The notes under the pieces: generated by a model
Seen by the model: the letters and a program-made list of their open reading frames with translations, nothing else
Database searches by the model: none
Told to the model about the DNA's origin: nothing
DNA from: Pegea sp. RAD2-039
Taxonomy: Eukaryota > Chordata > Thaliacea > Salpida > Salpidae
Direction of reading: 5' to 3'
Length of the DNA stretch: 64,000 nt
NCBI GenBank assembly: GCA_034620365.1
Contig: JAQGEQ010000365.1
Span: 372,001-436,000, forward strand
Translations under genes and position numbers: made by a program
In this document: positions 1 through 64,000 of the stretch, piece after piece
Layout of the letters: each line of letters opens with the position of its first letter
Position numbering within the stretch: the stretch's first letter is position 1

Positions 1-1
1 A

Positions 2-324
2 TATCTTCCTAGTTTCTGGTTGATGTTGATTGATGATGTTGAGCGATTTCATATCGCACTTGCAAGTATCCTTCGCGAAGACGAGGGCTGATGTTGCGTT
101 TGCTTTTTGATAGATCCTCAAACAACAATATGTTTATACGTAAGGACAGAAGTTATCCAATTGTTGCCCATGCAACAGGTTTCCACTATGGTTATTTAAT
201 ATTGGCTTTTCTAGACAATATTCGAACTTGTATCAAACCCGGAACAACTCACTTGGTGGGTAAACGCTTCGCCACACAGAAGGACTTTTACAAATTTATA
301 AGCATTAAGTTCGATTTTCTTTAA
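2..324 (+). other. Coding-like patch, unidentified (two overlapping open frames)
   Basis: The first 320 bases are visibly less AT-rich than the rest of the left flank and read like protein in two frames. The frame starting at base 2 is open to a TGA at 89-91 and ends VERFHIALASILREDEG. A second frame is open from 43, has an ATG at 91 that overlaps that stop (TGATG), and runs to TAA at 322-324. It includes the stretch SYPIVAHATGFHYGYLI. I recognise no family in either. The patch could be the last exon of a gene lying to the left, a frameshifted relic (the two frames differ by one base), or chance. An AATAAA at 538-543 could be its poly(A) signal. No function is proposed. Confidence 0.22.
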
Positions 325-686
325 TTTAATTTCGAATTTTTAAATTTTTTATTTAGATCTAACTTTTTGAAAGTCTGTTAATTGGAGATAGCCAAAAGTT
401 GGGGATAAATAGCCAAAAGAGTTCCAAACTGAGCTTCAACAATTAACGATTTTCCTCTAATATAAAAAAACTTCATGAACTTTGATCAGTTTACTTCGTA
501 AAAAAATAATGTCGAAAAAGGTTTCTTGATTGTGAAAAATAAAAGTATTAGAAAGTAAATTATTGGTTTTTACTTTTAAATATAAACTACAAAATTTCAT
601 TTTACATTTCTTTAACTAAATTTGTGATATTTAATTTTTTTGTTGAAACTTTGATAAACAATTCGTTCAACTTTTTTCGTGGCAAA
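325..686. other. AT-rich intergenic stretch
   Basis: There is no open frame of note here. The only signal is an AATAAA at 538-543, which would suit a poly(A) signal for something ending at 324. The rest is AT-rich sequence with short A and T runs and no repeat shared with the satellite. Confidence 0.5.
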
Positions 687-737
687 ATGATGATTTCAAA
701 ATCGCATACGAAGTTATTTTATTTATTCTTCGTTTTT
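687..737 (+). CDS. Putative signal-peptide exon of the lectin-like gene
   Basis: A short frame begins ATG ATG at 687 and reads MMISKSHTKLFYLFFVF: a basic start followed by a hydrophobic core, the shape of a secretory signal peptide. A GTG at 738 can serve as an intron start. Splicing to an AG at 1006-1007 would join it in phase 0 to the ATG at 1008 and give the membrane-anchored protein the leader it otherwise lacks. Unspliced, the frame ends at TAA after 21 codons. The donor (GTGATT) is weak and the acceptor (CAACAAG) lies just after a T-rich run, so this join is inference. An alternative acceptor at 996-997 would shift the frame. Confidence 0.35.
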
Positions 738-1007
738 GTGATTAAAATTTAAAAAAAAACTATTTTTGAAACAAGTTAAAAAGCACAAAACCAGTTGAGA
801 AAACCATTTCAAACCTCGACACTTACAGTTAAAGCTAAGAAAATATATTTTTTGGTATTTTTTGATAATTTTAAAATATTTAATATTTCAATCTATGAAC
901 GTTTTAGTGTTTAATTTTGAAAATATAAATAATATTTTAGTTATGATAGCTAGTTTCTGAAATATTTGTTTTTTATTTAACATGTTTTTTTTTAAAGTAC
1001 CAACAAG

Positions 1008-1613
1008 ATGAATCCTTGTATTTACGAATTCCAAAAAGACCAAGAATCTTTTCGAATAGTCGAAGAACCAATGAGTTTAGCCGATTCCAGAGAATTTTGT
1101 GGGAAATTCAACGAAACATTGGCAAATCTCAACAATACTGAACGCTTTGATTCGGCCTTGGGACATCTTAATAACTGTCTTAAAACAGTTGACGAATTTA
1201 AGATCGCATATCGTGAGCTAAAGCTCTACAGGATTGGATTTCCAGCAGAAGATGAAATAAAATCTTTGGCTGAAAGAGATATTTTTCAAAAAGAGCAACG
1301 TCTTGAAGATGTGTTTGGTAGTGATAACAACAACTTTGTCATTGGGCGATATTTTGACCAGATTACTGCTCTGAAAATCGATGATTCAGAAAAATGGCCG
1401 TTTATTTGCTCCAAAGAAAATCCAGTGATGGCAGAAGCTTTAAAGTTTATTGATGGCTCCTTTTTTAACTTTAGTGAAAGCTCATATGAAGCTTTCAATT
1501 CTTATGCAGTTATTTCTAGCTTAATTGGATGTTTTTTCATGTCATTGATTGTAGTTTTTGTAGTATGGTTTTATAAGAAGAGATCTATTAGACAATCAAA
1601 AGATTTTGTTTAA
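1008..1613 (+). CDS. C-type-lectin-like single-pass membrane protein
   Basis: This 201-codon uninterrupted frame looks like a C-type lectin-like domain followed by a membrane anchor. Residues 23-57 (SLADSREFC, then LANLNNTERFDSAL) match the first helix and following strand of such domains. The segment near residues 130-134 (W-PFIC) matches the closing strand, so C31 and C134 are the expected disulphide pair. There is no EPN/QPD or WND motif, so calcium-dependent sugar binding is doubtful, and the middle of the domain is short. Possible N-glycosylation sites are N35, N42 and N154. Residues about 168-188 form one membrane span, followed by KKR at 190-192, which suggests an outside lectin domain and a short basic tail of about 12 residues. 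There is no signal peptide from this ATG, so the start is probably a continuation from an upstream exon (candidate at 687-737). Its ligand is unknown. The gene sits 1 kb left of the satellite array. Confidence 0.6.
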   Translation: MNPCIYEFQKDQESFRIVEEPMSLADSREFCGKFNETLANLNNTERFDSALGHLNNCLKTVDEFKIAYRELKLYRIGFPAEDEIKSLAERDIFQKEQRLEDVFGSDNNNFVIGRYFDQITALKIDDSEKWPFICSKENPVMAEALKFIDGSFFNFSESSYEAFNSYAVISSLIGCFFMSLIVVFVVWFYKKRSIRQSKDFV

Positions 1614-1733
1614 AAAACTCATCCTTATTCATTAGTATAAACTGATGGAAACAGAAAATATTAAAACTCGATGTCTTCAAACACTGTCTTGATTTTTCTT
1701 TCGACTCATCTTATTAGATTGTTGTAATTTTCT

Positions 1734-1739
1734 AATAAA
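1734..1739 (+). terminator. Poly(A) signal AATAAA of the lectin-like gene
   Basis: A canonical AATAAA hexamer lies about 120 bases after the TAA of the lectin-like frame, with T-rich sequence around it. Position and spacing fit a 3' end for that transcript and support the standard meaning of TAA in this genome. Confidence 0.55.
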
Positions 1740-2600
1740 GCAAAATGGAAAATTTAGTCTCTTATATTTTATTATACTTTATGTAAGCTAAATGCAGCTA
1801 TTATAGCTACTCATAAACAAGCCTCGTGGTTTTGAAGACATCCTGCTACAGTGCTGGTTTTGATAAAACCAGTATTCAGATTCTACAATAGTTATCAAAA
1901 TTTAGGGTTTCAAAGTCTGTTGATTAAGGGCTAGATTTGAGAAACGAAAATGTAGTTAGCTTATGTGCAGAGACTAGTAAGTGTAAATGGCACGATTTGT
2001 TTAAGCGTTGAGTAGTTAAGGGTTTCTGAAGTAAACTATAATAGTTCTTTTTAGTAATACATCAGAAACCTTGTTTAAGATTACTACTTCAGAATAAAAC
2101 CTGTTTACAGTATAAAGAATTCTGTAATCAGTATCTAGAAATTATTAATGAATTGTTAGGTGATATTCAAAGCAAACTAAGTCAAGTTTTTTAAGCAGAA
2201 AGTTATTTCAAAAATTTACGTTCAGCTACTTGAATTAAAAAAAATTTTCAGTTATCACTTTGCTCGTAAAATTTAGTTTTTGTTGTTAGCTATAAGCACT
2301 ATTGGCTTTGTAACTGACAGTATTACTACGATAATAAAAATAGGTTTCGTTTTTTGCTTCTGGTCTTAATGTTAGTGTGAATTCAGAGAAATTCCTTATG
2401 TTAAACAGCCAATATTTTTGCCTCACTAAGTTGAAGGACTTTCTCGTTAAAATAGACTCTGTGAAAGATGAAAGATTGTCTTGTTGTTGGCTAGGGTGCT
2501 GATACCATAAGCTAATTTCCTCTATTTCATTTAATTCCTTTTGAATGTATTTTTGCTTTTTTTGATTCAGTTGTTTTATTAGTTTTTTGGTTGTTTAGGT
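1740..2600. other. Left flank without recognisable gene
   Basis: This is unique AT-rich DNA between the lectin-like gene and the satellite. I found no convincing frame, RNA gene or mobile element, and no similarity to the satellite until about 2601, where the TTTCTA-TTCGTTAATT segment of the monomer end begins. Confidence 0.5.
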
Positions 2601-2702
2601 CTTTCTATTCGTTAATTGTTAGATTTGAACAAATTTATTTTCTATAATTAAATTATTCCGTATCTAACTTTTTTTTTGAATACACAAATTTGTTCACTGT
2701 GG
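2601..2702 (+). repeat. Truncated leading monomer (array left edge)
   Basis: The array opens with only the last 100 bases of a monomer (TTCGTTAATT, AACAAATTT, TTGTTCACTGTGG), more diverged than the same segment elsewhere. It joins the left flank directly, without an inverted piece like that at the other end. Confidence 0.75.
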
Positions 2703-2716
2703 TGATGACGTCATCA
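2703..2716. promoter_or_regulatory. TGATGACGTCATCA palindrome (CRE/ATF-type site), representative
   Basis: This is a perfect 14-bp palindrome whose centre TGACGTCA is the classical cAMP-response element bound by CREB/ATF bZIP dimers. It opens essentially every monomer. A second copy (GATGACGTCATC) closes each 340-bp module, at 5001, 13065, 15391, 17699, 19846, 22132, 28232, 30550, 34817, 37119, 41272, 45541, 48823, 51147, 53422, 55725 and 59995. That makes about 44 sites in the array. One boundary copy (4661) is altered to CACC. Binding is inferred from the motif only. Confidence 0.7.
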
Positions 2717-2863
2717 AATGATGAAAAACGAATTATTCAAACAATAATAATCATACTTTCTTTTTTAAAGTGTGTATTTTATAATAAGATTTTAATTATT
2801 TGCTTGCAATGATCCGCAGATTAATTAGATACTGATGTATTTTCATCACATTAACTTCTTTTG

Positions 2864-3038
2864 CTATGAGAAGTCTTACTTAACATTTGTAATGATATCG
2901 ACGAATGTTGCATTAAACCCGTTTTGCATTCAATGATGATCGACTTCAGAATGAAGTTATGATGAAGAAACAGCTAGTTTAGAAACGAGGTGATGTTAAT
3001 TGTTGGCTGCAGTTGTGGTGATGGTGATAAAGTAAACA
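2864..3038 (+). repeat. Conserved core of the monomer, representative copy
   Basis: From CTATGAGAAGTCTTACTT to about GATAAAGTAAAC, this block is nearly identical in all monomers of both types and is richer in G and C than the rest. It contains a perfect inverted repeat ACTTCA-GAA-TGAAGT (2943-2957), two ATGATGA strings, and a run rich in GGTGATG. There is no long open frame, so if function explains the conservation it is more likely protein binding or an RNA. Uniform homogenisation is the simpler explanation. Confidence 0.6.
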
Positions 3039-4660
3039 AAAGTGTAAAATTGAGAATTTCTAAAAAACTGCTAGGGTCCTTAGAGTTGTAAAACGTGTTT
3101 GAGGTATTTTTAAAAATTTAATCTAAAACTTGTAATATATGTATATGAAAGCAGATTTAGGGTGTAACGGGTGATTAGTTGTATCTAAAACATATTAGTG
3201 GAGCTTGCAACAACTTTTAAAGATGCAGAGGATAGAAAGAGATTACTAAGCTTGTTGAAGTCCTAAGTCACTTTTACAGTTCTTGGAACATTGTTGATGA
3301 AGTTACCGGCATGTTACACGCCATTTTTTCAATCATTTCTGTAACTTTTATTCAAATTGTAAAACTGACTGTCGTAGTTTGAAAATAGTAATTAAAGTAG
3401 TTGTGAAAAGGCGTGAGTAAATACAAGATATGAATGAAAAGTTCCAATTAAACGTGAAAGTTAAGATTTAATTTAAAAGTTTCCAAAAACAAAACCGGCT
3501 ACTTTACTTGATTTGATTAAAGTTGTTTAGTAGGTCACTTTTAACGACAAACTCTTGAAAGCATAGAATATTTTACAGTCTTTTGAGAAATCATTAAAGA
3601 CGATACGGAAGATACTATTGGCAACTTCAAATAGTTATACTCCTGAAGAATTTTACAAAGATTTAATCTTAAGCTTATAGTGAAGATTTATGCATGAAGC
3701 AAACGGTATGCCTCATCAAGAGAAAAGATTTCTGATTACAAAATAATTCGAAAATTCAAATATTTATTTCTCAAGATATAATCTGTAGAAATTAACTGAA
3801 ATTTAACTTACGATGGATATTTATGGTTAAAAGTATAAACACCGTCAGTTTGTTTCTTGTTTAAGTAAAATAGAAAATTTTGGTAGAAAGTTATTTAAAA
3901 ACGTTTTTAAACAACTGACTTACGAGGTGAGAAATTTTATTACTCATGAGTGATAAAAACGCCAAAGTCATTAACTATTTTAAGCTAACAAGTTAAGACT
4001 TAATCATGTTTGCAAGAAGTTCAACTGCTGCGTAAGCAGTTTCAAAAATTTACAAATTCAGCTGGAGATGTCCATGCCATAAGCCATTGCAATTCAGCTT
4101 ATATCTATGAATTGTAGTTTAATGTTTGTGGTGCTAGAGTTAAAAAAAACGGTAAATTCGTTGGGTGTGAAAATACTATTTTTTAACTTCCCATCCAAAG
4201 ATAGAAAACTATTCTGCGTGATTTCGTACAATCTATACTAAGAATTTTCAGGTTTTTTAAAAGTTTTAAACAAGCTACAAATAGAAAAGTATTTTCATTA
4301 CAAAATGTATACATCTTACACAATATTTTAAAATTGATATCTGGATATACTTTTCTTAAATTTTGTAGATTTTTATAGGTCTGAACTAAAATTAACAAAA
4401 AGTCTTCGACTATACAGCTTCTATCATTTAATTTTCTATCTTCGGATGTAAAGTTTAGAAAATAGTGTTTTCGCACCAAACGACTTTTAACAATTTCATC
4501 AAAGTGACGTCTACTTTCTGGGTGAATGCAAAAGATCAAACCAAAATAAAATTATAAACACTTTCTACTCGTTAATTTTTAAATTTTAACAAATTTGTTT
4601 TCTGTAATTAAATTATTTCGTATATAATTTTTTTTGAATACCAAAATTTGTTCACTGTGG

Positions 4661-5000
4661 TGATGACGTCACCAAATGATGAAAAACAAACTATTCAGTC
4701 ATTACTGACAAAAATGCCAAAGTCACTAACTATAGTACATTACTAAATTAGGACACACACCTGATTGCAAAAGTTCAACTGCTGCATAAGCAGTTTCAAA
4801 AATTAACCAAGTTTTTATGAAAATATCGACTTCCAATTGTCAATGAATTCAGCCATTACAATTCAACTTATATTTACAAAAAGTTTGTTTATATTTTTGG
4901 TGCCTGAGATACGATTACTGTTTAAAAAGCGTTTTATGTCGAAATATTAGTTTTTTAACTTGATACGGTTTAAACATTATAACCAAACTTGGTCATTTTA
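4661..5000 (+). repeat. 340-bp CRE-bounded module, representative copy
   Basis: This extra segment defines type B. It runs from one TGATGACGTCA palindrome to the next and is 340 bp in 16 of 17 copies, differing by substitutions only. Its internal order repeats that of the monomer tail in diverged form: AAAGTCACTAACTATA, the AACTGCT-GCATA-AGCAGTT hairpin, CAGCCATTACAATTCA, TTGGTGCCTGAGATACGA, TTTTTTAACTT, palindrome. Relative to the tail it lacks about 350 bases in the last third. It therefore arose by duplication of the tail and then spread through the array. The spacer after the hairpin is constant here, unlike in the main monomer. Confidence 0.85.
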
Positions 5001-6325
5001 TGATGACGTCATCTAATGATGAAAAACGAATATTTAAACATAATTAATTATACTTTCTCTATTGAAGTTTTTATTTTAATAAAACATTATATTTATTTAT
5101 TTGCTTGCATTGATGTGTGGATTAATTAGATACTGATCTATTTTCAACAGATTAACTTCCTTTTGCTATGAGAAGTCTTACTTAACATTTGTAATGATAT
5201 CGACGAATGTTGCATTAAACCCGTTTTGCATTCAATGATGATCGACTTCAGAATGAAGTTATGATGAACCAACAGCTAGTTTAGAAACGAGGTGATGTTA
5301 ATTGTTGGCTGCAGTTGTGGTGATGGTGACAAAGTAAACGAAAGTGTAAAATTGAGAATTTCTAAAAAACTGCTAGGGTCCTTAGAGTTGTAAAACGTGT
5401 TTGAAGTGTTGTTAGAAATTTATGTAAGACTTGTAATTTATGTACAAGAATGCAGATTTAGGGTGTAAAGGGTGATTAGTTGTATTTGAAACATATTAGT
5501 GGATCTTGTAACAGCTTTTAAAGATGTAGAGGATATAAAGAGATTAGTAAGCTTGTTGACGTCCTAAGTCACTTTTACATTTCTTGGAACATTGTTGATG
5601 AAGTTACCGACATGTTACATGCGATTTTTTCAATCATTTCTGTAATATTTATTCAAATTTTAAAACTGACTGTCGTAGTTTGAAAAGATTAATATAAAAT
5701 AGTAGTGAAATGGCATAAGTATAAACAAGATATGAATGAAAAGTTCCAATTAAACGTGAAAGTTAAGATTTGAATTAAAAGTTTCGCAAACACGAAAATA
5801 AAATAGTTTAATTAATTTGATTAAAATTGTTTAGTAGGTCACTTTTAACAAAAAACTCTTGAAATCATAGAATATTTTACAGTCTTTTGAGAAATCATTA
5901 AAGATGAAATGGGAGATACTATTGATAACTTAAAATAATAATATTTCTGAAAAATTTTACAAAGATTCAATCTTAAGATTATAATAAAGATTTATTCATG
6001 AAGCAAACAATATGCCTCATCGAAAAAAAGATTTCTGAATACAAAATAATTTAACAATTCAAATATTTATTTCTCAAGATATAATCTGTAAAAATTAATC
6101 GAAACAACTTATAATGGATGTTTATTTATTAATAGTATAAACAACGTCAATTTGTTTTTTGTTTTAGTGAAATAGAGAGTTTTTATAAAAAAGTATTATA
6201 GCAAAGTTTTTCAGCAACAAATAAACGAGGTGAGAAAAATTTTTACTCATGAGTGATAAAAACGCCAAAGTCGTTAACTATATTAAGGTAACAAGTTAAG
6301 ACTTATCCATGTTTGCAAGAAGTTC

Positions 6326-6344
6326 AACTGCTGCGTAAGCAGTT
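6326..6344. repeat. Conserved hairpin AACTGCT-GCGTA-AGCAGTT, representative
   Basis: Perfect 7-bp arms around a 5-base loop. It is present once in every type A monomer and twice in every type B monomer. Common variants change the loop (GCGTA to GCATA) or the innermost stem base (AACTGCC), leaving the outer six pairs intact. It is always followed by TTCAAAAAT and then the variable cassette. Confidence 0.7.
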
Positions 6345-6351
6345 TCAAAAA

Positions 6352-6380
6352 TAGATAAAGATCAAAATGAAGATGATTGC
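6352..6380 (+). repeat. Variable cassette after the hairpin, representative
   Basis: Between the invariant TTCAAAAAT and the invariant ATCAGCCATTACA lies a 25-35 bp segment that falls into about six forms across monomers. By their first bases these are AGATAAAGATC (2, 14, 16; 4 similar), AGAACAAC (3, 6, 17, 22, 23), ATCCAATAAG (5, 8, 12, 18, exactly the delta monomers), AGATGAAATCAAAG (7, 15, 26), AGATGATAATG or close (9, 10, 11, 13, 20, 21, 24, 25), and single forms in 1 and 19. It is a ready marker of subfamily. Confidence 0.7.
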
Positions 6381-6961
6381 ATCAGCCATTACAATTCAGT
6401 TTATATCTATTAATTGTAGTTTTATGTTTGTGGTGCTTGAGTTACGAAAACAGTAAATTCGTTGGGTGTGAAAATACTATTTTTTAACTTCGCATCCAAA
6501 GATAGAAAACTATTCTGCGTGATTTCGTACAATCTAAACTAAGAATATTTCAGGTTTTTAAAAGTTTCAAACAAGCTACAAATAGAAAAGAATTTTCATT
6601 ACAAAATGTATACATCTTACACAACATTTTAAAATTGATACCTGGATATAGTTTTCTTAAATTTTGTAAATTTTTATAGGTCTGAACTAAAATTAACAAA
6701 AAGTCTTCGACTAAACAGCTTCTAACGTTTAGTTTTCTATCTTCGGATGTAAAGTTTAGAAAATAGTGTTTTCGCACCAAACGACTTTTAACAATTTCAT
6801 CAAAATGACGTCTACTTTCTTGGTGAATGCAAAAGATCTAACCCAAATAAAATTATAACCACTTTCTACTCGTTAATTTTTAAATTTGAACAAATTTGTT
6901 TTTTGTAATTAAATTTTCTCGTATCTAACTTTTTTAAAATTACCAAGCTTGTTCAATGTGG

Positions 6962-8929
6962 TGATGACGTCATCAAATGATGAAAAACGATTTTTTTAAA
7001 CAATAATAATCATAATTTTTTTTTTAAAGTTTGTGTTTTATAATAAGAATTTAATTATTTGCTTGCATTGATGTGTGGATTAATTAGATACTGATCTATT
7101 TTCATCAGATTAACTTCCTTTTGATATGAGAAGTCTTACTTAACATTTGTAATGATATCGACGAATGTTGCATTAAACCCGTTTTGCAATCAATGATGAT
7201 CGACTTCAGAATGAAGTTATGATGAACCAACAGCTAGTTTAGAAACGAGGTGATGTTAATTGTTGGCTGCAGTTGTGGTGATGGTGATAAAGTAAACGAA
7301 AGTGTAAATTTGAGAATCTCTAAAAAACTGCTAAGGTCCTTAGAGTTGTAAAACGTGTTTGAAGTGTTTTTAGAAATTTATCTAAAACTTGTAATTTATG
7401 TACATGAATGCAGATTTAGGGTGTAAAGGGTGATTAGTTGTATTTAAAACATATTAGTGGAGCTTGCAACAACTTTTGAAGATGCAGAGGATAGAAAGAG
7501 ATTAGTAAGCTTGTTGAAGTCCTAAGTCGCTTTTACCGTTCTTGAAACATTTATGATGAAGCCACCGGCATGTTACACGCGATTTTTTCAATCATTTTAT
7601 TAATTATTATTCAAATTTTAAAACTGACTGTCGTAGTTTGAAAAGAGTAATAAAAATTAGTAGTGAAATGGCGTGAGTAAATACAAGATATGAATTAAAA
7701 AATCCAATTAAACGTGAAAGTTAAGATTTAATTTAAAAGTTTTCCAAAAACGAAAACTGGCTACTTTACTTGATTTGATTAAAGCTGTTTAATAGTAACG
7801 TTAAACTTTTAACAATAAACTCTTGAAAGCATAAAATATTTTACTGTCTCTTGAGAAATCATTGAAGATGATACGGAAGATAATATTGACAACTTCAAAA
7901 GGTAATACTCCTGAAAAATTTCATAAATATTTAATCTTAAGATTATAATGAAGATTTATGCATGAAGCAAACGGTATGCCTCATCAAAATAAAAAATTTC
8001 TCGACACATAATATTTCAACAATTCAAATATTTATATCTCAAGTTATAATCTATAGAAATTAATTGAAACTTAAATTAAGATGAATGTTTATGATTAACA
8101 GTATAAACTTCGTCAGTTTGTTTTTTGTTTAAGTTAAATAGAGAATTTTATTAGAAAGTAGTTTAACAACGTTTTTCAGCAACTGATTTACGAGGTGAGA
8201 AAATTTATTACTCATTAGTGATAAAAACGCCAATGTCATTAACTATATTAAGCCAACAAGTTAAGACTTAATCATGTTTGCAAAATGTTCAACTGCCGCG
8301 TAAGCAGTTTCAAAAATAGAACAACAGATGTTTTATTAAATGATGCCATCAGCCATTACAATTCAGTTTATATCTTTAAAGCGTAGTTTTATGTTTGTGG
8401 TGCTTGAGTTACGAAAACAGTAAATTCGTTGATTGTAAAAATACTATTTTTTAAACTTGGTAACCAAATATAGAAAACTATTCTGCGTGATTTCTTACAA
8501 TTTATACTAAGAATTTTTTAGGTTTTTTAAAAGTTTCAAACAAGCTACAAATAAAAGAGAATTTTCATAAAAAAATGTATCCATCTTACACAACATTTTA
8601 AAATTGATATCTGGATATACTTTTCTTAAATTCTGTAAACTTTATAGGTTTGAACTAAAATTAACAAAAAATGTTCAACTAAACAGCTTCTAACATTTAG
8701 TTTTCTATCTTCGGATGTAAAGTTTAGAAAATTGTGTTTTCACACCAAACGACTTTTAACATATTCATCAAAGTGACGTCTACTTTCTTACTGAATGCAA
8801 AATATCATACCCAAATAAAATCATAACCACTTTCTACTCGTTAATTTTTAAATTTGAACAAATTTGTTTGCTATTATTAAATTATTTCGTATATAATTTT
8901 TTTTGAATACCTAAATTTGTTCACTGTGG
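6962..8929 (+). repeat. Monomer 3, type A
   Basis: Length 1968. It is preceded by the AAGCTTGTTCAATG lead shared with monomers 5, 15 and 26. The cassette is of the AGAACAAC form. A private variant near 7548 (ACATTTATGATGAAGCCACC) recurs in monomer 17. Confidence 0.92.
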
Positions 8930-10887
8930 TGATGACGTCATCAAATGATGAAAAACGAAATATTCAAACAATAATAATCATACTTTTTTTTTTAAGTTTG
9001 TATTTTATAATAAGATTTTAATTATTTGCTTGCATTGATGTGTGGATTAATTAGATACTGATCTATTTTCAACAGATTAACTCCTTTCTCTATGAGAAGT
9101 CTTACTTAACATTTGTAATGATATCGACGAATGTTGCATTAAACCCGTTTTGCAATCAATGATGATCGACTTCAGAATGAAGTTATGATGAACCAACAGC
9201 TAGTTTAGAAACGAGGTGATGTTAATTGTTGGCTGCAGTTGTGGTGATGGTGATAAAGTAAACGAAAGTGTAAATTTGAGAATTTCTAAAAAACTGCTAG
9301 GGTCCTTAGAGTTGCAAAACGTGTTTGAAGTGTTGTTAGAAATTTATGTAAGACTTGTAATTTATGTACAAGAATGCAGATTTAGGGTGTAAAGGGTGAT
9401 TAGTTGTATTTAAAACATATTAGTGGATCTTGTAACAGCTTTTAAAGATGCAGAGGATATAAAGATATTAGTAAGCTTGTTGACGTCCTAAGTCACTTTT
9501 ACAGTTCTTGAAACATTTTTGATGAAGTTACCGGCATGTTACATGCGATTTTTTCAATCATTTCTGTAATATTTATTCAAATTTTAAAACTGACTGTCGT
9601 ATTTTGAAAAGATTAATATAAGATAGTAGTGAAATGGCGTGAGTAAATACAAGATATGAATGAAAAGTTCCAATTAAACGTGAAAGTTAAGATTTGAATT
9701 AAAAGTTTTCCAAAAACGAAAATAAAATAGTTTACTTGATTTGATTAAAGTTGTTTAGTAGGTCACTTTTAACGACAAACTCTTGAAAGCATAGGACATT
9801 TACAGTCTTTTGAGAAATCATTAAAGACGATAAGTAAGATACTATTGATAACTTAAAATAATAATGTTTCTGAAAAATTTTACAAAGATTCAATCTTAAG
9901 ATTATAATAAAGATTTATTCATGAAGCAAACAATATGCCTCATCGAAAAAAAGATTTCTGAATACAAAATAATTTAACAATTCAAATATTTATTTCTCAA
10001 GATATAATCTGTAGAAATTAATCGAAACATAACTTATAATGGATGTTTATTTATTAATAGTATAAACAACGTCAATTTGTTTTTTGTTTTAGTAAAATAG
10101 AGAGTTTTGCTAAAAAAGTATTATAGCAAAGTTTTTTAGCAACAAATAAACGAGGTGAGAAATTTTTTTACTCTTGAGTGATAAAAGCGCCAAAGTCGTT
10201 AACTATATTAAGGTAACAAGTTAAGACTTATCCATGTTTGCAAGAAGTTCAACTGCTGCGTAAGCAGTTTCAAAAATAGATGAATATCAAAATGAAGATG
10301 ACTGCCATCAGCCATTACAATTCAGTTTATATCTATTAATTGTAGTTTTATGTTTGTGGTGCTTGAGTTACGAAAACAGTAAATTCGTTGGGTGTGAAAA
10401 TACTATTTTTTAACTTCGCATCCAAAGATAGAAAACTATTCTGCGTGATTTCGTACAATCTAAACTAAGAATATTTCAGGTTTTTAAAAGTTTCAAACAA
10501 GCTAAAAATAGAAAAGAATTTTCATTACAAAATGTATACATCTTACACAACATTTTAAAATTGATACCTGGATATAGTTTTATTAAATTTTGTAAATTTT
10601 TATAGGTCTGAACTAAAATTAACAAAAAGTCTTCGACTAAACAGCTTCTAACGTTTAGTTTTCTATCTTCGGATGTAAAGTTTAGAAAATAGTGTTTTCG
10701 CACCAAACGACTTTTAACAATTTCATCAAAATGACGTCTACATTCTTGGTGAATGCAAAAGATCAAACCCAAATAAAATTATAACCACTTTCTACTCGTT
10801 AATTTTTAAATTTGAACAAATTTGTTTTCTGTAATTAAATTTTCTCGTATCTAACTTTTTTAAAATTACCAAGCTTGTTCAATGTGG
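8930..10887 (+). repeat. Monomer 4, type A
   Basis: Length 1958. The cassette is AGATGAATATCAAAATG, close to the form of monomers 2, 14 and 16. The tail keeps a 98-codon minus-strand open frame (10476-10772) that is closed by stops in most other monomers. Confidence 0.92.
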
Positions 10888-12724
10888 TGATGACGTCATC
10901 AAATGATGAAAAACGATTTTTTTAAACAATAATAATCATAATTTTTTTTTAAAGTTTGTGTTTTATAATAAGATTTTAATTATTTGCTTGCATTGATGTG
11001 CGGATTAATTAGATACTGATTTATTTTCATCACATTAACTTCTTTTGCTATGAGAAGTCTTACTTAACATTTGTAATGATATCGACGAATGTTGCATTAA
11101 ACCCGTTTTGCAATCAATGATGATCGACTTCAGAATGAAGTTATGATGAACCAACAGCTAGTTTAGAAATGAGGTGATGTTAATTGTTGGCTGCAGTTGT
11201 GGTGATGGTGATAAAGTAAACAAAAGTGTAAAATCGAGAATTTTTAAAAAACTGCTAATGTCCTTAGAGTTGTAAAACGTGTTTAAAGTATTTTTAGAAA
11301 TTTATTTAAAAATTGTAATTTATGTACATGAATGCAGATTTAGGGTGTAAAGGGTGATTAGTTGTATTTAAAACATATTAGTGGATCTTGTAACAGCTTT
11401 TAAAGATGCAGAGGATATAAAGAGATTAGTAAGCATGTTGACGTCCTAAGTCACTTTTACAGTTCTTGGAACATTGTTGATGAAGCTACCAGCATGTTAC
11501 ACGCGATTTTTTCAATCATTTCTGTAATATTTATTCAAATTTTAAAACTAACTGTCGTAGTTTGAAAAGATTAATATAAAATAGTAGTGAAATGGCATAA
11601 GTAAATACAAGATATGAATGAAAAGTTCCAATTAAACGTGAAAGTTAAGATTTGAATTAAAAGTTTTCCAAAAACGAAAATAAAATAGTTTAATTAATTT
11701 GATTAAAGCTGTTTAGTAGGTCACTTTTAACAACAAACTCTTGAAAGCATAGGACATTTACAGTCTTTTGAGAAATCATTAAAGATGATATGGGAGATAC
11801 TATTTATAACTTCAAATAATAATATTTCTGAAAAATTTTACAAAGATTTAAATTTAAACTGATAGTGAAGATTTATGCATGAAGCAAACGGTATGCCTCA
11901 TCAAAATAAAAGATTTCTGAATACAAAATAATTTAACAATTCAAATATTTATTTCTCAAGATATAATCTGTAGAAATTAATTGAAATTTAACTTATAATG
12001 GATGTTTATTTATTAATAGTATAAACACGATGGATATTTATGGTTAATAGTATAAGCAGCATCAGTTTGTTTTTTGTTTAAGTAAAATAGAAAATTTTGG
12101 TAGAAAGTTATTTAAAAACGTTTTGCAGCAACTAACTTACGCGGAGAGAAATTTTATCACTCATGAGTGATAAAAACGCCAAAGTCATTAACTATGTTAA
12201 GGTAACAAGTTAAGACTTAATCATGTTTGCAAAAAGTTCAACTGCCGCATAAGCAGTTTCAAAAATATCCAATAAGAAATAAAACAACTCTATGCTATCG
12301 GTCATTACATTTCATGTTATATCTATGAATTGTAGTTCTATGTTTGTGGTGCTTGAGTTACGAAAACAGTAAATTCGTTGATTCTAAAAATACTATTTTT
12401 TAAACTTGGTATCCAAAGATAGAAAACTAATCTGCGTGATTTTGTACAATCTATACTAAGAATATTTCAGGTTTTTTAAAAGTTTCAAACAAGCTACAAG
12501 TAGAAATGGCTAAAAAGAGCTACAAATAGTGTTTACACACCAAACTACTTTTAACATATTCATCAAAGTGACGTCTACATTCTTACTGAATGCAAAAGAT
12601 CATACCCAAATAAAATTATTACCACTTTCTACTCGTTAATTTTTAAATTTGAACAAATTTGTTTTCTGTAATTAAATTATTTCGTATATAATTTTTTTTG
12701 AATACCAAAATTTGTTCACTGTGG
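10888..12724 (+). repeat. Monomer 5, type A delta
   Basis: Length 1837. About 150-180 bases of the tail are missing around 12505-12530, leaving a short GCTACAA/GCTAAAAAGAGC scar. It also has an extra partial duplication near 12025-12060 (GATGGATATTTATGG followed by a second TAATAGTATAA), shared with monomers 12 and 18. The cassette is of the ATCCAATAAG form. Confidence 0.92.
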
Positions 12725-15050
12725 TGATGACGTCATCAAATGATGAAAAACAAACTATTCAGTCATTACTGACAAAAATGCCAAAGTCACTAACTATAGT
12801 ACATTACTAAATTAGGACACACACCTGATTGCAAAAGTTCAACTGCTGCATAAGCAGTTTCAAAAATTAAGCAAGTTTTTATGAAAATATCGACTTCCAA
12901 TTGTCAATGAATTCAGCCATTACAATTCAACTTATATTTACAAAAAGTTTTTTTATATTTTTGGTGCAAGAGATACGATTACTGTTTAAAAAGCGTTTTA
13001 TGTCGAAATATTAGTTTTTTAACTTGATACGGTTTAAACATTATAACCAAACTTGGTCACTTTTTGATGACGTCATCTAATGACGAAAAACGAATATTTA
13101 AACATAATTAATTATACTTTCTCTATTGAAGTTCTTATTTTAATAAAACATTATATTTATTTATTTGCTTGCATTGATGTGTGGATTAATTAGATACTGA
13201 TCTATTTTCAACAGATTAACTCATTTTGCTATGAGAAGTCTTACTTAACATTTGTAATGATATCGACGAATGTTGCATTAAACCCGTTTTGCATTCAATG
13301 ATGATCGACTTCAGAATGAAGTTATGATAAACCAACAGCTAGTTTAGAAACGAGGTGATGTTAATTGTTGGCTGCAGTTGTGGTGATGGTGATAAAGTAA
13401 ACGAAAGTGTAAAATTGAGAATTTCTAAAAAACTGCTAGGGTCCTAAGAGTTGTAAAACGTGTTTGAAGTGTTGTTAGAAATTTATCTAAAACTTGTAAT
13501 TTATGTACATGAATGCACATTTAGGGTATAAAGGGTGATAAGTTGTATTTAAAACATATTAGTAGAGCTTGCAACAACTTTTGAAGATGCAGAGGATATA
13601 AAGAGATTAGTAAGCATGTTGACGTCCTAAGTCACTTTTACAGTTCTTGAAACATTTTTGATGAAGCTACCAGCATGTTACACGCGATTTTTTCAATCAT
13701 TTCTGTAATTTTAATTCAAAATTTAAAACTGACTCTCGTAGTTTGAAAAGAGTAATAAAAAATAGTAGTGAAATGGCGTGAGTAAATACAAGATATGAAT
13801 GAAAAGTTCCAATTAAACGTGAAAGTTAAGATTTAATTTAAAATTTTTCCCAAAACGAAAACCGGCTACTTTACTTGATTTGATTAAAGTTGTTTAATAG
13901 TAACGTTAATCTTTTAACAATAAACTCTTGAAAACATAAAATATTTTACTGTCTTTTGAGAAATCATTAAAGATGATATGGAAGATAATATTGACAACTT
14001 CAAAAGGTAATACTCCTGAAAAATTTCATAAAGATTTAATCTTAAGATTATAATGAAGATTTATGCATGAAGCAAACGGTATGCCTCATCAAAATAAAAG
14101 ATTTCTCAACACAAGATTTCTGAATACAAAATATTTCAACAATTCAAATATTTATACCTCAAGTTATAATCTATAGAAATTAATTGAAACTTAAATTAAG
14201 ATGAATGTTTATTTATTAATAGTATAAACTTCGTCAGTTTGTTTTTGTTTAAGTTAAATAGAGAATTTTATTAGAAAGTAGTCTAACAACGTTTCTCAGC
14301 AACTGATATACAAGGTGAGAAAATTTGTTACTCATTAGTGAAAAAAACGCCAAAGTCATTAACTATATTAAGCCAACAAGTTAAGACTTAATCATGTTTG
14401 CAAAATGTTCAACTGCCGCGTAAGCAGTTTCAAAAATAGAACAACTGATGTTTTATAGAATGATGCCATCAGCCATTACAATTCAGTTTATATCTATGAA
14501 GTGTAGTTTTATGTTTGTGGTGCTTGAGTTACGAAAACAGTAAATTCGTTGATTGTAAAAATACTATTTTTTAAACTTGGTAACCAAATATAGAAAACTA
14601 TTCTGCGTGTATTCTTACAATTTATACTAAGAAATTTTTAGGTTTTTTAAAAGTTTCAAACAAGCTACAAATAAAAGATAATTTTCATAAAAAAATGTAT
14701 CCATCTTACACAACATTTTAAAATTGATATCTGGATATACTTTTCTTAAATTTTGTAAAATTTATAGGCTTGAACTAAAATTAACAAAAAATGTTCGACT
14801 AAACAGCTTCTAACATTTAGTTTTCTATCTTCGGATGTAAAGTTTAGAAAATTGTGTTTTCACACCAAACGACTTTTAACATATTCATCAAAGTGACGTC
14901 TACTTTCTTACTGAATGCAAAAGATCAAACCCAAATAAAATTATAACCACTTTCTACTCGCTAATTTTTAAATTTGAACAAATTTGTTTGCTATATATAA
15001 ATTATTTCGCATCTAATTTTTTTTTAAATACCCAAATTTGTTCACTGTGG
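12725..15050 (+). repeat. Monomer 6, type B
   Basis: Length 2326. The module is 12725-13064 and its closing palindrome is at 13065. The cassette is of the AGAACAAC form with the TTTTATAGAATG ending also seen in monomer 23. Confidence 0.92.
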
Positions 15051-17358
15051 TGATGACGTCATCAAATGATGAAAAACAAACTATTCAGTTATTACTGACA
15101 AAAATGCCAAAGTCACTAACTATAGTACATTACTAAATTAGGACACACACCTGATTGCAAAAGTTCAACTGCTGCATAAGCAGTTTCAAAAATTAACAAA
15201 GTTTTTATGAAAATATCGACTTCCAATTGTCAATGAATTCAGCCATTACAATTCAACTTATATTTACAAAAAGTTTTTTTATATTTTTGGTGCCTGAGAT
15301 ACGATTACTGTTTAAAAAGCGTTTTATGTCGAAATATTAGTTTTTTAACTTGATACGGTTTAAAAATTATAACCAAACTTGGTCACTTTTTGATGACGTC
15401 ATCTAATGACGAAAAACGAATATTTAAACATAATTAATTATACTTTCTCTATTGAAGTTTTTATTTTAATATAACATTATATTTAATTATTTGCTTGCAT
15501 TGATGTGTGGATTAATTAGATACTGATCTATTTTCATCAGATTAACTTCCTTTTGCTATGAGAAGTCTTACTTAACATTTGTAATGATATCGACGAATGT
15601 TGCATTAAACCCGTTTTGCAATCAATGATGATCGACTTCAGAATGAAGTTATGATGAACCAACAGCTAGTTTAGAAACGAGGTGATGTTAATTGTTGGCT
15701 GCAGTTGTGGTGATGGTGATAAAGTAAACGAAAGTGTAAATTTGAGAATCTCTTAAAACCTGCTAGGGTCCTTAGAGTTGTAAAACGTGTTTAAAGTATT
15801 TTTAGAAATTTATCTAAAAATTGTAATTTATGTACATGAATGCAGATTTAGGGTGTAAAGGGTGATTAGTTGTATTTGAAACATATTAGTGGATCTTGTA
15901 ACAGCTTTTAAAGATGCAGAGGATATAAAGAGATTACTAAGCTTGTTGACGTCCTAAGTCACTTTTACAGTTCTTGGAACATTGTTGATGAAGTTACCGG
16001 CATGTTACATGCGATTTTTTCAATCATTTCTGTAATATTTATTCAAATTTTAAAACTGACTGTCGTAGTTTGAAAAAAAAGTGATATGAAATAGTAGTGA
16101 AATGGCATAAGTAAATACAAGATATGAATGAAAAGTTCCAATTAAACGTGAGAGTTAAGATTTGAATTAAAAGTTTTCCAAAAACGAAAATAAAATAGTT
16201 TAATTAGTTTGATTAAAGTTGTTTAGTAGGTCACTTTTAACGACAAACTATTGAAATCATAGAATATTTTACAGTCTTTTGAGAAATCATTAAAGACGAT
16301 AAGGAAGATACTATTGATAACTTAAAATAATAATGTTTCTGAAAAATTTTACAAAGATTCAATCTTAAGATTATAATAAAGATTTATTCATGAAGCAAAC
16401 AATATGCCTCATCGAAAAAAAGATTTCTGAATACAAAATAATTTAACAATTCAAATATTTATTTCTCAAGATATAATCTGTAAAAATTAATTGAAACAAA
16501 ACTTATAATGGATGTTTATTTAATAATAGTATAAACAACGTCAATTTGTTTTTTGTTTTAGTAAAATAGAGAGTTTTTATAAAAAAGTATTATAGCAAAA
16601 TTTTTCAGCAACAAATAAACGAGGTGAGAAAAATTTTTACTCATGAATGATAAAAACGCCAAAGTCATTAACTATATTAAGGTAACAAGTTAAGACTTAG
16701 ACAAGTTTTCAAAAAGTTCAACTGCTGCGTAAGCAGTTTCAAAAATAGATGAAATCAAAGTGAGGATCAGATGTCATCAGCCATTACAATTCAGCTTATA
16801 TCTATGAAGTGTAGTTTTATGTTTGTGGTGCTTGAGTTACGAAAACGGTAAATTCGTTGATTGTGAAAATACTATTTTTTAAACTTGGCATCCAAAGATA
16901 GAAAACTATTTTGCGTGATTTTTTAAAATCTATACTAATAATATTTAAGGTTTTTTAAAAGTTTCAAACAAGCTACATATAAAAGGGAATTTTCATAAAA
17001 AAATGTATCAATCTTACACAACATTTTAAAATTGATATCTGGATATACTTTTCTTAAATTTTGTAAAATTTTAAACGTCTGAACTAAAATTAACAAAAAG
17101 TCTTCGACTATACAGCTTCTACCATTTAATTTTCTATCTTCGGATGTAAAGTTTAGAAAAAGGTGTTTTCACACCAAACGACTTTTAACATCTTCATTAA
17201 AATGACGTCTTCTTTCTTGGTGAATGCAAAAGATCAAACCCAAATAAAATTATAACCACTTTCTACTCGTTAATTTTTAAAATTGAACAAATTTGTTTTC
17301 TGTGATTAAATTATTTCGTATATAATTTTTTTTGAATACCAAAATTTGTTCACTGTGG
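15051..17358 (+). repeat. Monomer 7, type B
   Basis: Length 2308. The module is 15051-15390. From about 15750 onward it is gap-free collinear with monomer 15 (offset 17118) and monomer 26 (offset a further 25177). The three share the rare strings TCTTAAAACCTG and GTGATATGAA and the AGATGAAATCAAAG cassette. Confidence 0.92.
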
Positions 17359-19505
17359 TGATGACGTCATCAAATGATGAAAAACAAACTATTCAGTCAT
17401 TACTGACAAAAATGCCAAAGTCACTAACTATAGTACATTACTAAATTAGGACACACACCTGATTGCAAAAGTTCAACTGCTGCATAAGCAGTTTCAAAAA
17501 TTAACCAAGTTTTTATGAAAATATCGACTTCCAATTGTCAATGAATTCAGCCATTACAATTCAACTTATATTTACAAAAAGTTTTTTTATATTTTTGGTG
17601 CCTGAGATACGATTACTGTTTAAAAAGCGTTTTATGTCGAAATATTAGTTTTTTAACTTGATACGGTTTAAACATTATAACCAAACTTGGTCACTTTTTG
17701 ATGACGTCATCTAATGATGAAAAACGAATATTTAAACATAATTAATTATACTTTCTCTATTGAAGTTCTTATTTTAATATAACATTATATTTATTTATTT
17801 ATTTATTTGCTTGCATTGATGTGTGGATTAATTAGATACTGATCTATTTTCATCAGATTAACTTCCTTTTGCTATGAGAAGTCTTACTTAACATTTGTAA
17901 TGATGTCGACGAATGTTGCATTAAACCCGTTTTACAATCAATGATAATCGACTTCAGAATGAAGTGATGTTGAACCAACAGCTAGTTTAGAAACGAGGTG
18001 ATGTTAATTGTTGGCTGCAGTTGTGGTGATGGTGATAAAGTAAACAAAGTGTAAATTTGAGAATCTCTTAAAACCTGCTAGGGTCTGTAGACTGTGAAAA
18101 CGTGTTTAAAAATTTAATCTAAAACTTGTAATATATGTACATGAAAGCAGATTTAGGGTGTAAAGGGTGATTAGTTGTATCTAAAACATATTAGTGGATC
18201 TTGCAACAACTTTTGAAGATGAAGAGGATATAAAGATATTAGTAAGCTTGTTGACTTCTTAAGTTACGTTTACCGTTCTTGAAACATTTTTGATGAAGTT
18301 ACCGGCATGTTACACGCGATTTTTTCAATCATTTTGGTAATTATTATTCAAATTTTAAAACTGACTGTCGTAGTTCGAAAAGAGTTATAAAAATAGTAGT
18401 GAAATGGCGTGAGTAAATACAAGATATGAATGAAAAGTTCCAATTTAACGTGAAAGTTAAGATTTGAATTAAAAGTTTTCCAAAAACGAAAATAAAATAT
18501 TTTAATTAATTTGATTAAAGTTGTTTAGTAGGTCACTTTTAACAACAAACTATTGAAAGCATAGGACATTTTACAGTCTTTTGAGAATTCACTAATGATG
18601 ATATGGGAGATACTATTTTTAACTTCAAATAATAATGTTTCTGAAAAATTTTACAAGGATTTAAATTTAAACTGATTATGAAGATTTATGCATGAAGCAA
18701 ACGGTATGCCTCATCGAAAGAAAAGATTTCTGAATACAAAATAATTCGAAAATTCAAATATTTATTTCTCAAGATATAATCTGTAGAAATTAATTGAAAT
18801 TTAACTTAGGATGGATATTTATGATTAAAAGTATAAACACCGTCAGTTTGTTTCTTGTTTAAGTAAAATATAAAATTTCGGTAGACAGTTATTTAAAAAC
18901 GTTTTGCAGCAACTAACTTACGCGGAGAGAAATTTTATCACTCATGAGTGATAAAAACGCCAAAGTCATTAACTATGTTAAGGTAACAAGTTAAGACTTA
19001 ATCATGTTTGCACAAAGTTCAACTGCCGCATAAGCAGTTTCAAAAATATCCAATAAGAAATAAAACAACTCTATGCTATCGGTCATTACATTTCATCTTA
19101 TATCTATGAATTGTAGTTTTATGTTTGTGGTGCTTGAGTTACGAAAACGGTAAATTCATTAGGTGTAAAAATACTATTTTTTAAACTTGGTATCCAAAGA
19201 TAGAAAACTAATCTGCGTGATTTTGTACAATCTATACTAATAATATTTCAGGTTTTTTAAAAGTTTCAAACAAGCTACAAATAGAAATGGCTAAAAATAG
19301 CTACAAATAGTGTTTACACACCAAACGACTTTTAACATATTCATCAAAGTGACGTCTACTTTCTTATTGAATGCAAAAGATCAAACCCAAATAAAATTAT
19401 AACCACTTTCTACTCGTTAATTTTTAAATTTGAACAAATTTGTTTTCTGTAATTAAATTATTTCGTATATAATTTTTTTTGAATACCAAAATTTGTTCAC
19501 TGTGG
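17359..19505 (+). repeat. Monomer 8, type B delta
   Basis: Length 2147. It is the only monomer that combines the 340-bp module (17359-17698) with the tail deletion (scar near 19280-19310). It has the delta-specific ATCCAATAAG cassette but not the partial duplication seen in monomers 5, 12 and 18, so it looks like a recombinant. Confidence 0.92.
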
Positions 19506-21791
19506 TGATGACGTCATCAAATGATGAAAAACAAACTATTCAGTCATTACTGACAAAAATGCCAAAGTCACTAACTATAGTACATTACTAAATTAGGACA
19601 CACACCTGATTGCAAAAGTTCAACTGCTGCATAAGCAGTTTCAAAAATTAACCAAGTTTTTATGAAAATATCGACTTCCAATTGTCAATGAATTCAGCCA
19701 TTACAATTCAACTTATATTTACAAAAAGTTTTTTTATATTTTTGGTGCCTTAGATACGATTACTGTTTAAAAAGCGTTTTATGTCGAAATATTAGTTTTT
19801 TAACTTGATACGGTTTAAACATTATAACCAAACTTGGTCACTTTTTGATGACGTCATCTAATGATGAAAAACGAATATTTAAACATAATTAATTATACTT
19901 TCTCTATTGAAGTTTTTATTTTAATATAACATTATATTTATTTATTTGCTTGCATTGATGTGTGGATTAATTAGATACTGATCTATTTTCATCAGATTAA
20001 CTTCCTTTTGCTATGAGAAGTCTTACTTAACATTTGTAATGATATCGACGAATGTTGCATTAAACCCGTCTTGCAATCAATGATGATTGACTTCAGAATG
20101 AAGTTATGATGAACCAACAGCTAGTTTAAAAACGAGGTGATGTTAATTGTTGGCTGCAGTTGTGGTGATGGCGATAAAGTAAACAAAAGTGTAAAATTGA
20201 GAATTTCTAAAAAACTGCTAGGGTCCTTAGAGTTGTAAAACGTGTTTGAAGTGTTGTTAGAAATTTATGTACATGAATGCAGATTTAGGGTGTAAAGGGT
20301 GATTAGTTGTATCTAAAACATATAAGTTGAGCTTGCAACAACTTTTGAAGATGCAGAAGATACAAAGAGATTAGTAAGCTTGTTGAAGTCCTAAGTTGCT
20401 TTTACAGTTCTTCAATCATTTTTGATGAAACTACCAGCATGTTACACGCGATTTTTTCAATCATTTCTGTAAATTTCATTAAAATTTTAAAACTGACTGT
20501 CGTATTTTGAAAAGAGTAATATAAAATAGTAGTGAAATGGCGTGAGTAAATACAAGATATGAATGAAAAGTTCCAATTAAACGTGAAAGTTAAGATTTGA
20601 ATTAAAAGTTTTCCAAAACGAAAATAAAATATTTTAATTAATTTGATTAAAGTTGTTTAGTAGGTCACTTTTAACAACAAACTCTTGAAAGCATAGGACA
20701 TTTTACAGTCTTTTGAGAAATCATTAAAGACGATAAGGAAGATACTATTGATAACTTAAAATAATAATGTTTCTGAAAAATTTTACAAAGATTTAAATTT
20801 AAACTGATAGTGAAGATTTTTGCATGAAGCAAACGGTATGCCTCATCGAAAGAAAAGATTTCTGAATACAAAATAATTCGAAAATTCAAATATTTATTTC
20901 TCAAGATATAATCTGTAGAAAATAATTGAAATTTAACTTAGGATGGATATTTATGATTAATATTATAAACACCGTCAGTTTGTTTCTTGTTTAAGTAAAA
21001 TAGAAAATTTTGGTAGACAGCTATTTAAAAACGTTTTTCAACAACTGACTTACGAGGTGAGAAATTTTATTACTCATGAGTGATAAAAACGCCAAAGTCA
21101 TTAACTATTTTAAGCCAACAAGTTAAGACTTATCCATGTTTGCAAAATGTTCAACTGCTGCGTAAGCAGTTTCAAAAATAGATGACAATGAAAATAAAGA
21201 TCAGTGCCATCAACCATTACAATTCAGTTTATATCTATGAAGTGTAGTTTTATGTTTGTGGTGCTTGAGTTACGAAAACGGTAAATTCGTTGATTGTGAA
21301 AATACTATTTTTTAAACTTGGCATCCAAAGATAGAAAACTATTTTGCGTGATTTTGTAAAATCTATACTAATAATATTTAAGGTTTTTTAAAAGTTTCAA
21401 ACAAGCTACAAATAGAAAAGAATTTTCATTACAAAATGTATCCATCTTACACAACATTTTAAAATTGATATCTGGATATAATTTTCTTAAATTTTGTAAA
21501 TTTTTATAGGTCTGAACTAAAATTAACAAAAAGTCTTCGACTATACAGCTTCTACCATTTAATTTTCTATCTTCGGATGTAAAGTTTAGAAAATAGTGTT
21601 ATCACACTAAACGACTTTTAACAATTTCATCAAAATTACGTCTACTTTCTTGGTGAATGCAAAAGATCAAACCCAAATAAAATTATAACCACTTTCTACT
21701 CGTTAATTTTTAAATTTGAACAAATTTGTTTTCTGTAATTAAATTATTTCGTATATAATTTTTTTTGAATACTAAAATTTGTTCACTGTGG
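19506..21791 (+). repeat. Monomer 9, type B
   Basis: Length 2286. The module is 19506-19845. The cassette is AGATGACAATGAAAATAAAG. A small internal deletion near 20260 removes part of the ATTTATCTAAAACTTGTA segment and explains the slightly short length. Confidence 0.92.
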
Positions 21792-24093
21792 TGATGACGT
21801 CATCAAATGATGAAAAACAAACTATTCAGTCATTACTGACAAAAATGCCAAAGTCACTAACTATAGTACATTACCAAATTAGGACACACACCTGATTGCA
21901 AAAGTTCAACTGCTGCATAGGCAGTTTCAAAAATTAACCAAGTTTTTATGAAAATATCAACTTCCAATTGTCAATGAATTCAGCCATTACAATTCAACTT
22001 ATATTTACAAAAAGTTTTTTTATATTTTTGGTGCCTGAGATACGATTACTGTTTAAAAAGCGATTTATGTCGAAATATTAGTTTTTTAAGTTGATACGGT
22101 TTAAACATTATAACCAAACTTGGTCATTTTTTGATGACGTCATCTAATGATGAAAAACGAATATTTAAACATAATTAATTATACTTTCTCTATTGAAGTT
22201 CTTATTTTAATATAACATTATATTTATTTATTTGCTTGCATTGATGTGTGGATTAATTAGATACTGATCTATTTTCATCAGATTAACTTCCTTTTGCTAT
22301 GAGAAGTCTTACTTAACATTTGTAATGATATCGACGAATGTTGCATTAAACCCGTTTTGCATTCAATGATGATCGACTTCAGAATGAAGTTATGATGAAC
22401 CAACAGCTAGTTTAGAAACGAGGTGATGTTAAATGTTGGCTGCAGTTGTGGTGATGGTGATAAAGTAAACAAAAGTGTAAATTTGAGAATCTCTAAAAAA
22501 CTGCTAGGGTCCTTAGAGTTGTAAAACGTGTTTGCAGTATTTTTAGAAATTTATCTAAAAATTGTAATTTATGTACATGAATGCAGATTTATTGTGTAAA
22601 GGGTGATTAGTTGTATTTAAAACATATTAGTGGAGCTTGCAATAATTTTTGAAGATGCAGAGATTTGAAATAGATTAGTAAGCTTGTTGAAGTCCTAAGT
22701 CGCTTTTACCGTTCTTGAAACATTTTTGATGAAACTACCAGCATGTTACACGCGATTTTTTCAATCATTTCTGTAATATTTATTCAAATTTTAAAACTGA
22801 CTGTCGTAGTTTGAAAAGATTAATATAAAATAGTAGTGAAATGGCATAAGTAAATACAAGATATGAGTGAAAAGTTCCAATTAAACGTGAAAGTTAAGAT
22901 TTGAATTAAAAGTTTTCCAAAAACGAAAATAAAATAGTTTACTTGATTTGATTAAAGTTGTTTAGTAGGTCACTTTTAACGACAAACTCGTGAAAGCATA
23001 GGACATTTACAGTCTTTTGAGAAATCATTAAAGACAATAAGGAAGATACTATTGATAACTTCAAATAATAATGTTTCTGAAAAATTTTACAAAGATTTAA
23101 ATTTAAACTGATAGTGAAGATTTTTGCATGAAGCAAACGGTATGCCTCATCGAAAAAAAGATTTCTGAATACAAAATAATTTAACAATTCAAATATTTAT
23201 TTCTCAAGATATAATCTGTAGAAATTAATCGAAACAAAACTTATAATGGATGTTTATTTATTAATAGTATAAACTTCGTCAGTTTGTTTCTTGTTTAAGT
23301 AAAATATAAAATTTCGGCAGACAGTTATTTGACAACGTTTTTCAACAACTGACTTACGAGGTGAGAAATTTTATTACTCATGAGTGATAAAAACGCCAAA
23401 GTCATTAACTATTTTAAGCCAGCAAGTTAAGACTTAATCATGTTTGCAAATTGTTCAACTGCCGCGTAAGCAGTTTCAAAAATAGATGATAATGAATTAA
23501 AGATCAGTGCCATCAACCATTACAATTCAGCTTATATCTATGAAGTGTCGTTTTATGTTTGTGGTGCTTGAGTTACGAAAACGGTAAATTCGTTGATTGT
23601 GAAAATACTATTTTTTAAACTTTGCATCAAAAGATAGAAAACTATTTTGCGTGATTTTGTAAAATCTATACTAATAATATTTAAGGTTTTTTAAAAGTTT
23701 CAAACAAGCTACATATAAAAGGGAATTTTCATAAAAAAATGTATACATCTTATACAACATTTTAAAATTGATATCTGGATATACTTTTCTTAAATTTTGT
23801 TAATTTTTATAGGTCTGAACTAAAATTAACAAAAAGTCTTCGACTATACAGCTTCTACCATTTAATTTTCTATCTTCGGATGTAAAGTTTAGAAAATAGT
23901 GTTTTCACACTAAACGACTTTTAACAATTTCATTAAAATGACGTCTTCTTTCTTGGTGAATGCAAAAGATCAAACCCAAATAAAATTATAACCACTTTCT
24001 ACTCGTTAATTTTTAAATTTGAACAAATTTGTTTTCTGTAATTAAATTATTCCGTATCTAATTTTTTTAAATTACCAAACTTGTTCAATGTGG
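21792..24093 (+). repeat. Monomer 10, type B
   Basis: Length 2302. The module is 21792-22131. The cassette is AGATGATAATGAATTAAAG, the same as in monomers 11, 20 and 24. It ends in the AAACTTGTTCAATG lead that precedes monomers 11 and 20. Confidence 0.92.
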
Positions 24094-26052
24094 TGATGAC
24101 GTCATCAAATGATGAAAAACGAATTATTCAAACAATTATAATCATAATTTTTTTTTAAAGTTTGGGTTTTATAATAAGATTTTAATTATTTGCTTGCAAT
24201 GATACGTAAATTAATTAGGTACTGATCTATTTTCAACAGATTAACTTCTTTTGCTATGAGAAGTCTTACTTAACATTTGTAATGATATCGACGAATGTTG
24301 CATTAAACCCGTTTTGCACTCAATGATGATTGACTTCAGAATGAAGTTATGATGAACCAACAGCTAGTTTAGAAACGAGGTGATGTTAATTGTTGGCTGC
24401 AGTTGTGGTGATGGTGACAAAGTAAACGAAAGTGTAAATTTGAGAATCTCTAAAAAACTGCTAGGGTCCTTAGAGTTGTAAAACGTGTTTGAAGTGTTTT
24501 TAGAAATTTATCTAAAACTTGTAATTTATGTACATGAATGCAGATTTAGGGTGTAAAGGGTGATTAGTTGTATTTAGAACATATTAGTGGAGCTTGCAAC
24601 AACTTTTGAAGATGCAGAGGATATAAAGAGATTAGTAAGCTTGTTGACGTCCTAAGTCACTTTTACAGTTGTTCAATCATTTTTGATGAAGCTACCGACA
24701 TGTTACACGCAATTTTTTCAATCATTTCTGTAAATTTTATTAAAATTTTAAAACTGACTGTCGTATTTTGAAAAGAGTAATATAAAATAGTAGTGAAATG
24801 GCATAAGTAAATACAAGATATGAATGAAAAGTTCCAATTAAACGTGAAAGTTAAGATTTGAATTAAAAGTTTTGCAAAAACTAAAACCGGCTAGTTTACT
24901 TGATTTGATTAAAGTTGTTTAGTAGGTCACTTTTAACAACAAACTATTGAAAGCATAGGACATTTACAGTCTGTTGAGAAATCATTAAAGATGATATGGG
25001 AGATACTATTTATAACTTCAAATAGTAATACTCCTGAAAAATTTTACAAAGATTTAAATTTAAACTGATAGTGAAGATTTTTGCATAAAGCAAACGGTAT
25101 GCCTCATCGAAAGAAAAGATTTCTGAATACAAAATAATTCGAAAATTCAAATATTTATTTCTCAAGATATAATCTGTAGAAATTAATTGAAATTTAACTT
25201 AGGATGGATGTTTATTTATTAATAGTATAAACAACGTCGATTTGTTTTTTGTTTTAGTAAAATAGAGAATTTTGGTAGAAAGTTATTTAAAAACGTTATC
25301 AAGCAACTGATTTAGGAAGTGCGAAAAATTATCACTAATGAGAAATAAAAACGCCAAAGTCATTAACTATAATAAGCCAGCAAGTTAAGACTTATCCATG
25401 TTTGCAAAATGTTCAACTGCCGCGTAAGCAGTTTCAAAAATAGATGATAATGAATTAAAGATCAGTGCCATCAACCATTACAATTCAGCTTATATCTATG
25501 AAGTGTAGTTTTATGTTTGTGGTGCTTGAGTTACGAAAACGGTAAATTCGTTGATTGTGAAAATACTAATTTTTAACTTCGCATCCAAAGATAGAAAACT
25601 ATTTTGCGTGATTTTGTAAAATCTATACTAAGAATATTTCAGGTCTTTTAAAAGTTTCAAACAAGCTACAAATAGAAAAGAATTTTCATTACAAAATGTA
25701 TACATCTTACACAACATTTTAAAATTGATATCTGGATACAGTTTTCTTAAATTTTGTTAATTTTTATAGGTCTGAACTAAAATTAACAAAACGTCTTCGA
25801 CTAAACAGTTTCTATCTTTTAATTTTCTATCTTCGGATGTAAAGTTTAGAAAAAGGTGTTTTCACACCAAACGACTTTTAACATATTCATCAAAGTGACG
25901 TCTACTTTCTGGGTGAATGCAAAAGATCAAAGCCAAATAAAATTATAACCACTTTCTACTCGTTAATTTTTAAATTTGAACAAATTTGTTTGCTATAATT
26001 AAACTATTTCGTATCTAATGTTTTTTTGAATGCCCAAATTTGTTCACTGTGG
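24094..26052 (+). repeat. Monomer 11, type A
   Basis: Length 1959. It pairs with monomer 20 (offset about 19.14 kb). Only these two carry GTTATCAAGCAACTGATTTA and the altered ATCACTAATGAGAAATAAAA in place of the usual ACTCATGAGTGATAAAA. Confidence 0.92.
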
Positions 26053-27891
26053 TGATGACGTCATCAAATGATGAAAAACGAATTATTCAAACAATAATAA
26101 TCATACATTCTTTTTTAAAGTTTGTATTTTATAATAAGATTTTATTTATTTGCTTGCATTGATGTGTGGATTAATTAGATACTGATCTATTTTCAACAGA
26201 TTAACTTCTTTTGCTATGAGAAGTCTTACTTAACATTTGCAATGATATCGACGAATGTTGCATTAAACCCGTTTTGCAATCAATGATGATCGACTTCAGA
26301 ATGAAGTTATGATGAACCAACAGCTAGTTTAGAAACGAGGTGATGTTAATTGTTGGCTGCAGTTGTGGTGATGGTGATAAAACAAAAAAAATGTAAATTT
26401 GAGAATTTCTATAAAACTGCTAGGGTCCTTAGAGTGTGCAAAACGTGTTTGAAGTGTTTTTAGAAATTTATCTAAAACTTGTAATTTATGTACATGAATG
26501 CAGATTTATGGTGTAAAGGGTGATTAGTTGTATTTAAAACATATTAGTGGAGCTGGCAATAATTTTTGAAGATGCAGAGGATAGAAAGAGATTAGTAAGC
26601 TTGTTGACTTCTTAAGTCACGTTTACCGTTCTTGAAACATTGTTGATGAAGCTACCAGCATGTTACACGCCATTTTTTCAATCATTTCTGTAAATTTCAT
26701 TAAAATGTTAAAACTGACTGTCGTAGTTTGAAAAGAGTAATATAAAATAGTGGTGAAATGGCGTGAGTAAATACAAGATATGAATACAAAGTTCCAATTA
26801 AACGTGAAAGTTAAGATTTGAATTATAAGTTTTCCAAAAACGAAAATAAAATAGTTTACTTGATTTGATTAAAGCAGTTTAGTAGGTCACTTTTAACGAC
26901 AAACTCTTGAAAGCATAGAATATTTTACAGTCTTTTGAGAAATCATTATAGTCGATATGGGAGATACTATTTTTAACTTCAAATAATAATGTTTCTGAAA
27001 AATTTTACAAAGATTTAAATTTAAACTGATTATGAAGATTTATGCATGAAGCAAACGGTATGCCTCATCAAAATAAAAGATTTCTGAATACAAAATATTT
27101 CAACAATTCAAATATTTATTTCTCAAGATATAATCTGTAGAAATTAATTGAAATTTAACTTATAATGGATGTTTATTTATTAATAGTATAAACACGATGG
27201 ATATTTATGGTTAATAGTATAAGCAGCATCAGTTTGTTTTTTGTTTAAGTAAAATAGAAAATTTTGGTAGAAAGTTATTTAAAAACGTTTTGCAGCAACT
27301 AACTTACACGGAGAGAAATTTTATCACTCATGAGTGATAAAAACGCCAAAGTCATTAACTATGTTAAGGTAACAAGTTAAGACTTAATCATGTTTGCAAA
27401 AAGTTCAACTGCCGCATAAGCAGTTTCAAAAATATCCAATAAGCAATAAAACAACTGTATGCTATCGGTCATTACATTTCATCTTATATCTATGAATTGT
27501 AGTTTTATGTTTGTGGTGCTTGAGTTACGAAAACAGTAAATTCATTAGGTGTAAAAATACTATTTTTTAAACTTGGTATCCAAAGATAGAAAATTAATCT
27601 GCGTGATTTTGTAAAATCTATACTAAGAATATTTCAGGTTTTTTAAAAGTTTCAAACAAGCTACAAATAGAAATGGCTAAAAATAGCTACAAATAGTGTT
27701 TACACACCAAACGACTTTTAACAATTTCATCAAAGTGACGTCTACTTTCTGGGTGAATGCAAAAGATCAAACCCAAATAAAATTATAACCACTTTCTACT
27801 CGTTAATTTTTAAATTTGAACAAATTTGTTTTCTGTAATTAAATTATTTCGTATATAATTTTTTTTGAATACCAAAATTTGTTCACTGTGG
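26053..27891 (+). repeat. Monomer 12, type A delta
   Basis: Length 1839. The deletion scar is near 27668-27700. It has the partial duplication near 27185-27225 and the ATCCAATAAG cassette. It is closely similar to monomers 5 and 18 in its second half. Confidence 0.92.
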
Positions 27892-30209
27892 TGATGACGT
27901 CATCAAATGATGAAAAACAAACTATTCAGTCATTACTGACAAAAATGCCAAAGTCACTAACTATAGTACATTACTAAATTAGGACACACACCTGATTGCA
28001 AAAGTTCAACTGCTGCATAAGCAGTTTCAAAAATTAACCAAGTTTTTATGAAAATATCGACTTCCAATTGTCAATGAATTCAGCCATTACAATTCAACTT
28101 ATATTTACAAAAAGTTTTTTTATATTTTTGGTGCCTGAGATACGATTACTGTTTAAAAAGCGTTTTATGTCGAAATATTAGTTTTTTAACTTGATACGGT
28201 TTAAACATTATAACCAAACTTGGTCATTTTATGATGACGTCATCTAATGATGAAAAACGAATATTTAAACATAATTAATTATACTTTCTCTATTGAAGTT
28301 CTTATTTTAATAAAACATTATATTTATTTATTTGCTTGCATTGATGTGTGGATTAATTAGATACTGATCTATTTTCATCAGATTAACTTCCTTTTGCCAT
28401 GAGAAGTCTTACTTAACATTTGTAATGATATCGACGAATGTTGCATTAAACCCGTTTTGCAATCAATGATGATCGACTTCAGAATGAAGTTATGATGAAC
28501 CAACAGCTAGTTTAGAAACGAGGTGATGTTAATTGTTGATTGCAGTTGTGGTGATGGTGATAAAGTAAAAGAAAGTGTAAATTTGAGAATCTCTAAAAAA
28601 CTGCTAGGGTCCTTAGAGTTGTAAAACGTGTTTGAAGTGTGTTTAGAAATTTATCTAAGATTTGTAATATATATACATGAATGCAGATTTAGGGTGTAAA
28701 GGGTGATTAGTTGTATTTAGAACATATTAGTGGAGCTTGCAACAACTTTTGAAGATGCAGAGGATATAAAGAGATTAGTAAGCTTGTTGAAGTCCTAAGT
28801 CGCTTTTACCGTTCTTGAAACATTTATGATGAAGCTACCAGCATGTTACACGCGATTTTTTCAATCATTTTATTAATTATTATTCAAATTTTAAAACTGA
28901 CTGTCGTAGTTTGAAAAGAGTAATAAAAATTAGTAGTGAAATGGCTTGAGTAAATACAAGATATGAATTAAAAAATCCAATTAAACGTGAAAGTTAAGAT
29001 TTAATTTAAAAGTTTTCCAAAAACGAAAACCGGCTACTTTACTTGATTTGATTAAAGTTGTTTAATAGGTCACTTTTAACAACAAACTCTTGAAAGCATA
29101 AAATATTTTACTGTCTTTTGAGAAATCATTAAAGATGATACGGAAGATAATAATGACAACTTCAAAAAGTAATACTCCTGAAAAATTTGATAAATATTTA
29201 ATCTTAAGATTATAATGAAGATTTATGCATGAAGCAAACGCTATGCCTCATCAAAATAAAAGATTTCTCAACACCAGAATTCTGAATACAAAATATTTCA
29301 ACAATTCAAATATTTATATCTCAAGTTATAATCTGTAGAAATTTATTGAAACTTAAATTAAGATGAATGTTTATGATTAATAGTATAAAATTCTTCAATT
29401 TGTTTTTGTTTAAGTTAATTAGAGAATTTTATTAGAAAGTAGTTTAACAACGTTTTTCAGCAACTGATTTACGAGGTGAGAAAATTTATTACTCATTAGT
29501 GATAAAAACGCCAAAGTCATTAACTATATTAAGCCAATAAGTTAAGAATTAATCATGTTTTCAAAATGTTCAACTGCCGCGTAAGCAGTTTCAAAAATAG
29601 ATGATAAGGAAAATGAAGATCAGTGCCATCAGCCATTACAATTCAGGTTATATCTATGAAGTGCAGTTTTATGTTTGTGGTGCTTGAGTTACGAAAAAGG
29701 TAAATTCGTTGATTGTCAAAATACTGTTTTTTAAACTTGGCATCCAAAGATAGAAAACTATTTTGCGTGATTTTGTAAAATCTATACTAAGAATATTTCA
29801 GGTTTATTTAAAGTTTCAGAAAAGGTACCAATAGAAAAGAATTTTCATTACAAAATGTATACATCTTACACAACATTTTACAATTGATATCTGGATATAC
29901 TTTTCTTAAATTTTGTAAAATTTATAGGTTTGAACTAAAATTAACAAAAAATGTTCGACTAAACAGTTTCTAACATTTAGTTTTCTATCTTCGGATGTAA
30001 AGTTTAGAAAATTGTGTTTTCACACCAAACGACTTTTAACATATTCATCAAAGTGACGTTTACTTTCTTACTGGATGCAAAAGATCATACCCAAATAAAA
30101 TTATAACCACTTTCTACTCGTTAATTTTTTAATTTGAACAAATTTGTTTTCTGTAATTAAATTATTTCGTATATAATTTTTTTTGAATACCAAAATTTGT
30201 TCACTGTGG
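27892..30209 (+). repeat. Monomer 13, type B
   Basis: Length 2318. The module is 27892-28231. The cassette is AGATGATAAGGAAAATGAAG, intermediate between two forms. The tail has private changes (TTCAGAAAAGGTACCAATAG near 29816). Confidence 0.92.
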
Positions 30210-32511
30210 TGATGACGTCATCAAATGATGAAAAACAAACTATTCAGTCATTACTGACAAAAATGCCAAAGTCACTAACTATAGTACATTACTAAATTAG
30301 GACACACACCTGATTGCAAAAGTTCAACTGCTGCATAAGCAGTTTCAAAAATTAACCAAGTTTTTATGAAAATATCGACTTCCAATTGTCAATGAATTCA
30401 GCCATTACAATTCAACTTATATTTACAAAACGTTTTTTTATATTTTTGGTGCCTGAGATACGATTACTGTTTAAAAAGCGTTTTATGTCGAAATATTAGT
30501 TTTTTAACTTGATACGGTTTAAACATTATAACCAAACTTGGTCATTTTTTGATGACGTCATCTAATGATGAAAAACTAATATTTAAACATAATTAATTAT
30601 ACTTTCTCTATTGAAGTTTTTATTTTAATATAACATTATATTTATTTATTTGCTTGCAATGATACGCAGATTAATTAGATACTGATCTATTTTCATCAGA
30701 TTAACTTCCTTTTGCTATGAGAAGACTTACTTAACATTTGTAATGATATCGACGAATGTTGCATTAAACCCGTTTTGCAATCAATGATGATCGACTTCAG
30801 AATGAAGTTATGATGAACCAACAGCTAGTTTAGAAACGAGGTGATGGTTATTGTTGGCTGCAGTTGTGGTGATGGTGATAAAGTAAACAAAAGTGTAAAA
30901 TTGAGAATTTCTAAAAAACTGCTAGGGTCCTTAGAGTTGTAAAACGTGTTTGAAGTGTTTTTAGAAATTTATCTAAAACTTGTAATTTATGTACATGAAT
31001 GCAGATTTAGGGTGTAAAGGGTGATTAGTTGTATTTAAAACATATTAGTGGATCTTGCAACAACTTTTAAAGATGCAAAGGATAGAAAGAGATTAGTAAG
31101 CTTGTTGACGTCCTAAGTCGCTTTTACCGTTCTTGAAACATTTTTGATGAAGCCATCAGCATGTTACACGCCATTTTTTCAATCATTTTGGTAATTATTA
31201 TTCAAATTTTAAAACTTACTGTTGTAGTTCGAAAAGAGTTATAAAAAATAGTAGTGAAATGGCGTGAGTAAATACAAGATATGAATGAAAAGTTTCAATT
31301 AAACGTGAAAGTTAAGATTTGAATTAAAAGTTTTCCAAGAACAAAAATAAAATAGTTTAATTAATTTGATTAAAGTTGTTTAGTAGGTCACTTTTAACGA
31401 CAAACTCTTGAAAGCATAGGACATTTACAGTCTTTTGAGAAATCATTAAAGACGATAAGGAAGATACTATTGATAACTTAAAATAATAATGTTTCTGAAA
31501 AATTTTACAAAGATTCAATCTTAAGATTATAATAAAGATTTATTCATGAAGCAAACAATATGCCTCATCGAAAAAAAGATTTCTGAATACAAAATAATTT
31601 AACAATTCAAATATTTATTTCTCAAGATATAATCTGTAGAAATTAATCGAAACATAACTTATAATGGATGTTTATTTATTAATAGTATAAACAACGTCAA
31701 TTTGTTTTTTGTTTTAGTAAAATAGAGAGTTTTGCTAAAAAATTATTATAGCAAAGTTTTTTAGCAACAACTAAACGAGGTGAGAAATTTTTTTACTCAT
31801 GAGTGATAGAAGCGCCAAAGTCGTTAACTATATTAAGGTAACAAGTTAAGACTTATCCATGTTTGCAAGAAGTTCAACTGCTGCGTAAGCAGTTTCAAAA
31901 ATAGATAAAGATCAAAATGAAGATGATTGCATCAGCCATTACAATTCAGTTTATATCTATTAATTGTAGTTTTATGTTTGTGGTGCTTGAGTTACGAAAA
32001 CAGTAAATTCGTTGGGTGTGAAAATACTATTTTTTAACTTCGCATCCAAAGATAGAAAACTATTCTGCGTGATTTCGTACAATCTAAACTAAGAATATTT
32101 CAGGTTTTTAAAAGTTTCAAACAAGCTACAAATAGAAAAGAATTTTCATTACAAAATGTATACATCTTACACAACATTTTAAAATTGATACCTGGATATA
32201 GTTTTCTTAAATTTTGTAAATTTTTATAGGTCTGAACTAAAATTAACAAAAAGTCTTCGACTAAACAGCTTCTAACGTTTAGTTTTCTATCTTCGGATGT
32301 AAAGTTTAGAAAATAGTGTTTTCGCACCAAACGACTTTTAACAATTTCATCAAAATGACGTCTACTTTCTTGGTGAATGCAAAAGATCAAACCCAAATAA
32401 AATTATAACCACTTTCTACTCGTTAATTTTTAAATTTGAACAAATTTGTTTTCTGTAATTAAATTTTCTCGTATCTAACTTTTTTAAAATTACCAAGCTT
32501 GTTCAATGTGG
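30210..32511 (+). repeat. Monomer 14, type B
   Basis: Length 2302. The module is 30210-30549. The cassette is of the AGATAAAGATC form. The 98-codon minus-strand frame (32100-32396) is open, as in monomer 4, and the two tails are nearly identical. Confidence 0.92.
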
Positions 32512-34476
32512 TGATGACGTCATCAAATGATGAAAAACGATTTTTTTAAACAATAATAATCATAATTTTTTTTTTTAAGTTTGTGTTTTATAATAAGATT
32601 TTAATTATTTGCTTGCATTGATGTGTGGATTAATTAGATACTGATCTATTTTCATCAGATTAACTTCCTTTTGCTATGAGAAGTCTTACTTAACATTTGT
32701 AATGATATCGACGAATGTTGCATTAAACCCGTTTTGCAATCAATGATGATCGACTTCAGAATGAAGTTATGATGAACCAACAGCTAGTTTAGAAACGAGG
32801 TGATGTTAATTGTTGGCTGCAGTTGTGGTGATGGTGATAAATTAAACGAAAGTGTAAATTTGAGAATCTCTTAAAACCTGCTAGGGTCCTTAGAGTTGTA
32901 AAACGTGTTTAAAGTATTTTTAGAAATTTATCTAAAAATTGTAATTTATGTACATGAATGCAGATTTAGGGTGTAAAGGGTGATTAGTTGTATTTGAAAC
33001 ATATTAGTGGATCTTGTAACAGCTTTTAAAGATGCAGAGGATATAAAGAGATTACTAAGCTTGTTGACGTCCTAAGTCACTTTTACAGTTCTTGGAACAT
33101 TGTTGATGAAGTTACCGGCATGTTACATGCGATTTTTTCAATCATTTCTGTAGTATTTATTCAAATTTTAAAACTGACTGTCGTAGTTTGAAAAAAAAGT
33201 GATATGAAATAGTAGTGAAATGGCATAAGTAAATACAAGATATGAATGAAAAGTTCCAATTAAACGTGAGAGTTAAGATTTGAATTAAAAGTTTTCCAAA
33301 AACGAAAATAAAATAGTTTAATTAGTTTGATTAAAGTTGTTTAGTAGGTCACTTTTAACGACAAACTATTGAAATCATAGAATATTTTACAGTCTTTTGA
33401 GAAATCATTAAAGACGATAAGGAAGATACTATTGATAACTTAAAATAATAATGTTTCTGAAAAATTTTACAAAGATTCAATCTTAAGATTATAATAAAGA
33501 TTTATTCATGAAGCAAACAATATGCCTCATCGAAAAAAAGATTTCTGAATACAAAATAATTTAACAATTCAAATATTTATTTCTCAAGATATAATCTGTA
33601 AAAATTAATTGAAACAAAACTTATAATGGATGTTTATTTAATAATAGTATAAACAACGTCAATTTGTTTTTTGTTTTAGTAAAATAGAGAGTTTTTATAA
33701 AAAAGTATTATAGCAAAATTTTTCAGCAACAAATAAACGAGGTGAGAAAAATTTTTACTCATGAGTGATAAAAACGCCAAAGTCATTAACTATATTAAGG
33801 TAACAAGTTAAGACTTAGACAAGTTTTCAAAAAGTTCAACTGCTGCGTAAGCAGTTTCAAAAATAGATGAAATCAAAGTGAGGATCAGATGTCATCAGCC
33901 ATTACAATTCAGTTTATATCTATGAAGTGTAGTTTTATGTTTGTGGTGCTTGAGTTACGAAAACGGTAAATTCGTTGATTGTGAAAATACTATTTTTTAA
34001 ACTTGGCATCCAAAGATAGAAAACTATTTTGCGTGATTTTTTAAAATCTATACTAATAATATTTAAGGTTTTTTAAAAGTTTCAAACAAGCTACATATAA
34101 AAGGGAATTTTCATAAAAAAATGTATCAATCTTACACAACATTTTAAAATTGATATCTGGATATACTTTTCTTAAATTTTGTAAAATTTTAAACGTCTGA
34201 ACTAAAATTAACAAAAAGTCTTCGACTATACAGCTTCTACCATTTAATTTTCTATCTTCGGATGTAAAGTTTAGAAAAAGGTGTTTTCACACCAAACGAC
34301 TTTTAACATCTTCATTAAAATGACGTCTTCTTTCTTGGTGAATGCAAAAGATCAAACCCAAATAAAATTATAACCACTTTCTACTCGTTAATTTTTAAAA
34401 TTGAACAAATTTGTTTTCTGTGATGAAATTATTTCGTATATAATTTTTTTTGAATACCAAAATTTGTTCACTGTGG
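32512..34476 (+). repeat. Monomer 15, type A
   Basis: Length 1965. It is the middle member of the collinear trio with monomers 7 and 26. It is type A while monomer 7 is type B, so the shared tract begins after the module. Confidence 0.92.
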
Positions 34477-36778
34477 TGATGACGTCATCAAATGATGAAA
34501 AACAAACTATTCAGTCATTACTGACAAAAATGCCAAAGTCACTAACTATAGTACATTACTAAATTAGGACACACACCTGATTGCAAAAGTTCAACTGCTG
34601 CATAAGCAGTTTCAAAAATTAACCATGTTTTTATGAAAATATCGACTTCCAATTGTCAATGAATTCAGCCATTACAATTCAACTTATATTTACAAAAATT
34701 TTTTTTATATTTTTGGTGCCTGAGATACGATTACTGTTTAAAAAGCGTTTTATGTCGAAATATTAGTTTTTTAACTTGATACGGTTTAAACATTATAACC
34801 AAACTTGGTCACTTTTTGATGACGTCATCTAATGATGAAAAACGAATATTTAAACATAATTAATTATACTTTCTCTATTGAAGTTCTTATTTTAATATAA
34901 CATTATATTTATTTATTTGCTTGCAATGATACGTGGATTAATTAGATACTGATATATTTTCAACAGATTAACTTCTTTTGCTATTAGAAGTCTTACTTAA
35001 CATTTGTAATGATATCGACGAATGTTGCATTAAACCCGTTTTGCAATCAATGATGATCGACTTCAGACTGAAGTGATGATGAACCAACAGCTAGTTTAGA
35101 AACGAGGTGATGTTAATTGTTGGCTGCAGTTGTGGTGATGGTGATAAAGTAAACGAAAGTGTAAATTTGAGAATCTCTAAAAAACTGCTAGGGTCCTTAG
35201 AGTTGTAAAACGTGTTTGAAGTGTTGTTAGAAATTTATCTAAAAATTGTAATTTATGCACATGAATGCAGATTTAGGGTGTAAAGGGTGATTAGTTGTAT
35301 CTAAAACATGTTAGTGGAGCTTGCAACAACTTTTAAAGATGCAGAGGATATAAAGAGATTAGTAAGCTTGTTGAAGTCCTAAGTTACGTTTACAGTTCTT
35401 GAAACATTGTTGATGAAGCTACCAGCATGTTACACGCGATTTTTTCAATCATTTCTGTAATATTTATTCAAATTTTAAAACTGACTGTCGTAGTTTGAAA
35501 AAAAGTAATAAAAAATAGTAGTGAAATGGCGTGAGTAAATACAAGATATGAATGAAAAGTTCCAATTTAACGTGAAAGTTAAGATTTGAATTAAAAGTTT
35601 TCCAAAAACGAAAATAAAATAGTTTAATTAATTTGATTAAAGTTGTTTAGTAGGTCACTTTTAACGACAAACTCTTGAAAGCATAAGACATTTACAGTCT
35701 TTTGAGAAATCATTAAAGACGATAAGGAAGATACTATTGATAACTTAAAATAATAATGTTTCTGAAAAATTTTACAAAGATTCAATCTTAAGATTATAAT
35801 AAAGATTTATTCATGAAGCAAACAATATGCCTCATCGAAAAAAAGATTTCTGAATACAAAATAATTTAACAATTCAAATATTTATTTCTCAAGATATAAT
35901 CTGTAGAAATTAATTGAAACAAAACTTATAATGGATGTTTATTTATTAATAGTATAAACAACGTCAATTTGTTTTTTGTTTTAGTAAAATAGAGAGTTTT
36001 GCTAAAAAAGTATTATAGCAAAGTTTTTTAGCAACAACTAAACGAGGTGAGAAATTTTTTTACTAATGAGTGATAAAAGCGCCAAAGTCGTTAACTATAT
36101 TAAGGTAACAAGTTAAGACTTATCTATGTTTGCAAAAAGTTCAACTGCTGCGTAAGCAGTTTCAAAAATAGATAAAGATCAAAATGAAGATGATTGCATC
36201 AGCCATTACAATTCAGTTTATATCTATTAATTGTAGTTTTATGTTTGTGGTGCTTGAGTTACGAAAACAGTAAATTCGTTGGGTGTGAAAATACTATTTT
36301 TTAACTTCGCATCCAAAGATAGAAAACTATTCTGCGTGATTTCGTACAATCTAAACTAAGAATATTTCAGGTTTTTAAAAGTTTCAAACAAGCTACAAAT
36401 AGAAAAGAATTTTCATTACAAAATGTATCCATTTTACACAACATTTTAAAATTGATATCTGGATATACTTTTCTTAAATTTTGTTAATTTTTATAGGTCT
36501 GAACTAAAATTAACAAAAAGTATTCGACTATACAGCTTCTACCATTTAATTTTCTATCTTCGGATGTAAAGTTTAGAAAATAGTGTTTTCACACTAAACG
36601 ACTTTTAACAATTTCATCAAAATGACGTCTACTTTCTTGGTGAATGCAAAAGATCAAACCCAAATAAAATTATAACCACTTTCTACTCGTTAATTTTTAA
36701 ATTTGAACAAAGTTGTTTTCTGTAATTAAATTATTTCGTATATAATTTTTTTTGAATACCAAAATTTGTTCACTGTGG
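34477..36778 (+). repeat. Monomer 16, type B
   Basis: Length 2302. The module is 34477-34816. The cassette is of the AGATAAAGATC form. In the core the conserved inverted repeat reads ACTTCA-GAC-TGAAGT, a loop change that spares both arms. Confidence 0.92.
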
Positions 36779-39091
36779 TGATGACGTCATCAAATGATGA
36801 AAAACAAACTATTCAGTCATTACTGACAAAAATGCCAAAGTCACTAACTATAGTACATTACTAAATTAGGACACACACCTGATTGCAAAAGTTCAACTGC
36901 TGCATAAGCAGTTTCAAAAATTAACCAAGTTTTTATGAAAATATCGACTTCCAATTGTCAATGAATTCAGCCATTACAATTCAACTTATATTTACAAAAA
37001 GTTTTTTTATATTTTTGGTGCCTGAGATACGATTACTGTTTAAAAAGCGTTTTATGTCGAAATATTAGTTTTTTAAGTTGATACAGTTTAAACATTATAA
37101 CCAAACTTGGTCACTTTTTGATGACGTCATCTAATGATAAAAAACGAATATTTAAACATAATTAATTATACTTTCTCTATTGAAGTTCTTATTTTAATAT
37201 AACATTATATTTATTTATTTGCTTGCAATGATACGTGGATTAATTAGATACTGATTTATTTTCATCAGATTAACTTCCTTTTGATATGAGAAGTCTTACT
37301 TAACATTTGTAATGATATCGACGAATGTTGCATTAAACCCGTTTTACAATCAATGATAATCGACTTCAGAATGAAGTTATGATGAACCAACAGCTAGTTT
37401 AGAAACGAGGTGATGTTAATTGTTGGCTGCAGTTGTGGTGATGGTGACAAAGTAAACGAAAGTGTAAATTTGAGAATCTCTAAAAAACTGCTAGGGTCCT
37501 TAGAGTTGTAAAACGTGTTTGAAGTGTTTTTAGAAATTTATCTAAAACTTGTAATTTATGTACATGAATGCAGATTTAGGGTGTAAAGGGTGATTAGTTG
37601 TATTTAGAACATATTAGTGGAGCTTGCAACAACTTTTGAAGATGCAGAGGATAGAAAGAGATTAGTAAGCTTGTTGAAGTCCTAAGTCGCTTTTACCGTT
37701 CTTGAAACATTTATGATGAAGCCACCGGCATGTTAAACGCGATTTTTTCAATCATTTTATTAATTATTATTCAAATTTTAAAACTGACTGTCGTAGTTTG
37801 AAAAGAGTAATAAAAATTAGTAGTGAAATGGCGTGAGTAAATACAAGATATGAATTAAAAAATCCAATTAAACGTGAAAGTTAAGATTTAATTTAAAAGT
37901 TTTCCAAAAACGAAAACCGGCTACTTTACTTGATTTGATTAAAGTTGTTTAATAGTAACGTTAAACTTTTAACAATAAACTCTTGAAAGCATAAAATATT
38001 TTACTGTCTCTTGAGAAATCATTGAAGATGATACGGAAGATACTATTGACAACTTCAAAAGGTAATACTCCTGAAAAATTTCATAAATATTTAATCTTAA
38101 GATTATAATGAAGATTTATGCATGAAGCAAACGGTATGCCTCATCAAAATAAAAAATTTCTCGACACATAATATTTCAACAATTCAAATATTTATATCTC
38201 AAGTTATAATCTGTAGAAATTAATTGAAACTTAAATTAAGATGAATGTTTATGATTAACAGTATAAACTTCGTCAGTTTGTTTTTTGTTTAAGTTAAATA
38301 GAGAATTTTATTAGAAAGTAGTTTAACAACGTTTTTCAGCAACTGATTTACGAGGTGAGAAAATTTATTACTCATTAGTGATAAAAACGCCAAAGTCATT
38401 AACTATATTAAGCCAACAAGTTAAGACTTAATCATGTTTGCAAAATGTTCAACTGCCGCGTAAGCAGTTTCAAAAATAGAACAACAGATGTTTTATTGAA
38501 TGATGCCATCAGCCATTACAATTCAGTTTATATCTATGAAGCGTAGTTTTATGTTTGTGGTAATTGAGTTACGAAAACGGTAAATTCGTTGATTGTGAAA
38601 ATACTATTTTTTAAACTTGGTAACCAAATATAGAAAACTATTCTGCGTGATTTCTTACAATTTATACTAAGAATTTTTTAGGTTTTTTAAAAGTTTCAAA
38701 CAAGCTACAAATAAAAGAGATTTTTCATAAAAAAATGTATCCATCTTACACAACATTTTAAAATTGATATCTGGATATACTTTTCTTAAATTCTGTAAAC
38801 TTTATAGGTTTGAACTAAAATTAACAAAAAAATGTTCGACTATACAGCTTCTAACATTTAGTTTTCTATCTTCGGATGTAAAGTTTAGAAAATTGTGTTT
38901 TCACACCAAACGACTTTTAACATATTCATCAAAGTGACGTCTACTTTCTTACTGAATGCAAAAGATCAAACCCAAATAAAATTATAACCACTTTCTACTC
39001 GTTAATTTTTAAATTTGAACAAATTTGTTTGCTATTATTAAACTATTTCGTATCTAATGTTTTTTTGAATACCCAAATTTGTTCACTTTGG
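36779..39091 (+). repeat. Monomer 17, type B
   Basis: Length 2313. The module is 36779-37118. The cassette is of the AGAACAAC form. Past the module it resembles monomer 3, including the ACATTTATGATGAAGCCACC variant. Confidence 0.92.
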
Positions 39092-40931
39092 TGATGACGT
39101 CATCAAATGATGAAAAACGAATTATTCAAACAATAATAATCATACTTTCTTTTTTAAAGTTTGTATTTTATAATAAGAATTTAATTATTTGCTTGCAATG
39201 ATCCGCGGTTTAATTAGATACTGATCTATTTTCAACAGATTAACTCCTTTTGCTATGAGAAGTCTTACTTAACATTTGTAATGATATCGACGAATGTTGC
39301 ATTAAACCCGTTTTGCACTCAATGATGATCGACTTCAGAATGAAGTTATGATGAACCAACAGCTAGTTTAGAAACGAGGTGATGTTAATTGTTGGCTGCA
39401 GTTGTGGTGATGGTGATAAAGTAAACAAAAGTGTAAAATTGAGAATTTTTAAAAAACTGCTAATGTCCTTAGAGTTGTAAAACGTGTTTAAAGTATTTTT
39501 AGAAATTTATTTAAAAATTGTAATTTATGTACATGAATGCAGATTTAGGGTATAAAGGGTAATTAGTTGTATTTAAAACATATTAGTAGAGCTTGCAACA
39601 ACTTTTGAAGATGCAGAGGATATAAAGAGATTACTAAGCTTGTTGACGTACTAAGTCACTTTTACAGTTCTTGAAACATTTTTGATGAAGCTACCAGCAT
39701 GTTACACGCGATTTTTTCAATCATTTCTGTAATATTTATTCAAATTGTAAAACTGACTGTCGTAGTTTGAAAAAAAGTAATATAAAATAGTAGTGAAATG
39801 GCATAAGTAAATACAAGATATGAATGAAAAGTTCCAATTAAACGTGAAAGTTAAGATTTGAATTAAAAGTTTTCCAAAAACGAAAATAAAATAGTTTAAT
39901 TAATTTGATTAAAGTTGTTTAGTAGGTCACTTTTAACAACAAACTCTTGAAATCATAGGACATTTTACAGTCTTTTGAGAAATCATTAAAGATGATATGG
40001 GAGATACTATTTATAACTTCAAATAATAATATTTCTGAAAAATTTTACAAAGATTTAAATTTAAACTGATAGTGAAGATTTATGCATGAAGCAAACGGTA
40101 TGCCTCATCAAAATAAAAGATTTCTGAATACAAAATAATTTAACAATTCAAATATTTATTTCTCAAGATATAATCTGTAGAAATTAATTGAAATTTAACT
40201 TATAATGGATGTTTATTTATTAATAGTATAAACACGATGGATATTTATGGTTAATAGTATAAGCAGCATCAGTTTGTTTTTTGTTTAAGTAAAATAGAAA
40301 ATTTTGGTAGAAAGTTATTTAAAAACGTTTTGCAGCAACTAACTTACGCGGAGAGAAATTTTATCACTCATGAGTGATAAAAACGCCAAAGTCATTAACT
40401 ATATTAAGCCAACAAGTTAAGACTTAATCATGTTTGCAAAAAGTTCAACTGCCGCATAAGCAGTTTCAAAAATATCCAATAAGAAATAAAACAACTCTAT
40501 GCTATCGGTCATTACATTTCATCTTATATCTATGAATTGTAGTTTTATGTTTGTGGTGCTTGAGTTACGAAAACAGTAAATTCATTAGGTGTAAAAATAC
40601 TATTTTTTAAACTTGGTATCCAAAGATAGAAAACTAATCTGCGTGATTTTGTAAAATCTATACTAAGAATATTTCAGGTTTTTTAAAAGTTTCAAACAAG
40701 CTACAAATAGAAATGGCTAAAAATAGCTACAAATAGTGTTTACACACCAAACGACTTTTAACATATTCATCAAAGTGACGTCTACTTTCTTAATGAATGC
40801 AAAAGATCAAACCCAAATAAAATTATAATCACTTTCTACTCGTTAATTTTTAAATTTGAACAAATTTGTTTTCTGTAATTAAATTATTTCGTATATAATT
40901 TTTTTTGAATACCAAAATTTGTTCACTGTGG
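39092..40931 (+). repeat. Monomer 18, type A delta
   Basis: Length 1840. The scar is near 40697-40730. It has the partial duplication near 40230-40265 and the ATCCAATAAG cassette. With monomer 5 it shares the core-flank variant CTGCTAATGTCC in place of CTGCTAGGGTCC. Confidence 0.92.
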
Positions 40932-43237
40932 TGATGACGTCATCAAATGATGAAAAACAAACTATTCAGTCATTACAGACAAAAATGCCAAAGTCACTAA
41001 CTATAGTACATTACTGAATTAGGACACACACCTGATTGCAAAAGTTCAACTGCTGCATAAGCAGTTTCAAAAATTAACCAAGTTTTTATGAAAATATCGA
41101 CTTCCAATTGTCAATGAATTCAGCCATTACAATTCAACTTATATTTACAAAAAGTTTTTTTATATTTTTGGTGCCTGAGATACGATTACTGTTTAAAAAG
41201 CGTTTTATGTCGAAATATTAGTTTTTTAACTTGATACGGTTTAAACATTATAACCAAACTTGGTCATTTTTTGATGACGTCATCTAATGATGAAAAACGA
41301 ATATTTAAACATAATCAATTATACTTTCTCTATTGAAGTTTTTATTTTAATATAACATTATATTTATTTATTTGCTTGCATTGATGTGTGGATTAATTAG
41401 ATACTGATGTATTTTCATCACATTAACTCCTTTTGCTATGAGAAGTCTTACTTAACATTTGTAATGATATCGACGAATGTTGCATTAAACCCGTTTTGCA
41501 ATCAATGATGATCGACTTCAGAATGAAGTTATGATGAACCACCAGCTAGTTTAGAAACGAGGTGATGTTAATTGTTGGCTGCAGTTGTGGTGATGGTGAT
41601 AAAGTAAACAAAAGTGTAAAATTGAGAATTTCTAAAAAACTGCTAGGGTCCTTAGAGTTGTAAAACGTGTTTGAAGTGTTGTTAGAAATTTATCTAAAAC
41701 TTGTAATTTATGTACATGAATGCACATTTAGGGTATAAAGGGTGATTAGTTGTATTTAAAACATATTAGTAGAGCTTGCAACAACTTTTGAAGATGCAGA
41801 GGATATAAAGAGATTAGTAAGCATGTTGACGTCCTAAGTCACTTTTACAGTTCTTGGAACATTGTTGATGAAGTTACCAGCATGTTACACGCGATTTTTT
41901 CAATCATTTCTGTAAATTTAATTCAAATTTTAAAACTTACTGTCGTAGTTTGAAAAGATTAATATAAAATAGTAGTGAAATGGCGTGAGTAAATACAAGA
42001 TATGAATGAAAAGTTCCAATTTAACGTGAAAGTTAAGATTTAATTTAAAAGTTTTCCCAAAACTAAAACCGGCTAGTTTACTTGATTTGATTAAAGCTGT
42101 TTAGTAGGTCACTTTTAACGACAAACTCTTGAAAGCATAGAATATTTTACAGTCTTTTGAGAAATCATTAAGGACGATACGGAAGATACTATTGGCAACT
42201 TCAAATAATTATAATCCTGAAGAATTTTACAAAGATTTAATCTTAAGCTTATAGTGAAGATTTATGCATGAAGCAAACGGTATGCCTCAACGAAAGAAAA
42301 GATTTCTGAATACAAAATAATTCGAAAATTTAAATATTTATTTCTGAAGATATAATCTGTATAAATTAATTGAAATTTAACCTAGGATGGATATTTATGG
42401 TTAAAAATATAAACACCGTCAGTTTGTTTCTTGTTTAAGTAAAATAGAAAATTTTAGTAGAAAGTTATTTAAAAACGTTTTTCACTAACTGACTTACGAG
42501 GTGAGAAATTTTATTACTCATGAGTGATAAAAACGCCAAAGTCATTAACTATATTAAGCCAACAAGTTAAGACTTAGACATGTTTTCAAAAAGTTCAACT
42601 GCTGCGTAAGCAGTTTCAAATTCAGATGTGATTCAAGTAAAAAGATCAGATGTCATCAGCAATTACAATTCAGCTTATATCTATGAAGTATAGTTTAATG
42701 TTTGTGGTGCTAGAGTTACGAAAACCGGTAAATTCGTTGGTTTCGAAAATAATATTTTCTAAACTTGGCATCCAAAGATCGAAAACTATTCTTTGTGATT
42801 TTGTAAAATCTAAACTAAGAATATTTCAGGTTTTTTAAAAGTTTCAAACAAGCTACAAATAGAAAAGAATTTTCATTACAAAATGTATACATCTTACACA
42901 ACATTTTAAAATTGATATCTGGATACAGTTTTCTTAAATTTTGTTAATTTTTATAGGTCTGAAATAAAATTAACAAAACGTCTTCGACTAAACAGTTTCT
43001 ATCTTTTAATTTTCTATCTTCGGATGTAAAGTTTAGAAAATAGTGTTTTCACACTAAACGACTTTTAACATATTCATCAAAGTGACGTCTACTTTCTTAA
43101 TGAATGCAAAAGATCAAACCCAAATAAAATCATAACCACTTTCTACTCGTTAATTTTTTAATTTGAACAAATTTGTTTGCTATAATTAAATTTTTCCGTA
43201 TCTAATTTTTTTAAATTACCAAACTTGTTCAATGTGG
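40932..43237 (+). repeat. Monomer 19, type B
   Basis: Length 2306. The module is 40932-41271. The cassette (TTCAGATGTGATTCAAG) is unique, and even the usually fixed TTCAAAAAT before it is altered to TTCAAATTC. A 62-codon plus-strand frame at 42650-42838 is open here by chance. Confidence 0.92.
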
Positions 43238-45200
43238 TGATGACGTCATCAAATGATGAAAAACGAATTATTCAAACAATTATAATCATAATTTTTTTTT
43301 TAAAGTTTGGGTTTTACAATAAGATTTTAATTATTTGCTTGCAATGATACGTAAATTAATTAGGTACTGATCTATTTTCAACAGATTAACTTCTTTTGCT
43401 ATGAGAAGTCTTACTTAACATTTTTAATGATATCGACGAATGTTACATTAAACCCGTTTCGCATTCAATGATGATCGACTTCAGAATGAAGTTATGATGA
43501 ACCAACAGCTAGTTTAGAAACGAGGTGATGTTAATTGTTGGTTTCAGTTGTGGTGATAGTGATAAAGTAAACGAAAGTGTAAAATTGAGAATTTCTAAAA
43601 AACTGCTAGGGTCCTTAGAGTGTGCAAAACGTGTTTTAAATATTTTTAGAAATTTAATCTAAAAACTTGTAATTTATGTACATGAATGCAGATTTAGGGT
43701 GTAAAGGGTGATTAGTTGTATTTAAAACATATTAGTGGAGCTTGCAATAATTTTTGAAGATGCAGAGGATATAAAGAGATTAGTAGCCTTGTTGACGTCC
43801 TAAGTCACTTTTACAGTTCTTCAATCATTTTTGATGAAGCTACCAACATGTTACACGCGATTTTTTCAATCATTTCTGTAAATTTTATTAAAATTTTAAA
43901 ACTGACTGTCGTATTTTGAAAAGAGTAATATAAAATAGTAGTGAAATGGCGTGAGTAAGTACAAGATATGAATACAAAGTTCCAATTAAACGTGAAAGTT
44001 AAGATTTGAATTAAAAGTTTTCCAAAAACTAAAACCGGCTAGTTTACTTGATTTGATTAAAGTTGTTTAGTAGGTCACTTTTAACAACAAACTATTGAAA
44101 GCATAGGACATTTACAGTCTTTTGAGAAATCATTAAAGATGATATGGGAGATACTATTTATAACTTCAAATAGTAATACTCCTGAAAAATTTTACAAAGA
44201 TTTAAATTTAAACTGATAGTGAAGATTTTTGCATAAAGCAAACGGTATGCCTCATCGAAAGAAAAGATTTCTGAATACAAAATAATTCGAAAATTCAAAT
44301 ATTTATTTCTCAAGATATAATCTGTAGAAATTAATTGAAATTTAACTTAGGATGGATGTTTATTTATTAATAGTATAAACAACGTCGATTTGTTTTTTGT
44401 TTTAGTAAAATAGAGAATTTTGGTAGAAAGTTATTTAAAAACGTTATCAAGCAACTGATTTAGGAAGTGCGAAAAATTATCACTAATGAGAAATAAAAAC
44501 GCCAAAGTCATTAACTATAATAAGCCAGCAAGTTAAGACTTATCCATGTTTGCAAAATGTTCTACTGCCGCGTAAGCAGTTTCAAAAATAGATGATAATG
44601 AATTAAAGATCAGTGCCATCAACCATTACAATTCAGCTTATATCTATGAAGTGTAGTTTTATGTTTGTGGTGCTTGAGTTACGAAAACAGTAATTTCGTT
44701 GATTGTGAAAATACTATTTTTTAAACTTGGCATCAAAAGATAGAAAACTATTTTGCGTGATTTTGTAAAATCTATACTAATAATATTTAAGGTTTTTTAA
44801 AAGTTTCAAACAAGCTACATATAAAAGGGAATTTTCATAAAAAAATGTATCAATCTTACACAACATTTTAAAATTGATATCTGGATATACTTTTCTTAAA
44901 TTTTGTAAAATTTTATAGGTCTGAACTAAAATTAACAAAAAGTCTTCGACTAAACAGCTTCTAACGTTTAGTTTTCTATCTTCGGATGTAAATTTTAGAA
45001 AATAGTGTTTTCACACTAAACGACTTTTAACAATTTCATCAAAGTGACGTCAACTTTCTTGGTGAATGCAAAAGATCAAACCCAAATAAAATTATAACCA
45101 CTTTCTACTCGTTAATTTTTAAATTTGAACAAATTTGTTTTCTGTAATTAAATTATTTCGTATATAATTTTTTTTGAATACCAAAATTTGTTCACTGTGG
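43238..45200 (+). repeat. Monomer 20, type A
   Basis: Length 1963. It is the partner of monomer 11 (see GTTATCAAGC variant at 44443). The core has private changes (TTTTTAATGATATC, GTTGGTTTCAGTTG). Confidence 0.92.
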
Positions 45201-46977
45201 TGATGACGTCATCAAATGATGAAAAACAAACTATTCAGTCATTACTGACAAAAATGCCAAAGTCACTAACTATAGTACATTACTAAATTAGGACACACAC
45301 CTGATTGCAAAAGTTCAACTGCTGCATAAGCAGTTTCAAAAATTAACCAAGTTTTTATGAAAATATCGACTTCCAATTGTCAATGAATTCAGCCATTACA
45401 ATTCAACTTATATTTACAAAAAGTTTTTTTATATTTTTGGTGCCTGAGATACGATTACTGTTTAAAAAGCGTTTTATGTCGAAATATTAGTTTTTTAACT
45501 TGATACGGTTTAAACATTATAACCAAACTTGGTCATTTTATGATGACGTCATCTAATGATGAAAAACGAATATTTAAACCTAATTAATTATACTTTCTCT
45601 ATTGAAGTTTTTATTTTAATATAACATTATATTTATTTATTTGCTTGCTTGTATTGATGTGTGGATTAATTAGATACTGATCTATTTTCATCAGATTAAC
45701 TTCCTTTTGCTATGAGAAGTCTTACTTAACATTTGTAATGATTTCGACGAATGTTACATTAAACCCGTTTTGCAATCAATGATGATCGACTTCAGAATGA
45801 AGTTATGATGAACCAACAGCTAGTTTAGAAACGAGGTGATGTTAATTGTTGGCTGCAGTTGTGGTGATGGTGATAAAGTAAACGAAAGTGTAAAATTTGA
45901 GAATTTCTAAAAAACTGCTAGGGTCCTTAGAGTTGTAAGACTTGTTTGAAGTGTTGTTAGAAATTTATCTAAAACTTGTAATTTATGTACATGAATGCAT
46001 ATTTATGGTGTAAAGGGTGATTAGTTGTATTTAAAACATTTAAGTGGATCTTGTAACAGCTTTTGAAGATGCAGAGGATATAAAGAGATTACTAAGCTTG
46101 TTGACGTCCTAAGTCACTTTTACAGTTCTTGAAACATTTTTGATGAAGCTACCAGCATGTTACACGCGATTTTTTCAATCATTTCTGTAATATTTATTCA
46201 AATTTTAAAACTGACTGTCGTAGTTTGAAAAGATTAATATAAAATAGTAGTGAAATTGCATAAGTAAATACAAGATATGAATGAAAAGTTCCAATTAAAC
46301 GTGAAAGTTAAGATTTGAATTAAAAGTTTTCCAAAAACGAAAATAAAATAGTTTATTTAATTTGATTAAAGTTGTTTAGTAGGTCACTTTTAACAACAAA
46401 CTCTTGAAAGCATAAGACATTTACAGTCTTTTGAGAAATCATTAAAGATGATATGGGAGATACTATTGATAACTTCAAATAGTTATACTCCTGAAAAATT
46501 TTACAAAGATTTAAATTTAAACTGATAGTGAAGATTTTTGCATGAAGCAAACGGTATGCCTCATCGAAAGAAAAGATTTCTGAATACAAAATAATTCGAA
46601 AAGTCAAATATTTATTTCTCAAGATATAATCTGTAGAAATTAATTGAAATTTAACTTAGGATGGATATTTATGATTAATAGTGTAAAAACCGTCAGTTTG
46701 TTTCTTGTTTAAGTAAAATATAAAATTTCGGTAGACAGTTATTTAACAACGTTTTTCAACAACTGACTTACGAGGTGAAAAATTTATTACTCATGAGTGA
46801 TAAAAACGCCAAAGTCATTTACTATTTTAAGCCAGCAAGTTAAGACTTATCCATGATTGCAAAATGTTCAACTGCTGCGTAAGCAGTTTCAAAAATAGAT
46901 GATGATGAAAGTGAAGTCCAGTGCCATCAACCATTACAATTCAGTTTATATCTATGAAGTGTAGTTTTATGTTTGTG

Positions 46978-47180
46978 GTGCTTGAGTTACGAAAACGGTA
47001 AATTCGTTGATTGTGAAAATACTATTTCTTAAACTTGGCATCCAAAGATAGAAAACTATTTTGCGTGATTTTGTAAAATCTTTACTAATAATATTTAAGG
47101 TTTTTTAAAAGTTTCAAACAAGCTATATATAAAAGGGAATTTTCATAAATAAATGTATCAATCTTACACAACATTTTAAA
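46978..47180 (+). repeat. Left copy of the 203-bp tail segment flanking the insert
   Basis: It runs from GTGCTTGAGTTACG to ACATTTTAAA and covers the same part of the monomer as 47953-48155. The two copies have equal length but belong to different satellite subfamilies. Confidence 0.8.
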
Positions 47181-47207
47181 TTACTCAAAAAAGGTGTGAA
47201 GAAGTTT

Positions 47208-47279
47208 TCCAAAATGGTCGAGTGGTTAGGATTCCTGACTTTCATCCAGGCGCCCCGGGTTCGATTCCCGTTGTAGGAA
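47208..47279 (+). tRNA. tRNA-Glu(TTC)-like sequence, full length but degenerate
   Basis: The 72 bases fold as a tRNA-Glu with anticodon TTC in the loop CTTTCAT. The A box (TGGTCGAGTGG, 47215-47225) and B box (GGTTCGATTCC, 47259-47269 or one base earlier) are intact, and a T7 run (47282-47288) can end pol III transcription. The stems are damaged: the acceptor pair TCCAAAA/TGTAGGA has two mismatches, the anticodon stem has an A-C at its last pair, and the D stem and T stem have one weak pair each. It is more likely a pseudogene or the head of a tRNA-derived SINE than a working tRNA. Confidence 0.7.
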
Positions 47280-47299
47280 CATTTTTTTCTTTTTATCAT

Positions 47300-47481
47300 A
47301 AAACTTTTTATTTTGTTTATAGAAATATTATGAAACTTTTCCATTATTATCTTTTTCTAATTAGTTGATATTTTGTTTGTAAATTGTAAACTTGTAGCAA
47401 ACAGAAGCTGATAAATTGATAATCAGAAAAATGCTCTAAATTCTACTTTAAACATTAATACCGTTCAACAACTAGTCCAAC
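47300..47481. other. Unique AT-rich left half of the insert
   Basis: Nothing recognisable lies between the tRNA-like unit and the minisatellite. It does not match the satellite. Confidence 0.4.
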
Positions 47482-47572
47482 GATTCTGTCCCAGGTTTCT
47501 GTCCCAGTCTTCTGTCCCAAGTTTCTGTCCCAGGTTTCTGTCCCAGGTTTCTGTCCCAGGCTTCTGTCCCGG
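47482..47572 (+). repeat. 13-bp minisatellite, 7 copies (GTTTCTGTCCCAG)
   Basis: Seven head-to-tail copies of 13 bp fill 91 bases exactly. Copies 2, 4, 5 and 6 are identical, while copies 1, 3 and 7 have one to three changes. It is much richer in G and C than its surroundings. Its role is unknown. Confidence 0.9.
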
Positions 47573-47889
47573 TCACCAATTGTAGTCATGGTTACTCATC
47601 CAACCTCGATGCCGACGAGTAGTTTGCTTGATGATTTGAATTTGAAGCAAGTTTACATCAAATGGTTTCAACTTCTTTGATATTTCTGAAACAGCTTCAC
47701 TTATTGCTTAAGGCTCTAAATCAAAAGTTTATTGCTTTTCTAGACGATGAGAAATTGAAAATAGTTTTCGCAACTTCTATATTTTATCAACAACTTTCTA
47801 CTTTCTGATTTGAATATAAAAAATGTTACTTGATAAATAATTAAAATATTTTAATAAATCTTGATAATCAATTCTAAAAAGAAAAAATG
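47573..47889. other. Unique right half of the insert
   Basis: There is no gene here. It ends in AAAAAGAAAAAATGT, the inverted counterpart of the tail that follows the plus-strand tRNA-like unit. Confidence 0.4.
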
Positions 47890-47940
47890 TTCCTACAGCG
47901 GGAATCGAACCCGTGCCGTCTGGGTGAAAGCCAGGAATCC
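47890..47940 (-). pseudogene. 5'-truncated tRNA-Glu(TTC) pseudogene
   Basis: On the minus strand this reads GGAT, then anticodon arm CCTGG-CTTTCAC-CCAGA, then T arm around GGTTCGATTCC and TGTAGGA-A, the 3' two thirds of a tRNA-Glu. The acceptor 5' strand and the D arm up to GGAT are missing. In their place (47941-47952) is a second copy of GATTCCTGGC, copied from the adjacent anticodon stem. The B box is intact and there is no A box, so pol III expression is unlikely. Confidence 0.75.
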
Positions 47941-47952
47941 TCGCCAGGAATC

Positions 47953-48155
47953 GTGCTTGAGTTATGAAAACGGTAAATTCGTTGATTGTGAAAATACTAT
48001 TTTTTAAACTTGGCATCCAAAGATAGAAAACTATTTTGCGTGATTTTGTAAAATCTATACTAAGAATATTTCAGGTTTTTTAAAAGTTTCAAACAAGCTA
48101 CAAATAGAAAAGAATTTTCATTACAAAATGTATACATCTTACACAACATTTTAAA
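47953..48155 (+). repeat. Right copy of the 203-bp tail segment flanking the insert
   Basis: The satellite resumes at GTGCTTGAGTTATG, 203 bp behind where it stopped at 47180, so this part of the monomer occurs on both sides of the insert. Confidence 0.8.
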
Positions 48156-48482
48156 ATTGATATCTGGATATACTTTTCTTAAATTTTGTTAATTTTTATA
48201 GGTCTGAACTAAAATTAACAAAAAGTCTTCGACTATACAGCTTCTACCATTTAATTTTCTATCTTCGGATGTAAAGTTTAGAAAATAGTGTTTTCACACT
48301 AAACGACTTATAACAATTTCATCAAAGTGACGTCTACTTTCTTAGTGAATGCAAAAGATCATACCCAAATAAAATTATAACCACTTTCTACTCGTTAATT
48401 TTTAAATTTGAACAAATTTGTTTTCTGTAATTAAATTATTTCGTATATAATTTTTTTGAATACCAAAATTTGTTCACTGTGG

Positions 48483-50806
48483 TGATGACGTCATCAAATG
48501 ATGAAAAACAAACTATTCAGTCATTACTGACAAAAATGCCAAAGTTACTAACTATAGTACATTACTAAATTAGGACACACACCTGATTGCAAAAGTTCAA
48601 CTGCTGCATAAGCAGTTTCAAAATCTAACAAAGTTTTTATGAAAATATCGACTTCCAGTTGTCAATGAATTCCGCCATTACAATTCAACTTATATTTACA
48701 AAAAGTTTTTTTATATTTTTGGTGCCTGAGATACGATTACTGTTTAAAAAGCGTTTTATGTCGAAATATTAGTTTTTTAACTTGATACGGCTTAAACATT
48801 ATAACCAAACTCGGTCACCTTTTGATGACGTCATCTAATGATGAAAAACGAATATTTAAACATAATTAATTATACTTTCTCTATTGAAGTTTTTATTTTA
48901 ATATAACATTATATTTATTTATTTGCTTGTATTGATGTGTGGATTAATTAGATACTGATGTATTTTCATCAGATTAACTCCTTTTGCTATGAGAAGTCTT
49001 ACTTAACGTTTGTAATGATATCGACGAATGTTGCATTAAACCCGTTTTGCAATCAATGATGATCGACTTCAGAATGAAGTTATGATGAACCAACAGCTAG
49101 TTTAGAAACGAGGTGATGTTAATTGTTGGCAGCAGTTGTGGTGATGGTGATAAAGTAAACAAAAGTGTAAAATTGAGAATTTCTAAAAAACTGCTAGGGT
49201 CCTTAGAGTTGTAAAACGTGTTTGAAGTGTTTTTAGAAATTTATCTAAAACTTGTAATTTATGTACAAGAATGCAGATTTAGGGTGTAAAGGGTGATTAG
49301 TTGTATTTAAAACATATTTGTGGATCTTGTAACAGCTTTTAAAGATGCAGAGGATAGAAAGAGATTAGTAAGCTTGTTGAAGTCCTAAGTCACTTTTACT
49401 GTTCTTGAAACATTTTTGATGAAGCCACCGGCATGTTACACGCGATTTTTTCAATCATTTCTGTAAATTTTATTAAAATTTTAAAACTGACTGTCGTATT
49501 TTGAAAAGAGTAATTAAAGTAGTAGTGAAAAGGCGTGAGTAAATACAAGATATGAATGAAAAGTTCCAATTAAACGTGAAAGTTAAGATTTAATTTAAAA
49601 GTTTTTCAAAAACGAAAACCGGCTACTTTACTTGATTTGATTAAAGTTGTTTAATAGTAACGTTAAACTTTTAACAATAAACTCTTGAAAACATAAAATA
49701 TTTTACTGTCGTTTGAGAAATCATTAAAGATGATACGGAAGATATTATTGACAACTTCAAAAGGTAATACTCCTGAAAAATTTCATAAATATTTAATCTT
49801 AAGATTATAATGAAGATTTATGCATGAAGCAAACGGTATGCCTCATCAAAATAAAAGATTTCTCAACACAAGATTTTTGAATACAAAATATTTCAACAAT
49901 TCAAATATTTATATCTCAAGTTATAATCTATAGAAATTAATTGAAACTTAAATTAAGATGAATGTTTATTTATTAATAGTATAAACAACGTCAATTTGTT
50001 TTTGTTTAAGTTAAATAGAGAATTTTATTAGAAAGTAGTTTAACAACGTTTTTCAGCAACTGATTTACGAGGAGAGAAAATTTATTACTCATGAGTGATA
50101 AAAACGCCAAAGTCATTAACTACATTAAGCCAACAAGTTAAGACTTATTCATGTTTGCAAAATGTTCAACTGCCGCGTAAGCAGTTTCAAAAATAGAACA
50201 GCTGATGTTTTATTGTATGATGCCATCAGTCATTACAATTCAGTTTATATCTATGAAGCGTAGTTTTATGTTTGTGGTGCTTGAGTTACGAAAACAGTAA
50301 TTTCGTTGATTGTAAAAATACTATTTTTTAAACTTGGTAACCAAATATAGAAAACTATTCTGCGTGATTTCTTACAATTTATACTAAGAATTTTTTAGGT
50401 TTTTTAAAAGTTTCAAACAAGCTACAAATAAAAGAGAATTTTCATAAGAAAATGTATCCATCTTACACAACATTTTAAAATTGATATCTGGATATACTTT
50501 TCTTAAATTTTGTAAAATTTATAGGTTTGAACTAAAATTAACAAAAAATGTTCGACTAAACAGCTTCTAACATTTAGTTTTCTATCTTCGGATGTAAAGT
50601 TTAGAAAATTGTGTTTTCACACCAAACGACTTTTAACATATTCATCAAAGTGACGTCTACTTTCTTACTGAATGCAAAAGATCAAACCCAAATAAAATTA
50701 TAACCACTTTCTACTCGTTAATTTTTAAAATTGAACAAATTTGTTTTCTGTAATTAAATTATTTCGTATATAATTTTTTTTGAATACCAAAATTTGTTCA
50801 CTGTGG
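48483..50806 (+). repeat. Monomer 22, type B
   Basis: Length 2324. The module is 48483-48822. The cassette is AGAACAGCTGATG, a variant of the AGAACAAC form. Confidence 0.92.
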
Positions 50807-53081
50807 TGATGACGTCATCAAATGATGAAAAACAAACTATTCAGTCATTACTGACAAAAATGCCAAGGTCACTAACTATAGTACATTACTAAATTAGGAC
50901 ACACACCTGATTGCAAAAGTTCAACTGCTGCATAAGCAGTTTCAAAAATTAACCAAGTTTTTATGAAAATATCGACTTCCAATTGTCAATGAATTCAGCC
51001 ATTACAATTCAACTTATATTTACAAAAAGTTTTTTTATATTTTTGGTGCCTGAGATAGGATTACTGTTTAAAAAGCGTTTTATGTCGAAATATTAGTTTT
51101 TTAACTTGATACGGTTTAAACATTATAACCAAACTCGGTCACTTTTTGATGACGTCATCTAATGATGAAAAACGAATATTTAAACATAATTAATTATACT
51201 TTCTCTATTGAAGTTCTTATTTTAATAAAACATTATATTTATTTATTTGCTTGCATTGATGTGTGGATTAATTAGATACTGATCTATTTTCAACAGATTA
51301 ATTTCCTTTTGCTATGAGAAGTCTTACTTAACATTTGCAATGATATCGACGAATGTTGCATTAAACCTGTTTTGCAATCAATGATGATCGACTTTAGAAT
51401 GAAGTTATGATGAACCAACAGCTAGTTTAGAAACGAGGTGATGTTAATTGTTGGCTGCAGTTGTGGTGATGGTGATAAAGTAAAAGAAAGTGATTATTTG
51501 AGAATCTCTAAAAAACTGCTAGGGTCCTTAGAGTGTGCAAAACGTGTTTTAAATATTTTTAGAAATTTAATCTAAAAACTGTAATTTATGTACATGAATG
51601 CATATTTAGGGTGTAAAGGGTGATTAGTTGTATTTAAAACATATTTGTGGAGTCTGCAACAACGTTTGAAGATGCAGAGGATATAAAGAGATTAGTAAGC
51701 TAGTTGAAATCCTAAGTTACGTTTACATTTCTTGGAACATTGTTGATGAACCTACTAGCATGTTACACGCGATTTTTTCAATCATTTCTGTAATTTTAAT
51801 TCAAAATTTAAAACTGACTGTCGTAGTTTGAAAAGAGTAATAAAAAATAGTAGTGAAAAGGCGTGAATAAATACAAGATATGAATGAAAAGTTCCAATTA
51901 AACGTGAAAGTTAAGATTTAATTTAAAATTTTTCCCAAAACGAAAACCGGCTACTTTACTTGATTTGATTAAAGTTGTTTAATAGTAACGTTAATCTTTT
52001 AACAATAAACTCTTGAAAACATAAAATATTTTACTGTCTTTTGAGAAATCATTAAAGATGATATGGAAGATAATATTGACAACTTCAAAAGGTAATACTC
52101 CTGAAAAATTTCATAAATATTTAATCTTAAGATTATAATGAAGATTTATGCATGAAGCAAACGGTATGCCTCATCAAAATAAAAGATTTCTCAACACAAG
52201 ATTTCTGAATACAAAATATTTCAACAATTCAAATATTTATATCTCAAGTTATAATCTATAGAAATTAATTGAAACTTAAATTAAGATGAATGTTTATTTA
52301 TTAATAGTATAAACTTCGTCAGTTTGTTTTTGTTTAAGTTAAATAGAGAATTTTATTAGAAAGTAGTCTAACAACGTTTCTCATTAACTGATATACAAGG
52401 TGAGAAAATTTGTTACTCATTAGTGAAAAAATCGCCAAAGTCATTAACTATATTAAGGTAACAAGTTAAGACTTAATCATGTTTGCAAAAATTTCAACTG
52501 CCGCATAAGCAGTTTCAAAAATAGAACAACTGATGTTTTATAGAATGATGCCATCAGCCATTACAATTCAGATTATATTTATGAAGTGTAGTTTTATGTT
52601 TGTGGTGCTTGAGTTACGGAAACGGTAATTTCGTTGATTGTAAAAATACTATTTTTTAAACTTGGCATCAAAAGATAGAAAACTATTCTGCGTGATTTCT
52701 TACAATTTATACTAAGAATTTTTTAGGTTTTTTAAAAGTTTCAAACAAGCTACAAATAAAAGAGAATTTTCATAAAAAAATGTATACATCTTACACAACA
52801 TTTTAAAATTGATATCTGGATATACTTTTCTTAAATTTTGTAAAATTTATAGGTTTGAACTAAAATTAACAAAAAATGTTCGACTAAACAGCTTCTAACG
52901 TTTAGTTTTCTATCTTCGGATGTAAAGTTTATAAAATAGTGTTTTCACACCAAACGACTTTTAACATATTCATCAAAGTGACGTCTACTTTCTTAATGAA
53001 TGCAAAAGATCAAACCCCCAAAAAATCATAACCACTTTCTACTCGTTAATTTTTTAATTTGAACAAATTTGTTCACTGTGG
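50807..53081 (+). repeat. Monomer 23, type B with 53-bp end deletion
   Basis: Length 2275. The module is 50807-51146. Near 53065 the text goes straight from AACAAATTTGTT to CACTGTGG. The 53 bases normally lying between two AAATTTGTT repeats are gone, a microhomology deletion found in no other monomer. Confidence 0.92.
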
Positions 53082-55384
53082 TGATGACGTCATCAAATGA
53101 TGAAAAACAAACTATTCAGTCATTACTGACAAAAATGCCAAAGTCACTAACTATAGTACATTACTAAATTAGGACACACACCTGATTGCAAAAGTTCAAC
53201 TGCTGCATAAGCAGTTTCAAAAATTAACCAAGTTCTTATGAAAATATCGACTTCCAATTGTCAATGAATTCAGCCATTACAATTCAACTTATATTTACAA
53301 AAAGTTTTTTTATATTTTTGGTGCCTGAGATACGATTACTGTTTAAAAAGCGTTTTATGTCGAAATATTAGTTTTTTAACTTGATACGGTTTAAACATTA
53401 TAACCAAACTTGTTCATTTTTTGATGACGTCATCTAATGATGAAAAACGAATATTTAAACATAATTAATTATACTTTCTCTATTGAAGTTTTTATTTTAA
53501 TATAACATTATATTTATTTATTTGCTTGTATTGATGTGTGGATTAATTAGATACTGATCTATTTTCATCACATTAACTTCTTTTGCTATGAGAAGTCTTA
53601 CTTAACATTTGTAATGATATCGACGAATGTTGCATTAAACCCGTTTTGCAATCAATGATGATCGACTTCAGAATGAAGTTATGATGAACCAACAGCTACT
53701 TTAGAAACGAGGTGATGTTAATTATTGGTTTCAGTTGTGGTGATGGTGATAAAGTAAAAGAAAGTGTAAAATTGAGAATTTCTAAAAAACTGCTAGGGTC
53801 CTTAGAGTTGTAAAACGTATTTGCAGTATTTTTAGAAATTTATCTAAAAATTGTAATTTATGTACATGAATGCAGATTTATGGTGTAAAGGGTGATTAGT
53901 TGTATCTAAAACATATAAGTGGAGCTTGCAACAACTTTTGAAGATGCAGAAGATACAAAGAGATTAGTAAGCTTGTTGACGTCTTAAGTTACGTTTACAG
54001 TTCTTGAAACATTGTTGATGAAACTACCAGCTTGTTACACGCGATTTTTTCAATCATTTCTGTAATTTTCATTCAAATTTTAAAACTGACTGTCGTATTT
54101 TGAAAAGATTATAATAAAATAGTAGTGAAATGGCGTGAGTAAATACAAGATATGAATACAAAGTTCCAATTAAACGTGAAAGTTAAGATTTGAATTAAAA
54201 GTTTTCCAAAAACGAAAACCGGCTACTTTACTTGATTTGATTAAAGTTGTTTAGTAGGTCACTTTTAACGACAAACTCTTGAAAGCATAGGACATTTTAC
54301 AGTCTTTTGAGAAATCATTAAAGATGATATGGGAGATACTATTTATAACTTCAAATAATAATATTTCTGAAAAATTTTACAAAGATTTAAATTTAAACTG
54401 ATAGTGAAGATTTTTGCATTAAGCAAACGGTATGCCTCATCGAAAGAAAAGATTTCTGAATACAAAATAATTCGAAAATTCAAATATTTATTTCTCAAGA
54501 TATAATCTGTAGAAATTAATTGAAATTTAACTTAAGATGGATATTTATGATTAAAAGTGTAAACACCGTCAGTTTTTTTCTTGTTTAAGTAAAATATAAA
54601 ATTTCGGTAGACAGTTATTTAACAACGTTTTTCAACAACTGACTTACGAGGTGAGAAATTTTATTACTCATGAGTGATAAAAACGCCAAAGTCATTAACT
54701 ATTTTAAGCCAACAAGTTAAGACTTATCCATGTTTGCAAAATGTTCAACTGCCGCGTAAGCAGTTTCAAAAATAGATGATAATGAATTAAAGATCAGTGC
54801 CATCAACCATTACAATTCAGCTTATATCTATGAAGTGTAGTTTTATGTTTGTGGTGCTTGAGTTACGAAAAAGGTAAATTCGTTGATTGTGAAAATACTA
54901 TTTTTTAAACTTTGCATCAAAAGATAGAAAACTATTTTGCGTGATTTTGTAAAATCTATACTAATAATATTTAAAGTTTTTTAAAAGTTTCAAACAAGCT
55001 ACATATAAAAGGGAATTTTCATAAAAAAATGTATCAATCTTACACAACATTTTAAAATTGATATCTGGATATACTTTTCTTAAATTTTGTAAAACTTTAT
55101 AGGTCTGAACTAAAATTAACAAAAAGTCTTCGACTAAACAGCTTCTAACGTTTAGTTTTCTATCTTCGGATGTAAAGTTTAGAAAAAGGTGTTTTCACAC
55201 TAAACGACTTTTAACAATTTCATCAAAATGACGTCTACTTTCTGGGTGAATGCAAAAGATCAAACCCAAATAAAATTATAACCACTTTCTACTCGTTAAT
55301 TTTTAAATTTGAACAAATTTGTTTTCTGTAATTAAATTATTTCGTATATAATTTTTTTTGAGTACCAAAATTTGTTCACTGTGG
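53082..55384 (+). repeat. Monomer 24, type B
   Basis: Length 2303. The module is 53082-53421. The core has TTATTGGTTTCAG in place of TTGTTGGCTGCAG, similar to monomer 20. The cassette is of the AGATGATAATG form. Confidence 0.92.
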
Positions 55385-57689
55385 TGATGACGTCATCAAA
55401 TGATGAAAAACAAACTATTCAGTCATTACTGACAAAAATGCCAAAGTCACTAACTATAGTACATTACTAAATTAGGACACACACCTGATTGCAAAAGTTC
55501 AACTGCTGCATAAGCAGTTTCAAAAATTAACCAAGTTTTTATGAAAATATCGACTTCCAATTGTCAATGAATTCAGCCATTACAATTCAACTTATATTTA
55601 CAAAGAGTGTTTTTATATTTTTGGTGCCTGAGATACGATTACTGTTTAAAAAGCGTTTTATGTCGAAATATTAGTTTTTTAACTTGATACGGTTTAAACA
55701 TTATAACCAAACTTGGTCACTTTTTGATGACGTCATCTAATGATGAAAAACAAATATTTAAACATAATTAATTATACTTTCTCTATTGAAGTTCTTATTT
55801 TAATATAACACTATATTTATTTATTTGCTTGCATTGATGTGTGGATTAATTAGATACTGATTTATTTTCAACACATTAACTTCCTTTTGCTATGAGAAGT
55901 CTTACTTAACATTTGTAATGATATCGACGAATGTTGCATTAAACCCGTTTTGCAATCAATGATGATCGACTTCAGAATGAAGTTATGATGAACCAACAGC
56001 TAGTTTAGAAACGAGGTGATGTTAATTGTTGGCTGCAGTTGTGGTGATGGTGATAAATTAAACAAAAGTGTAAAATTGAGAATTTCTAAAAAACTGCTAG
56101 GGTCCTTAGAGTTGTAAAACGTGTTTGAAGTGTTGTTAGAAATTTATGTAAGACTTGTAATTTATGTACATGAATGCAGATTTATGGTGTAAAGGGTGAT
56201 TAGTTGTATTTAAAACATATTAGTGGAGCTTGCAATATTTTTTGAAGATGCAGAGATTTGAAAGAGATTAGTAAGCTTGTTGACTTCTTAAGTTACGTTT
56301 ACAGTTCTTGGAACATTGTTGATGAAGTTACCGGCTTGTTACACGCCATTTTTTTAATCATTTCTGTAAATTTAATTCAAATTTTAAAACTAACTGTCGT
56401 AGTTTGAAAAGATTAATATAAAATAGTAGTGAAATGGTGTGAGTAAATACAAGATATGAATGAAAAGTTCCAATTAAACGTGAAAGTTAAGATTTGAATT
56501 AAAAGTTTTCCAAAAACGAAAATAAAATAGTTTAATTAATTTGATTAAAGTTGTTTAGTAGGTCACTTTTAACGACAAACTCTTGAAATCATAGGACATT
56601 TTACAGTCTTTTAAGAAATCATTAAAGATGATATGGGAGATACTATTTATAACTTCAAATAATAATATTTCTGAAAAATTTTACAATGATTTAAATTTAA
56701 ACTGATAGTGAAGATTTTTGCATGAAGCAAACGGTATGCCTCATCGGAAGAAAAGATTTCTGAATACAAAATAATTTGAAAAGTCAAATATTTATTTCTC
56801 AAGATATAATCTGTAGAAATTATTTGAAATTTAACTTAGGATGGATATTTATGATTAATAGTGTAAACACCGTCAGTTTGTTTTTTGTTTAAGTAAAATA
56901 GAACATTTTGGTAGACAGTTATTTAAAAACGTTTTTCAACAACTGACTTACGAGGTGAGAAAATTTATTACTCATGAGTGATAAAAACGCCAAAGTCATT
57001 TACTATTTTAAGCCAAGAAGTTAAGACATATCCATGTTTGCAAAATGTTCAACTGCTGCGTAAGCAGTTTCAAAAATAGATGATAATGAAAATAAAGATC
57101 AGTGCCATCAACCATTACAATTCAGCTTATATCTATGAAGTGTAGTTTTATGTTTGTGGTGCTTGAGTTACGAAAACGGTAAATTCGTTGATTGTGAAAA
57201 TACTATTTTTTAAACTTGGCATCCAAAGATAGAAAACTATTTTGCATGATTTTGTAAAATCTATACTAATAATATTTAAGGTTTTTTAAAAGTTTCAAAC
57301 AAGCTACATATAAAAGGGAATTTTCATAAAAAAATGTATACATCTTACACAACATTTTAAAATTGAGATCTGTATATAGTTAGCTTAAATTTTGTAAAAT
57401 TTTATAGGTCTGAACTAAAATTAACAAAAAGTCTTCGACTAAACAGCTTCTAACGTTTAGTTTTCTATCTTCGGATGTAAAGTTTAGAAAATAGTGTTTT
57501 CACACTAAACGACTTTTAACAATTTCATCAAAGTGACGTCAACTTTCTTGGTGAATGCAAAAGATCAAACCCAAATAAAATTATAACCACTTTCTACTCG
57601 TTAATTTTTAAATTTGAACAAATTTGTTTTCTGTAATTAAATTTTCTCGTATCTAACTTTTTTAAAATTACCAAGCTTGTTCAATGTGG
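55385..57689 (+). repeat. Monomer 25, type B
   Basis: Length 2305. The module is 55385-55724. The cassette is AGATGATAATGAAAATAAAG. It has a private change in the tail (TAAAATTGAGATCTGTATAT near 57358). Confidence 0.92.
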
Positions 57690-59653
57690 TGATGACGTCA
57701 TCAAATGATGAAAAACGATTTTTTTAAACAATAATAATCATAATTTTTATTTTAAAGTTTGTGTTTTATAATAAGATTTTAATTATTTGCTTGCAATGAT
57801 ACGCGGATTAATTAGATACTGATTTATTTTCATCACATTAACTTCTTTTGCTATGAGAAGTCTTACTTAACATTTGTAATGATATCGACGAATGTTGCAT
57901 TAAACCCGTTTTGCAATCAATGATGATCGACTTCAGAATGAAGTTATGATGAACCAACAGCTACTTTAGAAACGAGGTGATGTTAATTGTTGGCTGCAGT
58001 TGTGGTGATGGTGATAAATTAAACGAAAGTGTAAATTTGAGAATCTCTTAAAACCTGCTAGGGTCCTTAGAGTTGTAAAACGTGTTTGAAGTGTTGTTAG
58101 AAATTTATGTAAGACTTGTAATTTATGTACATGAATGCAGATTTAGGGTGTAAAGGGTGATTAGTTGTATTTGAAACATATTAGTGGATCTTGTAACAGC
58201 TTTTAAAGATGCAGAGGATATAAAGAGATTACTAAGCTTGTTGACGTCCTAAGTCACTTTTACAGTTCTTGGAACATTGTTGATGAAGTTACCGGCATGT
58301 TACATGCGATTTTTTCAATCATTTCTGTAATATTTATTCAAATTTTAAAACTGACTGTCGTAGTTTGAAAAAAAAGTGATATGAAATAGTAGTGAAATGG
58401 CATAAGTAAATACAAGATATGAATGAAAAGTTCCAATTAAACGTGAGAGTTAAGATTTGAATTAAAAGTTTTCCAAAAACGAAAATAAAATAGTTTAATT
58501 AGTTTGATTAAAGTTGTTTAGTAGGTCACTTTTAACGACAAACTATTGAAATCATAGAATATTTTACAGTCTTTTGAGAAATCATTAAAGACGATAAGGA
58601 AGATACTATTGATAACTTAAAATAATAATGTTTCTGAAAAATTTTACAAAGATTCAATCTTAAGATTATAATAAAGATTTATTCATGAAGCAAACAATAT
58701 GCCTCATCGAAAAAAAGATTTCTGAATACAAAATAATTTAACAATTCAAATATTTATTTCTCAAGATATAATCTGTAAAAATTAATTGAAACAAAACTTA
58801 TAATGGATGTTTATTTAATAATAGTATAAACAACGTCAATTTGTTTTTTGTTTTAGTAAAATAGAGAGTTTTTATAAAAAAGTATTATAGCAAAATTTTT
58901 CAGCAACAAATAAACGAGGTGAGAAAAATTTTTACTCATGAGTGATAAAAACGCCAAAGTCATTAACTATATTAAGGTAACAAGTTAAGACTTAGACAAG
59001 TTTTCAAAAAGTTCAACTGCTGCGTAAGCAGTTTCAAAAATAGATGAAATCAAAGTGAGGATCAGATGTCATCAGCCATTACAATTCAGCTTATATCTAT
59101 GAAGTGTAGTTTTATGTTTGTGGTGCTTGAGTTACGAAAACGGTAAATTCGTTGATTGTGAAAATACTATTTTTTAAACTTGGCGTCCAAAGATAGAAAA
59201 CTATTTTGCGTGATTTTTTAAAATCTATACTAATAATATTTAAGGTTTTTTAAAAGTTTCAAACAAGCTACATATAAAAGGGAATTTTCATAAAAAAATG
59301 TATCAATCCTACACAACATTTTAAAATTGATATCTGGATATACTTTTCTTAAATTTTGTAAAATTTTAAACGTCTGAACTAAAATTAACAAAAAGTCTTC
59401 GACTATACAGCTTCTACCATTTAATTTTCTATCTTCGGATGTAAAGTTTAGAAAAAGGTGTTTTCACACCAAACGACTTTTAACATCTTCATTAAAATGA
59501 CGTCTTCTTTCTTGGTGAATGCAAAAGATCAAACCCAAATAAAATTATAACCACTTTCTACTCGTTAATTTTTAAAATTGAACAAATTTGTTTTCTGTGA
59601 TTAAATTATTTCGTATATAATTTTTTTTGAATACCAAAATTTGTTCACTGTGG
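57690..59653 (+). repeat. Monomer 26, type A
   Basis: Length 1964. It is the third member of the collinear trio with monomers 7 and 15 (GTGATATGAA at 58376, against 16081 and 33199). Confidence 0.92.
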
Positions 59654-60762
59654 TGATGACGTCATCAAATGATGAAAAACAAACTATTCAGTCATTACTG
59701 ACAAAAATGCCAAAGTCACTAACTATAGTACATTACTAAATTAGGACACACACCTGATTGCAAAAGTTCAACTGCTGCATAAGCAGTTTCAAAAATTAAC
59801 CAAGTTTTTATGAAAATATCGACTTCCAATTGTCAATGAATTCAGCCATTACAATTCAACTTATATTTACAAAAAGTTTTTTTTATATTTTTGGTGCTTG
59901 AGATACGATTACTGTTTAAAAAGCGTTTTATGTCGAAATATTAGTTTTTTAACTTGATACGGTTTAAACATTATAACCAAACTTGGTCACTTTTTGATGA
60001 CGTCATCTAATGATGAAAAACGAATATTTAAACATAATTAATTATACTTTCTCTATTGAAGTTCTTATTTTAATATAACATTATATTTATTTATTTGCTT
60101 GCAATGATACGTGGATTAATTAGATACTATTAGATACTATTTTCATCACATTAACTTCCTTTTGCTATGAGAAGTCTTACTTAACATTTGTAATGATATC
60201 GACGAATGTTGCATTAAACCCGTTTTGCATTCAATGATAATCGACTTCAGAATGAAGTTATGATGAACCAACAGCTAGTTTAGAAACGAGGTGATGTTAA
60301 TTGTTGGCTGCAGTTGTGGTGATGGTGATAAAGTAAACAAAAGTGTAAAATTGAGAATTTCTAAAAAACTGCTAGGGTCCTTAGAGTTGTAAAACGTGTT
60401 TGCAGTATGTTTAGAAATTTATCTAAAAATTTTAATTTATGTTCATGAATGCAGATTTAGGGTGTAGAGGGTGATTAGTTGTATCTAAAACATATTAGTG
60501 GAGCTTGCAACAACTTTTAAAGATGCAGAGGATAGAAAGAGATTAGTAAGCTTGTTGACGTCCTAAGTCGCTTTTACAGTTCTTGAAACATTTTTGATGA
60601 AGCTACCAGCATGTTACACGCGATTTTTTCAATCATTTTGGTAATTATTATTCAAATTTTAAAACTGACTGTCGTAGTTCGAAAAGAGTTATAAAAATAG
60701 TAGTGAAATGGCGTGAGTAAATACAAGATATGAATGAAAAGTTGCAATTTAACGTGAAAGTA
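59654..60762 (+). repeat. Monomer 27, type B, truncated
   Basis: About 1.1 kb remain, ending after AACGTGAAAGT where the core-distal part should continue. The module is 59654-59994 and is 341 bp, the only copy not of 340. Near 60120 a short tandem copy TTAGATACTA-TTAGATACTA replaces the usual TTAGATACTGATCTA. Confidence 0.9.
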
Positions 60763-60778
60763 AACCATTTCTTTATTT

Positions 60779-61096
60779 GATGCCAAGTTTAAAAAATTGT
60801 ATTTTCACAATCAACGAATTTACCATTTTAGTAACTCGAGCACCACAAACATAAAACTACACTTCATAGATATAAACTGAATTGTAATGGCTGATGCAAT
60901 CATCTTCATTTTGATATTTATCTATTTTTGAAACTGCTTACGCAGCAGTTGAACATTTTGCAAACATGGATAAGTCTTAACTTGTTGGCTTAATATAGTT
61001 AATGACTTTGGTGTTCTTATCACTAATGAGTAATAAAATTTCTCACCTCGTAAATCAGTTGTTGAAAAATGTTTTTAAAATACTTTCTACCAAAAT
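60779..61096 (-). repeat. Inverted satellite fragment closing the array
   Basis: The reverse complement of this piece is a diverged monomer segment from TTTTGGTAGAAAGTA through ACTCATTAGTGATAA, the AACTGCT-GCGTA-AGCAGTT hairpin, the cassette and TTTTTTAAACTTGGCAT. It is joined to the truncated last monomer through about 16 unrelated bases (60763-60778). The 89-codon frame at 61002-61271 spans its edge and is an accident of the junction. Confidence 0.88.
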
Positions 61097-62054
61097 GATG
61101 AGGTGTTATCCGTTTTTAGATGCTTGTTGTCGACATTTAAAGACACTTATATCAGCATCTTCTATATCTACAAGAAAATTTCAAAAATTTTCAATTTTAA
61201 TCTTATTTGTATTTTTGTTGTACAAAATTTTATTTTATTTATTTAGTAATTCAATTTTTACATCAAATTAGTTAAGAAGATTAATTTCTTTTTTTCTTTA
61301 TCAGTAAAATTTTGTTGAATATAAAAGGTCAGCGAATGAAACTTGTTTAATTTGTTTCATTAAGAGTTATATTCGACTTCTTTGGCTTTTAACTAAAATA
61401 AACTCAACTTTAATAAAATAAATTTTCTATTAAATATCAACTAATTTTCTTAATAAACTAATTATTATAATTTTTATTAATTTAATCGTGCTTTTGTAGA
61501 AACGTACTAATTTTCAATTTGTGAAATTAAATTTTGACCAAAATATATTTTTGCATGCATAATAGAATAATTTTATTATTTTTTCAACATATGTTAATCT
61601 ACATCAGAGTCATTTTTAATCAAAACAAACTATTTGCGAATAAAATTATCATTTAGAGTAGAATAGACGTTTTATTGGATGCTTTTGATGTTGGATTTAA
61701 TTTCTAAGGTAGATTTCACAAAAGTTTTTGTTCTAACTACCTAATTAATTTACAAATAAATTCATTTTCAAATTTTGCTGTCAAAGTCTTGATTTTCCTT
61801 TGGATGTTCTATAGTTTTTAATGATCAGACTTGAAGCAAAAAAACTAGGTACAAAGACTAAGATCATGATGGACCATTATAAGAATCATTTCAGAAAAGT
61901 TGGGACAAACGCAAGTTTTTATATATATATATTTTATATATATTTAGTATTAAGCTTGACAAAAGTTGGAAAACATTAGAGAAGAAAATAATATGTGTGA
62001 AGCAGATCGATTAGGAAATAAACGTCGTTTTTTTCAAATTTCCTCCTTTATTCC
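61097..62054. other. Right flank without recognisable gene
   Basis: Unique AT-rich DNA. No coding exon, RNA gene or known repeat was recognised apart from the AT tract listed separately. Confidence 0.45.
61918..61945. repeat. AT dinucleotide tract
   Basis: Two short runs of alternating AT separated by TTTT form a simple low-complexity repeat. Confidence 0.8.
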
Positions 62055-62188
62055 AGATTCAATAATTCGATTATATTCGTCGAATTTCTGTTCCAGTTAC
62101 AAACGAGGCTGTATAAGAATCAACTTTTAGTATCAAACTTCGTATATGTTTACATTTCGATTAATCAAACAACTAATTACAAAAGTAC

Positions 62189-62504
62189 CTCTGAATTAAT
62201 CCGAGTAAGAAGCAAACAAACATCTATGAGGTGAAAAGGAGTCGTCTTCTACACCAAGAATGACGTCACAAATATCTTCATTCTCTATTAAATGAGAAAA
62301 GCAAGTCAGTTTCTCATCTGAATAAGGTGATTTATAGAAACAAGAATGAGGTTTAGAGACAATTATTATCAACCTGCACTCATGATTAAATACAATTTAA
62401 TTAAACGAAGTAAAATCTTCTTACCTCTGATTTTTATTGTTTAAATCAGCAAAGTCCTTCTGTCGTATGTCAGACTTGTCTGCCTCAAGACCACTGACTT
62501 CCAT
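62189..62504 (-). pseudogene. BTB/POZ-domain gene fragment with in-frame stop
   Basis: Exon 1 (62425-62504) starts ATG in the context ACCAATGG and encodes 26 residues plus two bases. A 51-nt intron (GTAAGA to TGCAG) leads in phase to exon 2 (62189-62373). Exon 2 contains ENEDICDVILGVEDDSFSPH and RCLFASYSD, the signature start of a BTB domain (CDV, then the HR-x-x-L-A-x-S helix), a dimerisation fold found in transcription regulators and cullin-3 adaptors. At codon 86 (62196-62198) TAA stands where the family has tyrosine in SDYFR, and FRG follows in frame up to a GAG-GTACTT donor. A next exon may begin at 62108 after TTATACAG, but it closes quickly in the predicted frame. In the frame one base away it reads NSTNIIELLNLE, which resembles the next BTB strand. 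One nonsense change and a probable frame break make a recent pseudogene the best reading. Confidence 0.5.
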
Positions 62505-62595
62505 TGGTAAGTGAATATGAGGAATTATTCTCATTCAAGTAGTCTGCAGAACCAGTAGTACTTCAAGTTATTGATCAGTGTGAAACTTTAAGTGA

Positions 62596-62603
62596 TGACG
62601 TCA
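62596..62603. promoter_or_regulatory. TGACGTCA (CRE) upstream of the BTB relic
   Basis: A perfect octamer in the context GTGATGACGTCAGA lies 92 bases upstream of the BTB start codon on the minus strand, a promoter-like position. Twelve bases (GTGATGACGTCA) are identical to the satellite boundary motif. Another TGACGTCA (62261-62268) lies inside exon 2, where it encodes part of CDV. Confidence 0.4.
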
Positions 62604-62604
62604 G

Positions 62605-64000
62605 AGCATCCCTAATAGTAACCGGCAATCATATTGATTCTGAAATCAATTGTTGTCATCGATATAGTCCAAAGGCATTGATATTCTGGATCAAAAATAA
62701 AATTTGAGGCAAATTTCTTTTAATTTTCAAGTTTATAAAAGACATATTAATATGATAAGTAATTGCTAGATACATTTGTTTCTATTTGATTGTTTCAAGA
62801 TCAGAACAAAAAAGTTGGCATTTGAATCAATCATCATTGAATATTAAGGTCTTCTAACATTGTATTGATGACATTTCACAAGAACTTTTCTGCTTATAAG
62901 CCTAAATAACTTCCCATACAATTTATTACTGGTATAAAGTTCAAGCAAATCAAGCAAAATTAAATAAGGAAAAGACAAAATGATAAATTCCTTCAATTGA
63001 AGAAATTCTTTCATCTTCCATTGATTAATTCTCTTTTCAGATAGGAGTTAAAAGTCATTTTCAAAACTTATATCAACAGTAACTACTGTCTTACTATTAT
63101 TTCATGATAACATCTGATAAATAAAAGATGTGAGAAACTGATATCATATAAATAACAACTTCAAAATAATCTGCCTTTTAAATTATTACTTGATTACAAC
63201 CAAAAGTGGCCATATTAGTTACACCAAATGTAGCAGCATTTTTACAAATATATATAAAAATAAATAATTAAAAATCAAATAAAACAAATGCTGATTAAAT
63301 AGACAGTTGTAAATTATAAACTTAAAAACACTTCAGGAAAGATACAAGATGAAAATTCTAAGATTCATTAGAATGAAGATTTTAAGTAATGACATCCTTA
63401 TATCTTTTAAAATAATTTTACAAAAAGTCTTATTATATATAAAAGTGACTTTTGAAAATTTTTTAACAATTTTTATAAAAACTTTTTTGAAAACAAGCTA
63501 TTGATATTATACTTTAATGAAAGAATTTTATTATATAGAAAACCAAGTTCATTATAAAAAAAAAATAATTTGTCAGTGCAACTAGTATATTAATAATACA
63601 ACTTATAAATGTATTTAGTAAGTTTGTTATAAAAAATTGAAGAAGATGAGAAGAAAGTTAAAACAATCATCAAGCTAATTAAATAACCTATAAGACAAAA
63701 AGAATGTTCAAGAAATTACCTCAAACAGTTATACTAATTCATTACACATTCAGTAAAACATAATAATAAAAATAAATAAATTTTTCTATTTTCTATTTTA
63801 ATTTGCTAATCAAAGAAATTTATACTTTTATTTTTACAGACTAACTTTTAATCCTAAATGTATTTCAAGTTTAAATAATATAAAGCATTTCAACTTGGAT
63901 TATAAACTAGTAAAATCTCAAACTATATATAAATTCAATTGAAATAAAACTTATCAAAAATAAAAGATCACTATTAAAATTTTCATTACAATCTTTGAAA
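62605..64000. other. AT-rich right end without recognisable gene
   Basis: No frame of note, no satellite match and no RNA gene were seen. From about 63180 the sequence is very AT-rich with many short A and T runs. Confidence 0.45.

Follow-up and report, generated by a model that had tools for sequence, protein, structure and literature searches.

A recently spread 340-bp sub-unit in a salp satellite array and a palindrome over-represented across the genome

The window, a stretch of 64,000 nucleotides (contig C278, positions 372,001 to 436,000 of 444,113 bases) from the 105.7-Mb, 387-contig assembly of the salp Pegea sp. RAD2-039, contains one tandem array of about 58 kb on the forward strand (2601–61097; limits from self-BLAST), with flanks that give no self-matches. 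Its monomers of about 1.96 kb carry 27 palindrome junctions, which are marked by the word TGATGACGTCA. This word has 45 copies on the forward strand of the window, 44 inside the array and one outside (62593); with up to one mismatch, both strands together give 89 matches versus 0.81 expected from shuffles. The 44 array copies resolve into ten junctions with a single palindrome (type A) and 17 with two (type B), in the order ABAAABBBBBAABBABBABABBBBBAB. The word is kept in all 44, which were found by that very word, and none of the spacings is doubled, as it would be across a mutated junction. The two palindromes of a type B junction lie 340 bp apart in 16 of 17 cases and 341 bp apart in the other (59654), so the fixed length originally predicted holds, and no adjacent pair of modules occurs in the array. 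The remaining distances between copies range from 1807 to 1986 bp, except for 2942 bp, a monomer with an insert of about 1 kb, and 2598 bp, the distance to the outlying copy. Head-to-tail repeats with variants that spread between units make the array a tandem satellite under concerted evolution.

Several further features lie within or beside the array. The insert (about 47050–48050) carries a tRNA-Glu (TTC) at 47207–47280 and a 13-bp tandem repeat of 6.7 copies, and its far end reads by eye as a tRNA-like remnant in reverse complement. At the right edge of the array (60768–61096) there is an inverted copy of the segment R described below, with up to 92% identity to R copies. The right flank (about 62.0–64.0 kb) recurs in another tandem array with a period of about 5.9 kb, which reaches both the C278 end and the beginning of contig C279; the two contig ends are 98% identical and the contigs may therefore be neighbours. 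To the left of the array, positions 1008–1613 hold a single 201-aa frame, C-type-lectin-like by eye and with a membrane-like C-terminal segment, which has no Pfam match.

The interval between the two palindromes of a type B junction is a module found on the forward strand throughout. The copy in which it was first noted lies at 4661–5000 and has one change in its first palindrome. Junction spacing places others at 12725–13064, 17359–17698, 19506–19845, 21792–22131, 27892–28231, 30210–30549, 34477–34816, 36779–37118, 40932–41271, 45201–45540, 48483–48822, 50807–51146, 55385–55724 and 59654–59994 (341 bp, with one extra T), and two more, with unusual left flanks, lie at 15051–15390 and 53082–53421. 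Each module runs from a first palindrome box, P1 (TGTGGTGATGACGTCATCAAATGATGAAAAAC; 4656–4687, forward strand), which has one change in the copy at 4661 and is exact in 25 of the 27 junctions, to a second box, P2 (TGATGACGTCATCTAATGATGAAAAAC; 5001–5027, forward strand). The original prediction of the same palindrome at both ends stands in that P2 is a 27-bp direct repeat of P1, identical at 26 of 27 positions, but fails for the 14-bp words themselves: the first is TGATGACGTCATCA in 26 of 27 junctions and 16 of 17 modules, the sole exception being TGATGACGTCACCA in the copy at 4661, and the second is TGATGACGTCATCT in all 17. Across 25 aligned units (one was skipped), the monomer's three longest invariant runs measure 15, 14 and 14 bp, and two of them lie side by side in TGGTGATGACGTCA-CAAATGATGAAAAAC, within the palindrome box.

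Alignment of all 17 modules gave a mean pairwise difference of 1.54% (median 1.5%). The module is less diverse than all eight neighbouring 340-bp windows in the same 17 rows, which differ by 3.3, 8.3, 14.4 and 16.8% downstream and by 12.3, 15.8, 16.6 and 13.7% upstream, although these means are raised by rows that align badly (with maxima as high as 56%) and the flank medians are 3.3–15.4%. Variable columns number 36 in the module, with 31 private to one copy and five shared, and three of the shared ones sit within the last 11 columns. The first upstream window has 122 variable columns (87 shared, 35 singleton-only) and the first downstream window has 58 (19 shared). The set of modules is star-like and recent, which bears out the prediction that the module was spread or homogenised later than its host.

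Low diversity could instead reflect purifying selection on a functional 340-bp element, and parts of these repeats do look constrained. A block adjoining the module (5104–5297, forward strand) is conserved in contig C322, where 13 copies on both strands, spread over 22–108 kb together with shorter pieces, match it at 76–89% identity (12 of 13 at 83–89%). The alignment extends back past the palindrome in five of the 13 copies, and the 14-mer is intact in five of the 13; a palindrome box with up to about 300 bp is thus common to two otherwise different arrays, those of C278 and C322. Against selection on the module itself, however, stand the sharing of five of its 36 variable columns between copies, the ten of 27 junctions that do without it, and the absence of an Rfam match at the module together with a two-sided change in just one of 31 predicted pairs of the adjoining block. 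We consider selection an improbable cause of the low diversity. A conserved RNA in the C322-type block was likewise set aside on the pair count and on the absence of an Rfam match in seven loci (L011, L012, L013, L015, L018, L019 and L020). The region C322:20001–110000 is a large tract of complex 1–6-kb repeats in which the block copies switch orientation between about 52.8 and 61.8 kb.

Comparison of the module with one aligned monomer revealed paralogy to two of its parts. Segment R (6236–6490, forward strand) is a paralog of module positions 28–301 (70.9%), and the stretch before P1 together with P1 (6939–6990, forward strand) is a paralog of the module tail plus P2 (84.6%). Between R and P the monomer has a foldback insertion (6455–6788, forward strand) with 59-bp inverted arms (84.7%), which is absent from the module. 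The module thus appears to be an uninterrupted R'-P sub-unit of the roughly 2-kb satellite monomer, and as one extra R'-P unit it would owe its 340 bp to the landmark-to-landmark length of that unit. Matches to R turned up over most of the array in a DNA search; this search passes over common words, so the repeat counts are lower bounds, and the best 40 of 45 candidates were scored. The foldback insertion has relatives at C278:129.7 kb (88%) and within the array of about 5.9-kb period at the C278/C279 ends (75%). Outside the array the module has a relative at C278:129513–129770 (83%), after which come a foldback arm and another R start. The right flank and the C278/C279 ends also carry two TGACGTCA cores separated by 335 bp, but this second pair was rejected as a module homolog (score 13 versus a shuffled mean of 15.6); it is one stretch that recurs in the array with a period of about 5.9 kb.

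The edges of the spread sequence were read from the aligned junctions. The haplotype specific to type B reaches about 60–100 bp to the left of P1 and about 105 bp to the right of P2, which for the first module gives an approximate exchanged tract of 4571–5105 (forward strand). About 32–92 bp to the right of P2, types B and A differ by 27–29%, versus 1–3% within B. To the left of P1, the flanks of four A copies are B-like, which makes the left edge softer than the right, and the B–A contrast partly reflects variation among A copies. Two B copies have other left flanks: the copy at 15051 is A-like to about 18 bp before P1, and the copy at 53082 lacks about 53 bp, the gap ending about 17 bp before P1. 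These two count against a reading by exchange, as in them the switch on the left may be close to the palindrome. Both palindromes lie inside the exchanged tract, with its edges beyond them, and the exact boundaries at the palindrome that were originally predicted are therefore not seen. Nor is the palindrome implicated in the movement by its position at the module ends alone, because it is a word that occurs genome-wide, as described below.

The near-constant length, the single palindrome marking the ends and the recent star-like copies might suggest a mobile unit with palindromic ends that an enzyme cuts and joins, by transposition or by excision as a circle. The ends, however, are 27-bp direct repeats, the common haplotype passes both of them, and no ORF of at least 110 aa overlaps the module. 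Outside the array, the best 40 of 45 candidates yielded a single diverged relative but neither tandem nor dispersed copies, which is a lower bound, and the free or head-to-tail 340-bp units proposed as a test of the original prediction were not seen in the assembly. A self-mobilising unit with palindromic cut sites does not match a tract that passes the palindromes by about 60–105 bp, with two copies switching within about 20 bp on the left; nor does a MITE-like transposable element match a module that has 27-bp direct repeats and occurs in the array and, beyond it, as one diverged relative (again a lower bound). We regard a mobile unit as very improbable.

The module is spread over different monomer backgrounds. 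In quick trees built without the junction, the B label required six changes upstream (130–900 bp, 26 rows; shuffled mean 7.7, with 60 of 500 shuffles as low and five changes forced by starred branches) and eight downstream (130–1000 bp, 27 rows; shuffled mean 8.3, with 247 of 500 as low and six forced). The label does cluster within the 110 bp to the left of P1, with three changes versus 8.1 and none of 500 shuffles as low. Linkage, taken as the rank correlation of pairwise distances between 150-bp windows (25 of 26 units, the insert-bearing one being left out), averages 0.31, 0.24, 0.19 and 0.17 within monomers at gaps of 0, 60, 150 and 300 bp. Weak linkage along the whole array is what would be expected if exchange is frequent everywhere.

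A hotspot of the M26/CRE type would give the palindrome an active part: a bZIP protein on TGACGTCA would start exchange, the palindrome tracts would be homogenised first, and biased conversion would spread the word. The two palindromes near the ends of the homogenised tract and the box with two of the three longest invariant runs are consistent with this. Linkage across the junction was 0.49, 0.19, −0.06 and 0.25 at the four gaps (23 pairs), and the value at 150 bp falls below 98% of the within-monomer values; it is low at that one gap size of four, however, and the other three (0.49, 0.19 and 0.25) compare with 0.31, 0.24 and 0.17 within monomers. The 14 B junctions alone gave 0.09, 0.03, −0.03 and 0.23, low at three of four gaps, but their flanks lie 340 bp further apart. 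Break-starting sites are, moreover, normally lost by conversion (the hotspot paradox), which speaks against such a word being spread by it. The 14-mer core ATGACGTCAT is the M26 motif, whose activity as a meiotic hotspot has been examined in both S. pombe and S. cerevisiae; the study concerned reports no significant link between the 7-bp word and natural breaks in S. cerevisiae (PMC3534124). The likeness to the yeast motif lies in ATGACGTCAT inside the 14-mer. We think a hotspot unlikely as the driver of the module's spread.

The reading we prefer, with a probability of roughly 0.66, is that the module is a duplicated satellite sub-unit spread by homologous exchange, in which the palindrome box is kept as a genome-wide word. 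The monomer has the order segment R, foldback insertion and palindrome box P1, and in type B an additional R'-P unit without interruption comes after P1. The module probably entered 17 of the 27 junctions recently through gene conversion or unequal crossover between monomers, in an exchanged tract of some 500–550 bp that comprises both palindromes and about 60–105 bp outside each. The module length would then be fixed because the copies are young, and the box intact because the word is kept genome-wide, most likely as a bZIP (CREB/ATF-type) binding site, with the palindrome presumably a passenger in the spread. This reading rests on one assembly. If correct, the module offers a clear example of a satellite in which a sub-unit has swept from monomer to monomer by exchange and not through cutting at the sub-unit's ends. 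Known complex satellites resemble the array in their head-to-tail monomers of about 2 kb, mosaic linkage and a variant sub-unit passed between units; unlike them, the sub-unit here is delimited by a word over-represented genome-wide.

This word is the unexpected part of the analysis, one 8-bp CRE palindrome in about 29-fold excess in an animal genome. The core TGACGTCA has 27,792 copies in the 105.7 Mb versus 969 for a reversed control of the same composition, and base composition alone would predict 682–1,273 at 28–38% G+C. The 14-mer TGATGACGTCATCA has 1,972 copies versus none for its reversed control. The density of the core is about one per 3.8 kb and the copies are clustered: on the first 1.56 Mb of contig C1, 29 of 99 gaps are shorter than 500 bp versus 3.1 expected. 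Over the same stretch, TGATGTCA, a likely decay product of the core, has one such gap of 74 versus 1.7 expected. Genome-wide, TGATGTCA reaches 5,503 + 5,567 copies versus 1,373 + 1,300 for the control, an excess that some decay of TGACGTCA would give. Intact cores nevertheless outnumber decayed forms: 12 C1 loci selected for the 14-mer have 79 of them versus 30 sites of all 12 one-mismatch forms (11.4 expected), and 90 kb of C322 has 76 versus 54 (20.5 expected), which indicates that the word is young, selected or maintained. The core matches the CREB/ATF (bZIP) site and is a putative binding site, and the 14-mer is what we take to be a bZIP consensus site of the JDP2/BATF3 kind.

The core occurs in satellites, intron-like stretches and coding-like frames. 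Fifteen distinct 14-mer sites on C1 have flanks unrelated to one another, and flanks around other cores favour TGA/TCA. At least three of the C1 sites (L025, L032 and L033) lie in GT..AG stretches of about 46–60 bp that look intron-like by eye. In long open frames, the two usable phases of the 14-mer give DV or TS. Across seven ORFs, five of them from loci chosen for the 14-mer, DV is spelled GACGTC in 13 of 21 cases versus 1.5 expected, and TS is spelled ACGTCA in five of 13 versus 0.5 expected. Among loci so chosen, core sites number nine in a BTB frame and two each in I-set, RFC1-like and formin-like frames (the RFC1-like and formin-like ones were identified by eye and have no Pfam match). 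There are none in an RCC1 frame or in two DNMT1 frames, in which none of six DV pairs is spelled GACGTC. The BTB frame belongs to a 3,014-base locus near 2.05 Mb on C1 (L036) with 29 cores in 3 kb, nine of which fall in a 194-codon frame with a BTB match and spell DV/DDVI or TS/MTSS. The genes matched were BTB, I-set, RCC1 and DNMT1-like, with the formin-like and RFC1-like frames and the short introns recognised by eye; together they indicate an animal genome.

A bZIP-type protein might set off biased conversion or repair that has spread a highly iterated palindrome, TGACGTCA/TGATGACGTCATCA, across genes, introns and satellites and actively maintains it, with the module sweep as a local trace of this process; we hold this to be a doubtful account. 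If conversion or repair preserves the word, an animal would offer a test of how iterated palindromes arise; if its role is regulatory, a single binding site would dominate this genome to an extreme degree. CENP-B boxes and other protein boxes are common to unrelated satellites. The box with up to about 300 bp common to the C278 and C322 arrays is similar, whereas the palindrome here also occurs outside satellites. The core is also, like the highly iterated palindromes (HIP), a short palindrome far above its genome-wide expectation. With HIP1 (GCGATCGC) of cyanobacteria (Elhai 2015; PMC4390886) it shares the 8-bp length, the extension into the flanks and the presence in non-coding and coding-like DNA; in contrast, the word here belongs to an animal nuclear genome, has a CRE core, and is clustered at its density of one in a few kilobases. 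An iterated TGACGTCA in an animal was not reported among the titles and abstract starts listed from the open-licence literature, and the motif and palindrome passages listed from PMC12221973 do not name it. A Caenorhabditis satellite probe containing TGACGTCATCA, as given in PMC13370393, was set aside because the genome has no exact nematode SL1. Searches of the genome also gave no rotifer SL at up to two mismatches, no COX1 and no cuticle-collagen N-terminus, the last in a search that had no positive control.

An exon-by-exon search for a cognate methyltransferase like that of HIP, from which specificity is not readable, revealed no bacterial-type enzyme; N6/N4 methylases gave no match in the genome (two candidates scored). 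The same search gave 11 matches to PF00145 (C5 methylase), eight of them in open frames of 603–873 aa on C57, C249, C32, C52 and C262, an apparent expansion of DNMT1-like genes. Both of the two matches that were read (L040 and L041) combine BAH and methylase domains, and comparison of one of them with the PDB showed it to be DNMT1-like. At L040 a single frame holds the DNMT1-like BAH and methylase domains, and a reverse-transcriptase ORF lies close by. At C1:6131841 (L039), an rDNA copy that looks truncated lies beside a TCATCAA-rich minisatellite, and a further 18S word is found at C278:8956.
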